Source: a virus. Taken from it: a stretch of 51,826 bases of DNA. The translations under genes were made by a program, and so were the position numbers. The stretch lies in IMG/VR virus record IMGVR_UViG_3300025010_000080, positions 1 through 51,826 of that record. One strand, given 5' to 3'. The notes beneath the pieces were generated by a model, which did not search any database, was not told the DNA's origin, and saw only the letters and a program-made list of their open reading frames with translations. Position 1 is the first letter of the stretch. Each line of letters begins with the position of its first letter. Below, piece by piece: positions 1-51,826 of the stretch.

Positions 1-1
1 G

Positions 2-1186
2 GAAGATGATGAAACTGTTGCCGACGTGTTTAACACTCTTTCTGAAAAACAGAAAACAGTGGTGTACGCGATGATCGGCCAAGCTCTCGACGGAAACGAT
101 AATCAAGATGACGAAGGAGACGATGAAATGAAACAAAACGTATTCGACAAAGAGGACAAGAAGGACGTACTTAGCCATTCCGATATGGAGGCTATTATCA
201 CAGACGCTAAACGATATGGCAGCCTGAAAGACGCTGTCCTAGCTCATGGTATTGATAATATCGATTATCTATTCCCAGATGCGAAAAATGTTACTAACAC
301 TCCAATGTTTATTCAACGAGAAATGGGTTGGGTACAAAAAGTAATGGGTAACGTGCATAGCACTCCATTCTCCCGTATCAAATCTATCTATGCGGATATC
401 ACTGAGGCCGATGCTCGCGCCAAAGGTTACATCAAAGGTAAACTGAAGGTGGAAGAAGTATTCTCCTTACTTAAGCGAAGTACGACCCCGACAACTATTT
501 ACAAGAAACAGAAACTCGATCGTGACGATGTCGTTGACATCACCGACTTCGATGTGGTGGCGTGGCTAAAATCTGAAATGCGAGTTATGCTGGACGAAGA
601 AATTGCTCGCGCGCTTCTAATTGGCGACGGTCGTATAGGTTCGTCTGACGACAAAATCAACGAAGGAAACATCCGACCGATTTGGACAGATGCCGATCTA
701 TACACTATCAAAACTCCAGTTGAGCATGTTGCTAACGCTACTGCTGATCAAAAGGCAAAAGCATTCATTCGCGCGGCCGTTAAGTCTAGAAAGAACTATA
801 AAGGTTCTGGTTCTCCGACTCTATATGCTACAGAGGACATCCTCACTGACTGCTTGTTGATGGAAGATACAACTGGTCGTATAATCTACGATTCCGTCGA
901 TAAGTTAGCCACGGCTCTACGGGTTAAAGAGATTATCACGGTTCCAGTAATGGAGTCTTTAACTAGAACGTCGACCGATAGCAAAGTCTATACTCTTGGT
1001 GGCATCATAGTTAACCTATCCGATTACAATGTTGGAGCCGATAAAGGTGGGGCCGTCAACATGTTTGATGACTTTGACATTGATTATAATGCTCAGAAGT
1101 ATCTTATCGAAACTCGTTGTTCCGGAGCGTTGGTTAAACCCTATTCTGCAATTGCACTTGAGTTCTTAGAAGTCGCCGCTGGCTAA
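2..1186 (+). CDS. Major capsid protein, probably the C-terminal part of a protease/scaffold-capsid fusion (5' truncated)
   Basis: This is the HK97-fold shell protein that builds the icosahedral head. The frame is open from base 2, so the gene begins outside the window. The first ~42 visible residues are acidic (VFNTLSEKQK, then a D/E-rich linker) and resemble the C-terminal end of a prohead protease or scaffold. The capsid part starts at MKQNVFDKED (ATG 128, 352 residues) and carries IDNIDYLFPDA, the ITEADARAKGYIKGK stretch and VYKKQKLDRDD-like residues typical of this Firmicutes phage family. A good GAAGGAG lies 8-9 bases before ATG 128, so a separate unfused capsid could also be made. The following neck and tail genes fit. 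The family call is strong; the fusion is an inference. Confidence 0.85.
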   Translation, partial: EDDETVADVFNTLSEKQKTVVYAMIGQALDGNDNQDDEGDDEMKQNVFDKEDKKDVLSHSDMEAIITDAKRYGSLKDAVLAHGIDNIDYLFPDAKNVTNTPMFIQREMGWVQKVMGNVHSTPFSRIKSIYADITEADARAKGYIKGKLKVEEVFSLLKRSTTPTTIYKKQKLDRDDVVDITDFDVVAWLKSEMRVMLDEEIARALLIGDGRIGSSDDKINEGNIRPIWTDADLYTIKTPVEHVANATADQKAKAFIRAAVKSRKNYKGSGSPTLYATEDILTDCLLMEDTTGRIIYDSVDKLATALRVKEIITVPVMESLTRTSTDSKVYTLGGIIVNLSDYNVGADKGGAVNMFDDFDIDYNAQKYLIETRCSGALVKPYSAIALEFLEVAAG

Positions 1187-1189
1187 GTA

Positions 1190-1251
1190 GTAAGATTGGT
1201 GGGCTTTCTTGGTTATGGCGTCATAAGCGGAAGGCTCACTATACTTCTTAC
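1190..1251 (+). other. Long three-part hairpin between capsid and neck genes
   Basis: The 80-bp gap after the capsid stop folds into one extended stem: GTAAGA (1190-1195) with TCTTAC (1246-1251), GTGGGCTTTC (1199-1208) with GAAGGCTCAC (1230-1239, two G-U pairs), and an apical TTATG-GCGT-CATAA (1213-1226). No T-tract follows, so it does not look like an intrinsic terminator. It may stabilise the upstream capsid mRNA or act as a processing site; that role is an inference. Confidence 0.5.
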
Positions 1252-1266
1252 AGAAGGAGATTCAAA

Positions 1267-1608
1267 ATGGCAAAGTTCTATGGAGCAATCGGCTATGCGG
1301 AAACTAGCGAAACAGCGCCTGGTGTGTGGGAGGAGGTTATAACAGAGCGAAATTACTCTGGTGACGTTGTAAAGCTATCAAGACGCTGGCAGGCAGGGGA
1401 GAATCTGAATGACGATCTGACTATAAATAACGAGATCAGTATTGTAGCCGATCCATTTGCCTATCAGAATTTCCACACTATGCGATATATCAAATGGATG
1501 GGGGCTTCTTGGAAGATTACTAAAATCGATGTCCAGAGGCCTCGTCTAATATTAGCTATAGGAGGTACTTATAATGGCGAGCAGGGTCCAACTTCAGACA
1601 CTCCTTGA
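1267..1608 (+). CDS. Probable head-closure / neck protein
   Basis: A 113-residue protein placed directly after the capsid gene, where head-tail connector and closure proteins lie in siphoviruses. Residues such as YGAIGYAETSETAPGVWEE, NYSGDV and MRYIKWMGASWKITKIDVQRP match a small neck protein family common next to this capsid type. The ATG at 1267 has AGAAGGAGA eight bases upstream. The gene overlaps the next one by 35 bases, which suggests coupled translation. The position-based role is more secure than any molecular detail; no catalytic motif is expected or seen. Confidence 0.65.
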   Translation: MAKFYGAIGYAETSETAPGVWEEVITERNYSGDVVKLSRRWQAGENLNDDLTINNEISIVADPFAYQNFHTMRYIKWMGASWKITKIDVQRPRLILAIGGTYNGEQGPTSDTP

Positions 1609-1879
1609 GGCTCTAATCGGCTCGTCTAACGTCTATTTTCAACCACCTGAGACCGTCAAGTTGAGTTATCCTTGTATCATTTACTCACGTAGTCTGAACA
1701 AAACTAAATTTGCAAACGACAAACCGTATAACCATCAAGTCGGATACACCGTAACGGTGGTTGATAAAAATCCTGATAGTTTACTTCCAGACAAAATCAA
1801 GTCTTTGCCTATGTGTGTTTTTGATAGGCGCTATACGTCTGACAATCTTAATCATGACGTATACAATCTTTATTATTAA
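1574..1879 (+). CDS. Probable tail terminator / tail completion protein
   Basis: A 101-residue protein of the kind that caps the tail tube and joins it to the neck. It starts MASRVQLQTLLEALIGSSNVYFQPPE and ends in TSDNLNHDVYNLYY, features I recognise from small tail-completion proteins that sit just before the tail tube gene. The start ATG 1574 has AGGAGG (1560s) a normal distance upstream inside the previous gene. It is followed after 12 bases by the tail tube gene, consistent with a head-neck-tail operon. Confidence 0.65.
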   Translation: MASRVQLQTLLEALIGSSNVYFQPPETVKLSYPCIIYSRSLNKTKFANDKPYNHQVGYTVTVVDKNPDSLLPDKIKSLPMCVFDRRYTSDNLNHDVYNLYY

Positions 1880-1891
1880 GGGGGAAAAGAA

Positions 1892-2548
1892 ATGGCTAAA
1901 CTTATTTGGGATGCTTCTGGAGAACGTCTATATGAAACCGGTGTAAAAAATGGAGTTCTCTATGTTATGGATAATACTGGCGCATATCCTTTAGGTGTCG
2001 CGTGGAATGGCTTAACCGCCGTCACCGAAAGTCCGTCCGGTGCAGAACCAACACCGATTTACGCCGACGACATCAAATATTTAAATCTCCTATCCGCTGA
2101 GGAGTTCGGCGCAACGATCGAAGCATACACATATCCCGATGAATTTGCCGAGTGCGATGGTTCTGCGGAAATTGCCGTAGGTGTCTCGATAGGTCAGCAA
2201 GATCGGAAAACGTTTGGTCTAGCCTATAAGACCACCCTCGGTAATGACACCGAAGGGGCAGATCACGGTTACAAATTACATCTGGTTTATGGTTGTCTTG
2301 CTGCTCCTACAGAAAAGGCATATTCGACAATCAATGATTCCCCAGAAGCAATAACCTTCTCGTGGGAAGTAACCACCACGCCGGTCGCTGTCACTGGAAA
2401 GAGACCAACAGCATCTTTAACCATTGACTCGACGAAGGTCGACGCTACGAAACTAATAGCACTCGAGAAGTTGTTATTCGGAGACACGGCAACCCCAGCA
2501 GAGCTACCTTTACCTGACGAAATTGCGACCATGTTCGCCGCTGGTTAA
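1892..2548 (+). CDS. Major tail tube protein
   Basis: A 218-residue protein with the MAKLIWDASGERLYETG start and a repetitive beta-rich body ending DEIATMFAAG, matching the tail-tube family of Gram-positive siphoviruses. It polymerises into the hollow tail tube around the tape measure. The ribosome site is AAGGGGGAAAAGA before ATG 1892. A hairpin terminator lies 20 bases after the stop, which would allow this highly needed protein to be made in excess over downstream tail genes. The call rests on family resemblance and its place before the assembly chaperones. Confidence 0.85.
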   Translation: MAKLIWDASGERLYETGVKNGVLYVMDNTGAYPLGVAWNGLTAVTESPSGAEPTPIYADDIKYLNLLSAEEFGATIEAYTYPDEFAECDGSAEIAVGVSIGQQDRKTFGLAYKTTLGNDTEGADHGYKLHLVYGCLAAPTEKAYSTINDSPEAITFSWEVTTTPVAVTGKRPTASLTIDSTKVDATKLIALEKLLFGDTATPAELPLPDEIATMFAAG

Positions 2549-2568
2549 TAGCTAAGTAAATTTCTAGG

Positions 2569-2600
2569 CGGGGTTCTCTGAAATATGAGAGCTCCGTTTT
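2569..2600 (+). terminator. Intrinsic terminator after the tail tube gene
   Basis: CGGGG (2569-2573) pairs with CTCCG (2592-2596) and CTCT (2576-2579) with AGAG (2588-2591), with a two-base bulge and an eight-base loop. TTTT and further T-rich sequence follow. It probably makes read-through into the tad1-like and chaperone genes partial. Confidence 0.6.
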
Positions 2601-2622
2601 CGTTATTTGAAGGGGTGATTGT

Positions 2623-2841
2623 ATGATAGCCCGAACAAAATTCAAATGCGTTAAGAATAAAATAGTCCGTGGTAGTTCCGATGTAACCATGCAAGCTGTG
2701 ACGAAGGATAGTCATGAGAATGCTGGGTTCTTTAAATATGACCCGGCTGGGCAGATTACGCTGTATTCGGTTAATGCTGATGCGGCTAAATTAATCGAGG
2801 AGAATCAAGAATACTATATCGATATAACACCAGTTAACTAA
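2623..2841 (+). CDS. Small conserved phage protein of unknown function
   Basis: A 72-residue protein that I recognise as a type found in many phages (an [16 protein letters not shown] core and a YYIDITP end) but whose function is not known to me. ATG 2623 has GAAGGGGTGATT upstream. It lies between the tail tube terminator and the tad1-like gene. No membrane segment or cysteine cluster is present. A virion-accessory role is possible from its neighbours, but nothing in the sequence proves it. Confidence 0.6.
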
Positions 2842-2861
2842 AATTTGAAGGGAGTTTAAAA
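2839..2861 (+). repeat. Direct repeat, left copy flanking the tad1-like gene
   Basis: A 23-bp sequence running from the stop of the previous gene to the base before the tad1-like ATG. It includes the ribosome site GAAGGGAG. The same 23 bases recur at 3277-3299 in front of the tail assembly chaperone gene. Confidence 0.8.
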
Positions 2862-3227
2862 ATGCAAGAAATAAGCACTATACAAAAAAGAGAAAAACTT
2901 AACCGAGTCTTTGTTGCCGACGAACCCGGTAATGGCGGCGCCAACCATAAGTATATTGTCGTGTCTGACCAAGGATTGATGGTTCCTAAAGAAACAATCA
3001 TACAATTCCAAGACGGGGCTAGAAAAGAAGAAGGTTCTATTCCTGGCGTTTTAGACCCGGATCTATTGGAAATAGTAAGAGATCGACTAAAAGCGTTCCA
3101 AAAAGGACCTTTTTCATCGCGTGATAATGCTTGTGCTCTAACTCATGTAGAAGAGGCATTGATGTGGATGAACCGCAGAGTTGAAGATCGAATCGAACGT
3201 AACGTTTTAGGTCTTAATCAAAAATAA
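2862..3227 (+). CDS. tad1: Tad1-like anti-Thoeris protein (cyclic nucleotide signal sponge)
   Basis: The 121-residue protein looks like Tad1, a phage protein that binds the gcADPR signals made by Thoeris ThsB and so keeps ThsA inactive. The whole family layout is visible: an N-terminal NHKYIVV strand (~28-34), a central [15 protein letters not shown] helix start (~62-76), the FQKGPFSS turn, and the C-terminal hairpin with [19 protein letters not shown] followed by ER-VLG (~93-115). The C-terminal hairpin also resembles the related Acb2 anti-CBASS fold. It lies inside the tail operon, is not needed for tail building, and is bounded by 23-bp direct repeats, so it looks like an inserted cassette. 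Family membership is my recognition of the sequence; activity against a given system is untested. Confidence 0.85.
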
Positions 3228-3276
3228 TCATCGCCGTTAACGGGCCCTGTGCTAATAACACAGTCTAAGCGCCATT

Positions 3277-3299
3277 TAAAATTTGAAGGGAGTTTAAAA
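3277..3299 (+). repeat. Direct repeat, right copy flanking the tad1-like gene
   Basis: Identical over 23 bp to 2839-2861. It supplies the ribosome site for the tail assembly chaperone at 3304. The 49 bases between the tad1-like stop and this copy hold the palindrome CCGTTAACGG and a small CTGTG/CACAG hairpin. Confidence 0.8.
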
Positions 3300-3303
3300 C
3301 CAA

Positions 3304-3678
3304 ATGATGAAAAAAACCATTCCTTATGTCGATTTCGATGGAAATGAAAGGACCGAAGAGTTCTATTTCAATCTAACAAAAGCCGAGGTCATCGAGATGG
3401 AAATGTCCACATCCGGAGGCCTTGCTGCTATGCTCGAGAAAATTGTAGCATCTCAAGATACTAAGCGAATTATTGAGGTGTTTAAAGATTTAATCCTGAA
3501 ATCTTACGGTGAGAAGTCTCCGGATGGTAAGCGATTTGTTAAAAATCAGGAACTAAGAGACGCGTTTTCACAGACTGAAGCCTACAGTGAATTGTTCCTG
3601 GAACTAGCTACAAATTCCGAAGCCGCAGCCGCTTTCGTAAACGGCATTGTGCCATCGAGTCCCATTTCGATTAAGTAA
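3304..3678 (+). CDS. Tail assembly chaperone (gpG-like)
   Basis: A 124-residue protein beginning with two methionines and a YVDFDGNERTEEFYFNLTKAE segment, the hallmark of Gram-positive phage tail assembly chaperones. Such proteins coat the tape measure before the tube polymerises around it. Its reading frame ends 22 bases before the ATG of the second chaperone ORF, which lies in the +1 frame. The ribosome site is the GAAGGGAG of the right-hand 23-bp repeat. Its position upstream of the tape measure supports the role. Confidence 0.8.
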   Translation: MMKKTIPYVDFDGNERTEEFYFNLTKAEVIEMEMSTSGGLAAMLEKIVASQDTKRIIEVFKDLILKSYGEKSPDGKRFVKNQELRDAFSQTEAYSELFLELATNSEAAAAFVNGIVPSSPISIK

Positions 3679-3700
3679 GTTAATAGGGGAGGCCAGACGT

Positions 3701-4240
3701 ATGCTCTATATAAAACTATTAGCCACTGAACAATACGACGAAGTAAACGATAAGTTCTTCACATCTAAAGAACAAATATTATGCCTAGAGCATTCGCTGG
3801 TCTCCATTTCAAAATGGGAGTCAAAGTGGCTTAAACCGTTCTTATCAAAAGCGGAGAAAACGATAGAGGAAACTATTGATTACATAAGATGCATGACAAT
3901 AACCAAAAATGTCGATCATGATATCTTTAATTTCATATCTAATGACAACATTAAACAAGTAAGAGATTACATAGAAGCCGCAATGACAGCTACAACTTTC
4001 CACAACGAAAATAAAACAACCAACCGAGAGATCATAACTGCTGAGATAATTTATTATTGGATGATATCGATGAATATTCCTTTTGAATGCCAAAAATGGC
4101 ATCTTAATAGATTATTAACACTCATAAACGTATGTGGTGTAAAAAATCAATCTCCAAAGAAGCGTAGTAAGAAGGAACTCATGAGTAGAAACGCTGCATT
4201 AAACGCGTCCCGTAGAGAATCGCTAGGTACAAAAGGATGA
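3701..4240 (+). CDS. Second tail assembly chaperone ORF (gpGT-T-like)
   Basis: A 179-residue protein from ATG 3701, which has GGGGAGG eight to nine bases upstream. It begins MLYIKLLATEQYDE and ends in a basic tail (KKRSKKELMSRNAALNASRR). It sits where the T part of the G/GT chaperone pair lies in many siphoviruses. The open frame extends back over the end of the first chaperone, so a +1 shift near 3659-3662 (CCC-A) could also give a fused form. Independent start is better supported because of the ribosome site. It overlaps the next gene by four bases. Confidence 0.65.
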   Translation: MLYIKLLATEQYDEVNDKFFTSKEQILCLEHSLVSISKWESKWLKPFLSKAEKTIEETIDYIRCMTITKNVDHDIFNFISNDNIKQVRDYIEAAMTATTFHNENKTTNREIITAEIIYYWMISMNIPFECQKWHLNRLLTLINVCGVKNQSPKKRSKKELMSRNAALNASRRESLGTKG

Positions 4241-4611
4241 TAAAAATACATCATCGTGGAAGTTTCAGACGATTAGAACGGATGCTTACACGAGCTCCAA
4301 AAATTAACTACGCGGCAATTTTAGAAAGATACGGGCAAGAAGGTGTGCGAGCCCTTGCTTTAAATACCCCGTTAGATTCTGGACTAACGGCACTTTCGTG
4401 GAAATATGAAATTCATCGAGAAGGAACTTCTTTATCAATTGTATGGACTAATTCGAACGTCGTTAATGGTGTACCAATAGCGATCATAATTCAGTATGGC
4501 CACGCAACACGAAATGGTGGTTACGTCGAAGGTAGAGATTATATAAACCCAGCATTACGGCCTATATTTGACAAGATGGCAAACGCAATGTGGGAGGAGG
4601 TAATTAAATAA
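4237..4611 (+). CDS. HK97 gp10-like tail completion / neck protein
   Basis: A 124-residue protein with LALNTPLDSGLTALSWKYEI and a later GVPIAIIIQYGH-T-RNGGYVEGRDYINPA stretch, the signature of the HK97 gp10 family that helps complete tails and attach them to heads. It lies between the chaperones and the tape measure rather than between capsid and tail tube, an arrangement I know from related Firmicutes phages. It overlaps the chaperone by four bases and the tape measure by one base (TAATG), so the three are translationally coupled. Confidence 0.7.
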   Translation: MIKIHHRGSFRRLERMLTRAPKINYAAILERYGQEGVRALALNTPLDSGLTALSWKYEIHREGTSLSIVWTNSNVVNGVPIAIIIQYGHATRNGGYVEGRDYINPALRPIFDKMANAMWEEVIK

Positions 4612-7600
4612 TGCATAGTGTCGATGAACGAGTTGTTGAATTACGACTCTATAATCAACAGTTTGAAAATGGGATTCGTTCGAGTGTGGCATCGCTTAAT
4701 AACTTGAAGGCCGGTCTCAATCTAGATGGCGCAACTAGAAGTTTATCGAATTTGGATAGAGCTGGAAAATCGTTTTCTCTAGCCGGTATAGCCGAAGGCG
4801 TTAATAATTTATCCAATAGGTTCTCGACGCTGGGCATTGTCGGGGTTACTGCACTCCAAAACATTACTAATTCAGCCATCTATAGCGGTAAGCAATTATT
4901 AGAGTCACTCACAATCAATCCGATAAAGACCGGTTTAGAAGAATACGAAACAAAAATGAACGCCATTACGACGATCATGACTAATACTGCCAGCAAAGGC
5001 ACAAATCTTGATGACGTGAATGACGCACTTAATAAATTGAATCATTATGCCGACAAAACCATTTATAACTTCGCCGAGATGACAAGAAACATAGGCACAT
5101 TCACGGCGGCTGGCGTCGACCTTAAAACCGCGACGGTATCCATCAAAGGTATAGCTAACCTTGCCGCTGGGTCTGGATCAAGTGCCCTACAAGCATCGAC
5201 AGCTATGTATCAACTCTCCCAAGCCATATCATCTGGAACGCTTAGACTTATGGATTGGCAATCTGTAATTAGTGCCGGAATGGGCGGCGAATTATTCCAG
5301 AAAGCCTTGGAGAAAACCGCCAAAGAACTTGGTAACGGACGAAATATGGCTGTATCATTCAGAGAGTCATTGGAATCCGGTTGGATAACCACCGAAGTGC
5401 TAACGAAGACACTCGCAAAGTTTTCTGAAGATAAATCGCTAATCGACGCCGCGACTCAAGTCAAAACTTTAACTCAGTTACTAAGCACTATGAGAGAATC
5501 CGTTCAATCCGGATGGGCTCAGACGTGGGAAAATGTTATAGGTAATAAAGAAGAGGCGACCGGTTTCTTCACAGCCATTAACGATGGGTTTGGAGCCATT
5601 GCAGGAGCATCCGCGGATGCTAGAAACAAGATGCTTGCTTTCTGGAAGGCTAACGACGGACGATATCACATAATCGAAGCATTATTCAACTCTTTTAAAG
5701 GAATTAAAGAAGTCCTAGATCCAATAGGTGATGCGTTCAGTGAGATCTTTCCACCAATGACCGGCGAAAGGCTTGTTAAAATTTCCGAATCGATAAGGGA
5801 TTTATCAAGGAACTTCAAAATAGGAGACGAAACCTCTAACAACATAAAGAACACTTTCAAAGGATTATTTGCCATACTTGACATTGGTAAGCAGGCGTTG
5901 TTCGCTATCGCCAGCGGTCTTAGTGCCGTGATTCAGTATCTAATTCCAGCAGGCGGGGGTTTTCTCGCCATGACCGGTAGTATTGGTGAATTTTTAGTAG
6001 CCATAGATAATGCCATAAAGTCTTCGGACTCATTTAACGTTGTTATTAAAAAAATCGGAAATCTTATTAAGCCGATTGCTGATGGAATTACAATGGCTAT
6101 AACTAGCATAACTGGCGCGTTTAAATCTATTAGCAACGCTGATACGACAGGTATCGACTCTTTGTCTGATCACGTTACTAAGAAGTTCAAATCTCTCGAA
6201 ACGCTTGGCGAGATGGTGGACTCCATGCTTTCTGGCATATTAGCTGGTCTTAAGGCTGTACCACAGACATTCTATAAACTCGCAGATATGATTAGCGCCG
6301 GCATTGGTAAAATCAGAACGGCTATCACTGACGCGTTTAAGGATTCCGATTTTAATGGTGTAGTTAATGCCGCACAAGGCGGTGTATTAATGGCCATCGC
6401 ACTTGGAATTGGTAGATTTATAGATTGGATATCATCGATAACTAAGAATGCCGATAGCTTTCTCGGGAATTTTACAGGTATTCTCGGGGATCTTAGAGGG
6501 AGTTTAGAAGCCTATCAGAACTCATTAAAAGCTGGAATTCTAATGAAAATTGCAATTTCCATTGGTATATTAGCCGTAGCCCTCGTCGCTATAGCATCTA
6601 TCGATTCTAACAAATTAGCATCGGCCCTCGCTGCAATGACCACGATGTTCCTACAACTTTTTGGAGCCATGGCTTTATTCGAAAAGGTTTCTGGTGGTCT
6701 AGGGTTTATAGCGATGACAAGAATTACTACCGAAATGCTTGGTTTATCTGTTGCAATTCTTATTTTAGCACATGCAATGACTATCCTGTCTAAAATAGAT
6801 AAAGATGCCCTACAACAAGGCCTTACTGCAGTGGCGGCGTTAACAGGTATACTATTAGTCTCATCAAAGGTTCTAAGCGGTATATCTGGAAGTCTAACGA
6901 GAGCGTCAATTGGGTTTATTGTTTTCGGAACGGCAATACGTGTTCTTGTTTCGTCAGTGGAGAGACTTAGTGCTGTCGATAAAGCTGGTTTGACGAATGG
7001 ACTTATAGGCGTTGGAGTACTGATGGCGGAACTAGCTCTATTCATGAAAGTCGTAGATCTAAGTGGCATGGGTGTGACTAAAAGCGTTGGAGTGGTAGTT
7101 CTGGCTATGGCTATAAACGTATTAGGCGTTGCTGTCAAAAAGTTTAGTGAAATAGATACAGTGTCGCTAATTAAAGGCCTTCTTGGGGTAGGAGTCGTGT
7201 TAGCCGAAGTTGCCTTATTCGCTAATCTTACTGGTAATGTGAAAAATGTAATCTCTACGGCGTTCTCGTTAACAATACTTGGCGCAGCCATGATTATATT
7301 CGCAAAAGCCATTAGTGAGATGGGAAAAATGTCATGGGAAGAGATTGCAAGAGGGTTAACCACCTTAGCTGGAGCTTTGGGAATCATAGTCGTGACATTT
7401 AAGACTCTTCCGAAGAATATATTATTTCAATCTTTAGCCTTGCTTGACATTGCAACCACGATAACCATATTAGCAAAAGCGTTATCAACGCTTGGAAAAA
7501 TGTCTTGGGAAGAAATATCAAAAGGGCTATTAGCTATGGCTGGATCTCTAGGAATCATCGTTACCACATTCGCACTAATGAAAAACAAAGTTCTAGATGC

Positions 7601-10370
7601 GACTGCGTTATTTATTCTTGCGGGGGCGGTCGCCATTCTAGCTCAAGCATTACAAACTCTTGGAGGTATGTCTCTAACTGCGGTGGGAATTAGTCTGCTC
7701 GCTTTGGCTGGGGCATTCGGGGTCATCGGATTAGCGGGTTTACTTTTAGCACCGTTGACTCCTGCGCTTTTAGCTTTAGCTGGCGCCATGGTTATATTAG
7801 GCGTTGGTTGTTTGGCGGTAGGGGTTGGAATATTGGCCTTCTCAGCCGGACTTTCCGCATTAGCGGTCTCAGGAGTAGCTGGATCGGTAGCCTTAGTTGC
7901 TATAGTAAGTAGTTATATAGGATTGATACCATTAGTGTTTAAAACATTAGCCACAAGCATTATCGAATTTGCGAAGATTCTTGGTGAGGGAGCACCTACA
8001 ATAGCCAACGCCATGAAACAGATAATGTTATCCATGCATCAAACAATTGTTGAAGTTGCCCCACAAGTAATCGTAACTCTTATGGCGCTTATAGTGTCGA
8101 TACTAGACGCTCTTGTTGCGGCTGTTCCTAAGATGATTGATTCTGGAATGAGACTTGTTCTGGGAATTCTTAAGGGCGTTACTGAGCACCTCAAAGAACT
8201 AGTACAAGCCGGCATCGACGTCATATTACAATTTATTGCTGGGGTAGTGTCTAAACTCCCAGCCATAGTAGACGCAGCGTTCAAGGTAATTATTGCATTC
8301 ATAAACGGATTAGCTGACGCTATTAGAAACAACCATCAACAGTTATACGACGCGGTTGGCAATCTTATAGCGGCGATTATTGAAGCAATTATAGATCTAC
8401 TTCCTAAAATTATAGATGTTGGCGGAAACATCGTTAAGGGTTTAGTCAAAGGTGTTGTTAACATGGCTGGATCACTATCTAAAGCTATAACTGGAATAGT
8501 TGGCGAAGCGATTGATAGTGCTGAAAGATTTCTAGGTATAAAGTCTCCATCTAAAGTATTCACGGAGATGGGACTACGTTCTGGCGAACAATTAATTGAC
8601 GGATTAAAGAGTACGCAATCAGAAGCGAGTAGGACAGCTGGCGATTTAGGAAAGGCAGTAAACGAATCGGCGGCAAACGCCTTAGGTATAGCCTCACCAA
8701 GTAAAGTGTTCCAAGACTATGGAGCGAACATTGTTGCTGGCTTAAAAAACGGAATAAAACAAGACACCCCAAAAGCAGTCGAAGAATCAAAAACTATGGC
8801 TACGAAAGTCTCGGATGCGAGTAAAAAAGAAATCGCCAAGAGCGATAAAACTGATCGTAAAGCGTCAGAGTTAAGACAGAAAGCGCGCAAAGAAGAATTT
8901 GACAAATCGATCAAGTTAATTGATGATCGGAAATACTATAATCAACTTAGTTTGATCGAAGAACTTTCTGCTTGGCAAGACATACAAAGTAAATATGCCG
9001 CCGGAACAGAGGAGCGAGAAAAAGCCGATAAGGAGGTCTATCGTCTTAAAAAAGAGATACTCGAAAAGCAAAAAACATTGGAAGATGATTACTACGCTAA
9101 AACGAAAGGTATTAATGAAAAGCTAAAACAAGACATACGCTCTGTAAATGATGAGTATAGACAGGCCGTTAAGTCTCGTGCTGATTCCTTGTATAAGACG
9201 TATGGACTATTCGATGAACTTGGAGAATCTGAGGCTGTATCCGGTGCAGAATTAGTTATAAACTTGGAAACACAAGTCGCAGCTTTTGATGAGTGGCAGA
9301 AGAACATAAAGTCACTTTCGAAGAAAGGCATTAGCGACGGCTTAATAAAAGAGCTTGAAGAGATGGGCCCAACCGCACTTGAAAAAGTCAAAGCCCTAAA
9401 CTCATTGTTAAAACCAGAATTGGATAAGTACGTGGCTTTATGGAAGGATAAACACAAACAATCAAAGGGTGAAGCCGTAAGAGAACTTGGTGATATGAGA
9501 GAACAGTCCGACAAGAAAATTACACAGTTGAATACCCAAACCGATACTCAATTGGTTGAGCTCAAAGATGTATACCAGACTCAACTTGCTGCTATAACTT
9601 CAAACACTCAAGAACAACTCACTGAGTTCAATTCAAAATGGGAGACAAAAGTCAAAGATTTGAATACCCAAACCAACAACGACTTCACAAAGATCGTTAC
9701 CGATACGCAAAACATTTTTAAACAACCTGATTGGGTAAGCGTTGGTGTAAACATTATAGACGGTATAACACAAGGAGTTAAACGTCAGGCTGTGTTATTG
9801 GCTAAGACTACTTCAGACGCGGCTAAACAAGCATTGAACGCGGCTAATGAGACACTTGGCATACAATCGCCATCAAAAGAATTCGCAAAAGTTGGACGAT
9901 ATGCCATGGAGGGTTTCGCTGGTGGATTAAGACAGTTTTCTGGCGTAGTTGTTAACGAAGTTTCAAATGTTGCCATGACTGCAAAAGAATCTTTAAGAAG
10001 TGCTGTATCTAATATTGTCGGCATCGTTAGTGGAAATATGGATATTACGCCAACAATTCGTCCGGTAATAGACCTGACAAACATCAATAAAGGTCTAAAC
10101 TCAGTCTTCAACAGATCGCAAGCCATCAATGTGGACGATATTAGAAGTAAGACGGCGTCTATTTCTAATATGGACGCGAATCGAAGGGCTGGTCTAAGTT
10201 CCGCCATCGCTAAACAGACACCTAATGGCGCACCCAGTTCAAATCAAGGGAGTGGTCTAGCCGTAACTGTAACTAATTTTATCAATAACCGAACACAGGA
10301 CGTTCAGGCCTTCGCTGAGGAATTGGAATTCTACAGACAGCAAATAATAGCCGGAAGGGGTGGTAACTAA
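4611..10370 (+). CDS. Tape measure protein
   Basis: At 1919 residues this is the longest gene. It sets tail length and is ejected during infection. The N-terminal ~450 residues carry the typical tape-measure start (ITNSAIYSGKQLLESLTINP, the YNFAEMTRNIGTFTAAGVDL stretch and MDWQSVISAGMGGELF). Residues ~630-1130 are a long series of hydrophobic alanine/glycine/isoleucine helices that may act as membrane-active segments. Three LGI-SPSK-F motifs lie near residues 1308, 1358 and 1749, a common tape-measure repeat. Residues ~1390-1690 are charged coiled coil. Start ATG 4611 overlaps the previous stop and has GGAGGAGG upstream. No frameshift or truncation is seen. Confidence 0.95.
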   Translation: MHSVDERVVELRLYNQQFENGIRSSVASLNNLKAGLNLDGATRSLSNLDRAGKSFSLAGIAEGVNNLSNRFSTLGIVGVTALQNITNSAIYSGKQLLESLTINPIKTGLEEYETKMNAITTIMTNTASKGTNLDDVNDALNKLNHYADKTIYNFAEMTRNIGTFTAAGVDLKTATVSIKGIANLAAGSGSSALQASTAMYQLSQAISSGTLRLMDWQSVISAGMGGELFQKALEKTAKELGNGRNMAVSFRESLESGWITTEVLTKTLAKFSEDKSLIDAATQVKTLTQLLSTMRESVQSGWAQTWENVIGNKEEATGFFTAINDGFGAIAGASADARNKMLAFWKANDGRYHIIEALFNSFKGIKEVLDPIGDAFSEIFPPMTGERLVKISESIRDLSRNFKIGDETSNNIKNTFKGLFAILDIGKQALFAIASGLSAVIQYLIPAGGGFLAMTGSIGEFLVAIDNAIKSSDSFNVVIKKIGNLIKPIADGITMAITSITGAFKSISNADTTGIDSLSDHVTKKFKSLETLGEMVDSMLSGILAGLKAVPQTFYKLADMISAGIGKIRTAITDAFKDSDFNGVVNAAQGGVLMAIALGIGRFIDWISSITKNADSFLGNFTGILGDLRGSLEAYQNSLKAGILMKIAISIGILAVALVAIASIDSNKLASALAAMTTMFLQLFGAMALFEKVSGGLGFIAMTRITTEMLGLSVAILILAHAMTILSKIDKDALQQGLTAVAALTGILLVSSKVLSGISGSLTRASIGFIVFGTAIRVLVSSVERLSAVDKAGLTNGLIGVGVLMAELALFMKVVDLSGMGVTKSVGVVVLAMAINVLGVAVKKFSEIDTVSLIKGLLGVGVVLAEVALFANLTGNVKNVISTAFSLTILGAAMIIFAKAISEMGKMSWEEIARGLTTLAGALGIIVVTFKTLPKNILFQSLALLDIATTITILAKALSTLGKMSWEEISKGLLAMAGSLGIIVTTFALMKNKVLDATALFILAGAVAILAQALQTLGGMSLTAVGISLLALAGAFGVIGLAGLLLAPLTPALLALAGAMVILGVGCLAVGVGILAFSAGLSALAVSGVAGSVALVAIVSSYIGLIPLVFKTLATSIIEFAKILGEGAPTIANAMKQIMLSMHQTIVEVAPQVIVTLMALIVSILDALVAAVPKMIDSGMRLVLGILKGVTEHLKELVQAGIDVILQFIAGVVSKLPAIVDAAFKVIIAFINGLADAIRNNHQQLYDAVGNLIAAIIEAIIDLLPKIIDVGGNIVKGLVKGVVNMAGSLSKAITGIVGEAIDSAERFLGIKSPSKVFTEMGLRSGEQLIDGLKSTQSEASRTAGDLGKAVNESAANALGIASPSKVFQDYGANIVAGLKNGIKQDTPKAVEESKTMATKVSDASKKEIAKSDKTDRKASELRQKARKEEFDKSIKLIDDRKYYNQLSLIEELSAWQDIQSKYAAGTEEREKADKEVYRLKKEILEKQKTLEDDYYAKTKGINEKLKQDIRSVNDEYRQAVKSRADSLYKTYGLFDELGESEAVSGAELVINLETQVAAFDEWQKNIKSLSKKGISDGLIKELEEMGPTALEKVKALNSLLKPELDKYVALWKDKHKQSKGEAVRELGDMREQSDKKITQLNTQTDTQLVELKDVYQTQLAAITSNTQEQLTEFNSKWETKVKDLNTQTNNDFTKIVTDTQNIFKQPDWVSVGVNIIDGITQGVKRQAVLLAKTTSDAAKQALNAANETLGIQSPSKEFAKVGRYAMEGFAGGLRQFSGVVVNEVSNVAMTAKESLRSAVSNIVGIVSGNMDITPTIRPVIDLTNINKGLNSVFNRSQAINVDDIRSKTASISNMDANRRAGLSSAIAKQTPNGAPSSNQGSGLAVTVTNFINNRTQDVQAFAEELEFYRQQIIAGRGGN

Positions 10371-11074
10371 TGGGCGAACCGTATTTCGTATATAACAATA
10401 CTTCTAGTAAGGATATGGGGATCTTGGTAAACGAGTTACCCCCAATCGTCAAAGTTAATCGAGACATAAACAAGGTTTTTATACCTGGAAGGAATGGTTT
10501 TCTAACCGAGGATTTTGGGACCTATGGAAGTGTCGTTAAGTCTTGCGAATGTACACTGTTGGATATCGCGTTGGTAGATAGAATACTAGCTTGGTTAGAC
10601 GGATCTGGAGAAGTTATTTTCTCAAACCAACCAGATCGTAAGTATCAAGCTAGTATAATGAATCAAATACCGTTTAGTCGTATAATACGTCAATGGCATA
10701 AATTTGTTGTGGTCTTTGATTGTCAACCGTTCGCCAAGATGATCGATTCGCCAACGATCACCATTACCGCCCAAGAGGCTATGTACGGCGAAGGAACCAT
10801 CTATGGTCGCGGGACACATGAGAGCGATCCGATCATTAAAGTTTATGGTGACGGAGCTATATATCTAATGATTAATGGAGGGTTGATAACTCTCACGGAC
10901 GTCTCGGAGTACGTAACAATCGATAGTGACATAATGGATTGTTTTAAAGACGACGTACTCAAAAATTCAAATATGATTGGAGATTTTCCAAAACTCACAC
11001 CAAATATAAATGTCATAAATTGGATCGGTTCTGTTAGTAAAATTGAAATTACACCTAATTGGCGGTGGAAATAA
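10370..11074 (+). CDS. Distal tail protein (Dit)
   Basis: A 234-residue baseplate hub protein linking the tail tube to the fibre complex. The N-terminal part shows the Sipho_tail pattern: DMGILVNELPPI, IPGRNGFLTEDFGTY and SCECTLLDIALVDRILAWLDGSG. Its ATG overlaps the tape-measure stop in a TAATG, with AAGGGGTGG upstream, and its own stop overlaps the next start the same way. The order tape measure, Dit, Tal is canonical in Gram-positive siphoviruses, which makes the call secure. Confidence 0.9.
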   Translation: MGEPYFVYNNTSSKDMGILVNELPPIVKVNRDINKVFIPGRNGFLTEDFGTYGSVVKSCECTLLDIALVDRILAWLDGSGEVIFSNQPDRKYQASIMNQIPFSRIIRQWHKFVVVFDCQPFAKMIDSPTITITAQEAMYGEGTIYGRGTHESDPIIKVYGDGAIYLMINGGLITLTDVSEYVTIDSDIMDCFKDDVLKNSNMIGDFPKLTPNINVINWIGSVSKIEITPNWRWK

Positions 11075-14000
11075 TGATTAACGTATATGGTAGTAAATGT
11101 GCAGACTTTAATAATAACGGTTTGGTTGTGTTGTCTGAAACTATTTCTGCACCATTAACCGAAGGTCTCAATGGTATGTACGAACTTGAATTAACCCATC
11201 CATTAGATGCGCGAGGTAAGTGGAAATATCTATTAGAAGATAATATTATAAAAGCTGATGATCAATTATTTAGGATTTATCGCAAAGTAAAGACATTAAC
11301 CGACGTTAAAGTTAATGCTCGTCATATTTTCTATGATCTACTCGGAAATTTCATTGAGAGTTTAACATTGACCGAAACGTCTGGTGCCTCGGCACTTACT
11401 TCGGTATTAGGCGCGACTCAATATACTCATAATTTTGAGGTCACTAGTGATATCGCAGGGGTCAATACTAAAACGATTACTCGTATGAATCCTGTCGAGG
11501 CGATTCTCGGTTCCGAAGGGCTTATATCCACATGGGGTGGCGAACTCGTTATGGATAACTACTCAGTTAAGCTCTTAGAGGCCAGAGGGCTTGATAGAGG
11601 CGTCCTAATCGCTTATGGGAAGAATATAGAAGGTATCGAAGAAACACTTACCACAGAGGGCCTTTGTACGCGCCTGATGCCAATTGGTAATAATGAACTC
11701 TTGTTGCCTGAGAAGTACGTCGACAGTCCATATATTGACAACTATCCAAATCCAGTTATTAAAACTCTGGATTTTAGCGATATTGGCGTTGACGAAACTC
11801 TGTTAATTACTGAAGAGATGGCAATTATACAATTGAGACTCGCAGCAACCAATTTCTTGATCGATTCTAAGATCGATATACCAACGTTCAACTACAAAAT
11901 TGACTTGGTTGAGTTATCTAAGACCGAGGAATACAAGAATTATGTAATATTAGAAACTGTCGAACTCGGGGATACAGTGACCATAAAACATTCAAGGATG
12001 AATGTTAATCTAAAAGCAAAAGTCATAAAAACGACAAAGAATGGCGTAACAAATCAAATTGAAAAAATTGAATTGGGAAATTTTAAATCTAATATAGCCA
12101 AAAGCGTAGCGGATGCTATACAAACTGTAAAACATGATCTGATTAAAGCATCAAATTATCTGGACCTTCAAATTCAAGAGTTGGATACCGAATTATCCGA
12201 ATTGATTACTGATGTAGATAAATTTTCATCTGACGGTTGGATTACGCTGACCGAGGCCAGAGCTTTGAAACTCGATCTTGAGCAACTTAAAGCTGAGTCG
12301 GAAGATATTGTTCGTATCGCTGGAACTCTAGAAATCATCACGGAAAAAGAGGCTTATTCAAACGCGTTAACGGCTCTCGACACCGAATTAAGAAGTAAAT
12401 GGATTGATCAGATTAAATATCCGATACCGGTCCTAGCAGGGGATATGGTCGCGATTAGTACGCTGTTTAAGAACGTCCAAAATACCAAGTCGCTACTCAA
12501 TGACGCAATCAGTAAAGGTCGACAAGACGACGGAAAGCGATATGTCGAGAATCAAGTAGCCGAGTTAAATACCGCGTTAAGCGCATTTCAAGCCCAGGCC
12601 AATATTCATATTGAAAATGGAAAGATCTATCAAGACGAATCTATTGCGCTAAATACCTTATTTGTCGCCGTCGAAACCGAATCAAACGACGTCATCACTA
12701 TTGCAGACGGATTGAAATTATTACTTGATGATCTAAGTGCTGATTTAACCAGTCTAACTACAACAGAAAATACTTTTAAAAGTTCTATGACGGACGCATT
12801 ATCTGTGATGAACGACTTGATAGGGACAACAAATTATCCAGATAGCGGTTATATCAACATTTCCGTAAGTAAAGGTAAATCCATAAACAATAAATTAAAA
12901 AATGTTGAAACAAGTAAAACCGCCTTGAATGATGTAATGTCGCGTATAAAGATTGATAACCTATTAACTTATGCGGACGAACAAGCCTTCGAGTTAAGCG
13001 TTGCTATTATAAGTATGCAAACGGATATAAAGATGTTCGCTGAAAATGGTTTTCTTGATTATCCAGAGTCTATTTCACTTAAGGCTTCTTTTGATACCAT
13101 ACTCGCGGAAAGTGCTCATGTAATAGCTATTGCTGAGGATATGGCGGTTACGCCCGAACTAGTGACTAAATATCGTGATTCACTAACGGGCACAACTGGA
13201 CTACAAGTGGAATTAAACAAGTGGGTTGATCTATCGTTAGACAGTTATCCTAAAAAAATGAAGACCGTAGATAAAAAAGCCTTACTTGATAAGTTCGCAT
13301 TAGTGATGAGTACAAAATTAACTTTGGAAAACGCTATAACTCTAAAGACTCCAGAATTCACAATAGACGGAGAACTATCCATCAGAGGAACTGGAGCGAA
13401 GAGCGGACAGCGTTATTTAAAGCTCAACAAAAAGAAAATCGAAGCCTGTAGTATATCCGGTAGAGGGTTAATGTTAACGGTTCTTAGTCGGGAAACTTTA
13501 GATGTCGTTTTTGCTCAACTGTACGACACCTTTTTAGACGACGCGACAAGGAACGCCTTAGCCACAAATCTGAATTCATGGAACGATACAGTAATCGTAA
13601 TTCTTACGTCTAACGATTCGATTGGATGGAATACGACGTTGTTAGACGCGGTTGTAAGATGTGGTGGATCGGGAATAAATACCGGTGTTGGTGAATTTCC
13701 ATACGCCTTCATAGGTGTACCAGGCTTATTCCAAGGATGCGCCTTGGAAGTGCTTCATGGTAGTGCCACAACGGATTCGTACGCCGACATATTCACAAAG
13801 ATAACAGATGGGGTTCCTCAGGGAATAGCTATGGGTAGCTCTCTACTTGCGGCAAAAGCCCAACTAGCGGCTGAAAACGCTCAAATAGCTGCCGAAGAAG
13901 CTATGTTTGATTTGGACGAAATAGCGGATAACGGAAAAATAACAAATAGTGAAAAAGTAAAATCTTTAAAGCCGATATGGGACGCAATAGTCTTGGATCA

Positions 14001-15213
14001 TCAAAGCCTGATTAACCAAGCTGGAACATACGGGGTAAATGCTGGAATATATACGTCTGCGTACATCGCTTTAGATAATTATTTAAACATCACAGTCCTT
14101 GTTGGTAACACGCTTCCAATTTTAAGCACCACGTCAACGTCCCTTGTTTCGAGGGTCGAATTTGATACAAAATTTATAACGTACTATGCTCAGCGTGGGA
14201 TACTATGGCAACTTATTGTATCCGCAGCGAAAACCTATGCCGATACCAAAGCGTCTTATTTCCATATAAAATACTCCAATTATAGTAGTGGAACGCCCTT
14301 CACCGCTGATAATGGCGAGGCCTCTGGTATATACATGGGGACGTACGTAGACAATGTGTTGGCTGATTCAGACGATTACTCAAAATACACATGGGTTAAA
14401 GTTGTTGGTGATCAAGGACTACCTGGGATAAGTGGTTATACTTGGATTAGATATGCCGATGATTCTGCTGGCACTAACATGAGTGACAATCCTACAGGGA
14501 AAAAATACGTAGGAATAGCTACCAATAAAGAGAGTATTGACGAGAGCTCAATTCCATCTGACTATGCTTGGAGTCTAATTAAAGGCGACGATGGTCAGAC
14601 GACATATTTACACATAGCGTATGCTGAGGACGTTTCCGGTACTGGATTCAATTATACAAGTGGTAAATATATTGGGACCTATACGGACTTTAGTTCTTCT
14701 CAGAGTTCGAACTATATTTATTACTCTTGGAAAATATTCCAGGGAACAGATGGAGTTCCAGGAGAAGCTGGTTCGGTAGTTAAAGAAGTTTACACTGCTT
14801 TGTATTATCCAGATCATAAATCATATGTATCGACGGCATCTGACGAGTATAAAGCGTTAACCATGGGTCAATCCAGTATGACCTTATTTACAGCTCTTAC
14901 GACAGCGTCTCTTTTGCACACTATGAGTGCTGAATCGGAATTAGGTTGGATGGCGCTTGAAGTGACTTGGAAAGTTTCAAGTGGTGGTATGGGTGAGATC
15001 GACATATTTGGTTCTAACGGTCTTCCGTATGTATATATGGAGCCTTATGAGCAATCCCTACCACATATGACCACTCAATCGACCGAGTTCATAAAACAAA
15101 GAACGGTCATAGATTTCTTTATATTTCCTGGTCAGGATATATACGTGGCGGTTAAAGCTACCATAGGTACTTGTTATATTAGTAGAGTCGACTTAGTGAT
15201 TAAGCCTTGGTAG
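11074..15213 (+). CDS. Tail-associated lysin / baseplate protein (Tal)
   Basis: A 1379-residue tail-tip protein. The first ~350 residues form the Tal/endopeptidase-tail hub (INVYGSKCADFNNNG, GMYELELTHPLD, the ARHIFYDLLGNF stretch). Residues ~360-700 and ~940-990 contain related helical units of about 60 residues (FSSDGWIT, IHIENGKIY, MFAENGFLDYPE, IADNGKIT). Residues ~1060-1235 hold three carbohydrate-binding-like units joined by collagen-like linkers (GDQGLPG, GTDGVPG). The C-terminus is beta-rich and may bind the cell surface. I use ATG 11074, which overlaps the Dit stop, rather than the TTG 15 bases earlier. No obvious peptidase active site was seen, so lytic activity is not claimed. Confidence 0.85.
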   Translation: MINVYGSKCADFNNNGLVVLSETISAPLTEGLNGMYELELTHPLDARGKWKYLLEDNIIKADDQLFRIYRKVKTLTDVKVNARHIFYDLLGNFIESLTLTETSGASALTSVLGATQYTHNFEVTSDIAGVNTKTITRMNPVEAILGSEGLISTWGGELVMDNYSVKLLEARGLDRGVLIAYGKNIEGIEETLTTEGLCTRLMPIGNNELLLPEKYVDSPYIDNYPNPVIKTLDFSDIGVDETLLITEEMAIIQLRLAATNFLIDSKIDIPTFNYKIDLVELSKTEEYKNYVILETVELGDTVTIKHSRMNVNLKAKVIKTTKNGVTNQIEKIELGNFKSNIAKSVADAIQTVKHDLIKASNYLDLQIQELDTELSELITDVDKFSSDGWITLTEARALKLDLEQLKAESEDIVRIAGTLEIITEKEAYSNALTALDTELRSKWIDQIKYPIPVLAGDMVAISTLFKNVQNTKSLLNDAISKGRQDDGKRYVENQVAELNTALSAFQAQANIHIENGKIYQDESIALNTLFVAVETESNDVITIADGLKLLLDDLSADLTSLTTTENTFKSSMTDALSVMNDLIGTTNYPDSGYINISVSKGKSINNKLKNVETSKTALNDVMSRIKIDNLLTYADEQAFELSVAIISMQTDIKMFAENGFLDYPESISLKASFDTILAESAHVIAIAEDMAVTPELVTKYRDSLTGTTGLQVELNKWVDLSLDSYPKKMKTVDKKALLDKFALVMSTKLTLENAITLKTPEFTIDGELSIRGTGAKSGQRYLKLNKKKIEACSISGRGLMLTVLSRETLDVVFAQLYDTFLDDATRNALATNLNSWNDTVIVILTSNDSIGWNTTLLDAVVRCGGSGINTGVGEFPYAFIGVPGLFQGCALEVLHGSATTDSYADIFTKITDGVPQGIAMGSSLLAAKAQLAAENAQIAAEEAMFDLDEIADNGKITNSEKVKSLKPIWDAIVLDHQSLINQAGTYGVNAGIYTSAYIALDNYLNITVLVGNTLPILSTTSTSLVSRVEFDTKFITYYAQRGILWQLIVSAAKTYADTKASYFHIKYSNYSSGTPFTADNGEASGIYMGTYVDNVLADSDDYSKYTWVKVVGDQGLPGISGYTWIRYADDSAGTNMSDNPTGKKYVGIATNKESIDESSIPSDYAWSLIKGDDGQTTYLHIAYAEDVSGTGFNYTSGKYIGTYTDFSSSQSSNYIYYSWKIFQGTDGVPGEAGSVVKEVYTALYYPDHKSYVSTASDEYKALTMGQSSMTLFTALTTASLLHTMSAESELGWMALEVTWKVSSGGMGEIDIFGSNGLPYVYMEPYEQSLPHMTTQSTEFIKQRTVIDFFIFPGQDIYVAVKATIGTCYISRVDLVIKPW

Positions 15214-15225
15214 GGGGACGTAGGA

Positions 15226-15780
15226 ATGTATTTGTTTTACGATGAATATGGAAAGTTTATCTATTCCTGTGAGGCCCCTTATCCAATAGCGGGTCTAATT
15301 AAGCGTGGAAAATTGACCAGCTTATATCTCGACGACGTCGTCGATAAACACATCATAGAAAATTATCCCGATTACACATATGTAAATGGAGAGCCGATGT
15401 ATACGCCAATTCCAGATTCGGTTAATCTTCCATATGCACAACAATCTAAAATCGAAGAGATTGATATCGCCTGTAATCTCGACATTCTTAACGGGTTTTC
15501 TTCTTCCTGTACAGGTGTAGAGCATTTGTACAAGTTTAACGAAGAATGGCAGACAAACTTTAATCGAGAAATGAACTCTTTACTTTTAAACCCAACCGTT
15601 TTATCTTTAAATTGGACTACAAAGGATGCCGGAGTGATACTCCACACGAGAGAACAATTTATAGTACTTTATAACGAATCTAAATTGCATATTGATGCTA
15701 AAATGGCTCGTTATTATGAAATGAGAGACCAAATCATGGCGGCACAAACTACCACGCAAGTCAAAGAATTTGCGTGGTAG
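15226..15780 (+). CDS. Tail/baseplate accessory protein with a DUF4376-like C-terminus
   Basis: A 184-residue protein between Tal and the BppU-like protein. The N-terminal ~60 residues look like a small beta domain (MYLFYDEYGKFIYSCEAP). The last ~70 residues (VILHTREQFIVLYNESKLHI, then YYEMRDQIMAAQTTTQVKEF) resemble the helical DUF4376 segment found at the end of tail-fibre assembly or fibre-associated proteins. It may help fold or attach the adjacent fibre. The role is inferred from neighbours; the start at ATG 15226 has GGGGGACG upstream. Confidence 0.5.
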   Translation: MYLFYDEYGKFIYSCEAPYPIAGLIKRGKLTSLYLDDVVDKHIIENYPDYTYVNGEPMYTPIPDSVNLPYAQQSKIEEIDIACNLDILNGFSSSCTGVEHLYKFNEEWQTNFNREMNSLLLNPTVLSLNWTTKDAGVILHTREQFIVLYNESKLHIDAKMARYYEMRDQIMAAQTTTQVKEFAW

Positions 15781-15809
15781 TTTGTTATTAAAAAATGGGA
15801 GGTGTCATT

Positions 15810-18800
15810 TTGGAAAATAGATATAAACTCATAATCGATTTAAAAAGTAAAATGATTACCAATAACACTTTGTTTAAACAAGGTAATACTGGTACTTCTG
15901 TTTTGGAGATCACTCTGGTTGATGAGGGATTGCCTGTAAATATAACGGGTCAAACTGTACAATTCAATTTTTTACGTTCGGATAGTGCGGTAGTTACCCA
16001 AGATAGCACAACAGGCGTAACCATCTTGGACGCGTTAACAGGTAAGTTTGAATGTGTGTTGAAAGCTGCTACGCTAGCCGTAGACGGTAAAGTTGAAGCG
16101 GAAATAGTTTTTACCGAGGGAACTGACGTTTTATCGTCTACGACGTTTGTCTTTTACGTGGACGCTAGTATTGGATTATTAAGTATTAAATATATATCCA
16201 GTATTGTTAGTGCGTTGGAGGAGTGGCAAACCACTTTTGATCTTGATGAGGCGAATAGAGCTAATGTATTCACGACGAGTCAGAGTAGCAGATCAACTAC
16301 TTTTAACGCTAGCGAAGCTTCTAGATCCTCTGTGTTTAATGCCGCTGAGGAATTAAGAGAGATTGGTGAAGATTCTAGAATAACGGCTGAGGATATACGG
16401 GTAAGTACTTTTAACGTGAACGAAGCCGCCAGAGCCAATACTTTCTCAACAAGTCAGAACGATAGAACTGCTACTTTTAACGCTAGCGAAGCTTCTAGAT
16501 CCTCTGTGTTTAATGCCGCTGAGGAATTAAGAGACGTATCTGAAGATTTACGCGAAGAACGATTCGAGGTAATACAAACCGCCGTAGATAATGTAGCTAG
16601 CACATTAAGTCTTGGTAGAGATGCCATAATGACCTCGACATATATTAGCGTCGGGAACGAGTCGTTCGTACCTATAAATTTACCATCGTATAATCCAGAT
16701 TCCGACTATTTTGACATCATTTATAATGGCGATTTTCTAACCAAGGATATGGAGTATTCGGAGAACGAAAACGGTTTAGGTGTTGATTTACTAGGTTGGA
16801 CGCTCGATATTGACGATACTGTCGTGTTCAGGGTGCATAAAGCCATCGTTGACTCTGCCTCTGGAGCGATCGCTGGCTCACAAATACAAGCCGGCGGGGT
16901 TACTGATGTTGAATTATCGAATGTGAGCGGTAACATTAAAGAACGATTTGAGACGTATCAGGCCGAAAGTGCGACGAAGGCAGAACTTGCAGTAACCGCA
17001 ACTACCACTGTTCTTGGGAGAGTCAAAGTAGATGGTTCTTCAATCGTTGCTGATGTAAATGGAGTACTTTCTTCTATCGGTAACGCAGGAGGTGGAGTTA
17101 TAACGGCATGGGCAGTAGGGACAACTTACGCAGCGACCGATATAATTTCATATGGCGGTAAAATGTGGGCATCACAAGTTAGTGGCAACATTGGTAAGAC
17201 TCCTGGAAGCAATACCCTGTATTGGCAAGAGTATTTTTCTAGTGCATTTACAGTACGTAATAGTATAAATCTATATGATTCTAGTCTAATCCAGACAGGT
17301 GTTATAGCAAGGTATGATACTGGTATATATGCCGCCTTGGATTATGCTATTATGTCTGGCAAAATGCCTGTTTCGCCAGGTAATACTTATGTAATATCAA
17401 AACCGAGTATTATGGGTGACAGTGATAACTTATTAGGAGTAATATCATGTTTTGGGGCTAGTTCAAATTATATAGGTCTTGATAGGGTTGTGGCTGGTTA
17501 CCCTGTAGCATATGGTATCACTTATGTAGAAAAAGTCGTAAATGAACGAATACAAACAGTCGTGACGATTGCATCGGATTCCCTTATTAGATTTATTGAC
17601 GTAAGACTTAAATCTAATACATTTGCATTAACCCAACCACTCATTGACGCTTATAAAAATAGTGTACAATTTCAAGCTGGAACAGATTTTACAGTTTACG
17701 AAGCTTATGGTTCTGCTTATCAGACATTAAAGGATATTTTCCAATCGCCAAGTCTCGCAGTAGCTCAAACTGATATCGTTTCATTAAAATCATCAATTGC
17801 TAATTCGTTGTCATTCTCCACAAAGGTTATTAAAAGTGGTGATTTCCTGTATGTCAGAACAACATGGGATGTTGCAAATGATTTAGTGCAAAAAATGGAG
17901 CTTAGAAGTTCGGGTGATTATACTAAAAATAAGTTAATTGAATTTGATAGCATCGGCTTAATACCGATTGCAACGACGGACATTAATGTACCAACGACTA
18001 CAATGACACTGTTGAAAAATGCAACTGATGATATTTGCCCCGCAAATTACAATGGCACTTACATTGGCGCAAATCATGGGCCAAACTATATACGATCAAT
18101 TGCTTGCACCGCACATGGAAAAACTGTTCAAGATGTAGGATCTGAATGGGTAGACGCTACTGCTACAAAGTGGTACATTATGCGAATCGTTGATGTTGAT
18201 AATATTTGGGTAATGTCTGAAAACATAGCCGTTGACGGAACTTGGCTATTTGATACTGCAATATCTGGTGGTAGCACACTGACCCACTCTCTAGGTGCGA
18301 CCCATACAGGGACAATCACATTCACAGTACAAACATTAACGATGCTTTATCCTTCAATCAAGAATGAGACAAGGAAGATATTAATTAATGGCAAGACCGA
18401 ATTGATAGCTGAAGGTGTTTATTCTTGTGATTATCTACAAGTTGTCGATGCTTATGATATTTCAAGTGTTAGTGGAATCTTGGCTTATGTAAGATCATTA
18501 GTTGGAGGAAGTACACAACCAGCGTTTGATAATGCTTCTATTGCTAATGATGCAAGAATGACTATAACATACACTTTTCAAAACAATGGTGCTTGTGTTG
18601 TTAACCACAGCCTGAGAACGTACAACAAGGTAAAGCTAACCTACGTTGGATTTATTCAAAGTATATCTAATGTCATGCCAAGTGGCGGAAATTTATTTGA
18701 GTACATCCCCAAAACAATTCCATTCGTAGTTGGTTCTAATACCTATGATTTTGAGAGCATAAAAGACATAACCAACATTCCAGACTCTGTTGAAGTGACA

Positions 18801-19334
18801 AAAGCTACATGGTCTATTGCCGATAATCCACCTGACCGATTCATTCAGTTTTCCAAAACAAGCGAAGGATTAAAGAATAGCAATTTTGGTTTTACTGTTG
18901 GATACTGCCCAGAGATTGGTATTGGTAAACCATCGGTTAGGAAAGACCTAATTGATAGTGCCTTCTATATGTACACAACCAAGAAGCAATATCCGAAAGG
19001 GATCAGTTTAAATAGTATAAAATATCCAGATAATCTCATCCCTGCGAATACTAACTTTGATATGGTAGCGTTTAGGTGTCCTATTAACTACGGATTAGAT
19101 ACGGACGCGACAAATATTAGTTGGTATAAGGTGAGCAATGATATTTATCTAATGTTAGATTATCACGTTAATATCGACAAAGTTTTGTCTTTGCCAGTTT
19201 CAATGCTTAATAAAAAAATCACTGTGGTAGAGAAGACTGATTCGTTTGTATTAAGTAGCGACTATGTGAGTTACGATGGGATTAAAATAGCAGTAACTGG
19301 TGGTTATGGGTATGCGGTGTTAAAGCTAAACTAA
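15810..19334 (+). CDS. Receptor-binding / baseplate protein with BppU-like N-terminus and carbohydrate-binding module
   Basis: A protein of about 1174 residues starting at TTG 15810. The GGGAGGTG ribosome site lies 6-7 bases before it and overlaps the ATG at 15795, which I therefore reject. Residues ~1-130 match the BppU N-terminal domain that docks to Dit/Tal. Residues ~140-255 are heptad-like xxFxxxExxR repeats, probably a trimeric coiled coil. A chitin-binding-type module lies at ~430-475 (AWAVGTTYAATDIISY, then YWQEY). The C-terminal ~700 residues are not recognised and probably bind the receptor. Base composition and codon choice change after about 17230, suggesting a mosaic join. A perfect 64-bp internal repeat lies in the coiled coil. 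Confidence 0.75.
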   Translation: MENRYKLIIDLKSKMITNNTLFKQGNTGTSVLEITLVDEGLPVNITGQTVQFNFLRSDSAVVTQDSTTGVTILDALTGKFECVLKAATLAVDGKVEAEIVFTEGTDVLSSTTFVFYVDASIGLLSIKYISSIVSALEEWQTTFDLDEANRANVFTTSQSSRSTTFNASEASRSSVFNAAEELREIGEDSRITAEDIRVSTFNVNEAARANTFSTSQNDRTATFNASEASRSSVFNAAEELRDVSEDLREERFEVIQTAVDNVASTLSLGRDAIMTSTYISVGNESFVPINLPSYNPDSDYFDIIYNGDFLTKDMEYSENENGLGVDLLGWTLDIDDTVVFRVHKAIVDSASGAIAGSQIQAGGVTDVELSNVSGNIKERFETYQAESATKAELAVTATTTVLGRVKVDGSSIVADVNGVLSSIGNAGGGVITAWAVGTTYAATDIISYGGKMWASQVSGNIGKTPGSNTLYWQEYFSSAFTVRNSINLYDSSLIQTGVIARYDTGIYAALDYAIMSGKMPVSPGNTYVISKPSIMGDSDNLLGVISCFGASSNYIGLDRVVAGYPVAYGITYVEKVVNERIQTVVTIASDSLIRFIDVRLKSNTFALTQPLIDAYKNSVQFQAGTDFTVYEAYGSAYQTLKDIFQSPSLAVAQTDIVSLKSSIANSLSFSTKVIKSGDFLYVRTTWDVANDLVQKMELRSSGDYTKNKLIEFDSIGLIPIATTDINVPTTTMTLLKNATDDICPANYNGTYIGANHGPNYIRSIACTAHGKTVQDVGSEWVDATATKWYIMRIVDVDNIWVMSENIAVDGTWLFDTAISGGSTLTHSLGATHTGTITFTVQTLTMLYPSIKNETRKILINGKTELIAEGVYSCDYLQVVDAYDISSVSGILAYVRSLVGGSTQPAFDNASIANDARMTITYTFQNNGACVVNHSLRTYNKVKLTYVGFIQSISNVMPSGGNLFEYIPKTIPFVVGSNTYDFESIKDITNIPDSVEVTKATWSIADNPPDRFIQFSKTSEGLKNSNFGFTVGYCPEIGIGKPSVRKDLIDSAFYMYTTKKQYPKGISLNSIKYPDNLIPANTNFDMVAFRCPINYGLDTDATNISWYKVSNDIYLMLDYHVNIDKVLSLPVSMLNKKITVVEKTDSFVLSSDYVSYDGIKIAVTGGYGYAVLKLN
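16297..16360 (+). repeat. Perfect 64-bp internal repeat, copy 1
   Basis: Identical to 16471-16534. It encodes the coiled-coil unit TFNASEASRSSVFNAAEELR. The copies are 174 bp (58 codons) apart, so they stay in frame. Confidence 0.9.
16471..16534 (+). repeat. Perfect 64-bp internal repeat, copy 2
   Basis: Second copy of the coiled-coil repeat in the BppU-like gene. The lack of any silent difference indicates a recent duplication or gene conversion. Confidence 0.9.
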
Positions 19335-19377
19335 TGTCGCAGTAGACGCATTATACGAAATAAAAGGAGGTTAATCA

Positions 19378-20970
19378 ATGGGAGCACCAAAAATTAAAAT
19401 TTTACAGGAATTAGTCGATACTCATACGTCGGAGTTGGCAGAGAATGTATCAGTAAGGGATTTCGGAGCAATAGGTGATGGATCGGACGAGACGCAAAAG
19501 TTTAGAGACGCCATTGCAACTGGAAAACGTGTTATTGTACCAATGCCTATAACTTTTTATGGGATAACATCGGCATTGGTGAGATCAGGTGAAGTCTCTA
19601 AAGTTAATTTGGTTGGGGTTGGCGGAATACCTGAAATACGCCTTATAGGCACACCTAGTTTAACCGATACTAATGTAAATTCTGTATTTAAACCGGATGG
19701 GATATTATGTACAGGTTTTAGGCTGAGAAACCTTTTATTGCGTGGAAATTGGGATGGCGAATCAGCAACGGATTTTGCTGATTCAATAGGCGTTTGGCTC
19801 ACTCCCTCAGAAAATTATATCCCTGACATTGATAATGTGTGGTGTGAAAATTTTGCAGACTATGGACACTATTTTTATGTTAACAAAGGTAGTGTTGGGA
19901 GAATTTACGCTAATGAAAATCGTGTACAAGGTGTAGCAATAACGAATGTTGAAGATAGTCTTGAAATTTCATATATTTCAGCAGAACGAAATGGGAATTC
20001 GGATGTTAACAGTGGAGCAGGAGTTGACATTGAGTATTCTGCATCACGGCCAATTGGCTTAAAAAATATCCATATTGGTAAAATATCCTCTAATTATAAT
20101 CAAAGGGGTGTAGTTGTTACCTCGGGGTCTGCAACAGACGTCATTCTTTCAGGACATGGAATTTCATATAACGACTTCAATGTTTTTATAGATGAAATAA
20201 CAACCAAGGGAAATATTTCGGACGGTCTGCTTATTGACTTCCCTAGTACACATGTAAAATCCTTTGTCTCTAATGATGATGGTGTTTCTGCTGATTGTGG
20301 TATTCTAGTGAGAGGAACAAACCCCATAACAAGGAACTCTCTTAGAATAGACTCTATTTTCACTAATGGTTCATTTAACGGGTCATACTTCACTTGTGCT
20401 TCTACTGATCACCCTTATAAAAGTGTTATGTTGGGGACTGTTATTTTGTTAAATAGTGCCAACAGGGGGTTGTATATGGGGAGTGAAGGGTGGGCTGTAA
20501 AATCTGTTATACAGGATTTATTTGATTTTACATCAGCTATTGGTGCGATAGTGTCAAATATTGAAAGGAATGTAAACATATTGCGAGGGCTGGCATTTGG
20601 TGGGGTAACCCAACCAATGTCAAGGAGAACGTTTAAATTACCTGTTCCAACTAATTTGGCAGTATCAACGGAATATAAATTGGCACCTAATCATTACGTC
20701 GAACGAATTGTCGTTCATGTTGTTACTGCATCAACCACCAATGTTCGGATGAGGGTTAAGGTAGGTGGAAATACAAAGGCCGATATTCGTATTAACACCA
20801 TTGGGGTTCGTACAATTGGTCTCAAGGCCAATGAAGTTGATGCGTTGGACACAAATACTTCTGCTATTGGAACTGATATGTTAGGTGATCTAAGACTTGA
20901 ACCATTGGATATACCATGGCCCAATGACGGTAGCGTTGTTGTTTACGTGGAATACAATAGTTTGTACTAA
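19378..20970 (+). CDS. Tailspike with right-handed beta-helix (pectate-lyase-like) fold
   Basis: A 530-residue protein with a short N-terminal anchor followed by VSVRDFGAIGDGSDETQKFRDA (residues ~24-45), the classic entry motif of Pectate_lyase_3-type tailspikes. The middle has many short beta-strand turns ending in N or G, consistent with a beta-helix, and the last ~120 residues are probably a beta-sandwich tip. Such proteins bind or cut surface polysaccharide or teichoic acid. AAAGGAGG precedes ATG 19378. Catalytic residues cannot be assigned by eye. Confidence 0.8.
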   Translation: MGAPKIKILQELVDTHTSELAENVSVRDFGAIGDGSDETQKFRDAIATGKRVIVPMPITFYGITSALVRSGEVSKVNLVGVGGIPEIRLIGTPSLTDTNVNSVFKPDGILCTGFRLRNLLLRGNWDGESATDFADSIGVWLTPSENYIPDIDNVWCENFADYGHYFYVNKGSVGRIYANENRVQGVAITNVEDSLEISYISAERNGNSDVNSGAGVDIEYSASRPIGLKNIHIGKISSNYNQRGVVVTSGSATDVILSGHGISYNDFNVFIDEITTKGNISDGLLIDFPSTHVKSFVSNDDGVSADCGILVRGTNPITRNSLRIDSIFTNGSFNGSYFTCASTDHPYKSVMLGTVILLNSANRGLYMGSEGWAVKSVIQDLFDFTSAIGAIVSNIERNVNILRGLAFGGVTQPMSRRTFKLPVPTNLAVSTEYKLAPNHYVERIVVHVVTASTTNVRMRVKVGGNTKADIRINTIGVRTIGLKANEVDALDTNTSAIGTDMLGDLRLEPLDIPWPNDGSVVVYVEYNSLY

Positions 20971-21006
20971 GTCACATTCGATGCATTATCAGACACACAG
21001 ATTGGC

Positions 21007-21033
21007 AAAAAAGAACCCCCCCCTAAAAGGAGG
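21007..21033 (-). terminator. Intrinsic terminator of the recombinase gene
   Basis: Read on the - strand, CCTCC, a five-base TTTTA loop and GGGGG form a stem directly after the stop codon, followed by TTCTTTTTT. It would also separate the leftward recombinase transcript from the rightward tailspike transcript. Confidence 0.6.
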
Positions 21034-22017
21034 CTACTGAACCAAGTATTGATGGTGCGATTGCTTACGTTTTTCATTAGTAACATCGACGTATATCATC
21101 GTTGTTGATGGATCAGAGTGACCTAATAGTGCTTGTACTGAAGCTAATTCGGCACCATTCGCGAGCATTAATGTAGCAAAAGTGTGACGAAATATATGTG
21201 GGTATACATTCTTAGTGACCTCTGATCTCTTAGCAATCACTTTTACCTCTCGCTCAATTCCCCTACAGGATAATCTTTGATGAGGCCTTCGTTCAGAAAC
21301 AAATAGAGCGGGGTCCTTATCTATTCGCTTCATAAGATATTTCTTTAGATGGTACATGGCTTTAAACGAAAAATATACCGGTCGTTCCTTGTTACCTTTA
21401 CCAATGACTAACACCGATAGCGCCTGATAATCTATATCATTACGGCTCATTTTCTGTATCTCAGAGAGTCTTCCGCCAGTAGCATAAAGTACTTCTACGA
21501 GCGCACGTTCTCTGGGGCTTACACAAGCCTCTCGAATCATTTCTAACTCCTCAATAGTCAACGCCTTTGCAACTCGCTGTTCCTTCTTCAAAGGTCGGAT
21601 ACGCTTGGTTGGGTCATGTTGGATAATCTCTTCTGAGGAAAGCCATCCAAACATACTCTTGAGCACCGACAGACGTTTTGCTAGTGACGAGGTTTTTAGA
21701 TGGTCGCATTCGCTTAGGTATATTCTCAGATCCGCTGTTGTAATCTCACTCGTTGCTTTTGATACACGTTTAGCGAAAATCCTAAGTTCATGCGTATATC
21801 CTTTGAGTGTAGACTCAGCAAGTCCTTCGAGTTTCTTTCCAGATAGAAAAAGCTTTATCTTTTGTGTTAGATCTGGATGACCAATCGCAACCAAAGCTGG
21901 CTTTATATCGTATTGTGATAGGATACTAACGACTCGTTGTTTATTCGCGTCACAAGTAATAGTCATTAATTGACCCAACAGAATCTCAGCGGTCGAACTT
22001 AATATTTTCGTCGACAT
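21034..22017 (-). CDS. Tyrosine site-specific recombinase (XerC/D-like integrase)
   Basis: A 327-residue recombinase. The core-binding SAM-like domain spans ~50-135 and the catalytic domain ~150-320. All active-site residues are present: R183 (GGRLSEI), K207 (GKGNKERPV), H274 and R277 (HIFRHTFA), H300 (LLGHSD) and nucleophile Y309. It could integrate the phage or invert a DNA segment. It is the only gene besides its regulator on the - strand and splits the tail/lysis gene series. AAGAGGAG lies before the ATG, and its 5' end overlaps the RHH gene by 19 bases, so they form one operon. Confidence 0.9.
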   Translation of the reverse strand: MSTKILSSTAEILLGQLMTITCDANKQRVVSILSQYDIKPALVAIGHPDLTQKIKLFLSGKKLEGLAESTLKGYTHELRIFAKRVSKATSEITTADLRIYLSECDHLKTSSLAKRLSVLKSMFGWLSSEEIIQHDPTKRIRPLKKEQRVAKALTIEELEMIREACVSPRERALVEVLYATGGRLSEIQKMSRNDIDYQALSVLVIGKGNKERPVYFSFKAMYHLKKYLMKRIDKDPALFVSERRPHQRLSCRGIEREVKVIAKRSEVTKNVYPHIFRHTFATLMLANGAELASVQALLGHSDPSTTMIYVDVTNEKRKQSHHQYLVQ

Positions 22018-22244
22018 GGTAATTCACTCCTCTTATCTAATCCGTAGAATGCTAATGAGTGTTTTTTGAGTTCTTCAACGATGGTGTGAACACTGATTAT
22101 CTCAGTTGCATGATGGGCAATTTCCCATAGTAAAAACGACTCTTCAATAATTTTGGTTTTCTCCTGTTTAAGCATTATGGACCAAGCGTCGAGTCTTAAG
22201 GTGGTTTCTTGATTCAATCGTATTCCCATTAACTTCTTCGTCAT
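21999..22244 (-). CDS. Ribbon-helix-helix regulator (possible recombination directionality or autorepressor)
   Basis: An 81-residue protein. Residues 3-42 fit a CopG/Arc ribbon-helix-helix: a short strand KLMGIRLN, then two helices in TLRLDAWSIMLKQEKTKIIEESFLLW. Such dimers bind short palindromes. A perfect 16-bp palindrome lies over its own -35 element 31 bases upstream of the start, so autoregulation is likely. It is co-transcribed with the recombinase and may also control its expression or direction. AGGAGGTGTAAC precedes the ATG. Confidence 0.7.
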   Translation of the reverse strand: MTKKLMGIRLNQETTLRLDAWSIMLKQEKTKIIEESFLLWEIAHHATEIISVHTIVEELKKHSLAFYGLDKRSELPCRRKY

Positions 22245-22263
22245 GTTACACCTCCTGAGTCAT

Positions 22264-22292
22264 AGTGTATCACGGTATAACTAGTTATACAA
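22264..22292 (-). promoter_or_regulatory. Promoter and palindromic operator of the RHH-recombinase operon
   Basis: On the - strand TTGTAT (22287-22292), a 17-bp spacer and TACACT (22264-22269) form a sigma-A-type promoter. The perfect palindrome GTATAACTAGTTATAC (22275-22290) covers most of the spacer and part of the -35, an ideal operator for the adjacent ribbon-helix-helix protein. Confidence 0.6.
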
Positions 22293-22332
22293 TAAAGCGG
22301 AACGAAAAAACTAAAATTAGGAGGCACATTAA

Positions 22333-23169
22333 ATGGGTGTAAATAACATGTCGCCAATGAGTGGCAGAATGTTTAAAGAAAACGATCAAATTATAAATCG
22401 AGCAGATATGCTGGAAGCGATCTATAAGGCCTTAATCGTAGATAAAAATGCGGGGGTTGCAATTACTGAGAGTTTACCGTCGGGCATCAAGGTCATTGGG
22501 GCTACAATGTCACATGGAGATATACCAAACTTCCTCTTCGACACTCCTAATGGTATAGGGGCACCACTTCTAGCCAATGCCGCATACACGCAGGCCGCTA
22601 TTGATAGGCCTCATCCAGTTTCAGGAGAAGCCCCGCAGGGATGGTTTAGGGGGTGGGTGTTCACCGACCAAGCAGGGACGCTGTATCTTGAAGAGAGCAA
22701 CGCAGCCAGTTCGGGATGGACCACAACATCAACAAAAGTTGTGGCTGCAGGAGTTTCGGCTATTATTCCGTGGGCAGAACTTACTAAAAAGTATGCTAGA
22801 TATCGTTTCGTAAACGGGGCCACAGCGCAGGGAACGTTTATCCTAATTCAGTATTATAAGGGTGTGGATAAGACCCCTATAATGTCCAACGATGGCGATA
22901 TGGTTTCTATCGGAAGCAAGAATGACACAGCGGTTATTAATGGCGGATCAACATCAATGATAGCGGGAATAAAAGGTGTTGAGTCTATTCTTCAAGGCGC
23001 GGGAACGGGATCTTTGCCAGTTACTGTTACTGGGAATTTAACGAAGTTGTCTACGGAAGCAGATCCCGCAGGTCAAGAGGGTTGGAGACTCTTAATCATT
23101 GATAAAACGGTGTCTCCTGCCACATCAATCGTTAAGATTTATCATAATGGTATTTGGGAGGCGTTTTAA
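22333..23169 (+). CDS. Putative virion / tail-associated protein of unknown function
   Basis: A 278-residue protein starting MGVNNMSPMSGRMFKENDQI with TAGGAGG upstream. The opening MSGRMFKEND--INRADML resembles the start of small phage structural proteins coded between tail and lysis genes. The body is beta-rich with many G, T and S residues. It lies just after the recombinase insert and just before the holin, so it probably belongs to the late tail genes. No enzymatic motif was recognised. Confidence 0.5.
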   Translation: MGVNNMSPMSGRMFKENDQIINRADMLEAIYKALIVDKNAGVAITESLPSGIKVIGATMSHGDIPNFLFDTPNGIGAPLLANAAYTQAAIDRPHPVSGEAPQGWFRGWVFTDQAGTLYLEESNAASSGWTTTSTKVVAAGVSAIIPWAELTKKYARYRFVNGATAQGTFILIQYYKGVDKTPIMSNDGDMVSIGSKNDTAVINGGSTSMIAGIKGVESILQGAGTGSLPVTVTGNLTKLSTEADPAGQEGWRLLIIDKTVSPATSIVKIYHNGIWEAF

Positions 23170-23210
23170 ATAAAATTTATTTTTATGGGTATCAAAGAAG
23201 GGAGTAGATA

Positions 23211-23564
23211 ATGGAGTCAGCGATCACATTGGCCAAACAAAGCGATAGTACTATAATAACTCTACTTGTGGTGGTGGCATTGATTATAGTAGCGCTTATA
23301 CCTGTAATGAAAACCATAGCCTCTATCGATGGAACAAAGCGGAAACAGGATTTCGACCGCGAAGGACGCTTAATACAAGTAATCGAAAAAAACACCGAAG
23401 TAAACTCGGCATTGAAGTCAATGATCGAAACAGATCAGAAACATTGCGGCGTTTGTCGCCTTGAACAATTCAACTTATTTCGTAAAGTATTTGATAATCA
23501 AGAAATCGCCAATGTGAAGTTGGCCGAAATCTCACAAAAAATACATAAGGAGGACGTAATGTGA
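23211..23564 (+). CDS. Holin-like / lysis accessory membrane protein
   Basis: A 117-residue protein with one strong membrane helix at ~14-36 (TIITLLVVVALIIVALIPVM) and a long charged helical C-terminus with a CGVC pair. It precedes the endolysin and overlaps it by four bases (ATGTGA). Single-span proteins at this place act as holins or holin partners. Which of the two membrane proteins in the cassette forms the hole cannot be told from sequence. AAGGGAG lies before ATG 23211. Confidence 0.55.
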   Translation: MESAITLAKQSDSTIITLLVVVALIIVALIPVMKTIASIDGTKRKQDFDREGRLIQVIEKNTEVNSALKSMIETDQKHCGVCRLEQFNLFRKVFDNQEIANVKLAEISQKIHKEDVM

Positions 23565-24286
23565 ACTCTCCTGGTAAACTAACAGTTAACAAAGGTCACG
23601 GTCCTAAGGATAACGGAACTTTTGATCCAGGGGCCATTGGTCCAACAGGACTCAAGGAATCAACGCAAAATCAAGAAATCGGGGATCTTGTAATTGCAAA
23701 TATGCGTCGTAACGGATGGACAGTACTCGATATCCAAGACGGGGATCTAGACGATGTTACCGATGTATCGAACGCTTGGGTCCCGCAATACTTTCTATCC
23801 ATTCATGCCGATTCGTTTGCTGATCCAACAGCCCATGGAATTACTACGTACGTACAAGCTCTAGGTGGTTGGGCAGAGCGAATCGCCAGAGAAGTACAGA
23901 AAGAAATGATACTCGCCACGGGTCTTACTGATCGTGGTGTAAAAGTAGCTAATTTACACGTCACAAGGGAGACGAACGGTCCTGCTTTATTGGTCGAGTG
24001 TGGTTTTATATCCAATCCTAAAGAGGAAGCGTTGATGAAACATCCTAAGTGGGATCAGACGGTCTCTAGCGCTATCTGCCGGGGTTTAAGTCGAGCCGTG
24101 GATGTGCCTTACTCGGAATCGATTACGCCCGTTATAGCCTCATCTGTGGCCTTTACAGAGGCTTTAGACCCCGACGTTAATCTTGTTGTCTGGGTTGCTG
24201 AGTCAAAGGTTCTGAGAGCCATACAAGATATTAAGCGGTTAGGCTTTTACGCCGAACAATTCCCATTAAAATTAAGGAGGGATTGA
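23561..24286 (+). CDS. Endolysin, N-acetylmuramoyl-L-alanine amidase (Amidase_3)
   Basis: A 241-residue zinc amidase that cuts the bond between muramic acid and L-alanine in peptidoglycan. Zinc ligands H13 (NKGHG), E33 (LKEST) and H82 (SIHADS) and catalytic E146 (LLVECGFISNP) are all visible, and the domain spans ~7-175. The last ~60 residues are a short C-terminal segment that may bind the wall. The start is GTG 23561 with AAGGAGG eight bases upstream; an overlapping ATG two bases earlier is out of frame. It sits between two holin-like genes. There is no signal peptide, so release depends on a holin. Confidence 0.9.
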   Translation: MNSPGKLTVNKGHGPKDNGTFDPGAIGPTGLKESTQNQEIGDLVIANMRRNGWTVLDIQDGDLDDVTDVSNAWVPQYFLSIHADSFADPTAHGITTYVQALGGWAERIAREVQKEMILATGLTDRGVKVANLHVTRETNGPALLVECGFISNPKEEALMKHPKWDQTVSSAICRGLSRAVDVPYSESITPVIASSVAFTEALDPDVNLVVWVAESKVLRAIQDIKRLGFYAEQFPLKLRRD

Positions 24287-24291
24287 TTATA

Positions 24292-24630
24292 ATGATGACT
24301 TTGACGAACTTTTTGAACCCGAATACCTTGACGTACAACGTGCTGATGATCCTGTTATTTGCTTTATTCATCGGATGGCTGTTCTACCGAGGAGAAAAAA
24401 CGAGGGCGAAACGGATAATACTTTCAGTTGTTCTAGCGGCTGAGAGGAAATTTGATATTCAAGGTGCTGGAAAACAAAAGTATGCCTACGCGATCGGAAT
24501 AATATACAGTAGGTTGCCGTGGGTTTTAAAGATTTTTATTTCGGAAAGCGAAGTTAAAAAATTAATTGAAGAAGCCGTTACGAATATGAAAAATATATTG
24601 AAAGATACAGATGCTGGAACACCAGTTTAA
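24292..24630 (+). CDS. Holin, LLH family
   Basis: A 112-residue protein starting at ATG 24292, 11 bases after AAGGAGG. One membrane helix lies near residues 17-34 (NVLMILLFALFIGWLFY), followed by AAERKF, GAGKQKYAYAIGIIY and SRLPWVLKIFIS, the conserved segment of LLH-type phage holins. It follows the endolysin gene by five bases and ends the late operon. It would permeabilise the membrane so the amidase reaches the wall. Confidence 0.75.
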   Translation: MMTLTNFLNPNTLTYNVLMILLFALFIGWLFYRGEKTRAKRIILSVVLAAERKFDIQGAGKQKYAYAIGIIYSRLPWVLKIFISESEVKKLIEEAVTNMKNILKDTDAGTPV

Positions 24631-24642
24631 ATATAGACTTGA

Positions 24643-24667
24643 TCGCGATAATAACACACGTTATAAT
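24643..24667 (+). promoter_or_regulatory. Island promoter 1
   Basis: Box TCGCGATAATAACA, five bases, TATAAT. This copy is unusual in also having a fair -35 (TTGATC at 24639-24644, 17-bp spacer), and it is the first promoter after the lysis genes. Confidence 0.8.
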
Positions 24668-24700
24668 GAAAGATGGAGGTCTTGAAGGGAGAGGCATAAT

Positions 24701-24994
24701 GTGTTTGCACAATTCACCAAAAAAGACAAACGAACAAACTTAGAGAAGGAGATTGATTCGATTATAATCGATATGTCAAATTATGAGGTACATTCAAAGG
24801 AGTATTCTGCTATAGTAGAGAATCTTGAAAAGTTATATAAGGTTAAGACGAACGAAAGTTCACACCGTATATCGCCAGACACGATAGCTATTATAGCGGG
24901 AAACTTATTAGGAATAGCCTTAATAATGGGATATGAAAAAGCGAATATAATCACCACAAAAGCGTTGGGGTTTGTCCTTCGAGGGCGTGTTTAA
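24701..24994 (+). CDS. Conserved small phage protein, unknown function
   Basis: A 97-residue protein read from GTG 24701 with GAAGGGAGAGG upstream; the ATG overlapping it by one base (24699) gives only 14 codons. Residues ~1-50 are charged helix (NLEKEIDSIIIDMSNYEVHS) and ~60-95 read SPDTIAIIAGNLLGIALIMG, then TTKALGFVLRGRV. I recognise the C-terminal pattern as widespread in Firmicutes phages but know no function. The stop codon lies in the loop of the following terminator. Confidence 0.7.
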   Translation: MFAQFTKKDKRTNLEKEIDSIIIDMSNYEVHSKEYSAIVENLEKLYKVKTNESSHRISPDTIAIIAGNLLGIALIMGYEKANIITTKALGFVLRGRV

Positions 24995-25015
24995 ATAACA
25001 TGCCTTCTCTTTTTG
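24981..25015 (+). terminator. Terminator with stop codon in its loop
   Basis: GAGGGCGTG (24981-24989) pairs with CATGCCTTC (24999-25007) around a TTTAAATAA loop that contains the TAA of the upstream gene. TTTTT follows. Confidence 0.8.
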
Positions 25016-25027
25016 CCTGTTTGGGGT

Positions 25028-25052
25028 TCGCGTAGAATACATAGCCTATAAT
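25028..25052 (+). promoter_or_regulatory. Island promoter 2
   Basis: Box TCGCGTAGAATACA, five bases, TATAAT, then GAAA. No TTGACA-like -35. Confidence 0.85.
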
Positions 25053-25077
25053 GAAATATGTTATAGGAGGTTTAATT

Positions 25078-25335
25078 ATGGAAGTAATTAATTTTAATGT
25101 GATCGTTAAACATTCTTCAGGGGCACTTGTGTATATAGGACAAATTCTTGGACAAAATCATATAACCACTCACGATCTTCGGGAAACGGATATTGTGATG
25201 GACGATGATGGTTCCAAGGTGGATGAGGTATACATAATATGCTGTAAAGGAAGCGAAAACGATTTCGAAAGGATTAAAGTACGATATTTTAAAAACGATG
25301 AAATAATGTATGAAGGACTGAAAAGTTTAATTTAA
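25078..25335 (+). CDS. Small unknown protein, island gene
   Basis: An 85-residue soluble acidic protein (MEVINFNVIVKHSSGALVYI, then DDDGSKVDEVYIICCKG). ATG 25078 follows TATAGGAGG; the earlier ATG at 25051 lies inside the promoter and is rejected. It has its own promoter and terminator. No known motif; the N-terminal strand pattern suggests a small beta domain. Confidence 0.65.
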   Translation: MEVINFNVIVKHSSGALVYIGQILGQNHITTHDLRETDIVMDDDGSKVDEVYIICCKGSENDFERIKVRYFKNDEIMYEGLKSLI

Positions 25336-25336
25336 G

Positions 25337-25359
25337 GAAAGCTTAGGCTTTCTTTTTTT
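25337..25359 (+). terminator. Terminator GAAAGC-TTAG-GCTTTC
   Basis: Perfect six-base-pair stem with a TTAG loop and seven T residues. It begins one base after the stop codon of the upstream gene. Confidence 0.85.
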
Positions 25360-25362
25360 ACA

Positions 25363-25387
25363 TCGCGTAGGATACATATGTTATAAT
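25363..25387 (+). promoter_or_regulatory. Island promoter 3
   Basis: Box TCGCGTAGGATACA, five bases, TATAAT. It abuts the preceding T-tract. Confidence 0.85.
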
Positions 25388-25420
25388 GACAATTGTATGT
25401 TAATTTAAGGAGGAATATGT

Positions 25421-25609
25421 ATGTTAATAGAAGGTAAAACTGTAGCACTTGTGTTTGGATGTTTAGTTATTGCTAGTATATGTGTCGCTAAAGCACAATA
25501 TTATCAAGGACGAAAAGATGCCAATAATGAGATACTTAACGTAATAAACAAAATGAATATACTCAAAAAACAACCAATGATACATGATATTGTCAAAAGG
25601 GAAGCTTAG
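25421..25609 (+). CDS. Small single-span membrane protein, island gene
   Basis: A 62-residue protein with a membrane helix at ~7-24 (TVALVFGCLVIASICVA) and a polar C-terminus ending KREA. TAAGGAGG precedes ATG 25421. The TAG stop lies in the loop of the terminator whose left arm encodes the last two residues. Unknown function; typical of the island. Confidence 0.65.
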   Translation: MLIEGKTVALVFGCLVIASICVAKAQYYQGRKDANNEILNVINKMNILKKQPMIHDIVKREA

Positions 25610-25621
25610 GCTTTCTTTTTT
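25600..25621 (+). terminator. Terminator GGAAGC-TTAG-GCTTTC with stop in loop
   Basis: Six-base-pair stem with one G-U pair, TTAG loop containing the TAG stop (25607-25609), then a T-tract that runs directly into the next promoter box. Confidence 0.85.
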
Positions 25622-25645
25622 CGCGTAGATTACATACGCTATAAT
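25621..25645 (+). promoter_or_regulatory. Island promoter 4
   Basis: Box TCGCGTAGATTACA, five bases, TATAAT. The -35 position falls on the T-tract of the upstream terminator (TTTTTC). Confidence 0.85.
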
Positions 25646-25673
25646 GAAAGATATTCTTGAAGGAGGAAATGTT

Positions 25674-25853
25674 ATGGGAGAAGGACTTAAACAATTTTGG
25701 AATGATAAGAAAGATATTGTTAAAAATGTTATAATAGTGGTGGCGGTGCCATTAGCTGTATTAACGTTATATGGTGTCAATCGACTGAACAAAGTTATTA
25801 ACGAAAACGATCTACATGAACTTTTCTATGGGGATGAAGAAGAGGAAGCTTAG
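25674..25853 (+). CDS. Small single-span membrane protein with acidic tail (island family A)
   Basis: A 59-residue protein from ATG 25674 (GAAGGAGG upstream). It shows the island pattern FWNDKKDIVKN, a membrane helix (~20-37) and an acidic end GDEEEEA. It is clearly related to the next gene in both the N-terminal FW--(N)K--I-KN motif and the tail. The last codons and the stop lie in the terminator. Function unknown. Confidence 0.7.
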   Translation: MGEGLKQFWNDKKDIVKNVIIVVAVPLAVLTLYGVNRLNKVINENDLHELFYGDEEEEA

Positions 25854-25864
25854 GCTTTCTTTTT
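25844..25864 (+). terminator. Terminator GGAAGC-TTAG-GCTTTC with stop in loop
   Basis: Same element as at 25600. The TAG at 25851-25853 is in the loop, and TTTTT follows. Confidence 0.85.
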
Positions 25865-25876
25865 GCCTTTAGACGC

Positions 25877-25901
25877 TCGCGTAGATTACACATCCTATAA
25901 T
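25877..25901 (+). promoter_or_regulatory. Island promoter 5
   Basis: Box TCGCGTAGATTACA, five bases, TATAAT. Confidence 0.85.
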
Positions 25902-25930
25902 GAAATATAATCTTAAAAGGAGTGAATAAA

Positions 25931-26116
25931 ATGAGTAGATTTAGAGATTTTTGGGATACAAATAAAAATACTATTAAAAATATTACGATAGCGGTAACAT
26001 TACCAATATCGATAATAGCGTTGAGTGGTATTAAAGTACCTATGCCAAATGTTGATAGCGATGCTTTTGACGGACTCTTTGATGGGGATGAGGAAATTAA
26101 AGAAGAGGAAGCTTAG
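25931..26116 (+). CDS. Small single-span membrane protein with acidic tail (island family A)
   Basis: A 61-residue paralogue of the preceding gene: FWDTNKNTIKN, a membrane helix (~19-36) and a strongly acidic C-terminus (DGLFDGDEEIKEEEA). ATG 25931 is eight bases after AAGGAG; the GTG at 25922 overlaps the ribosome site and is rejected. The stop is in the terminator loop. Tandem paralogues point to duplication of whole promoter-gene-terminator cassettes. Confidence 0.7.
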   Translation: MSRFRDFWDTNKNTIKNITIAVTLPISIIALSGIKVPMPNVDSDAFDGLFDGDEEIKEEEA

Positions 26117-26127
26117 GCTTTCTTTTT
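26107..26127 (+). terminator. Terminator GGAAGC-TTAG-GCTTTC with stop in loop
   Basis: Stem 26107-26122 with TAG 26114-26116 in the loop; TTTTT follows. Confidence 0.85.
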
Positions 26128-26129
26128 AC

Positions 26130-26154
26130 TCGCGTAGGATACGTACGCTATAAT
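26130..26154 (+). promoter_or_regulatory. Island promoter 6
   Basis: Box TCGCGTAGGATACG, five bases, TATAAT. Confidence 0.85.
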
Positions 26155-26181
26155 GAAACTATATTTTTGAAAGGTGAGGTT

Positions 26182-26310
26182 ATGATGAATAAAACAGCAA
26201 AAGGGATTGTCGGAGTATTTACAGTCGGCATTACAACAGTAGCGTTATTATTACTTGGAGCAGCAGTAGCAGAGATATGGGTTGGAGATGAAAAATCTGA
26301 GGAAGCTTAG
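26182..26310 (+). CDS. Very small membrane protein, island gene (42 residues)
   Basis: The reading frame from ATG 26182 (AAGGTGAGG upstream) gives 42 residues: a basic start MMNKTAKG, a membrane helix at ~9-33 (GVFTVGITTVALLLLGAAVA) and an acidic end GDEKSEEA. The second ATG at 26185 is an equally possible start. Promoter, ribosome site and stop-in-loop terminator frame it exactly like its neighbours, which is the main support for its being real. Confidence 0.65.
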   Translation: MMNKTAKGIVGVFTVGITTVALLLLGAAVAEIWVGDEKSEEA

Positions 26311-26324
26311 GCTTTCTTTTTTTT
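26301..26324 (+). terminator. Terminator GGAAGC-TTAG-GCTTTC with stop in loop
   Basis: Stem 26301-26316 with TAG 26308-26310 in the loop, followed by eight T residues. Confidence 0.85.
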
Positions 26325-26330
26325 ACCGTC

Positions 26331-26355
26331 TCGCGTAGATTACATAGCCTATAAT
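26331..26355 (+). promoter_or_regulatory. Island promoter 7
   Basis: Box TCGCGTAGATTACA, five bases, TATAAT. Confidence 0.85.
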
Positions 26356-26383
26356 GAAATAGAATCTTGAAAGGAGAATTCAT

Positions 26384-26494
26384 ATGAAATATCAGCAAAA
26401 AAGTACTAGTATCATATTCGATTTAATAATGACAATTGTTACTGGTGGTGCATGGCTTATATGGGTAGCGATTCGATATTTAAGAACACATTGA
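26384..26494 (+). CDS. Very small membrane protein, island gene (36 residues)
   Basis: ATG 26384 (AAAGGAG upstream) opens 36 codons: MKYQQKSTSIIFDL, a membrane helix rich in I, T, G and W (IMTIVTGGAWLIWVAIRYL) and a basic end RTH. The pattern FDLIMTIVTGG-WLIW occurs in other tiny phage proteins I have seen. Here the stop (TGA) lies six bases before the terminator, not in its loop. Confidence 0.65.
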   Translation: MKYQQKSTSIIFDLIMTIVTGGAWLIWVAIRYLRTH

Positions 26495-26499
26495 GAGGA

Positions 26500-26521
26500 G
26501 GAAGCTTAGGCTTTCTTTTTT
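26500..26521 (+). terminator. Terminator GGAAGC-TTAG-GCTTTC
   Basis: Same stem-loop as the island copies. The next gene starts 24 bases on with no promoter of its own, so read-through here would feed the nucleotide-metabolism operon. Confidence 0.85.
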
Positions 26522-26544
26522 CGAATTTAAAAGGAGGAGTATGT

Positions 26545-26847
26545 ATGAAAATTTATATTGCTGGTAAAATTAGTGGAGACAACATGTTTAAAGAAAAATT
26601 TGAAAAAACTAAAATTCACTTCGAAACTCTAGGGTACATTGTTTTAAACCCGGCAGAGTTACCAGGAGGAATGACTCAGGGTGATTACATGCGAATTTGT
26701 CTCGCTATGGTTGATTCCGCTGATATTGTTTACTTTCACCCAGATCACATGGATAGCAAAGGGTCTCAAATAGAGCTGCTTTATGCGCGGTATATTGGTA
26801 AGGAGATACGCCATGATACAAGACAGTGGCAACAGACGAGAATTTGA
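26545..26847 (+). CDS. DUF4406 protein, nucleoside 2-deoxyribosyltransferase-like
   Basis: A 100-residue protein from ATG 26545 with AAAGGAGGAG upstream. MKIYIAGKISGD (Rossmann-like first strand and glycine loop), GYIVLNPAELPGG, and the SADIVYFHPD then GSQIELLYAR segment are typical of DUF4406, a relative of nucleoside deoxyribosyltransferases. It may act on nucleotides or nucleosides in the pool. It starts an overlapping operon with a dNTP diphosphohydrolase-like gene and dCMP deaminase, reachable only by reading through the terminator at 26500. Confidence 0.75.
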   Translation: MKIYIAGKISGDNMFKEKFEKTKIHFETLGYIVLNPAELPGGMTQGDYMRICLAMVDSADIVYFHPDHMDSKGSQIELLYARYIGKEIRHDTRQWQQTRI

Positions 26848-27169
26848 AAGTGGCGCAGTACGAGATAGGTCTGAAGGTAAAGGTCGATGTGATTTATTAC
26901 CGGCGTGCGCGCTTATACGTCTGTCAAAGCATTACGAAGCAGGTGCTAAAAAATACGCAGAAAGGAATTGGGAGAAAGGTATTCCCGTTAGTGACATGGT
27001 GGATAGCGGCCTACGACATCTTTTAAAGTACATGGACGGGGCGACGGATGAAGATCACCTTTGTGCTGCCGCATGGAATATCTTAGGCGCTATGTGGATG
27101 GAAGAGAAGCGTCCGGAATTGCAGAATATGCCGAGCAGAAAGATTATAATTGAGGAGGATATGAAATGA
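26813..27169 (+). CDS. DUF5664 protein, dATP/dGTP diphosphohydrolase-like
   Basis: A 118-residue protein from ATG 26813, eight bases after [40 protein letters not shown] and [24 protein letters not shown] are the conserved parts of DUF5664, described as a MazG-like dATP/dGTP diphosphohydrolase domain. It would hydrolyse dNTPs to dNMPs and pyrophosphate. It overlaps both neighbours, so the three enzymes are coupled. The family is clear; the exact substrate is not. Confidence 0.75.
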
Positions 27170-27816
27170 AAATCGATACCATTACAATAAATCGAATATG
27201 TAATAGTCTTAACGCTCAAAGTGGATCGGCAAGACATGAGTATGCAGCAACTGGAGATAAAAGATCTCGTAATCAAAGCGAAATAATGGACCAAGCACAA
27301 GTGCTTATACGTATGCTAGAGGAAAACCATCCTGAGTTACAGGATATACCAGTAAATACTAGACCGTCCTGGGACGAGTACTTTACATTGTTAGCTAAGA
27401 CCGTAGCGACTAGATCTACATGCTTGCGACGTCAAGTTGGCGCGTTATTCGTTAGAGACAGACAAATACTATGCACTGGATATAATGGAAGTCCTTCTGG
27501 ATTAGTGCATTGTGATAAGATAGGTTGTTTGCGAGAAAGTTTAGGTGCTCCTTCTGGAGAACGTCACGAGATATGCCGAGCAGTTCATGCCGAACAAAAT
27601 GCAATAGTCCAAGCTGCTAAGCATGGTGTCGCATTAGTTGGAGCAGATCTTTATGTGACCCATCAACCATGTATATTATGTACAAAAATGCTAATTAATA
27701 TTGGGGTACGACGCATAGTATATATTCATCCATATCCAGATCCTCTAGCAAATGAAATGAGTAGAGAAGTAGGTTTGGAATTAGTTATGTATCCAGAAAA
27801 GAGAGTGGATGGATAA
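27166..27816 (+). CDS. Deoxycytidylate (dCMP) deaminase with N-terminal extension
   Basis: A 216-residue zinc deaminase converting dCMP to dUMP for dTMP synthesis. The deaminase domain spans ~68-212 (SWDEYF start) with H141-A-E143 and P168-C169-x-x-C172 as the zinc and catalytic motif, plus C116, C121 and H134 that may hold a second zinc. The first ~65 residues are extra compared with usual phage enzymes. They end PELQDIP, very like the PELQNMP end of the upstream DUF5664 protein. A ThyX-like protein at 34026 could use the dUMP. Confidence 0.9.
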
Positions 27817-27818
27817 TT

Positions 27819-28007
27819 ATGTACCGATTAATTGTTAGTGGTAGCCTTGTGATGTACGCCCTACTTCAGTTTTATTTAAACAATGTTGGGGATTCTATTT
27901 TTTACATTGTCTTGGGGCTATATGTACAGAATTTATCAAAAAGGAGATGTGGTCATGAGTATCGCTTTACCAGATTATCAAGACGAAGTGCAAAACATAA
28001 ACAATGA
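27819..28007 (+). CDS. Possible small membrane protein
   Basis: ATG 27819 opens 62 codons with one or two hydrophobic segments (SLVMYALLQFYL, SIFYIVLGLYVQ) and a basic tail. There is no strong ribosome site and the 3' third overlaps the better-supported gene at 27955. It may be translated by coupling to the deaminase, which ends two bases earlier. I hold it as tentative. Confidence 0.4.
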   Translation: MYRLIVSGSLVMYALLQFYLNNVGDSIFYIVLGLYVQNLSKRRCGHEYRFTRLSRRSAKHKQ

Positions 28008-28155
28008 GTATAGCGGAGTGGTAATTGCTATCTATATGATAGATGGTATAAAGTACTTCGACGTACGTGACAGTGACGAAGACCATGTACATTATAAGAC
28101 CCTTGCTAAGAATTGGCGACTTGTATGTACGGCCGAGAATATAGAGTTGAGGTGA
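27955..28155 (+). CDS. Small unknown soluble protein
   Basis: A 66-residue acidic protein from ATG 27955 with AAAGGAGATG upstream (MSIALPDYQDEVQNINNEYS, then DGIKYFDVRDSDEDHVHYKT). The longer frame from 27883 lacks a ribosome site. It closes the nucleotide operon. No family recognised. Confidence 0.6.
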   Translation: MSIALPDYQDEVQNINNEYSGVVIAIYMIDGIKYFDVRDSDEDHVHYKTLAKNWRLVCTAENIELR

Positions 28156-28172
28156 TTGTGGGGGATGGGGTT

Positions 28173-28203
28173 AAGGAAACTTAGCCTTTCTTCTTTTTTT
28201 TTT
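28173..28203 (+). terminator. Degenerate copy of the island terminator
   Basis: AAGG (28173-28176) can pair with CCTT (28185-28188), followed by TTCTTC and ten T residues. The sequence GGAAAC-TTAG-CCTTTC is a two-base variant of the standard element that no longer pairs next to the loop. Confidence 0.6.
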
Positions 28204-28205
28204 GC

Positions 28206-28230
28206 TCGCGTAGGATACGTACGTTATAAT
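28206..28230 (+). promoter_or_regulatory. Island promoter 8
   Basis: Box TCGCGTAGGATACG, five bases, TATAAT. Confidence 0.85.
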
Positions 28231-28262
28231 GAAATAAAACATATTTGAAAGGGGTTTATACT

Positions 28263-28571
28263 ATGAAGAACATTAAAGAATTCTACAAAAAATACAAAGA
28301 ACCAATCTTATTAACGGGGTGTATTGTTGGAGCTGCAGTAATTGCTGTTGCCTTGATAAATTCACACATTGCTAAGAAAGTGAGTATTATTGAAGGATTA
28401 AATGTACTTAAATGGAAACCAACAGATACGTTTATGAATCTAGAGAGGGCTAAAGAGATTTTAGACTTAAATGCTAATAATTCAGAAAGGTTTGCTATAT
28501 TCAGAGATGGTTCGATTCCAGAAAACTATCTTTGTATACTGGTAAGCGATAATGTAGTTCTTAGTAAGTAA
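28263..28571 (+). CDS. Single-span membrane protein, island gene
   Basis: A 102-residue protein from ATG 28263 (GAAAGGGG upstream; the TTG at 28245 overlaps that site). It begins MKNIKEFYKKYKEPI, has a membrane helix at ~16-35 (LLTGCIVGAAVIAVALI) and a soluble C-terminal part of ~65 residues ending DNVVLSK. The N-terminal layout matches other island proteins, but the C-terminal domain is larger and more neutral. Function unknown. Confidence 0.65.
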   Translation: MKNIKEFYKKYKEPILLTGCIVGAAVIAVALINSHIAKKVSIIEGLNVLKWKPTDTFMNLERAKEILDLNANNSERFAIFRDGSIPENYLCILVSDNVVLSK

Positions 28572-28575
28572 GGTT

Positions 28576-28598
28576 GAGAGCATATGCTCTCTTTTTTT
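28576..28598 (+). terminator. Terminator GAGAGC-ATAT-GCTCTC
   Basis: Perfect six-base-pair stem followed by seven T residues, five bases after the stop codon. The ~155 bases between it and the next promoter hold no gene that I can support. Confidence 0.9.
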
Positions 28599-28753
28599 GC
28601 CAATTACAGAAAAAACGCCTTCATAAAGGGGTCTCTAAGCTGTTTAAATTAATTATTAGACTTATAGTGCCAAAAGATGGATCAAACGGCTTAGGAGGGC
28701 CTTTATGTGGCTTAGAAACGATTTGGGAGTTTTTGGACCGAAAAGGGTTATAT

Positions 28754-28778
28754 TCGCGTAGAATACATACGTTATAAT
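28754..28778 (+). promoter_or_regulatory. Island promoter 9
   Basis: Box TCGCGTAGAATACA, five bases, TATAAT. Confidence 0.85.
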
Positions 28779-28806
28779 GAAAATAAATTTTAAGGAGTTG
28801 TTTGAT

Positions 28807-28932
28807 ATGAACCGTGAAAAATGGAACAATCTTAGTAAAGAAGATAAACTATGTGTATTAGCTCATATGATGACTATCAAAAAAATTATTTTATGCGAAC
28901 AGAAAACTAAATTAGGAATTGAGAAAGCTTAG
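28807..28932 (+). CDS. Very small soluble protein, island gene (41 residues)
   Basis: ATG 28807 (TAAGGAG upstream) gives MNREKWNNLSKEDKLCVLAH followed by a basic helical segment and the end GIEKA. It is charged, with two cysteines, and has no membrane helix, unlike most neighbours. The TAG stop is in the loop of the following terminator. It is too short for recognition; the cassette context supports it. Confidence 0.6.
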   Translation: MNREKWNNLSKEDKLCVLAHMMTIKKIILCEQKTKLGIEKA

Positions 28933-28946
28933 GCTTTCTTTTTTTT
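28923..28946 (+). terminator. Terminator GAAAGC-TTAG-GCTTTC with stop in loop
   Basis: Perfect stem with TAG 28930-28932 in the loop and eight T residues. Confidence 0.9.
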
Positions 28947-28948
28947 CC

Positions 28949-28973
28949 TCGCTGAATTTACACACCCTATAAT
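28949..28973 (+). promoter_or_regulatory. Island promoter 10
   Basis: Variant box TCGCTGAATTTACA, five bases, TATAAT. Confidence 0.75.
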
Positions 28974-28999
28974 GAAGGAATTTTTAGGAGGGAATGCGG

Positions 29000-29164
29000 A
29001 TGAGTAAAGGGGTTATAGGTCTATTATTAATACAAGGATTGGAAAACGTATTTTCATCGAGCATTAAAGCTAACAAAAAAAGAAAACAAAAATTACAAAT
29101 AAGAATTGAAAATCTTAAAAACGAGAAAAAGTTATTAAGACTTGAAGGTGGGTTTGAGCGTTAA
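29000..29164 (+). CDS. Small basic protein, island gene (54 residues)
   Basis: ATG 29000 (AGGAGGG upstream) opens 54 codons: a short hydrophobic start (GVIGLLLIQGLENVF) followed by a very basic coiled-coil-like helix (KANKKRKQKLQIRIENLKNE). It could bind nucleic acid or a partner protein; no family recognised. The TAA stop lies in the loop of its terminator, whose left arm encodes the last residues. Confidence 0.6.
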   Translation: MSKGVIGLLLIQGLENVFSSSIKANKKRKQKLQIRIENLKNEKKLLRLEGGFER

Positions 29165-29181
29165 CACGCTCTTTCCTTTTT
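29156..29181 (+). terminator. Terminator GAGCGT-TAAC-ACGCTC with stop in loop
   Basis: A perfect stem unrelated in sequence to the GGAAGC elements, yet with the upstream TAA (29162-29164) again in the loop. CTTTCC-like and TTTTT sequence follows. Confidence 0.85.
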
Positions 29182-29183
29182 GC

Positions 29184-29208
29184 TCGCGTAGGATACACGC
29201 CTTATAGT
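29184..29208 (+). promoter_or_regulatory. Island promoter 11
   Basis: Box TCGCGTAGGATACA, five bases, TATAGT (weaker -10). Confidence 0.8.
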
Positions 29209-29227
29209 GAAAGAGAGGTATTATATT

Positions 29228-29551
29228 ATGAACAATAATAAATTAACAGTAAAAGACCGAGCTAAAAACATATGGGACAACCATAAAGGATTGATTTTGG
29301 CAGCGGGAGTTGGGGCTGTAATTGGTATTGGGTTTTTAATAAAGAATAGCTTAATTGAAAAAGAAGAAATTGTTACTGATAAAGTAGAAGGATTTGACTA
29401 TTCAATTCATTGGTTACAAGGAGACGAGACAGGTTCGGGAGTTCCATGGACGTTGGATCTACCGGTTGGTAAAAACAGCACAGTAGAAGCAGCAATACGT
29501 GGAGCATTGGACGATCTCAATTCTGGAAAATTTAAGGAAATGGATTTATAA
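29228..29551 (+). CDS. Single-span membrane protein, island gene
   Basis: A 107-residue protein from ATG 29228 (AGAGAGGT upstream). It carries the island pattern IWDNHKGLILAAGVGAVIGIGFLI (membrane helix ~24-41, glycine-rich) and then an acidic soluble domain of ~60 residues (DYSIHWLQGDETGSG, TVEAAIRGALDDLNSG). It resembles the 28263 product in layout. Function unknown. Confidence 0.65.
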   Translation: MNNNKLTVKDRAKNIWDNHKGLILAAGVGAVIGIGFLIKNSLIEKEEIVTDKVEGFDYSIHWLQGDETGSGVPWTLDLPVGKNSTVEAAIRGALDDLNSGKFKEMDL

Positions 29552-29560
29552 GTTCTTTAA

Positions 29561-29584
29561 GGAAGTTAACAGCTTTCTTTTTTT
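29561..29584 (+). terminator. Terminator GGAAG/CTTTC
   Basis: GGAAG (29561-29565) pairs with CTTTC (29573-29577) around TTAACAG; seven T residues follow. The stop codon is upstream of it in this case. Confidence 0.75.
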
Positions 29585-29608
29585 CGCGTAGGATACACAT
29601 GTTATAAT
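29584..29608 (+). promoter_or_regulatory. Island promoter 12
   Basis: Box TCGCGTAGGATACA, five bases, TATAAT. Confidence 0.85.
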
Positions 29609-29643
29609 GAAAATAAAACATATTTTTGAGAGGAGAAATGGTT

Positions 29644-29838
29644 ATGAAATTGACTGATGCGGTTTTATCGATGATTTTAAAGAAGGGGATTCTTTACGAG
29701 GCACATAATTGTGATATGGAATTTAAAATTCCAACCACAATAGAAAATGCTGAGGGAAAGACTGTTGAAACGGAAATTAAGATACAATTTAAAGCGGATA
29801 ACATGACACTTAGAATCGAAAAAAGTAATAATGGGTAA
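29644..29838 (+). CDS. Small soluble protein, island gene
   Basis: A 64-residue protein from ATG 29644, nine bases after AGAGGAG; ATG 29638 is too close to that site. It has a helical start (TDAVLSMILKKGILYEAH) and two or three charged beta strands (VETEIKIQFKADNMTLRIEKS). No membrane segment. Unknown function. Confidence 0.65.
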   Translation: MKLTDAVLSMILKKGILYEAHNCDMEFKIPTTIENAEGKTVETEIKIQFKADNMTLRIEKSNNG

Positions 29839-29839
29839 A

Positions 29840-29862
29840 GAGAGCTTAGGCTTTCTTTTTTT
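29840..29862 (+). terminator. Terminator GAGAGC-TTAG-GCTTTC
   Basis: Six-base-pair stem with one G-U pair, TTAG loop, seven T residues. The TAA stop lies just before it. Confidence 0.85.
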
Positions 29863-29863
29863 C

Positions 29864-29888
29864 TCGCGTAGAATACACACCTTATAAT
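29864..29888 (+). promoter_or_regulatory. Island promoter 13
   Basis: Box TCGCGTAGAATACA, five bases, TATAAT. Confidence 0.85.
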
Positions 29889-29913
29889 GAAAGAATTTGA
29901 AGGGGGAATTATT

Positions 29914-30111
29914 ATGTTACAAAAATTAAAGAACGATTACATATCAGTTAGAGAGGCATTAAATTATCTATTGAATAGAAAACTACCAGTTGTGGTAAGT
30001 ATAATATTCTATACGGTTATGTTGCCGTTTGGATTACTTATGTATCCGTTCGCAAAGATTTGGGCTATGATAATTATGAGACGAATTAAAAAGGAGATGG
30101 GGTCCATTTAG
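29914..30111 (+). CDS. Small membrane protein, island gene
   Basis: A 65-residue protein from ATG 29914 (GAAGGGGG upstream). Residues ~25-57 are strongly hydrophobic (LPVVVSIIFYTVMLPFGLLM, then KIWAMIIM) and may cross the membrane once or twice; the ends are basic. The stop TAG is in the terminator loop. Unknown function. Confidence 0.65.
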   Translation: MLQKLKNDYISVREALNYLLNRKLPVVVSIIFYTVMLPFGLLMYPFAKIWAMIIMRRIKKEMGSI

Positions 30112-30130
30112 GACTCTTTCTTTTTTTTTT
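30100..30130 (+). terminator. Terminator GGGTCC-ATTTA-GGACTC with stop in loop
   Basis: The stem has one G-U pair. TAG 30109-30111 starts in the loop and ends on the first base of the right arm. A long T-tract follows. A small CCGTC-GTA-GACGG hairpin (30134-30146) lies just downstream. Confidence 0.85.
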
Positions 30131-30163
30131 CATCCGTCGTAGACGGTGGTTGTCGATAGACGC

Positions 30164-30188
30164 TCGCGTAGGACACATATCCTATAAC
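30164..30188 (+). promoter_or_regulatory. Island promoter 14
   Basis: Box TCGCGTAGGACACA, five bases, TATAAC. Confidence 0.8.
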
Positions 30189-30216
30189 GAAAGAAATTTG
30201 AGGAGGGGTAATAAAT

Positions 30217-30429
30217 ATGACATATACCGAAAACAGAAATTTTGATAAGAGGAATAATCACAAACAAGGAATAGAAGACGGAAAAAGAATTGCAAAAGCA
30301 TTTTGCAAGGGCTTTGTCGCCGGAGCTATTCATGGGTTGAAGATTAGTATACCCGTCATAGTTGTAGTAGGTGCTGTATCCATGTGTGTTACATCATATC
30401 ATGAATTGGTTTTAAAAATGGAAGCTTAG
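30217..30429 (+). CDS. Single-span membrane protein, island gene
   Basis: A 70-residue protein with GAGGAGGGG upstream of ATG 30217. A polar, basic N-terminus (MTYTENRNFDKRNNHKQGIE) leads to a helix FCKGFVAGAIHGLKI and a membrane segment ISIPVIVVVGAVSMCV (~43-58). The end is VLKMEA with the stop in the terminator loop. Unknown function. Confidence 0.65.
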   Translation: MTYTENRNFDKRNNHKQGIEDGKRIAKAFCKGFVAGAIHGLKISIPVIVVVGAVSMCVTSYHELVLKMEA

Positions 30430-30446
30430 GCTTTCTTTTTTTTTTT
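30420..30446 (+). terminator. Terminator GGAAGC-TTAG-GCTTTC with stop in loop
   Basis: TAG 30427-30429 is in the loop; eleven T residues follow. Confidence 0.9.
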
Positions 30447-30448
30447 GC

Positions 30449-30473
30449 TCGCAGAGATTACATACATTATAAT
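30449..30473 (+). promoter_or_regulatory. Island promoter 15
   Basis: Variant box TCGCAGAGATTACA, five bases, TATAAT. Confidence 0.75.
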
Positions 30474-30499
30474 GAAAGAATTTGGAGGAGGAATTCATT

Positions 30500-30649
30500 A
30501 TGGATATGTTAAAGGCAGAAAGGATACTTAAAGCTATGGAAGAATTAAGAACTTTTATTGTCCAAGGGCCAGACACATTAACCTGTGAAGAATTCAAAAA
30601 CCAAGCTGAAAAAAAAATGGAGGAGTTGGATAAGCTATTTGATAGCTAA
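30500..30649 (+). CDS. Small acidic helical protein, island gene (49 residues)
   Basis: ATG 30500 (GGAGGAGG upstream) opens 49 codons, MDMLKAERILKAMEELRTFI, a PDTLTCEEF turn and a second charged helix. It looks like a soluble helical hairpin, unlike the membrane proteins around it. The stop overlaps the right arm of its terminator. Function unknown. Confidence 0.6.
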   Translation: MDMLKAERILKAMEELRTFIVQGPDTLTCEEFKNQAEKKMEELDKLFDS

Positions 30650-30664
30650 TCCTCTTTTCTTTTT
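30628..30664 (+). terminator. Terminator with ten-base stem
   Basis: GGATAAGCTA (30628-30637) pairs with TAGCTAATCC (30643-30652) with one A-A mismatch and a TTTGA loop. TCTTTTCTTTTT follows. The TAA stop is in the right arm. Confidence 0.85.
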
Positions 30665-30769
30665 AGCTAAGGGGGCTGGTTAGTAATGTGTAATTTAACC
30701 CCATTTGAACCTTGGCAGAAGGAGTTGTTGTTGAGGTTATTTGTTTTGGTGTTTGGTTCGGAGACAGCC

Positions 30770-30794
30770 TCGCAGGATTTACACACGTTATAAT
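30770..30794 (+). promoter_or_regulatory. Island promoter 16 (leader-type variant)
   Basis: Box TCGCAGGATTTACA, five bases, TATAAT. This box form recurs at 31217 and 31953, and none of the three is followed directly by a normal gene. Confidence 0.75.
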
Positions 30795-30800
30795 GAAAGA

Positions 30801-30910
30801 GCAGTAAGACACGAAGGTGGTGGAGCAATAGTCCACTCTACTGGGTGATACTCGTTAAAGGGTATTTAATGATGATTTTCGTTGGGTCATCAACCTACAC
30901 TTTTTTATTT
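30801..30910 (+). ncRNA. Candidate structured non-coding RNA
   Basis: The ~110 bases after promoter 16 hold no convincing ORF. GGTGGTG near 30817 can pair with CATCAACC near 30888-30895 with one bulge, and GTGGA/TCCAC and TGATGA/TCATCA form internal or alternative hairpins. A T-rich end (TTTTTTATTTCTTTTT) follows. It ends where promoter 17 begins. The ~120 bases before promoter 16 also lack a gene. Fold and function are inferences. Confidence 0.4.
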
Positions 30911-30919
30911 CTTTTTACC

Positions 30920-30944
30920 TCGTGTAAAATACATACGATATAAT
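30920..30944 (+). promoter_or_regulatory. Island promoter 17
   Basis: Variant box TCGTGTAAAATACA, five bases, TATAAT. Confidence 0.75.
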
Positions 30945-30970
30945 GAAAGAATTTGAAGGGGGTAAACACC

Positions 30971-31201
30971 ATGAAAGACGATGAAATTATTAGAATTGCA
31001 GCAATTGGGTTTATAGCAATAGTAGTAGCACCAGTGGTAATTGGGGCTACACTTAAGGTTATAGGAGGAACTGCTGTAGGTATTAGTAATATGATCAACA
31101 AAGTGAAGTTTAACGCGCAAATTAAAAAGGGTTTAAAAGACAGAAGCATAATTGAAGTCGATGGAAAATACTATGAAGTAGAAAACATCGAGGAAGCTTA
31201 G
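30971..31201 (+). CDS. Single-span membrane protein, island gene
   Basis: A 76-residue protein from ATG 30971 (GAAGGGGG upstream). A short acidic start leads to a long hydrophobic helix (IRIAAIGFIAIVVAPVVIGA, ~6-27) and a second glycine-rich segment, then a soluble end DRSIIEVDGKYYEVENIEEA. The stop lies in the terminator loop. Function unknown. Confidence 0.65.
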   Translation: MKDDEIIRIAAIGFIAIVVAPVVIGATLKVIGGTAVGISNMINKVKFNAQIKKGLKDRSIIEVDGKYYEVENIEEA

Positions 31202-31215
31202 GCTTTCTTTTTTTT
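31192..31215 (+). terminator. Terminator GGAAGC-TTAG-GCTTTC with stop in loop
   Basis: TAG 31199-31201 lies in the loop; eight T residues follow. Confidence 0.9.
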
Positions 31216-31216
31216 C

Positions 31217-31241
31217 TCGCAGGATTTACACACGTTATAAT
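31217..31241 (+). promoter_or_regulatory. Island promoter 18 (leader-type variant)
   Basis: Box TCGCAGGATTTACA, five bases, TATAAT. Only a ribosome site (GGAGGAG) and then a terminator follow, with no room for a gene. Confidence 0.75.
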
Positions 31242-31255
31242 GAAAGAAATTGGAG

Positions 31256-31276
31256 GAGAGCTTAGGCTCTCTTTTT
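31256..31276 (+). terminator. Terminator GAGAGC-TTAG-GCTCTC immediately after promoter 18
   Basis: Perfect stem with TTAG loop and TTTTT, about 10 bases after the expected transcript start. Either the gene between has been lost or this is an attenuator for the next ORF. Confidence 0.85.
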
Positions 31277-31299
31277 ATTTTTGAAGGGGGCGATCATCA

Positions 31300-31648
31300 T
31301 GGAAAAGGTAAAAGTAGTACAGGAAAAGCGTATTTGTATTTATTATCGAATGGTCAGTTAAAAACTCATGAAGGATTAGTACAAACGTGTATTTACACAA
31401 ATCATAACAATGTGGCTACATTTGTAGCTAAAAGATTAAGATTTACATGTTCCGCCGAATTAGGTGTAGTTCATAATTCAGTTGTATGGTTTGCAGAACA
31501 AAATGACGAATATGCGAAAACAATATTGATAGAGTATGAGGAGGCGGCAATATTGGTATTACAAGCGCGTATTGATAATCATTTACAGAAGATTCAGGCG
31601 TTGAAAGCGAATATTCATAAACTTAAAAGTAATTTAGTTCCTCGCTGA
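31300..31648 (+). pseudogene. Small island gene apparently broken by a frameshift
   Basis: ATG 31300 has a good GAAGGGGG site but stops after 20 codons (MEKVKVVQEKRICIYYRMVS). The +1 frame then continues with protein-like sequence for ~95 codons (QLKTHEGLVQTCIYTNHNN, WFAEQNDEYAKTILIEYEEA, a helical end) and has no good start of its own. A one-base change near 31350-31360 would join them. It could be a decayed gene, a programmed +1 shift or a sequencing error. The end of the second frame overlaps promoter 19, which also suggests loss of its original 3' end. Confidence 0.55.
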
Positions 31649-31666
31649 AAATACACATGCTATAAT
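31642..31666 (+). promoter_or_regulatory. Island promoter 19
   Basis: Variant box TCGCTGAAAATACA, five bases, TATAAT. It overlaps the stop of the frameshifted ORF. Confidence 0.75.
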
Positions 31667-31692
31667 GAAAATAAATTTTAGGAGGAATTATC

Positions 31693-31938
31693 ATGGATGA
31701 AATTAGTAATTTATTATCAGAGGATAGCGTAATACAGTTTGTCGATGGGAAACAAATTAAAGGATCAAAAGAGGTTGCGGCGGTTATACTACGATGTTGT
31801 AGGGAATACAATCATGGGTACGTAAACGCTTTGATGTCGAATATCACTAAGGGGTTTGTTATCGGGGCAGTATTAGCTGGAACTGGAATTATTATTTATG
31901 AAGTAATGAAATCTAAAAAGGATAAGAAGGAAGCTTAG
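31693..31938 (+). CDS. Single-span membrane protein, island gene
   Basis: An 81-residue protein with TAGGAGG before ATG 31693. The N-terminal ~50 residues are soluble (MDEISNLLSEDSVIQFVDGK, then KEVAAVILRCCREYNHG). A membrane helix lies at ~53-71 (GFVIGAVLAGTGIIIYEVM) and a basic end KSKKDKKEA. The orientation of hydrophobic segment and soluble part is reversed relative to most island proteins. Stop in terminator loop. Confidence 0.65.
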   Translation: MDEISNLLSEDSVIQFVDGKQIKGSKEVAAVILRCCREYNHGYVNALMSNITKGFVIGAVLAGTGIIIYEVMKSKKDKKEA

Positions 31939-31949
31939 GCTTTCTTTTT
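31929..31949 (+). terminator. Terminator GGAAGC-TTAG-GCTTTC with stop in loop
   Basis: TAG 31936-31938 lies in the loop; TTTTT follows. Confidence 0.85.
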
Positions 31950-31952
31950 ACC

Positions 31953-31977
31953 TCGCAGGATTTACATACGTTATAAT
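31953..31977 (+). promoter_or_regulatory. Island promoter 20 (leader-type variant)
   Basis: Box TCGCAGGATTTACA, five bases, TATAAT. Directly precedes a compact structured RNA. Confidence 0.75.
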
Positions 31978-31978
31978 G

Positions 31979-32046
31979 AAAGGGAAGAGCGTTGAATAGC
32001 GATTCAACCTGAGTTGAGAATCACTCAGGACTATCCTTTTTATTTT
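31979..32046 (+). ncRNA. Compact structured RNA (two perfect hairpins in a closing stem) or attenuator
   Basis: Two perfect hairpins lie side by side: GTTGAAT-AGCG-ATTCAAC (31991-32008) and CTGAGT-TGAGAATC-ACTCAG (32009-32028). AAAGG at 31979-31983 can pair with CCTTT at 32035-32039 to enclose both, giving a three-way junction, and TTTTTATTTTT ends it. No ORF fits inside. The next gene starts 18 bases later, so this is either a free small RNA or a regulatory leader for that gene. Confidence 0.55.
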
Positions 32047-32063
32047 TGAAGGGGGATATCACT

Positions 32064-32273
32064 ATGGAAAAATTGACAAAACGAGAAAAGGTTATCTTAG
32101 GACTAGCGGCAGTTACATTAGTTGTTGCGGGGGTCAAACTAAAACATGACGTGTTTAAAGCTGGAGCTCACTATAATAGACTCGCAAACAAGCTTTGTTC
32201 TATTAACGGTGGAGCATGGACCGCTATAAACGTTACTCCTAAAAGTTTTAACTTAGTTCGTATAGAGCCCTAA
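32064..32273 (+). CDS. Small membrane protein behind the structured leader
   Basis: A 69-residue protein from ATG 32064 with GAAGGGGG upstream. A basic start (MEKLTKREKV) precedes a hydrophobic helix ILGLAAVTLVVAGVKL (~11-26), then a polar segment with one cysteine. It has no promoter of its own apart from the structured leader. Its TAA lies in the loop of a weak AGAGC/GCTCT hairpin (32264-32281) that lacks a proper T-tract. Function unknown. Confidence 0.6.
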   Translation: MEKLTKREKVILGLAAVTLVVAGVKLKHDVFKAGAHYNRLANKLCSINGGAWTAINVTPKSFNLVRIEP

Positions 32274-32312
32274 TTAGCTCTTATCGATATATTTGAAGAG
32301 GAGGAATATATT

Positions 32313-32510
32313 ATGACAGAAGCAACAAATGGTGGTTTAGTGGTTGAGGAAATTTTGGTTAACGAACATACTTGTGTGACTTGTAACGTGGTATTCACTT
32401 TGAGTGTAGATCACGAGCAGTGGTTTCTTAACAAGGGCTTGAAGGTCCCGACTCATTGTCCTGCATGCATACGATGTAAAAAGGAACACAAGATCGTACA
32501 GTCCAATTAG
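32313..32510 (+). CDS. Zinc-ribbon protein (zf-trcl-like)
   Basis: A 65-residue protein with GAGGAGG before ATG 32313. CVTC (21-24) and CPAC (about 49-52) frame FTLSVDHEQWFLNKGL, the spacing and inner sequence of the probable zinc-ribbon domain pfam zf-trcl. Such ribbons bind nucleic acid or proteins such as RNA polymerase. That makes it one candidate regulator of the island promoters, though only by association. The TAG stop is in the terminator loop. Confidence 0.7.
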   Translation: MTEATNGGLVVEEILVNEHTCVTCNVVFTLSVDHEQWFLNKGLKVPTHCPACIRCKKEHKIVQSN

Positions 32511-32520
32511 GACTCCTTTT
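32500..32520 (+). terminator. Terminator AGTCC-AATTA-GGACT with stop in loop
   Basis: Perfect five-base-pair stem with the TAG (32508-32510) beginning in the loop, then CCTTTTAATT. The T-tract is short. Confidence 0.7.
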
Positions 32521-32546
32521 AATTATTTAGAACGGAGGATATTATT

Positions 32547-33335
32547 ATGAGAGTAAACGGTGTCCAAAAAATCGGACAAGCCTTGGTTAAAAACTCGCCA
32601 ACAATTCTTACAGGATTAAGTGTGGCTGGACTTGTTACTACTACTTTGATGGGAATTAAGGCTACGCCGAAAGCCTTTCAAATTATCCAGGATGAAAGGT
32701 TAACGAGAGCTGATTCCGACGAAACGTTCATTTATGGGAGTACACCTTTACCGAAAAAAGACATCATCAAACTAACCTGGAAATGCTACATCCCAACCGT
32801 AGTCATGGGGGGACTTACCATCGCTTGTATTATCGGTGCGAACTCAATTAACCTACGTAGGAACGCTGCTCTAGCAAGTATATATTCTTTATCCGAAGCA
32901 GCTCTTAAAGAATACCAGGCCAAGGTGGTCGAGACTATTGGTAAGAACAAGGAGCGAGCTATTAAGGACGAGATCGCAAAAGATCGTATCACTAAGAACC
33001 CAGTCAGCGATAAGGAATTGATAATCACTGGCGCTGGAGAGACTTTATGTTATGACTCGCTTTCTGGTAGATATTTCAAGAGTGACATCGAGCAGATTCG
33101 AAGAGTACTTAACGATCTTAGTCGGGACTTATTGACTGATTTGCATGGGTTTATTACTTTGAATGAAGTGTATATCGGCCTTGGTTTGAAAGGTACTAAA
33201 ATGGGGGAGATGCTCGGTTGGCATATTGACGATGGTCTTATTGACCCCGACTTCAGTACCCAGCTAACCGAGAATGGAACGCCGTGTCTCGTGTTGGATT
33301 TTAGTGTGGAACCAAGGTATGGATATAAAGATTAG
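32547..33335 (+). CDS. DUF6353 family membrane protein (copy 1)
   Basis: A 262-residue protein with a hydrophobic N-terminal segment (KNSPTILTGLSVAGLVTTT, ~15-35) and a second span at ~83-101 (IPTVVMGGLTIACIIGA). A large soluble C-terminus contains HGFITLNEVYIGLGLKG and GWHIDD. It is a paralogue of the 37939 product, matching in both spans and in the C-terminal LNE-Y...GW segment. DUF6353 proteins are common in Firmicutes phages; their role is unknown to me. CGGAGG lies before ATG 32547. No promoter is seen directly upstream. Confidence 0.75.
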   Translation: MRVNGVQKIGQALVKNSPTILTGLSVAGLVTTTLMGIKATPKAFQIIQDERLTRADSDETFIYGSTPLPKKDIIKLTWKCYIPTVVMGGLTIACIIGANSINLRRNAALASIYSLSEAALKEYQAKVVETIGKNKERAIKDEIAKDRITKNPVSDKELIITGAGETLCYDSLSGRYFKSDIEQIRRVLNDLSRDLLTDLHGFITLNEVYIGLGLKGTKMGEMLGWHIDDGLIDPDFSTQLTENGTPCLVLDFSVEPRYGYKD

Positions 33336-33347
33336 GAGGGATTTCAA

Positions 33348-33536
33348 TTGAAGATTCAATTAATTGACGAGAATCTAAAACTTATGAATCTTGAACCTAT
33401 GAAGCGCTTACCAAAGGTTGGGGAAATAATAGATGTTCCCGGTTTTTATGGGATGGTTGAAAAAGTCAAAAGAGACGTGTTGGGGGCGTTTTCTAAGTCC
33501 CCAGAAAAAATCATTTATATCTATGCCGAACGGTAA
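33348..33536 (+). CDS. Small unknown protein with TTG start
   Basis: A 62-residue protein read from TTG 33348, which follows AGGAGGG at normal distance (MKIQLIDENLKLMNLEPMKR if started with Met, then GEIIDVPGFYGMVEKVKRD). It looks like a small beta-barrel-like soluble domain. No family recognised. It is coupled to the DUF6353 gene 12 bases upstream. Confidence 0.55.
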   Translation: MKIQLIDENLKLMNLEPMKRLPKVGEIIDVPGFYGMVEKVKRDVLGAFSKSPEKIIYIYAER

Positions 33537-33564
33537 ACAGATTAAGGTGTAAGGTGGTGTCATT

Positions 33565-33684
33565 ATGAAATTTAATATTCCTGAGGCTACTAAATTTGGA
33601 AAAGTTTGTGGATATACAATCATATCCTCAATTACAGCATGTATTGTTGCTGTGACTGTAAAATTTATTATATGGTTGTTTTAA
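33565..33684 (+). CDS. Very small membrane protein (39 residues)
   Basis: ATG 33565 (AAGGTGG upstream) opens 39 codons: MKFNIPEATKFGKV followed by a membrane helix YTIISSITACIVAVTV and the end KFIIWLF. Promoter 21 begins four bases after its stop, with no terminator between. Function unknown. Confidence 0.55.
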   Translation: MKFNIPEATKFGKVCGYTIISSITACIVAVTVKFIIWLF

Positions 33685-33687
33685 CCC

Positions 33688-33712
33688 TCGCGGTAATTAC
33701 ACATGTTATAAT
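33688..33712 (+). promoter_or_regulatory. Island promoter 21
   Basis: Variant box TCGCGGTAATTACA, five bases, TATAAT. Confidence 0.8.
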
Positions 33713-33747
33713 GAAACTAAACTGTATTTTTGAAAGGGGATATCATT

Positions 33748-33948
33748 ATGTTAAATGGATTTGGTGCAATTATCAAAGCAAATAAGAAGGCGATCATTAA
33801 GAATGCGTTAATTATCGGAGGAACCATAGCTGGACTAGCAATAGCAACAGTGATGGTTAAGTCGAGAAATGACGAGTCTGATGAAGTCAACTTGGATGTT
33901 GATGTGGAAATTGAAGAACTGAACATACTTGACACTGATGCCGAGTAA
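33748..33948 (+). CDS. Single-span membrane protein with acidic tail (island family A-like)
   Basis: A 66-residue protein from ATG 33748 (GAAAGGGG upstream). It repeats the island layout: ANKKAIIKNALIIGG, a membrane helix (~20-36) and a strongly acidic C-terminus (DESDEVNLDVDVEIEELN). The NK--I-KN motif before the helix is shared with the 25674 and 25931 products. Function unknown. Confidence 0.65.
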   Translation: MLNGFGAIIKANKKAIIKNALIIGGTIAGLAIATVMVKSRNDESDEVNLDVDVEIEELNILDTDAE

Positions 33949-33968
33949 GAAAAGGTTAGGAGGATGGG

Positions 33969-33999
33969 GAGTGTTATGTTACATAGCACTCTTTTTTTC
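33969..33999 (+). terminator. Terminator GAGTGTTATG-TTA-CATAGCACTC
   Basis: Ten-base-pair stem with one G-U pair, three-base loop and seven T residues. Confidence 0.9.
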
Positions 34000-34025
34000 T
34001 TCAACAGATTAAGGAGGACATACAT

Positions 34026-34583
34026 ATGAAAATTAGTTTTTTAAAAATCAAAGGGGATTGGCAAGAGGTTAAAGATGCCGCAATGACTACTATTGGCAAG
34101 GATGCAGGGGCTACTCCGTCTAGTGAATGGAAAAGAAGGATGTTACTTTGTGAGCATTCTCCGATACGGAAATTGATTGTTAAGTGGAAATGGACCAGTA
34201 TATTTTGGTGGGTGCAAACTCACTTTACAAGACATCATGTCGGCGTTGAATGGCACGTGCCCACAAGTAGGACCGATAGAACTGGCATTGACCGCACTGA
34301 AGAAGGGTCACAAAGTAATCTTATATCGGTTGAAGGTGAAGCTAACGCGCAGGCCATCATTAATATATCTAGGAGACGGCTTTGTATGCTGGCTAGTAAA
34401 GAGACTAGGGAAGCTTGGATAGTGTTTTTGATGAGACTAAGCACATATGAACCTGAATTAGCAAGAGTATCTGTTCCAGACTGTGTTTATAGAGGATACT
34501 GTTACGAATACAAGACTTGTGGTTACTTTACAACCAAAGCATATCAAATGGAACTCGAACGTTATAGAAAGGACATAAACTAA
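34026..34583 (+). CDS. ThyX-like (flavin-dependent thymidylate synthase family) protein
   Basis: A 185-residue protein. LLCEHSPI, then THFTRHHVGVEWHVPTSRTDR (~66-86) lines up with the ThyX signature region in which RHR-x7-S contacts FAD and dUMP, and NISRRRLCMLASKETREAW (~113-131) matches the second conserved substrate helix. The signature is degenerate: RHH replaces RHR. It may make dTMP with dUMP from the phage dCMP deaminase, or have a changed role. AAGGAGG precedes ATG 34026, and its stop overlaps the next start. The family call is by pattern only. Confidence 0.55.
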   Translation: MKISFLKIKGDWQEVKDAAMTTIGKDAGATPSSEWKRRMLLCEHSPIRKLIVKWKWTSIFWWVQTHFTRHHVGVEWHVPTSRTDRTGIDRTEEGSQSNLISVEGEANAQAIINISRRRLCMLASKETREAWIVFLMRLSTYEPELARVSVPDCVYRGYCYEYKTCGYFTTKAYQMELERYRKDIN

Positions 34584-35059
34584 TGAAGACTTATCTTAAT
34601 CGATCGGAGAAAAATCAAGTGTTAACTTTAACAGGATTTATGGATTACGTAACTAACACTGCCAATGAATGGGCTAAAATAGGACGTAATAAAGATTCTG
34701 TTAAGTTTCTTCGAATGGCTAAATCATTTATATTTAGATCATTATGTATGAAGTGCGAAAAGTTAGACGATTTAGAACAAGATAATCTAAAGACCGAGTC
34801 AAAGAAAATGAATGTTGTATTGAAGTATAAAGATGATGCCGTTCGTGAATACAAGCAAATGCTAGAACTTGATAGCGTCACTCCTGTTCAAACTTCTGAT
34901 TTACTCGATTTGTGCGAGAAGGCGTTAGAGGCTTGTAAGGACTGTTCCGAAATAGCGAGCACCTGTAAGGTTCGTACGTTATTTGTTAAGTACGATATTC
35001 CTGTGAATCCCGATAGCGTTGGGGTTGAAAAATGTCCTTATTATTTCAAGGAGGATTAG
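34583..35059 (+). CDS. DUF5651-like conserved phage protein
   Basis: A 158-residue mostly helical protein (MKTYLNRSEKNQVLTLTGFM start, ~25 charged residues in the middle, a CEKALEACKDC pair and the end VEKCPYYFKED). The start resembles DUF5651 proteins of Firmicutes phages. Six to seven cysteines near both ends could bind metal. It overlaps the ThyX-like stop by one base (TAATG), so it is co-translated. Function unknown. Confidence 0.55.
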   Translation: MKTYLNRSEKNQVLTLTGFMDYVTNTANEWAKIGRNKDSVKFLRMAKSFIFRSLCMKCEKLDDLEQDNLKTESKKMNVVLKYKDDAVREYKQMLELDSVTPVQTSDLLDLCEKALEACKDCSEIASTCKVRTLFVKYDIPVNPDSVGVEKCPYYFKED

Positions 35060-35062
35060 AAT

Positions 35063-35446
35063 ATGTATAAGTGTGAGGATTGTGGAGTAACATTTGAATC
35101 TCCTGTTTTTAGTTTTACCACTAACACTATTGATTTTTGTGGGGTTCCTAGAAAAATAACCGAGGTTAACCTAGGACGCGATTATAATGCATGTCCTGGG
35201 TGTGGCTCAATATCTTTTACGCCTATTTCCGCCTCAACAATCAGTTATGTGGACCCAAAGCCTAAGGAAGAAGTAGTTACATTAATCATCACCAAGCATA
35301 AAAATTTTAAAAACAAAATGTATGGATGGGGTGTCATAATTGCTGGTATAGCCTCCATTTTCATAAGTAAGGATGCTACGATATTTATTATGGGTTTAAT
35401 GGTCGGACTGCCTATATTATTCGCTAAAGAAAATCTATTCATTTAA
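35063..35446 (+). CDS. Zinc-ribbon protein with C-terminal membrane segments
   Basis: A 127-residue protein with CEDC (4-7) and CPGC (44-47) forming a zinc ribbon, and two hydrophobic segments at ~88-104 and ~108-121 (GWGVIIAGIASIFI, IFIMGLMVGLPILFA). Between the cysteine pairs lies TIDFCGVPRKITEV. Almost the same phrase occurs in the 36983 product (TIDFCGVPTKINDV). It may be a membrane-tethered sensor or adaptor. AAGGAGG precedes ATG 35063. Function unknown. Confidence 0.6.
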   Translation: MYKCEDCGVTFESPVFSFTTNTIDFCGVPRKITEVNLGRDYNACPGCGSISFTPISASTISYVDPKPKEEVVTLIITKHKNFKNKMYGWGVIIAGIASIFISKDATIFIMGLMVGLPILFAKENLFI

Positions 35447-35448
35447 CA

Positions 35449-35473
35449 TCGCGTAGGTTACATATGCTATAAT
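35449..35473 (+). promoter_or_regulatory. Island promoter 22
   Basis: Box TCGCGTAGGTTACA, five bases, TATAAT. It is the last copy in the small-gene island; the next two are 12 kb away. Confidence 0.85.
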
Positions 35474-35508
35474 GAAATAGTATGTTAAATCTTGAAGGGA
35501 GAATCATC

Positions 35509-35748
35509 ATGAAGAAAATTGAGATGTTGAAAAGTGGAGTTGGACTTATAGTTTCGGTAGGAGTTAGTGCCATAGTAGGTAATGCTGTGAATTTCACGAC
35601 CCCTAGCTCCATTGGACAGGCTGCAAAAGTCTGTATTGGAGTAGGGCGAGTGGTATTGGCAAGCATGGTCAGTAAAGAGGCAAGTAAATATACCGAACAT
35701 AAGATCGACGAGGCTGCAGCACAATTTAAGGACGCGATGAGCGATTAA
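35509..35748 (+). CDS. Small membrane protein, island gene
   Basis: A 79-residue protein from ATG 35509 (GAAGGGAG upstream). A hydrophobic, glycine/valine-rich segment lies at ~10-29 (GLIVSVGVSAIVGNAV), a second weaker one near 38-55, and a charged helical end. No terminator is evident after it, so transcription may continue into the next genes. Function unknown. Confidence 0.6.
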   Translation: MKKIEMLKSGVGLIVSVGVSAIVGNAVNFTTPSSIGQAAKVCIGVGRVVLASMVSKEASKYTEHKIDEAAAQFKDAMSD

Positions 35749-35773
35749 GATTAATACTACTTAGATAGGTATC

Positions 35774-35977
35774 ATGAAAACATGGTATTTATCTTTTTTG
35801 AATGGAGTTTTGATTTTATATAAATGCGTCGCGTGTTTAAAATGTTTGGACTTGGGTGTATCATATTGTATACACAATGACGAAGAATTGAAAGGGGTAA
35901 CAGCATGGACTTTCCATCCAATGCCCATAAAAACCGTGAAAAAAAAGAAGAGCCTAAAAAGATCGAAAAGGTTGTAA
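35774..35977 (+). CDS. Doubtful small ORF
   Basis: ATG 35774 opens 67 codons with a hydrophobic start and CVAC / CLD cysteines, then a lysine-rich end. There is no clear ribosome site, and its last third overlaps the well-supported gene at 35905 in another frame. It may be spurious; I list it only because the 35749-35904 stretch has nothing else. Confidence 0.2.
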   Translation: MKTWYLSFLNGVLILYKCVACLKCLDLGVSYCIHNDEELKGVTAWTFHPMPIKTVKKKKSLKRSKRL

Positions 35978-36513
35978 CCGGTAAGGTTGTTACTAGAAAA
36001 AAACCATTAGGTAAACGTATCCTGGAAACATTTGTGGGGGAAGACGTAGGTAACGTATATTCTTACGTATTATATGACGTTTTGATACCTGCGGCTAAAA
36101 GTATGATCTATGACTCGGTAAAGGGTGGCTTAGAAATGAGACTCTTTGGTGAGAAACAAGGATCTAGAACCAGGAGAGACCAAGGACGATCATACGTCAG
36201 CTATAACAACTACTCTGACTCACGCAGACACTCTGAGAGGCGCGAAATGACCAATCAGAACCGAGCAAGACATAACTTCGAGGAGATCATCCTAGACAGT
36301 CGTGGAGAGGCTGAGGAGGTGCTTAGCCACCTTGTAGACTTGATCGTAGATTACGGACAGGCTACTGTTTCTGATCTGTATGATCTTGTTGGTATTGCCG
36401 AGAACTTTACAGATCGTAAATATGGCTGGGTCGATCTTAGAAACGCCAGTGTTGGCGGCAGAACACGTGATGGGTATTTGTTGAATCTCCCGAGACCTAT
36501 TTTGTTGGATTAG
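35905..36513 (+). CDS. Conserved phage protein of unknown function
   Basis: A 202-residue protein with a basic, lysine-rich N-terminus (~1-40), then VGEDVGNVYSYVLYDVLIPA and VKGGLEMRLFGE, a disordered arginine/serine linker (~85-120) and a C-terminal domain (EIILDSRGEAEEVLSHLVDL, YGWVDLRNASV, then GYLLNLPRP). I recognise this architecture as widespread in Firmicutes phages near replication genes, but without known function. The basic and disordered parts suggest nucleic-acid or protein scaffolding. GAAAGGGG precedes ATG 35905. Confidence 0.7.
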   Translation: MDFPSNAHKNREKKEEPKKIEKVVTGKVVTRKKPLGKRILETFVGEDVGNVYSYVLYDVLIPAAKSMIYDSVKGGLEMRLFGEKQGSRTRRDQGRSYVSYNNYSDSRRHSERREMTNQNRARHNFEEIILDSRGEAEEVLSHLVDLIVDYGQATVSDLYDLVGIAENFTDRKYGWVDLRNASVGGRTRDGYLLNLPRPILLD

Positions 36514-36531
36514 TTAAGGAGTGATAATTAT

Positions 36532-36948
36532 ATGTCTCGATGTTATACTAAACATGTAGATTGTGTGAGTAGTTGTTCGGAGTGCGGAGAGAAACCTGTA
36601 AATGGTCGAAAAATTAATATTGGACAAAAAGTTATATGTCGCGAAAGTGGGGTAATAGGAACCGTATTGAGGTTTTATAATCCAACCGCCTGTGAAGAGC
36701 AGACTCTTGTATTGACTAAAGATTGTGGTGAATATCATGCCCCCACAAGAACTTGGAGTCCATATTTAGACGGGTTAACGCCTTCACTTGTCGTTTGCGA
36801 CGAATTTGCAACTTTTTCTAAAAACCTTAATCCACATGAGGAATATGTTATGAAATTTACCAAAAATCATGGGTTAAGTATATCTGAAGCTTTCGAGCAT
36901 CCAATGTGTAAAGCCCGATTACATTATTTTAATATGACAGGGAAGTAA
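36532..36948 (+). CDS. Cysteine-containing unknown protein
   Basis: A 138-residue protein with C4, C11, C15 and C18 near the start (CVSSCSECGEKP), which may form a zinc site. A beta-rich middle follows (IGQKVICRESGVIGTVLRFY), then a helical end. AAGGAG precedes ATG 36532. The middle resembles small SH3-like folds that bind partners, but no family can be named. Confidence 0.55.
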   Translation: MSRCYTKHVDCVSSCSECGEKPVNGRKINIGQKVICRESGVIGTVLRFYNPTACEEQTLVLTKDCGEYHAPTRTWSPYLDGLTPSLVVCDEFATFSKNLNPHEEYVMKFTKNHGLSISEAFEHPMCKARLHYFNMTGK

Positions 36949-36982
36949 TCCATTAATAAAACATTTTGAAGGGGGAATTAAT

Positions 36983-37423
36983 ATGAAATACTCTATACCA
37001 AATATTGATCTCAGATCATCAGGGACAATTGTCCCAAAAGAGGTTCTCCAAAAAGCCTATTTAGCTATGATTGGAGAGACTATTGATTTTTGTGGAGTTC
37101 CTACGAAGATTAATGATGTTGTAATTACTGAGGAGTCCATAGTCCTTGATTTGGAAGATTCCCCGGCTATACTGAAATTATTAAATAGTAATCACGACGA
37201 ACGCGGGTTTAGTATTTCTGTTGATAGTAAGAAAACTGCTCATTGGTTAGTTTGGACAGGCTGGAGTGGTAATTGCGACAAACGTATTGAGAATGCAAAA
37301 TGCTCTAAGTGCGATTATACACATCCTACTGTGTATGGTTCGTTAGCTAAATTAAGTAACTACTGTCCTGGTTGTGGACGTGAAATGAGTATCAATAGGA
37401 AAGTCAATTATGAGAATAATTGA
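36983..37423 (+). CDS. Unknown protein with C-terminal zinc ribbon
   Basis: A 146-residue protein. The N-terminal half contains ETIDFCGVPTKINDVVI, close to a phrase in the 35063 product. The C-terminal part has CSKC and CPGC (about residues 110-113 and 132-135) flanking a typical ribbon. GAAGGGGG precedes ATG 36983. The shared phrase plus ribbon suggests the two genes derive from one ancestor or bind the same partner. It overlaps the next small gene by 14 bases. Confidence 0.6.
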   Translation: MKYSIPNIDLRSSGTIVPKEVLQKAYLAMIGETIDFCGVPTKINDVVITEESIVLDLEDSPAILKLLNSNHDERGFSISVDSKKTAHWLVWTGWSGNCDKRIENAKCSKCDYTHPTVYGSLAKLSNYCPGCGREMSINRKVNYENN

Positions 37424-37565
37424 TAACCTATTAGACAAACTAAAGTGCTCGGTTGGGGCGTGCGACTGGGAATATATTAGTGACTATTACGACGGCGATT
37501 CCGGATATAGTTTTGGTAAGCATTATAAATGGGTAGCGCATGATGGGAGAGTATGGATTCATTAG
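37410..37565 (+). CDS. Small unknown protein (51 residues)
   Basis: ATG 37410 opens 51 codons overlapping the end of the previous gene: MRIIDNLLDKLKCSVGACDW, an acidic YISDYYDGDSGYSFG stretch and the end GRVWIH. AGGAAAG upstream is a modest ribosome site. It fills exactly the gap to the next ribosome site, and the aromatic, acidic composition looks coding. No family recognised. Confidence 0.5.
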   Translation: MRIIDNLLDKLKCSVGACDWEYISDYYDGDSGYSFGKHYKWVAHDGRVWIH

Positions 37566-37577
37566 GAGGGAATAACG

Positions 37578-37946
37578 ATGGCCTCTGGGATTAAAATTAA
37601 TGAGGAGAAAGCAACTAAATTGTGGCAGGACGGACTCCTCGATAGAGATATTGCTAGGATACTAAAATGTCGAGAAAGCAGTATCTGGAACTGGCGTAAG
37701 AAGCGTGGTATGAGTAGTAATAAAAATGTTTTTGATCGGAAAGAGGTACGAAACACGTTAATGATTAGTGAAAATTATATATTTAACATCGGAATAGACA
37801 TTAACGGTCATCAAGCTATATTAACCATTGCCAAGTATGTTGGCTCAAAAATGGTAATCGTGAACACTCTGACCGGCGAGGAAGCCGTGTCTTTGTACGA
37901 GGAAATGACCGATACGAAACTTGAAAGGGGAAATAAAAATGTTTAA
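37578..37946 (+). CDS. Helix-turn-helix DNA-binding protein
   Basis: A 122-residue protein with GGAGGG before ATG 37578. Residues ~8-45 fit a resolvase-type helix-turn-helix (KATKLWQDGLLDRDIARILK then CRESSIWNWRKKRG). The C-terminal half is a small alpha/beta domain (NIGIDINGHQAILTIAKYVG). It could act on phage promoters, and is a candidate for the factor that reads the 14-bp island box; that link is an inference only. It overlaps the next gene by eight bases. Confidence 0.65.
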   Translation: MASGIKINEEKATKLWQDGLLDRDIARILKCRESSIWNWRKKRGMSSNKNVFDRKEVRNTLMISENYIFNIGIDINGHQAILTIAKYVGSKMVIVNTLTGEEAVSLYEEMTDTKLERGNKNV

Positions 37947-38850
37947 ACTTGTAGTATTAAAAACCGTATTTAACCGTACGACAGGACGTAGCCTCCTGCT
38001 TCTAAAAAAACACAGCCCAGAGATCTTGATGGGGGTTGGTGTTATTGGGACTGTAGTTAGCACCGTTATGGCTTGTAAGGCTACATTAAAGGCTGAGGAT
38101 ATTATTGTTGAGGCTAAAGAGAAGCTTGAGAAGGTTAAACACGTTAACGAGACAGTCGATAAAGAGAAATACACAGAACTCGATTACAAGAAAGATCTGA
38201 CTGTTGTGTACGCTCAAACAGCCGTGGACTTTATTAAACTCTATGGACCATCATTAGTAATTGGCTTGTCTGCTATCGGATGTATGCTCAGTGCTCACGG
38301 GATTATGCGGAAACGTAATCTCGCTATAATAGCAGCGTATAAGGCTGTTGAGGAAAGCTTTGCTAAATATCGTAAGCGTGTTGTAGAAGATTGGGGAATC
38401 GAGAAGGATTTTGAATACAAGAATGGTATCCGGCATACACTGGTTAATGAACTTGATGATGAAGGCAAGCCTACTGAAAAGATCAATGTGGTAACGACGC
38501 AAGATCCAAATGGGTATAGTCAATACGCTCGATTCTTTGATGAGGCCAGTACTCAATGGCAGAAACTCCCTGAGTACAATCAGATGTTCCTAAAATGTCA
38601 ACAGAACCATGCTAATGATCTTTTGCATTCTCGTGGGCATGTCTTCTTGAATGAGATATACGATATGATTGGCGTACCTAGATCTAAAGAAGGTGCTGTT
38701 GTTGGTTGGGTTAGAGGTGCTGGTGATGATTTTGTAGACTTTGGTATATTCACTAACGACAACGAACGGGTACGTGACTTCGTGAACGGGTATAATCGTA
38801 GTATTCTGCTCGACTTCAATGTTGACGGGGTTATATACGACTTGATTTGA
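37939..38850 (+). CDS. DUF6353 family membrane protein (copy 2)
   Basis: A 303-residue protein from ATG 37939 (GAAAGGGG upstream). Hydrophobic spans at ~24-44 (HSPEILMGVGVIGTVVSTVM) and ~100-120 (LVIGLSAIGCMLSAHGIM) are separated by charged helix. The C-terminal part has HVFLNEIYDMIG and GWVRG. It is a paralogue of the 32547 product. The two may form a heteromer in the membrane. The following 122 bases to the next gene hold no gene that I can support. Confidence 0.75.
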   Translation: MFKLVVLKTVFNRTTGRSLLLLKKHSPEILMGVGVIGTVVSTVMACKATLKAEDIIVEAKEKLEKVKHVNETVDKEKYTELDYKKDLTVVYAQTAVDFIKLYGPSLVIGLSAIGCMLSAHGIMRKRNLAIIAAYKAVEESFAKYRKRVVEDWGIEKDFEYKNGIRHTLVNELDDEGKPTEKINVVTTQDPNGYSQYARFFDEASTQWQKLPEYNQMFLKCQQNHANDLLHSRGHVFLNEIYDMIGVPRSKEGAVVGWVRGAGDDFVDFGIFTNDNERVRDFVNGYNRSILLDFNVDGVIYDLI

Positions 38851-38972
38851 CTACGAGACGGATTCAATGCGGTTGGTTCGGGATATTTTGCGCAGGATGT
38901 CTTGAACTACCCGCATTTGTATTCGTATGATAATGGATGTTTGAATGAGAGAGTTGTTAAGGGGGATTTGAG

Positions 38973-39323
38973 ATGAAAGTGAAAATTGGATCGACTATCC
39001 ACGATAGTAACAACGAACCAATCATGGTTATTCTAAATGAGGAAGAGAAGAAATTGGTACGCAACATGGGGGATCAATATAAGTTTTGTTCTTATCCCCA
39101 TAAGCATGACGTCGATGCTGTTGCAAAGTTTATGAACGATGACCCGATTATTCATAGAGTTAAACTAGAAATTACGTTAAATGATATACTTAAATATGAT
39201 TCTAATCCAAATCACGTATGGACGGAATTAACTAAGGCAGGATTTAATATGCGTGAGAATATAGACGTTTCTCGAAATATTGAGACCGGTGCTTATATTT
39301 ATACGCAGGAGGTTTTAAAATGA
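38973..39323 (+). CDS. Unknown protein
   Basis: A 116-residue protein with AAGGGGG before ATG 38973 (MKVKIGSTIHDSNNEPIMVI, then EEEKKLVRNMGDQYKFCSYP). It looks soluble and alpha/beta. Its stop overlaps the next start by four bases. No family recognised. Confidence 0.6.
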   Translation: MKVKIGSTIHDSNNEPIMVILNEEEKKLVRNMGDQYKFCSYPHKHDVDAVAKFMNDDPIIHRVKLEITLNDILKYDSNPNHVWTELTKAGFNMRENIDVSRNIETGAYIYTQEVLK

Positions 39324-39679
39324 CACCGAAAGAAGTATCCGAGAAGTTAAGAGTTGTTGCTGTAAAACATTGGGGATTAATTATCGACGACGATGGACTT
39401 TGTATATCTCGTATGGCTACGGATGCCGCTGACACTATTGATTCTTTACAGGCTTTTGTTGATCATATTACATCTCTACCTAGTTGTAATTCTTGTGATA
39501 TACTTGCTTCAGGCTGTATAGGTAGACCCGCTATCGGAGAATCCGTCAGGTATAATTGTCCGTGGTATAGCGGGCCTGATAGGGTTGGTGAATCAGCCGT
39601 TGCTGTAGCGAATCTTAAGAATCAATTAAAACAAAGAGTTAATTTGATATTTGGGGCTCCAAAGACCTTGTTGGATTAA
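39320..39679 (+). CDS. Unknown cysteine-containing protein
   Basis: A 119-residue protein with an ACGCAGGAGG site before ATG 39320. A helical N-terminus (TPKEVSEKLRVVAVKHWG, TDAADTIDSLQAFVDH) leads to a cysteine cluster (CNSC, C66, C80) that may bind metal, and a helical end. The layout resembles small phage proteins with a zinc knuckle, but no function can be assigned. Confidence 0.55.
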   Translation: MTPKEVSEKLRVVAVKHWGLIIDDDGLCISRMATDAADTIDSLQAFVDHITSLPSCNSCDILASGCIGRPAIGESVRYNCPWYSGPDRVGESAVAVANLKNQLKQRVNLIFGAPKTLLD

Positions 39680-39683
39680 CCAT

Positions 39684-39887
39684 ATGTTCGACGTACGTGA
39701 ACTTTATTATGATCCTGAAACTAATTTGATGACGGACGAATGTGGGTTTATGGTGTTTGATATATTTAACATTATAGACCCTAATGCTTTGTATTTGTTC
39801 AAACGAAACAAGCAGCACACGTCTACGTGGAACAAATTTGGCGATCTTGTGGTTATGTATTACGGGGAATTTAGCTCAGAATTTTAA
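39684..39887 (+). CDS. Small unknown protein
   Basis: A 67-residue acidic, aromatic-rich protein from ATG 39684 (MFDVRELYYDPETNLMTDEC, then IIDPNALYLFKRN). No strong ribosome site is seen, and translation may depend on the gene ending five bases upstream. Soluble, unknown. Confidence 0.5.
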   Translation: MFDVRELYYDPETNLMTDECGFMVFDIFNIIDPNALYLFKRNKQHTSTWNKFGDLVVMYYGEFSSEF

Positions 39888-39904
39888 TTTGGAGGTAGAA
39901 AAGA

Positions 39905-40489
39905 ATGAATATTAATTTGGTAAAAGGTCTTGTTATATTTATGGTTGGTTTTGGTCTTGGGGCGGTTGCCGCTAAGATGGCGCTTAAGCGTGAGTACGAG
40001 GAGCTTGTGCAGGAAGAGGTTGAGTCTTTGAGGGAGACCGCTGCACGGAGGAAGGGTCTTCGTGACGAGAAGGAAGAGGTTGTTGACGTCAAAAAGACGG
40101 CTAAAGAAATCCATAAAAAATTAGCTAAAAGATACGGCGGCTCTGATAGGGAACAACAGGAGTTGTCGGAGATAGAGCAGAATTACGGAAATCACCCAAC
40201 CGACGGAACTCCTTACGCCATATCTCTCGAAGAGTTCTCGGAGGAGATGGATCACTTTGAGAAGTCGACTATTTATTATTACGACGAAGATGACACTCTT
40301 GCTGACGAACAAGAGGAAATGATTCAGGATGTTCTTGCTATTATTGGACCGTCTGTCTTGGATCACCTCCAACAAGCGAAGTCTGATGTAGTCTACGTAC
40401 GTAATGAAAAGATGCAGATTGACTACGAAATTATCGTGTTGGATAAGAGTTATGCGCAGACCGTTTCAGGCATTATACCAGAGGAGTAA
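39905..40489 (+). CDS. Membrane-anchored conserved phage protein
   Basis: A 194-residue protein with one N-terminal membrane helix (~6-24, GLVIFMVGFGLGAVAAKM) followed by a long charged helix and a C-terminal domain: ISLEEFSEEMDHFEKSTIYYYD, EDDTLADEQEEMIQDV and VYVRNEKMQIDYEIIVLDKS. I recognise the last part as widely conserved in Firmicutes phages, without known function. GGAGG precedes ATG 39905. The stop overlaps the region of the next start. Confidence 0.7.
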   Translation: MNINLVKGLVIFMVGFGLGAVAAKMALKREYEELVQEEVESLRETAARRKGLRDEKEEVVDVKKTAKEIHKKLAKRYGGSDREQQELSEIEQNYGNHPTDGTPYAISLEEFSEEMDHFEKSTIYYYDEDDTLADEQEEMIQDVLAIIGPSVLDHLQQAKSDVVYVRNEKMQIDYEIIVLDKSYAQTVSGIIPEE

Positions 40490-40497
40490 TGATTAGT

Positions 40498-41097
40498 ATG
40501 GAGCAAGAAGTACCTATTCAGATGTCTGATGCCGCTATGGAGAACATGTATTACTTCTGGCTTTGCGATCTTATTAAGGTTAATAAGCCAGATCAAAGTT
40601 ATTTTCTTCTTGTGAAATCTTTGTATGATAAAGTGTTTACTTGGACGGTGCCGAACGATGACAACCGATTGTTTGAGGGTAGGCAGTTACGAGAAAGATT
40701 TTGTGAGGAGAATGAGATAGATTACATCTATAGTCGTCGTTATGCTTGGTTCGTGAAGGACGTTTCGGCGTTAGAAGTTATCATAGCTTTAGCTGATAGA
40801 TGCGAAAGTATAATGATCGATCAGTGTGATAATACCCCGATGAGAGACTGGTTTTGGATGATGATGACAAATTCTGGGTTGGATAAGTTCACGGATGAGG
40901 CCTATTATTACTTGAATGGGGCGGCTGAAGTGGACTTAATTTTGACTAAAATCATCGATCGAGGGTATAGTAGAAGGGGTGTTGGGGGTCTATTTCCTTT
41001 GAAATATTATAAGAAAGACCAACGAAAAGTGGAACTTTGGTATCAAATGCATTCATATTTGATTGAAAATTACTATGTTGATGGAGTAATTATGTGA
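40498..41097 (+). CDS. Conserved phage protein of unknown function
   Basis: A 199-residue helical protein. I choose ATG 40498, 11 bases after AGAGGAG, over ATG 40489, which is only two bases from it. NTPMRDWFWMMMTNSGLDKF (~124-143) is a conserved phrase in many phage proteins near the replication genes. Its 3' end carries the first of the GTGACACTT repeats of the origin-like region. Confidence 0.65.
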   Translation: MEQEVPIQMSDAAMENMYYFWLCDLIKVNKPDQSYFLLVKSLYDKVFTWTVPNDDNRLFEGRQLRERFCEENEIDYIYSRRYAWFVKDVSALEVIIALADRCESIMIDQCDNTPMRDWFWMMMTNSGLDKFTDEAYYYLNGAAEVDLILTKIIDRGYSRRGVGGLFPLKYYKKDQRKVELWYQMHSYLIENYYVDGVIM

Positions 41098-41334
41098 CAC
41101 TTGTTACACTTTTGAAAAAGTTTTTGACGAGTATTTTTTTATTTTTAGAAAAGTGTGACGAATAAGTGTCACACTGTGACACTTTTGTGACACTTTTGAA
41201 AACCCTGCAGCCTTAGGGCCATGCGGGTTCCAGGGTTTTTGTGACACTTGTTACACTTTTTTTCTATACTTTATATAGAAAAGTAATAATATATAAGAGT
41301 TTATAAAGTGTCACAAAAACGTCACAAGTGTCAC
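41094..41334 (+). repeat. Iteron cluster, putative replication origin
   Basis: The 9-mer AAGTGTCAC or its reverse complement GTGACACTT occurs at 41094, 41164, 41176, 41187, 41241, 41306 and 41326, with one-base variants at 41151 and 41250 and further near-matches. The copies form two clusters around a hairpin. The right half is AT-rich (TATACTTTATATAGAAAAGTAATAATATATAAG). Placement directly before the helicase-primase-polymerase gene suits an initiator-binding origin or operator. Confidence 0.65.
41199..41240 (+). terminator. Terminator-like hairpin inside the iteron region
   Basis: AAAACCCTG (41199-41207) pairs perfectly with CAGGGTTTT (41231-41239), followed by T. The symmetric A and T flanks allow termination in both directions. 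It could also be a structural part of the origin. Confidence 0.65.
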
Positions 41335-41359
41335 AGACGTTTTGAGAGGAGATTCCAAT

Positions 41360-44300
41360 GTGGATTTTTACCAAATCAAGGAGAGGAGTACTAAGAACGG
41401 CGTCATAGAAATATATCCAGATTTTAAGGTATGCCGATCAAAAGATTTAATGGTTAGGGGAAGATCGTTCTACGCCATATGGGACGAAGGACGGGGGCTA
41501 TGGTCTACTGACGAATATGACGTACAAAGACTCGTTGACGCCGATCTTATGGCTTATCGAGAAAAGCTAGTAGTAAACACTTCTGGTATGGTTCAGGTTA
41601 AATTAATGAGTGACTTCTCTAGTAAGTCCTGGGTGGATTTTAAAAGTTACATGAGTCATATTTCAGATAGCTCAATTCAATTAGATACCAAACTAACTTT
41701 TTCAAATACAGATGTAAAGAAGAAAGACTACGTAAGTCGAAGATTGAGTTATCCATTAGAGGAGGGTAAATATGGAGCGTTTGACGAACTTATCGGAGTT
41801 TTATATGACCCAGAAGAACGCGCAAAGATTGAGTGGGCTATTGGCGCAGTTGTGTCGGGCGATGCAAAAGATATCCAAAAGTTTCTTGTCTTTTATGGCG
41901 AAGCTGGAGCCGGTAAATCCACCATCCTTAATATTATCCAACAATTATTCTTGGGATATTATACGACGTTCGAAGCGAAGGCGCTCACGTCGTCAGGTAA
42001 CGCATTTGCGACCGAAGTGTTCAAAGCGAACCCACTTGTCGCAATACAACATGATGGTGACCTGTCGAAGATTGAAGATAATACGAAACTTAACTCGATC
42101 ATTTCTCACGAAGAAATGACAATGAATGAGAAGTATAAACCCTCCTACATGGCTAGGGTGAACTGCTTCTTATTTATGGCCACTAATCGCCCAGTAAAGA
42201 TTACTGACGCTAAGTCTGGAATTATTCGTAGATTGATCGACGTTAAGCCTTCTGGTAGGAAGCTACCTTCGAATAAGTATCACTCATTAATGTCTCAGAT
42301 CGATTTTGAGTTGGGCGGTATCGCTAACCATTGTCTCGATGTGTATAGAGAGATGGGTAAGAACTATTATTCGGCTTATCGCCCACTTGATATGATACTT
42401 CAAACTGACGTGTTCTTCAATTTTGTGGAGTCTAATTATGACACGTTCAAATCACAAGACAGCGCAACTTTATCTCAAGCTTATGAGATGTATAAAACTT
42501 ATTGCTCCGACTCACTAATTGAGTACAAGGCGCCAAGACATAAATTCAGGGAAGAGTTTAAGAATTACTTTGCTAGTTTCTCGGAGGTTGCCCGCGTTGA
42601 TGGAGCACAAATAAGGAGTTATTACTCTGGGTTCTTATCTAGTAAATTTATAACTGCTGTAGCACCAAAAGAAGAAACGTTAAACTCGTTAGTTCTCGAT
42701 TGTGTTGAGTCATTGTTTGACGATGTATGCTGTAGTTGTCCAGCCCAATACGCTAGTTCAACTGATAAACCAATTATGAAGTGGGCAGAAGTCGGAACTA
42801 CCTTATCCCAAATAAACACAAGTAAACTTCATTATGTTAAAGTCCCAGAGAATCATATTGTTATAGATTTTGATTTGAAGGATAATAATGGCGAGAAATC
42901 TATCGAAAAGAATATCGAAGCGGCTAGTAAATGGCCAGCTACATATGCTGAATTTAGTAAAAGTGGCGGTGGCCTACATCTGCATTATATTTATGACGGT
43001 GATACCAATAAACTTAGTCGGGTATATTCGGAAGGAATAGAAATTAAAGTATCTGTTGGTGATGGTTCGCTGAGAAGAAAACTGAGTAAGTGCAACAATA
43101 TACCAATAGCCACTATAAATTCTGGATTACCATTTAGGGAGGAAAAGATGATTAACTTTGACGCGGTAAAGAGTGAAAAGTCACTTCGCGAATTGTTAAA
43201 GCGAAACCTCAATAAGGAGATTCATCCAGGAACTAAGCCTAGTATCGATTTTATCCATAAAATTTTAGGGGACAGTTACGAGTCGGGGCTTAGGTATGAC
43301 GTTACTGACATGCGACCTCGTATTCTAGCTTTTGCTAACAATAGTCATAACCAAGCAGACTATTGCATCAAGTTAGTATCCAAGATGCAGTTCAAATCAG
43401 AAGAAGCTAGTGTATCACCAGAAGCTTATGAGAAAGATGAATTGGTATTCTTTGATGTTGAGGTGTTTCCAAATCTATTTGTGGTCGTTTGGAAATTCAA
43501 AGGTAAAGATAAAGAAAAAGTAAAAATGATTAATCCATCTCCTACGGCTATCGAAGAACTCATGAAACTTAGGCTTATAGGATTTAACTGTAGAAGATAT
43601 GATAACCATATTTTGTATGGAGCATACATCGGTCTTAATAATCAACAGTTATACCAATTAAGTCAACGGATTATCAGTGGTAGTAAAAATGCCATGTTCG
43701 GCGAAGCTTATAACATATCATATACCGACGTTTATGATTTTGCGTCAGCAGGAAACAAGATGAGTCTTAAGAAATGGGAAATCAAACTTGATATACACCA
43801 TCAGGAGTTAGGTCTTCCATGGGATAAGGAAGTCCCAGAAGCAAAATGGGAAATAGTCGCTGATTATTGCGGAAACGACGTCGATGCCACAGAAGACACT
43901 TTTAATCACTTGGCTGGCGACTGGGCCGTAAGACAAATTCTTGCGGAATTAAGTGGTCTAACTGTAAATGACACAACGAATCAGCACACCATAAAGATTG
44001 TATTCGGAAATAACAAACACCCACAGGACGAATTGGTATACACGGATTTGAGTGTTATGTTTCCTGGATACGAGTTTAAAAATGGTAAAAGCTATTACCG
44101 AGGAATCGAAGTTGGAGAAGGCGGTTATGTTCATGGCGAACCTGGAATGTATATAAATTCTCCAGTTGCAGACGTAGCCTCAATCCATCCAACTAGTGTG
44201 GAAGAATTAAACTTACTTGGTCCATATACTAAAAACTACAGTGAACTTAAACAAGGGCGAATAGCTATCAAACATAAAGATTTTGATACATTAATGACGC

Positions 44301-45286
44301 TGTTAAGTGGTCGTCTTATTCCGTTCATAGAAAACGCACTTAGCGATAATCCTAGATTCACTTTAAAAGATGTGTCTAATGGGTTAAAAACTGCGCTTAA
44401 TTCTGCTTATGGATTAACCTCGGCTAAATTTGATAATCCATTTAGAGATCCTCGAAATGTGGATAACATTGTTGCTAAACGCGGAGCACTATTTATGATT
44501 GACCTTCAATTCGCGGTCCAAGAGAAAGGATTTCAGGTTGCCCATATTAAGACCGACTCTATTAAGATTCCAAATGCTACAGATGAAATAATGGAATTTG
44601 TTATAGAGTTTGGTAAGAAATATGGGTATAATTTTGAGATCGAAGATATCTATAGTCGCTTCTGTCTCGTAAACGACGCAGTATATATTGCTCGAATTGA
44701 TGATTGGGAAAATAGCAAAGACAAGGATTTGATAAGAGCAAACGGATGGACCGCAACTGGAGCTCAATTCGCTCATCCATATGTATTTAAGACCTTGTTT
44801 AGTAAAGAGCCAATCACATTCAAAGATATGCGCGAAACCAAATCGGTAACTACTGCTATATATCTTGATATGAATGAGGGGCTTAAGGAAGACGAACATG
44901 AGTATCATTTCGTAGGAAAAGTTGGATCATTCTGTCCAATCAAACCTGGTAGAGGAGGGGGAGTGTTACTTCGCGAGAAAGAAGATAAGTATTATGCGGT
45001 CTCAGGTAGTAAGGGATATCGATGGCTTGAAGCTGAGGTTGTGGAGACTCTAGGAAAACAAGAGGATGTTGATCGCTCATATTATAAGTCATTGGTCGAC
45101 GATGCTGTAGCAAACATTTCAAAGTTTGGAGATTTCGAATGGTTCGTTTCGGAAGATGCTGAATATGGATGGCCAGAGTGTAACTTAAATGGTCGCTCAA
45201 CTATATGTTCAGAATGTGAGAATTGGATTAATGAGCCATCAAAACCAACCGAATGTAAACTGGGATTCGATTGTATGCCGTTTTGA
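41360..45286 (+). CDS. SF3 helicase - AEP-type primase - family B DNA polymerase fusion
   Basis: A 1308-residue protein from GTG 41360, eight bases after AGAGGAG; the ATG overlapping it is out of frame. SF3/D5-like helicase: Walker A GEAGAGKST (180-188), HDGDL (~228-232) and FLFMATNRP (~270). Archaeo-eukaryotic primase-like motifs: IDFDLKD with D503 and D505, GGGLHLHY with H540/H542, and a later EIKV. Polymerase B exonuclease: FFDVEVF with D699/E701, FNCRRYDNHILY, and YCGNDVDA with D840. Polymerase motifs: A D938-VASIHP, B LNSAYG (~1012-1018), C KTDS with D1066. A C-terminal cysteine cluster (CSEC, CKLGFDC) may bind zinc. One polypeptide could unwind, prime and copy DNA. The motifs are seen directly; joint activity is inferred. 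Confidence 0.85.
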   Translation: MDFYQIKERSTKNGVIEIYPDFKVCRSKDLMVRGRSFYAIWDEGRGLWSTDEYDVQRLVDADLMAYREKLVVNTSGMVQVKLMSDFSSKSWVDFKSYMSHISDSSIQLDTKLTFSNTDVKKKDYVSRRLSYPLEEGKYGAFDELIGVLYDPEERAKIEWAIGAVVSGDAKDIQKFLVFYGEAGAGKSTILNIIQQLFLGYYTTFEAKALTSSGNAFATEVFKANPLVAIQHDGDLSKIEDNTKLNSIISHEEMTMNEKYKPSYMARVNCFLFMATNRPVKITDAKSGIIRRLIDVKPSGRKLPSNKYHSLMSQIDFELGGIANHCLDVYREMGKNYYSAYRPLDMILQTDVFFNFVESNYDTFKSQDSATLSQAYEMYKTYCSDSLIEYKAPRHKFREEFKNYFASFSEVARVDGAQIRSYYSGFLSSKFITAVAPKEETLNSLVLDCVESLFDDVCCSCPAQYASSTDKPIMKWAEVGTTLSQINTSKLHYVKVPENHIVIDFDLKDNNGEKSIEKNIEAASKWPATYAEFSKSGGGLHLHYIYDGDTNKLSRVYSEGIEIKVSVGDGSLRRKLSKCNNIPIATINSGLPFREEKMINFDAVKSEKSLRELLKRNLNKEIHPGTKPSIDFIHKILGDSYESGLRYDVTDMRPRILAFANNSHNQADYCIKLVSKMQFKSEEASVSPEAYEKDELVFFDVEVFPNLFVVVWKFKGKDKEKVKMINPSPTAIEELMKLRLIGFNCRRYDNHILYGAYIGLNNQQLYQLSQRIISGSKNAMFGEAYNISYTDVYDFASAGNKMSLKKWEIKLDIHHQELGLPWDKEVPEAKWEIVADYCGNDVDATEDTFNHLAGDWAVRQILAELSGLTVNDTTNQHTIKIVFGNNKHPQDELVYTDLSVMFPGYEFKNGKSYYRGIEVGEGGYVHGEPGMYINSPVADVASIHPTSVEELNLLGPYTKNYSELKQGRIAIKHKDFDTLMTLLSGRLIPFIENALSDNPRFTLKDVSNGLKTALNSAYGLTSAKFDNPFRDPRNVDNIVAKRGALFMIDLQFAVQEKGFQVAHIKTDSIKIPNATDEIMEFVIEFGKKYGYNFEIEDIYSRFCLVNDAVYIARIDDWENSKDKDLIRANGWTATGAQFAHPYVFKTLFSKEPITFKDMRETKSVTTAIYLDMNEGLKEDEHEYHFVGKVGSFCPIKPGRGGGVLLREKEDKYYAVSGSKGYRWLEAEVVETLGKQEDVDRSYYKSLVDDAVANISKFGDFEWFVSEDAEYGWPECNLNGRSTICSECENWINEPSKPTECKLGFDCMPF

Positions 45287-45299
45287 GAGGAGTATTAAA

Positions 45300-45467
45300 T
45301 TGGAATGCGGAGTAGAGAAACAACGAGACGCTAATGGGTTCTGTTTAGAATGTCAAATCAAACATGAAATGCCGTATTATTTCTGTTGTTTAGACGAATG
45401 TGGAGAACATGAGTTTTGTAAAGGTTGCACATCCGGTGTTTATTTGAAAGGGGAATCAGCATGTTAA
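45300..45467 (+). CDS. Small cysteine-rich (zinc-binding) protein with TTG start
   Basis: 55 codons from TTG 45300, which follows GAGAGGAG at good distance. Nine cysteines (C3, CLEC, CC, C34, CKGC, C55) suggest one or two zinc sites. The longer frame starting at 45189 lies inside the polymerase gene and is rejected. It is coupled to the polymerase upstream and overlaps the next start by seven bases. Function unknown. Confidence 0.6.
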   Translation: MECGVEKQRDANGFCLECQIKHEMPYYFCCLDECGEHEFCKGCTSGVYLKGESAC

Positions 45468-45763
45468 TAACAATCGTTAGTTCGAAGAAACATGATAAAG
45501 AAATTGAAGAGCAGCATCGTAAACTAACACAGGAACATCACGTTGTGCTGACTCCAGTTAAAATTAATCATTACGCTGATAAATTAATTGTGTCAGAAGA
45601 CCAATTAATGACTTTGCATAAAACCAAAATAGACATTTGCGATAAGGTTTTAGTTTTAAATGTTAACGGTTATATTGGACGAGCTATGTGTGAGGAAATA
45701 GGTTATGCCATAACTCACGGAAAAACTGTTGAATATTTAGAACCGTTACCTAAATTCATTTAA
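45461..45763 (+). CDS. DUF4406 / nucleoside 2-deoxyribosyltransferase-like protein
   Basis: A 100-residue protein from ATG 45461 (GAAAGGGG upstream). LITIVSSKKHDKEIEEQHRK, HVVLTPVKINHY and LHKTKIDICDKVLVLNVNGYIG follow the pattern of nucleoside deoxyribosyltransferase-like proteins (strand, glycine/serine loop, D-x-VLVLNVNGYIG, then EIGYAITHGK). It is a second, distant relative of the 26545 product. It may salvage or edit nucleotides or bind a nucleotide signal. Confidence 0.65.
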   Translation: MLITIVSSKKHDKEIEEQHRKLTQEHHVVLTPVKINHYADKLIVSEDQLMTLHKTKIDICDKVLVLNVNGYIGRAMCEEIGYAITHGKTVEYLEPLPKFI

Positions 45764-45800
45764 AATTAAACTGGTGTTAATTTGAAAGGGGAAAATTGTA

Positions 45801-46343
45801 ATGGCTGTTAAAAATAATATTGTAATTGAAAATGCCCGTATTGGATTTCGTAACTTCTCAGGTAAAGAAGGACAGTTCAATCCAGCAGGTCGGAGAAATT
45901 TCTGCGTATTTATTGAAAGTGACCTAGCCAATCGTCTTGAAGAGGATGGATGGAACATACGTTGGCTCGAACCAAAAGATGATCATTCCGAAAGACAAGC
46001 GTACTTACAAGTAGCCGTTAGTTACGCCAATATACCACCAAAGATTACAATGGTTTCAAGTAGAGGAAAAAATCTTCTTGATGACAGTTCCATTAACATA
46101 CTAGATTGGGCCGAAATTCAAGAAGTTGATGTAGCCATTCGCCCATACAACTGGTCTATGCATGAGGGGACCAAGAATGCTAAGAGTGGTGTTAAAGCCT
46201 ATGTTAAAACGATGCGTGTGGTTATAGTCGAGGATGAGTTTGAACATAAATATGTCAACTCCCCGGACAGTGCCGCCGCATCAATAGGTGGTTGTGGTAA
46301 CTGTGAAGCTTGTGACGGTAGTTGTAAGCATCATGACGATTGA
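45801..46343 (+). CDS. Probable single-stranded DNA-binding protein (phage replication)
   Basis: A 180-residue protein with GAAAGGGG before ATG 45801. NNIVIENARIGFRNFSGKEG, NPAGRRNFCVFI and DDSSINILDWAEIQEVDVAIRPYNW are strongly conserved in a phage family placed with replication genes. The beta-rich core fits an OB-fold. The end is acidic (HHDD) as in SSB proteins, with a cysteine cluster (CGNCEACDGSC) before it. It overlaps the helicase start. I recognise the family; the ssDNA-binding role is inferred. Confidence 0.6.
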   Translation: MAVKNNIVIENARIGFRNFSGKEGQFNPAGRRNFCVFIESDLANRLEEDGWNIRWLEPKDDHSERQAYLQVAVSYANIPPKITMVSSRGKNLLDDSSINILDWAEIQEVDVAIRPYNWSMHEGTKNAKSGVKAYVKTMRVVIVEDEFEHKYVNSPDSAAASIGGCGNCEACDGSCKHHDD

Positions 46344-47556
46344 GTTAAGGGATTACCAAATTGACGCCATAGATAAACTACAGTCTGGCTCCATCCTGTG
46401 TGGTGGAGTCGGCTCCGGCAAATCACGGACCGCCTTAGTTTATTTTTTTGTTAAAGCTTGTGATGGTAGAATAAAGATCAACGGTAAAGGTCCCACAGTT
46501 GCGATGAAGAAACCAAAAGATCTTTATATTATTACAACAGCTAAGAAACGTGACTCCCTCGAATGGGATGGAGAATGCGCGCCGTTAATGCTTTCGCGAA
46601 AACCAGAGTTAAGTATTAATAATGTAAAAGTCACTATTGATTCATGGAACAACTTACCGAAATACGCTAGTGTCAAAAACTCATTCTTTATTTTTGACGA
46701 ACAGAGACTCATTGGTTCTGGAACTTGGGTGAAATCTTTTTTGAAAATCGCAAAAGTAAATCGTTGGATTCTATTAAGCGCTACTCCTGGAGATACATGG
46801 AGTGATTATATTCCGGTATTCCTGGCAAACGGTTTTTACAAGAATCGTACAGCGTTTCTCCAAGAACACGCAGTATATAATCGATTTACTAAATATCCAA
46901 AAATTGAGAAATTTATAGGCACTAAACAATTAACCAAACAACGCGATCAAATCACAATAATCATGCATTACGAGAAACAAACTACATCGATTACCGAAAC
47001 AGTAGTCGTACCGTTTGATAAAGAAATGTTTAATCAAGTCATGATTAAACGATGGAACATATTTGCAGATAGACCGGTTAAGGCTATTGGTGAATTATGT
47101 TATCTAATGCGTAAAGTTGTGAATAGTAATCCAGCTAGATTAGATGCCGTCAAGAAAATTATTAAAGAGCATCCTAAAGTAATTATATTTTACAACTTTG
47201 ATTACGAACTTGAAATGCTTAGAACTCTCGGATCATCTTTGTCAATTCCGTCTAATGAATGGAACGGCCACAAACACCAAGACGTACCAAAAGGAAAAAC
47301 CTGGATTTATCTAGTACAGTATTCTGCTGGGGCGGAGGGATGGAATTGTATTGAAACTGACACGACGATTTTCTATTCGCAGAATTACTCCTACAAAATA
47401 ATGGTTCAGGCAGCAGGTCGGATCGATCGTCTCAATACTCCATTTTCTAAATTATATTATTATCATCTCAGATCTAATTCTAGTATCGATTTATCAATAT
47501 CCAAAGCTATAAAAGCAAAGAAAGATTTCAATGCTTATCGTTTTATGAAGATGTAG
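46333..47556 (+). CDS. SF2 DEAD-like helicase
   Basis: A 407-residue helicase. Q-motif-like ELRDYQIDAI, Walker A GGVGSGKSRT with K30, motif II D122-E123-Q124-R125, motif III SAT (149-151) and motif VI QAAGRIDRLN (~359-368) are all present. It is a compact form with two RecA-like domains. It probably remodels forks or joint molecules with the polymerase and SSB. The start ATG 46333 overlaps the previous gene by 11 bases; the longer frame to 46288 lies inside that gene. Confidence 0.85.
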   Translation: MTIELRDYQIDAIDKLQSGSILCGGVGSGKSRTALVYFFVKACDGRIKINGKGPTVAMKKPKDLYIITTAKKRDSLEWDGECAPLMLSRKPELSINNVKVTIDSWNNLPKYASVKNSFFIFDEQRLIGSGTWVKSFLKIAKVNRWILLSATPGDTWSDYIPVFLANGFYKNRTAFLQEHAVYNRFTKYPKIEKFIGTKQLTKQRDQITIIMHYEKQTTSITETVVVPFDKEMFNQVMIKRWNIFADRPVKAIGELCYLMRKVVNSNPARLDAVKKIIKEHPKVIIFYNFDYELEMLRTLGSSLSIPSNEWNGHKHQDVPKGKTWIYLVQYSAGAEGWNCIETDTTIFYSQNYSYKIMVQAAGRIDRLNTPFSKLYYYHLRSNSSIDLSISKAIKAKKDFNAYRFMKM

Positions 47557-47560
47557 CCAC

Positions 47561-47585
47561 TCGCGCGAACAACATATGCTATAAT
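47561..47585 (+). promoter_or_regulatory. Island-type promoter 23
   Basis: Variant box TCGCGCGAACAACA, five bases, TATAAT, then AGGGAG instead of GAAA. It precedes the tRNA-like RNA. Confidence 0.75.
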
Positions 47586-47689
47586 AGGGAGATAGCTCAA
47601 TGGTAACTAGAGTTCTGAAAAGAATTGACGGAGCGTTATTGGGGAGAGCAACCGAGAGGTATGTTGTAGGTTCGAATCCTACTCTCTTT
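47586..47689 (+). ncRNA. tRNA-like RNA lacking a canonical anticodon arm
   Basis: The 3' part has a textbook T arm, GTAGG-TTCGAAT-CCTAC (47666-47682), followed by TCTCTTT, which can pair with AGGGAGA at 47586-47592 with G-U pairs. The 5' part reads TAGCTCAATGGTA like a D arm. Its partner GAGC lies 40 bases later (47646-47649). Then ACC-GAGA-GGT with a GNRA loop stands where a 17-base anticodon arm should be. The total of 104 bases and these gaps rule out an ordinary tRNA. The expected start of transcription (~47592) would remove the 5' acceptor strand. TTTTTT after the T arm would terminate transcription. Confidence 0.5.
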
Positions 47690-47695
47690 TTTACC

Positions 47696-47720
47696 TCGCG
47701 TGAAAAACATATGCTATAAT
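47696..47720 (+). promoter_or_regulatory. Island-type promoter 24
   Basis: Variant box TCGCGTGAAAAACA, five bases, TATAAT, then AGAGG. It starts seven bases after the tRNA-like RNA. Confidence 0.75.
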
Positions 47721-47747
47721 AGAGGAGATATGCCTCTTTTTATTTTT
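47721..47747 (+). terminator. Hairpin terminator directly at the start of transcript 24
   Basis: AGAGG (47721-47725), loop AGATATG and CCTCT (47733-47737) with TTTTATTTTT after. It lies at or just after +1, so it would give a very short RNA or attenuate expression of the nuclease genes downstream. Confidence 0.7.
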
Positions 47748-47767
47748 CTGTGTATAGGCGGTGACCC

Positions 47768-48085
47768 ATGTTAGAAAGTGCATTTCAGGCCACTCTCATT
47801 AAAGAACTTGAAACGTTGTTTGTTGGTTGTGTAATTTTAAAAAATGATGCTAACTACATTCAAGGGTTTCCTGATTTATTAATTTTATATAAAGATCATT
47901 GGGCTGTCTTAGAATGCAAGCAAAACGCAAAATCTAAATTTCAACCAAACCAAGAATACTATCTCGAATTACTTGACGGTATGTCATATGCAAGCGTTAT
48001 TTATCCAGAAATAAAAGAGGAGGTATTACATGAACTTCAAAAAGCATTTGGACATCGACGGACAACACGCATTCCTAAGCGCTAG
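47768..48085 (+). CDS. VRR-NUC-type nuclease
   Basis: A 105-residue PD-(D/E)XK nuclease with GFPDLLILYKDHWAVLECKQ: D36 and E49-C-K51 form the active site, and the small size is normal for phage VRR-NUC proteins, which act on branched DNA. GGCGGTGA precedes ATG 47768. Its last 56 bases overlap the next nuclease gene in another frame, so the two are tightly coupled. Confidence 0.8.
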   Translation: MLESAFQATLIKELETLFVGCVILKNDANYIQGFPDLLILYKDHWAVLECKQNAKSKFQPNQEYYLELLDGMSYASVIYPEIKEEVLHELQKAFGHRRTTRIPKR

Positions 48086-48584
48086 TAAATACCACTGGGT
48101 AAATTATGATACTGAGAAACTTGCTATGTCGTACTCAAAATATTTGGCGGCACAACGAGGAACTCGACTTCATGAATTTGCACACGAATGTATACAACTC
48201 GGTATCAAACTTCCTAAAACCAAGAAGACTCTAAACCTTTATATCAATGACGCTATCGGCTACAAAATGACAACGGAACAAATATTATATTATTCTGAAA
48301 ATTGTTTTGGAACTGCTGATGCTATAGCGTTTCGTCAAAACATTCTTAGGATTCATGATCTCAAGAATGGTTCTACACCAGCGTCATTTCGTCAGCTCGA
48401 AATCTATGCTGCTTTATTTTGTCTAGAGTATAACATAAAACCGGAGACAATAACTATAGAGCTTAGACTTTATCAATTAGATGAGATACTAATTCATGAG
48501 CCACTGCCTGAAGACATTCTCTACATAATGGATAAAATCATAATGTTTGATAAGCAGCTAGATAAAATTAAGATGGGAGAATGA
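48030..48584 (+). CDS. PD-(D/E)XK nuclease, Cas4/RecB-like
   Basis: A 184-residue protein from ATG 48030 with AGAGGAGG upstream. H48 (GTRLHEFAH), D97 (GTADAIAF), D110-L-K112 (IHDLKNG) and Q122/Y126 (RQLEIYA) fit the RecB-type nuclease motif series. No cysteine cluster for an iron-sulphur site is seen, so it is RecB-like rather than true Cas4. It may process DNA ends during phage recombination or packaging. Confidence 0.75.
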   Translation: MNFKKHLDIDGQHAFLSASKYHWVNYDTEKLAMSYSKYLAAQRGTRLHEFAHECIQLGIKLPKTKKTLNLYINDAIGYKMTTEQILYYSENCFGTADAIAFRQNILRIHDLKNGSTPASFRQLEIYAALFCLEYNIKPETITIELRLYQLDEILIHEPLPEDILYIMDKIIMFDKQLDKIKMGE

Positions 48585-48586
48585 CC

Positions 48587-51508
48587 ATGCCTAATGAGAT
48601 ATTGCATTATGGGACCCCCCACCATTCGGGCCGATATCCATGGGGATCTGGAGATGACCCTCAACAGAGGAATAAAAGTTTTCTTGGATATGTCGACGAT
48701 CTAAAAAAGAAAGGCGTTAGTGATGTTGATATATGTAAAGGTCTTGGTATAACTACTCAACAGCTTCGAGCTAGAAAGTCAATAGCTAAATCCGAATTAC
48801 GTAAAGCGGATGTCGCACAAGCAATCAAACTAAGAGATAAAGGTTATTCTAATGTGGCTGCTGGAAAACGTATGGGTATTAACGAATCGTCTTTTAGAGC
48901 GTTACTTGATAAAGCAATTCAAGAGCGTTCAACCATAACCGAGTCAACGGCTAACATGCTTAAAGAAAATGTTGAAAAAAAAGGTTATATTGATGTTGGG
49001 GTTGGAACCGAAAGACATATAGGTATAAGTAGAACCAAATTAAAAACCTCAATTGAAATGTTAAAAGCGGAAGGCTATATCGTTAGTTACAATCAGGTAG
49101 AACAACTTGGAACTGGGAAAAAGACATCTGTAATGGTTTTATCTAAACCAGAAAAAGCTCAGACCAGAGCTATTTTTAAATTAAAAAATTCAGGATATTC
49201 TGATTCCGACATTGCTAAAGAACTTAATATTAGTGAATCGAAAGTTACTTCATCGATGAAAGAAGCATATTCAAAAGCGTATAAAAACACCGATAATATT
49301 AAAACGATTACAGATCATTCCGAAGATGGTGGTAGATCGTTTCTAGGCCTTGAACCTATACGAAGCGTTAATTCAAACAAGGTACATATCCGGTATAGGG
49401 AAGAAGGCGGCTCTGATAAAGATGGCGTAATCGAATTGAGAAAAGGTATTGAAGAGTTATCTTTAGGCAAATCTAAGTATGCACAAGTTCGTATCGGTGT
49501 CGATGGAACTCATTATATGAAAGGAATGGCTATGTATAGTGATGATGTTCCAAAAGGAGCTGACATCATATACAATACCAATAAACCAAAGGGTACCGAT
49601 CCAAAGAAAGTTTTTAAAGAAATGAAAGATGATCCCGATAATCCTTTTGGAGCAGTCGTTAGACAACAGCATCATATAACTGAAGACGGAAAGAAGAACC
49701 CTAATTCGTCTGATATGTTAGAGCTAAAACGGAATGGTTTATCATACGATCAAATAGCTAAAAAAATGAACTTATCGGAAGCACTTGTTAAATCTTGTAT
49801 TGGTGTAAAAGCATTAAATATTGTCAACGAAGAAGGCGAATGGCAAGAAAAATGGTCTAAAAGTTTATCTTCACAAATGTTATCGAAACAAACGCCAAGC
49901 CTTGCGAAGAGACAATTAGGATTAACTTATGCTGCCAAAAAAGAAGAATTCGATGAGATCGTAGCATTAAACAACCCTGTAGTTAAAAAGAGACTTTTTG
50001 ATTCGTTCGCCGATGATTGTGATTCAGCGGCCGTTCATCTGAAAGCGGCAGCACTCCCTAGAGAAGGTTGGCATGTTATTCTACCGTTTCCTGGAATGAA
50101 GGAAAATGAAATATTTGCGCCTAATTACGACAATGGCGAACGAGTGGTTCTTATTAGATATCCGCATGGTGGAATATTCGAGATCCCAGAATTAGTAGTC
50201 AATAATAGGTATGCGCCAGCTAAGAATTCAATTGGGCAAGCAAAGGATGCCGTTGGGATTAATCATAAAGTAGCAGAGAGATTATCTGGGGCAGACTTTG
50301 ACGGAGACACAGTACTTGTTATACCGAACCCTCCAAGTGTTGGTATTAAAACTAAATCGCCATTAAAAGGTCTTAAAGACTTCGATCCTAAAATTAGCTA
50401 TAAACCTTATGATGGTATGAGAACTATCGATGGTGGAACATATAACGAGAAGACTGGTAAAGTTGACTATGGTGGGAAACGTCCAATAACCCGAACAATG
50501 CAATTAAAAATGGGAGATGTGTCAAATCTAATAACCGACATGACCATTAGAGGGGCAAATGATGACGACGTAGCTGCCGCTGTAAGACATTCAATGGTCA
50601 TCATCGATTCAACGAAACATAGTCTTAACTACACGCAATCTTATAAAGATAACGGGATCGCTAAGCTTAAAGAGCGATATCAAGGTTCTAAAAGTAGTGG
50701 GGCGTCTACTCTTATTTCTAAAGCGTCTTCGGAAACATCGGTTGGTTTTAGAAAGTTAAAAACCAACACTAAGAAGATGACTCCGGAAGAATTAGCTCGA
50801 TACAACTCTGGTGAAAAAGTTTATTCGTACACAGATGAAACCTATACTAATAAGAAAGGTAAAGCGGTGTCCCGTAAAACGGCATCTAAGAAGATGGCCG
50901 AGGTAAGTGACGCGTTTACCCTATCTTCCGGGACAAGAATGGAAACCGTATATGCTACTCATGCAAATAGTTTAAAAGCTCTTGCTAATACGGCCAGGAA
51001 AGAATCGTTAAGTACTAGACCTATCGCTTACTCCCCTTCGGCTAAGAAAGCTTATGCTCCTGAAGTAGCATCGTTAACTGCGCATTTAAACATAGCGCTA
51101 AAGAATGCGCCATTAGAAAGACAGGCCCAGATATTAGCTAACACTGTGGTTTCGGCTAAACGAGCGGCGAATCCTGATATGGATTCCTCTGATATTAAAA
51201 AGATTAAAGGTCAAGCTCTTGCTGAAGCTAGAACCAGGGTTGGTGCAAAGAAACAACGTATTGAAATCACAGACCGAGAGTGGGAAGCTATTCAATCAGG
51301 AGCAGTTAGCACTAATACTTTAGCTCAGATTCTAAGTAATACTGACCTAAACAAAGTTAAACAATTAGCTACGCCTAGAACTAGCTCTTCGTTGACTAAA
51401 GCCAAACAAGCAAAGGCTGAGCTAATGCTTGCTGCTGGTTACACTCAAGCCGAAATTGCCAATCATCTTGGTGTATCTGCATCGACAATATCTAAACTAA
51501 TACAATGA
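48587..51508 (+). CDS. YonO-like single-subunit RNA polymerase with several helix-turn-helix segments
   Basis: A 973-residue protein from ATG 48587, eight bases after GGGAG; ATG 48581 is too close. Residues 570-574 are DFDGD within ERLSGADFDGDTVLVIPN, the metal-binding signature of double-psi beta-barrel RNA polymerases, in the form seen in YonO of phage SPbeta. RYPHGGIFEIPEL and DAVGIN upstream match that family. Helix-turn-helix segments lie near 37-67, 78-109, 195-225, 376-405 and at the very C-terminus (~944-973, GYTQAEIANHLGVSASTISKL). It may transcribe part of the phage genome. The catalytic motif is visible; promoter choice and the use of the HTH segments are inference. Confidence 0.75.
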   Translation: MPNEILHYGTPHHSGRYPWGSGDDPQQRNKSFLGYVDDLKKKGVSDVDICKGLGITTQQLRARKSIAKSELRKADVAQAIKLRDKGYSNVAAGKRMGINESSFRALLDKAIQERSTITESTANMLKENVEKKGYIDVGVGTERHIGISRTKLKTSIEMLKAEGYIVSYNQVEQLGTGKKTSVMVLSKPEKAQTRAIFKLKNSGYSDSDIAKELNISESKVTSSMKEAYSKAYKNTDNIKTITDHSEDGGRSFLGLEPIRSVNSNKVHIRYREEGGSDKDGVIELRKGIEELSLGKSKYAQVRIGVDGTHYMKGMAMYSDDVPKGADIIYNTNKPKGTDPKKVFKEMKDDPDNPFGAVVRQQHHITEDGKKNPNSSDMLELKRNGLSYDQIAKKMNLSEALVKSCIGVKALNIVNEEGEWQEKWSKSLSSQMLSKQTPSLAKRQLGLTYAAKKEEFDEIVALNNPVVKKRLFDSFADDCDSAAVHLKAAALPREGWHVILPFPGMKENEIFAPNYDNGERVVLIRYPHGGIFEIPELVVNNRYAPAKNSIGQAKDAVGINHKVAERLSGADFDGDTVLVIPNPPSVGIKTKSPLKGLKDFDPKISYKPYDGMRTIDGGTYNEKTGKVDYGGKRPITRTMQLKMGDVSNLITDMTIRGANDDDVAAAVRHSMVIIDSTKHSLNYTQSYKDNGIAKLKERYQGSKSSGASTLISKASSETSVGFRKLKTNTKKMTPEELARYNSGEKVYSYTDETYTNKKGKAVSRKTASKKMAEVSDAFTLSSGTRMETVYATHANSLKALANTARKESLSTRPIAYSPSAKKAYAPEVASLTAHLNIALKNAPLERQAQILANTVVSAKRAANPDMDSSDIKKIKGQALAEARTRVGAKKQRIEITDREWEAIQSGAVSTNTLAQILSNTDLNKVKQLATPRTSSSLTKAKQAKAELMLAAGYTQAEIANHLGVSASTISKLIQ

Positions 51509-51527
51509 GTACGAAAGGATAAACATT

Positions 51528-51767
51528 ATGAATCAATCCATGTTAACAACTATTGATAATCCATTTGATCCATTCACGCAGTTTGATGAATGGATGGCGT
51601 TTGATGAAGATAAAGGTTATCATTCAAGTGCGTATCTCGCTAGAATAGTGAAGTCGTCAGACGATTTAAGTGAAGCTGATCAGGACATTGCTATCGAGTT
51701 AGCTATTGACGAAATCGTTGAGCTCAACATTCTTGGTATATACAAAAAAGTAACAATGGATCAGTAA
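51528..51767 (+). CDS. Small conserved phage protein of unknown function
   Basis: A 79-residue acidic protein with GAAAGGAT before ATG 51528. DNPFDPFTQFDEWMAFDEDKG, AYLARI and DQDIAIELAIDEIVELNILG form a pattern I know from many Firmicutes phages just before the packaging genes. Function is unknown to me; position suggests a link to late regulation or packaging. Confidence 0.7.
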   Translation: MNQSMLTTIDNPFDPFTQFDEWMAFDEDKGYHSSAYLARIVKSSDDLSEADQDIAIELAIDEIVELNILGIYKKVTMDQ

Positions 51768-51784
51768 AACTATTATGTTGTTAG

Positions 51785-51826
51785 ATATAGGGGGGGTCTC
51801 TCGCAAAACCTACCCCCTCCCCATAT
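51785..51826 (+). other. G-run/C-run dyad at the right edge, possible cos or packaging signal
   Basis: ATATA followed by seven G (51790-51796) faces CCCCC-T-CCCC-ATAT (51813-51826) across a 16-base spacer beginning TCTCTCGC. Similar G/C-run sequences occur near the packaging genes of Firmicutes cos phages. The window ends here, so neither cos nor a terminator can be confirmed. Confidence 0.35.

Follow-up and report, generated by a model that had tools for sequence, protein, structure and literature searches.

A GP55-Type Replicase Combining Helicase, Primase, and Polymerase Domains in One Chain and a Repeat Cluster Upstream of Its Gene

The Replicase Locus

The window analysed was the whole stretch of 51,826 nucleotides of the IMG/VR record IMGVR_UViG_3300025010_000080. 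On its plus strand, at 41360..45286, there is an uninterrupted frame of 1308 residues, with a GTG start at 41360 preceded by GAGAGGAG and a stop codon ending at 45286. PHROG 4210, annotated as "DNA polymerase", matched residues 1-1267 with 1990 bits. Only the helicase part was detected by Pfam and NCBIfam, as DUF5906, the P4-type primase C-terminus staying below threshold, and phmmer with the single window protein against the PDB gave no useful match. From the open frame, the phrog_4210 match, and the identity to GP55, the gene was annotated as a four-activity replicase of the GP55 type. An artefact of frame or assembly was considered and rejected, because the full-length frame recurs in about 70 independent contigs and in 252 phage records.

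In the gap of 262 bp upstream of the gene, AAGTGTNACA occurs nine times in exact form over 243 bp (41093..41335), with six copies on the minus strand and three on the plus strand, a cluster of iteron appearance which is conserved in relatives. Downstream, the plus strand encodes a phage ssDNA-binding or single-strand annealing protein (45801..46343), a DEAD-type helicase (46339..47556), an endonuclease (phrog_93, 47768..48085), and an exonuclease (phrog_3953, 48030..48584). This order of annealing protein, helicase, endonuclease, and exonuclease, followed by a protein resembling an RNA-dependent RNA polymerase, is shared with lactococcal phage 1706, where additional genes are interspersed among the shared replication genes. 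No further DNA polymerase or primase was found among the window proteins scanned.

Domain Organization of the Protein

One chain carries an SF3 helicase, an AEP primase core, a helical domain, and a family B polymerase with a 3′-5′ exonuclease. All the motifs named by a sequence-only reading of this DNA lie in the one unbroken frame of 1308 residues, at the residues which it had given, and the order that it proposed (helicase, primase, exonuclease, and polymerase, with the helicase N-terminal to the primase) was correct. Conservation was evaluated in an alignment of 72 sequences, formed by 71 full-length proteins (the window protein and its IMG/VR relatives) plus GP55. The possibility that the motifs were chance matches was rejected, because their columns are conserved across these 72 sequences. 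All the domain coordinates below are on the plus strand.

The protein begins with an alpha/beta domain, conserved in the alignment and visible in the structure model (residues 1-120, 41360..41719). It is followed by the helicase domain (residues ~150-365, 41807..42454), in which we found the Walker A lysine K186, the acidic residues D232/D234 of Walker B, the sensor-1 asparagine N276, and the arginine finger R290/R291; K186, N276, and R290/R291 are present in 72 of 72 homologues. The model of residues 1-436 had a pLDDT of 88.9, and with Foldseek it matched the SaPI5 primase-helicase, the C-terminal region of NrS-1, and the D5-type helicases of poxvirus and ASFV (D5/E5), with E-values of about 1e-11 to 1e-9. 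The helicase is therefore of the SF3 type with a D5-like fold, as the sequence-only reading had supposed. Behind it, the predicted secondary structure describes a winged-helix-like domain (residues ~370-430, 42467..42649), a candidate for iteron binding.

The AEP (PriS-like) primase core occupies residues ~431-600 (42650..43159). The AEP superfamily motifs DxD, sxH, and hE/D are all present in this middle region, with D503/D505, H540/H542, E561, and R572/R573. The third carboxylate, E561, had not been listed among the earlier motifs. The model of residues 425-690 had a pLDDT of 85, and its only Foldseek matches below E=1e-3 were the PrimPols NrS-1 and pRN1 ORF904 (E-values of 4e-6 to 6e-4, probability 0.94-1.00), the TM-scores being low (0.25-0.36) and the rmsd 7-18 Å. 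The AEP profile found no sequence match in the PDB, which made the structure comparison necessary. Since the TM-scores are low, the assignment of the fold leans on the motifs, the E-values, and GP55 taken together. The sequence-only reading thus survived both of the refutations it had named, a middle region without the AEP fold and a helicase part without SF3 features. Four helices behind the core fit the helical domain of GP55 (aHD) and are placed between primase and exonuclease (residues ~605-680, 43172..43399), with Y646 and F658 equivalent to Y655 and F667 of GP55.

The low TM-scores to known AEPs, and the fact that primase activity is here a prediction, would also be compatible with an AEP-like region that serves as a noncatalytic scaffold, the priming being done by the host DnaG or by another phage primase. 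This appears very unlikely: D503, D505, H540, and E561 are invariant in the 72 sequences and H542 is kept in 71 of them, and in GP55 the D509A mutation at the same site, as well as the deletion of the PriS-like domain or of the aHD, stops primer synthesis (PMC12205980).

The last two domains are the 3′-5′ exonuclease (residues ~695-870, 43442..43969), with D699/E701, D748, and Y836/D840, all of them present in the 72 sequences, and the family B polymerase (residues ~871-1262, 43970..45145), with D938, H943, R967, K971, K1010, and K1064-T-D1066-S. Motifs A (D938), B (K1010-YG1018), and C (D1066) are found together with Exo I-III; D938, K1010, Y1017, and D1066 are conserved in 72/72, and profiles of the C-terminal part matched E. 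coli Pol II, archaeal PolB, and Pol alpha. Two departures from the textbook PolB can be put to the test. In motif A, H943 takes the position of the steric-gate tyrosine, and motif C reads KTDS and not DTDS, with K1064 in place of the first aspartate; both are invariant in the family, GP55 included. GP55, having both the histidine gate and KTDS, is an active polymerase (PMC12205980), and the text of that paper mentions neither the steric gate nor KTD.

Comparison with GP55 and Other Relatives

GP55 of lactococcal phage 1706 has been purified and it unwinds, primes, extends, and proofreads (Zhang et al. 2025, PMC12205980). Its helicase runs on UTP or dTTP, its synthesis of RNA primers requires both the PriS-like and the helical domain, and the DNA polymerase and the 3′-5′ exonuclease activities are also present; dependence on UTP or dTTP and a dimeric state are counted among the traits of the type, of which more than 1000 homologues have been reported (PMC12205980). 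GP55 (YP_001828703, 1317 residues against 1308) shares 39% identity end to end with the window protein, in which the GP55 order of helicase, PriS-like domain, helical domain, and exonuclease/PolB is found unchanged. The mutated residues of GP55 that were checked, K189, D509, D712, E714, D949, Y655, and F667, are all identical in the window protein, where they correspond to K186, D505, D699/E701, D938, Y646, and F658, and their columns are invariant in the 72 sequences with the exception of Y655 (Y in 69 and F in 3). The Walker B region differs, being DADSDIS in GP55 and QHDGDLS in the window protein, and therefore the dependence on UTP or dTTP need not hold for the latter.

Taking into account GP55 and its many relatives, the window protein belongs to a kind already known. 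The view that such a combination was not well described does not stand, since GP55 has been characterised with the identical order and over 1000 homologues (PMC12205980); the reading of the protein as a one-chain replisome, on the other hand, gains support from the full-length homology and the residue identity. The window protein is very probably a GP55-type four-in-one replicase, and its membership in the family and its four activities can be proposed by homology with high confidence.

The same fusion was searched for in other phages. By tblastn 434 phage records matched, and in at least 252 of these GenBank records the match covered 80% or more of the protein; the IMG/VR profile scan gave at least 598 stretches encoding a relative among the 600 matches listed. 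The window protein itself confirms that GP55-type replicases are widespread beyond lactococcal and human-gut phages. The proteins called "DNA primase/polymerase" in SEA-PHAGES (PHROG 4210; Arthrobacter, Gordonia, Streptomyces, and Rhodococcus phages) are full-length homologues with 48-59% identity, whose annotations omit the helicase or the mechanism; the record of Rhodococcus phage ReqiPepy6 already notes a primase-like N-terminus and PolB. A literature search on the Arthrobacter phage primase polymerase returned no match. NrS-1 PrimPol and pRN1 ORF904 likewise join an AEP core and an SF3-type helicase in one protein, but with the AEP N-terminal to the helicase, a helix bundle domain in place of the aHD, and no PolB domain. 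The closest helicase fold (7ola) is that of the D5-type helicases SaPI Rep and SCCmec Cch2, which lack a polymerase domain.

The Upstream Repeats

Exact AAGTGTNACA does not occur elsewhere in the 51.8 kb window. Between the reverse and the forward copies runs an AT-rich stretch (41260..41307), a possible unwinding element or promoter, which holds a small inverted repeat (41260-41268/41274-41282) and TATATAAGAGTTTATA. The repeats thus adjoin the replicase gene and flank an AT-rich stretch, which is the layout of an iteron origin. The GC skew showed no change of sign at 41 kb.

Of the 119 relatives with enough upstream sequence, 41 carry upstream repeats, a relative being counted when the extended motif occurs three or more times in the 400 bp preceding the replicase. 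This motif has 255 copies in 16.4 kb of upstream sequence against 42 in the 631 kb that make up the rest of the loci, an enrichment of about 230-fold. A typical layout is that of reverse copies, AT-rich stretch, forward copies, and then the ribosome-binding site. A stretch related to TATATAAGAGTTTATA is often located 63-89 bp before the replicase start in relatives, a motif that is weak when taken alone, because 74 loci match it with up to four mismatches in another 400-bp window. Several divergent relatives show changed repeats (TGCAACA, CGCAACA, GGTACA, GGCACA, TCCAACAAA, and TCTTACAAA), with TCCAACAAA in the relative L135; the sequence of the repeat drifts between phages. Upstream of the replicase, repeats were absent in the actinophage members examined and in phage 1706, which has no iteron cluster directly before GP55. 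The trait clusters in the tree, yet it needs about 16 changes.

The upstream repeat element is the main new part of this work, and we found no description of such an element; the terms "iteron" and "origin of replication" are both absent from the text of the GP55 paper (PMC12205980). As far as we found, the recurrent repeats are the first candidate origin for the GP55 family, and with it a minimal one-protein replicon becomes testable in vitro.

Proposed Mechanism and Function of the Repeats

Considering the full-length homology and the residue identity to GP55, from which we infer the four activities and the catalytic roles, the N-terminal SF3 helicase would open the DNA and translocate on it, the AEP core with the helical domain would synthesise a short RNA primer, and the C-terminal family B polymerase would extend this primer and proofread, with the helicase contributing strand displacement during extension. 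Replication might start at the AAGTGTNACA cluster immediately upstream. This origin step cannot be transferred from GP55, since GP55 has no iterons directly upstream. The helicases SaPI Rep and SCCmec Cch2 bind iterons within an origin that adjoins the genes encoding them (PMC7581432), and by this analogy the simplest reading is that the origin would be recognised by the winged helix of residues 370-430, which may bind the repeats much as SaPI Rep binds its iterons through its C-terminal domain. In those elements the origin is downstream of the helicase gene, and in the window the repeats are upstream.

That the protein works at the adjacent iterons, as had been suggested from the sequence, is plausible and is strengthened by the comparative data on the repeats, and the chances that they form an iteron-type origin are about even. 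That the replicase itself binds them is a possibility that we regard as doubtful, at roughly one chance in three. It is similarly tentative that the winged helix reads AAGTGTNACA, in which case one polypeptide would unite origin recognition, unwinding, priming, synthesis, and proofreading. The columns of the winged helix are those which best separate repeat-bearing from repeat-free phages, but this split follows ancestry, and a comparable peak at the winged helix arises with other ancestry-following splits; in matched sister pairs there was a slight excess only (ratio 1.08 against 0.87-0.99). The covariation is consequently suggestive only, because ancestry confounds it.

The position of the repeats, just before the ribosome-binding site and overlapping promoter-like sites, agrees as well with operators for a regulator of the replication genes having no role as an origin. 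Several helix-turn-helix proteins are encoded in the window, and repeat-free replicases are common and evidently functional. Such an operator role is nearly as likely as the origin role. However, nine or more copies, running in both directions on either side of an AT-rich stretch in a layout that many phages share, exceed the usual need of an operator. Origins adjoining the genes of the SaPI and SCC helicases, whose fold is the same, contain repeats of this kind to which those helicases bind (PMC7581432). A further reading would have the AEP domain prime at the repeats, which would then be a cluster of priming sites and not binding sites for an initiator. The repeat contains GTG, the sequence at which the related AEPs NrSPol and ORF904 prime, and GP55 prefers CCAAC (PMC12205980), L135 having repeats of TCCAACAAA. 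We judge this reading improbable: each repeat spans ten bases and both orientations occur, sites for AEPs have 3-5 bases and are common everywhere, and the specificity of GP55 is loose (PMC12205980).

Other Features of the Window

At 48581-51508 there is a protein of 975 residues that matches phrog_4291 ("RNA-dependent RNA polymerase"), with the ADFDGD motif of two-barrel RNA polymerases and several segments similar to helix-turn-helix or sigma region 4 in the same chain; an annotation of the phrog_4291 type is also seen at the end of phage 1706. The uncharacterised family phrog_2152 is represented twice in this phage, by separate proteins encoded at 32547-33335 and 37921-38850, the second matching DUF6353 as well. 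Between the tail and the lysis genes, on the minus strand, there is an integrase (21034-22017), which suggests a temperate phage.

Follow-up and report, generated by a model that had tools for sequence, protein, structure and literature searches.

A two-barrel phage RNA polymerase with a head-protein-like N-terminal tag and a candidate promoter of its own ahead of the early genes

The analyzed DNA, a 51,826-base virus record that we refer to as the window, carries near its right end a gene (48581..51508, + strand, 975 aa in the ORF translation) whose product is, by its predicted fold, a single-chain two-barrel RNA polymerase (RNAP) of the QDE-1/YonO/P23-45 superfamily. In the reading that we prefer, and to which we assign a probability of about 0.5, this RNAP would be packaged by means of a short N-terminal tag, would be injected, and would start transcription first at the copies of a repeated promoter that precede the early genes and later at its own operon. 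P23-45 and crAss-like phages already provide examples of injected two-barrel RNAPs, and YonO is an established single-chain phage RNAP; in the papers searched, we found no precedent for the family-wide promoter candidate or for the kinship of the tag to tags of head proteins, two features on the basis of which we propose an early role for phrog_4291, the family to which the protein belongs.

The assignment to phrog_4291 is based on a full-length profile match in PHROGs (E=0, 1233 bits), where the family already carries the label "RNA-dependent RNA polymerase". Homologues were detected by tblastn in 250 of 50,697 phage records, with 249 covering at least 80% of the length, and they are mostly annotated as HTH protein or hypothetical, in some cases as RNA-dependent RNA polymerase. 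The open reading frame described in an earlier note on this DNA is real, but that note began at the second ATG (48587), whereas our residue numbering starts from the ATG at 48581. A direct sequence search of solved structures with the RNAP gave no match, and a fold comparison was therefore needed, for which two AlphaFold models were used, one of the whole protein (pLDDT 77.7) and one of the core (residues 251–626, pLDDT 90.5, pTM 0.83). The closest fold is that of QDE-1, with which the whole model aligns over residues 258–814 (Z 14.1–14.2), and the core model aligns with both barrels of QDE-1 681–1032 (Z 15.4, 251 residues, 3.7 Å, core residues 260–597), so that the second barrel, which had been set beforehand as the test, is present. 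The core also resembles P23-45 gp64 and P74-26 gp62 (Z 11.6–11.8) and cellular beta-prime subunits (Z 9.4–10.0), the latter mainly in the second barrel. A beta-type double-psi barrel with the putative catalytic basic residues R304, K314, and K346 is predicted at residues 264–417 (49370..49831, +; core model and alignment), and a beta-prime-type double-psi barrel at residues 490–585 (50048..50335, +; models and fold comparison), with the DxDxD triad in the form of a catalytic DFDGD at residues 572–576 (50294..50308, +), the motif that had been noticed before as residues 570–574 in the other numbering. R304, K314, K346, R526, and the three aspartates of the triad are invariant in 111/111 homologues. 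The earlier proposal that the protein is a single-chain RNAP of the double-psi-barrel type with HTH segments is thus borne out by the fold and by Pfam and model evidence, and we consider it highly probable that the protein is an active DNA-dependent RNAP.

The gene ends an operon that begins with a VRR-type endonuclease gene (47768..48085, +; phrog_93), followed by a Cas4/RecB-like exonuclease gene (48030..48584, +; phrog_3953) that overlaps the RNAP start. Such company would fit a packaged protein that primes replication or recombination, or one whose polymerase activity was lost and whose HTH segments merely hold DNA, but the invariance of the active site in all 111 homologues speaks against lost activity, and the lineage's replicase carries a primase of its own (GP55 of 1706, PMC12205980), which makes this explanation very improbable.

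The closest known relatives of the window's RNAP are orf75 of phage 1706 and actinophage 'HTH DNA-binding' proteins, which are full-length homologues (38–53% identity) with the same tag and the same place at the genome end, and which differ in their annotation only; in searchable papers, we found no description of a promoter, tag, or transcription role for phrog_4291 homologues. The YonO-type context suggested in the earlier note did not hold up at the family level. The RNAP YonO of Bacillus phage SPbeta likewise consists of a single chain with two barrels and a DxDGD triad, but it lacks the HYG tag and belongs to another sequence family: membership of our protein in the YonO family was ruled out, as YonO and its relatives match phrog_8308 and the tblastn matches of the two are disjoint. 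A profile comparison with the single YonO sequence gave a probability of 2.4%, and when 27 homologues were compared with six relatives of YonO by hhalign, the alignment covered 80 columns in the triad region (probability 55%, E 1.2e-4), to which the sequence-level likeness to YonO is limited. QDE-1 and the plant RDR2 are the best fold matches over both barrels (Z 14–15), but they are eukaryotic RNA-silencing enzymes with no phage tag and no significant sequence similarity. For gp66 of the crAss-like phage phi14:2, we know of no HYG tag. This virion RNAP (PDB 6vr4) has two barrels and is a weak Foldseek match (E 0.03), and with about 2,170 residues, it is unlike the 975-aa RNAP studied here. 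Thermus phage P23-45 has two single-chain two-barrel RNAPs like that of the window, the non-virion gp64 and the virion gp96, and the virion RNAP serves pre-early genes (PMC10770324); gp96 forms a fusion with the tail tape measure protein, whereas the window's RNAP would use a short tag like that of head proteins.

Five HTH segments had been proposed for the protein, and this count was confirmed by Pfam HTH, sigma-r4, and resolvase-HTH matches together with helices in the model, but their placement at both ends was only partly correct. Conserved in the family are HTH 1 (residues 34–70, 48680..48790; model and homologue alignment), HTH 2 (residues 79–109, 48815..48907; Pfam, model, and alignment), and the C-terminal HTH (residues 938–974, 51392..51502; Pfam, model, and alignment), and to these comes a further module of DNA-binding type, a conserved winged HTH (residues 111–188, 48911..49144; helices followed by two strands in the model, and alignment). 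HTH 3 (residues 193–232, 49157..49276; Pfam and alignment) and HTH 4 (residues 375–407, 49703..49801; Pfam, alignment, and core model), which like the others are encoded on the + strand, are internal insertions found in 4/111 and 6/111 homologues, respectively, and in the core model, HTH 4 interrupts the beta-type barrel between its last strands. Judged from the alignment, both look like recent, lineage-specific insertions. The five HTH segments as a family trait could thus be ruled out, and because two of them are recent insertions, a family-wide reading of a promoter would rest on the three conserved HTH segments and the winged HTH. The earlier idea that HTH segments could give the enzyme a promoter choice of its own is supported, in that a candidate promoter was found that the RNAP may well recognize.

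This candidate emerged from a repeat search, which showed it to recur within the early region, with the aligned consensus TCGCGTAGRWTACAYAYGYTATAATGAAA. In the form TCGC-N5-TTACAYrCCYTATAATGAAA, it occurs in 24 copies with constant spacing on the + strand, and there are 0 copies on the window's − strand and 0 in Markov sequence. Twenty-two copies lie at 24.6–35.5 kb ahead of early genes, namely, in order, at 24643..24671, 25028..25056, 25363..25391, 25621..25649, 25877..25905, 26130..26158, 26331..26359, 28206..28234, 28754..28782, 28949..28977, 29184..29212, 29584..29612, 29864..29892, 30164..30192, 30449..30477, 30770..30798, 30920..30948, 31217..31245, 31642..31670, 31953..31981, 33688..33716, and 35449..35477, and 19 of these 22 end 19–35 nt upstream of an ORF with a Shine-Dalgarno sequence. 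The two remaining copies are found near the RNAP-ending operon, copy 23 (47561..47589, +) ahead of a tRNA-like element and copy 24 (47696..47724, +) ahead of the endonuclease-exonuclease-RNAP operon itself. It was also seen that many copies are positioned directly 3' of a terminator-like hairpin with a T run. The arrangement of a sigma-70 promoter, with a −35 TTGACA at 16–18 nt from a −10 TATAAT, was not found in the element, which contains TATAAT at a fixed spacing with extra TCGC and TTACA boxes and has no conserved −35 hexamer.

The same element occurs in phages of Lactococcus, Arthrobacter, Rhodococcus, Gordonia, and Streptomyces, whose genomes range from 33 to 61% G+C. With matrices from which the respective phage had been left out, 21 sites were found in the window, 8 in 1706, 12 in P162, 7 in Mudcat, 13 in Poco6, 9 in Duffington, and 6 in Moozy, and 0 on the minus strands of the tested phages and in a 30-kb segment of SPbeta; Mudcat, Duffington, and Moozy likewise have a copy ahead of the nuclease-RNAP operon. 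When 2.9 million viral contigs were scanned with the promoter pattern, 69 promoter-bearing stretches turned up, and the RNAP was encoded in 31/36 contigs of at least 32 kb that had been fetched by the promoter alone. The five promoter contigs without an RNAP are shorter than complete phages and may be fragments. When 26 contigs were chosen by their RNAP, the core promoter pattern gave 64 matches versus 5 for the reversed pattern, with 63/64 on the RNAP strand. A blastn search with the promoter against the 50,697 phages gave hits in 219 records, which fall into the groups that also carry the RNAP, except for five Bacillus records, of which the two among the matches listed are weak, and the records with promoter and with RNAP number 55 and 55 for Gordonia, 54 and 54 for Streptomyces, and 4 and 4 for Rhodococcus. 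We found no mention of the promoter in papers on phages of Arthrobacter, Gordonia, and Microbacterium. It is available as an exact sequence with many natural variants, and it is present in the cultured phages 1706, Mudcat, Duffington, and Moozy.

These phages also share a gene core: the DNA polymerase of the lineage is found full-length in 252 records versus 250 for the RNAP, in the same set of phages, and the two polymerases are inherited jointly with the promoter and some two dozen further proteins. The association of the promoter is therefore one with the phage lineage, and it does not single out the RNAP as the reader. Among the scanned proteins common to eight compared phages, the RNAP is the only one that bears recognized HTH domains. 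Faecalibacterium phage FP_oengus has the RNAP and lacks the promoter motif; it contains three loose look-alikes without TATAAT, one of them ahead of the RNAP operon, with CTTTTATG instead, and this case can be taken either as co-evolved specificity or as a weakening of the link between promoter and RNAP. We think that the promoter is probably read by this RNAP.

As TATAAT makes a good −10, the chief rival to an injected RNAP is the host sigma-A polymerase, aided by a lineage-wide phage activator that binds the TCGC and TTACA boxes, with the RNAP serving elsewhere, e.g., in late transcription. MotA of T4 is an activator of this kind, acting at middle promoters. A perfect sigma-A TATAAT is indeed present in most phages and nearly all copies, and the core of the eight phages includes uncharacterized proteins as candidate activators (35905–36513, the DUF6353 paralogues 32547–33335 and 37921–38850, and the 79-aa protein 51528–51767), but none of these four proteins has a recognized DNA-binding domain, and the fixed 28-nt layout without a −35 hexamer does not favor sigma-A. 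Furthermore, the −10 is uniform within each of two phages of one host species but differs between them: the Lactococcus phage 1706 has TATAGT in 11/12 copies, the Lactococcus phage P162 TATAAT in 12/12, a difference unlike a pure host-sigma site. Early promoters are also needed ahead of phage protein synthesis, which is a difficulty for an activator that a packaged RNAP would solve. We regard transcription by an activated host polymerase as a possible but rather unlikely explanation of the element.

The N-terminus of the RNAP points to packaging in the virion, a possibility that the earlier note does not raise. Residues 1–31 are predicted to be disordered (pLDDT below 50 in the whole model), and they include the tag LHYGTPHHSGRYPWGSG (residues 8–24, 48602..48652, +; model and alignment), which is kept in 109/111 homologues. 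Over residues 8–25, identity within the family reaches 90% or more in 11/18 columns, a share above that of any HTH segment. The consensus is LxHYG...SGRYPWGSG, and its first half, [ED]D[YF]LAHYG[IV], resembles DUF7211, here LxHYGVKGMKWG, a tag that is common in head-region proteins of these phages. A strict tag pattern found 53 tags in 49 ORFs at 28 loci with 0 expected by shuffling, and within RNAP loci, all but one of the tags are encoded downstream of the RNAP on the same strand; ReqiPepy6 has eight tagged head-region proteins, one of which is labeled structural. When a profile made from non-RNAP tags only was run against 6,861 ORFs, the RNAP N-termini ranked directly behind the true tags, and at E<10, after 13 true tag variants had been set aside, the hits were 46 RNAPs versus 3 other ORFs; RNAPs made up 115 of the 6,861 ORFs, and their rows are mutually homologous and hence not independent. 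The Pfam DUF7211 model (PF23847) gave E values of 0.009–0.02 for 3/10 RNAP N-termini, which is below the cut-off, and because of the weakness of these matches, we infer a kinship of the RNAP tag to DUF7211 by reasoning from the sequence likeness. Neither the letters of the tag nor DUF7211 gave a match in the literature searched.

A second line of evidence comes from phage 1706, in which the RNAP homologue orf75 bears the depositors' label 'structural protein'. The same label was deposited for orf7, which has two DUF7211-type tags, and also for the small ORFs 62 and 71, and as the latter are distant from the head genes, this suggests that the labels stem from virion proteomics. An analysis of this type was reportedly carried out on phage 1706 by Garneau and colleagues in 2008. 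The conserved tag and the label of the 1706 homologue together indicate packaging, and we find it fairly likely that the RNAP is a component of the virion.

The following sequence of events can be envisaged. The DUF7211-like tag would sort the RNAP into the phage head beside other tagged proteins, and the RNAP would enter the cell with the injected DNA and begin transcription at the repeated promoter ahead of the early genes, and the copy ahead of the RNAP-ending operon would lead to self-activation. The N-terminal HTH pair, the winged HTH, and the C-terminal HTH would read the TCGC and TTACA boxes, and because these conserved modules would do so at a fixed spacing, no sigma factor would be needed. 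That the family as a whole is sorted to heads by a DUF7211-type tag, is injected, and uses a dedicated, sigma-free promoter, with one such pair serving phages of Firmicutes and Actinobacteria, is a tentative generalization that we rate at slightly less than even odds. If it is true, hundreds of phage genes annotated as 'HTH DNA-binding protein' or 'RNA-dependent RNA polymerase' are injected early RNAPs, the small sigma-independent pair of promoter and enzyme could be used for expression work, and DUF7211 gains a meaning as a head-cargo tag.

The earlier note had pointed to the late operons as possible targets because they lack obvious strong sigma promoters. The observation stands, as 54 sites were found versus 52.8 expected by shuffling, but the late operons had to be rejected as targets: the late region has no excess of sigma-70 sites, the promoter lies ahead of early genes and the RNAP operon, and in six related phages, no site of it was found at the left end, which holds the late genes. 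This also bears on a role like that of YonO, the literature model for such enzymes, which transcribes the SPbeta late operon in vivo, with its promoter and its need for other factors left open (PMC5467207). An RNAP of this kind would not be packaged but made during infection, and it would transcribe the late operon from a single promoter or very few while the host polymerase serves the early genes; the position of the gene, second-last and just ahead of the genome end that joins the late genes, would suit this. Besides the empty left ends, however, the phage-specific promoter is an early one and is absent from the SPbeta segment, and the 1706 homologue is labeled structural, and we consider a YonO-like role improbable. 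With an injected early RNAP, the late genes would be served otherwise, either by read-through from the genome-end operon or by the host polymerase.

The position of the gene within the genome was deduced from contig ends. The window opens within a head maturation protease gene, and the terminase/portal part of the phage falls outside the contig, whose right end is 318 bases past the RNAP stop. The same distance from stop to end is found in three related contigs, one of which has a 100% identical RNAP, and in 53/109 RNAP contigs, the end lies 261–441 bases past the RNAP stop. The equivalent end of ReqiPoco6 is annotated as a cos end, and the window's final 40 bases are similar to the right ends of other phages in the group. 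On account of these shared distances, the cos annotation, and the likeness of the end sequences, the RNAP gene is placed last but one at the right end of a linear genome. The adjoining 79-aa gene (51528..51767, +; phrog_4303) has a homologue in 8/8 phages compared, which in 1706 is 1706_gp76.

In the early region of the window (24600-35500), the genes are arranged as repeated units, each of which consists of a terminator-like hairpin, GGAAGCTTAGGCTTTC followed by a T run, then the promoter and then one small gene. Ahead of the operon that ends with the predicted single-chain RNA polymerase gene, promoter copy 24 leads directly into a hairpin that carries a T run (47721-47737, in the stretch 47715-47740 of the window), and it looks as if this arrangement gave rise to a very short RNA or served as an attenuator. 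Promoter copy 23 is found directly 5' of a tRNA-like element (47586-47690), which scored 37.1 bits against the Rfam tRNA cut-off of 29. Its D arm carries a 41-nt insert, and its anticodon arm is reduced to a stub; ARAGORN did not detect this element of the window. The Faecalibacterium phage FP_oengus, which has a homologue of the RNA polymerase, contains promoter look-alikes without TATAAT at record positions 8246, 22540 and 27684, for example CGCGATAAAAACATGCCCTTTTATG. The one at 27684 precedes the RNA polymerase operon of that phage.

A rival explanation assumes that the host sigma-A polymerase reads the promoter together with a phage activator, and a candidate for such an activator is the protein encoded at 35905-36513, which is common to all eight phages compared and is probably a homologue of orf43 of Lactococcus phage 1706. 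Two DUF6353 paralogues (phrog_2152; 32547-33335 and 37921-38850) are likewise present in 8/8 phages. The DNA polymerase (phrog_4210; 41342-45286) is apparently homologous to GP55 of phage 1706, a four-in-one replicase (PMC12205980).

The window contains an integrase gene on the minus strand (21034-22017), and the phage is therefore probably temperate. Two genes have internal direct repeats: a tail protein gene (16233-16548), with repeats of 142 nt (78%), and the tape measure gene (7323-7570), with repeats of 77 nt (73%). In two other loci (L048:15390-16271 and L118:10645-12273), a 2H-phosphoesterase/2'-5' RNA ligase domain is followed by the DUF7211 tag, a short peptide that marks many head-region proteins in this group of phages. 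As some enzymes of this type are counter-defence proteins, it is conceivable that the tagged proteins are injected as counter-defence cargo.
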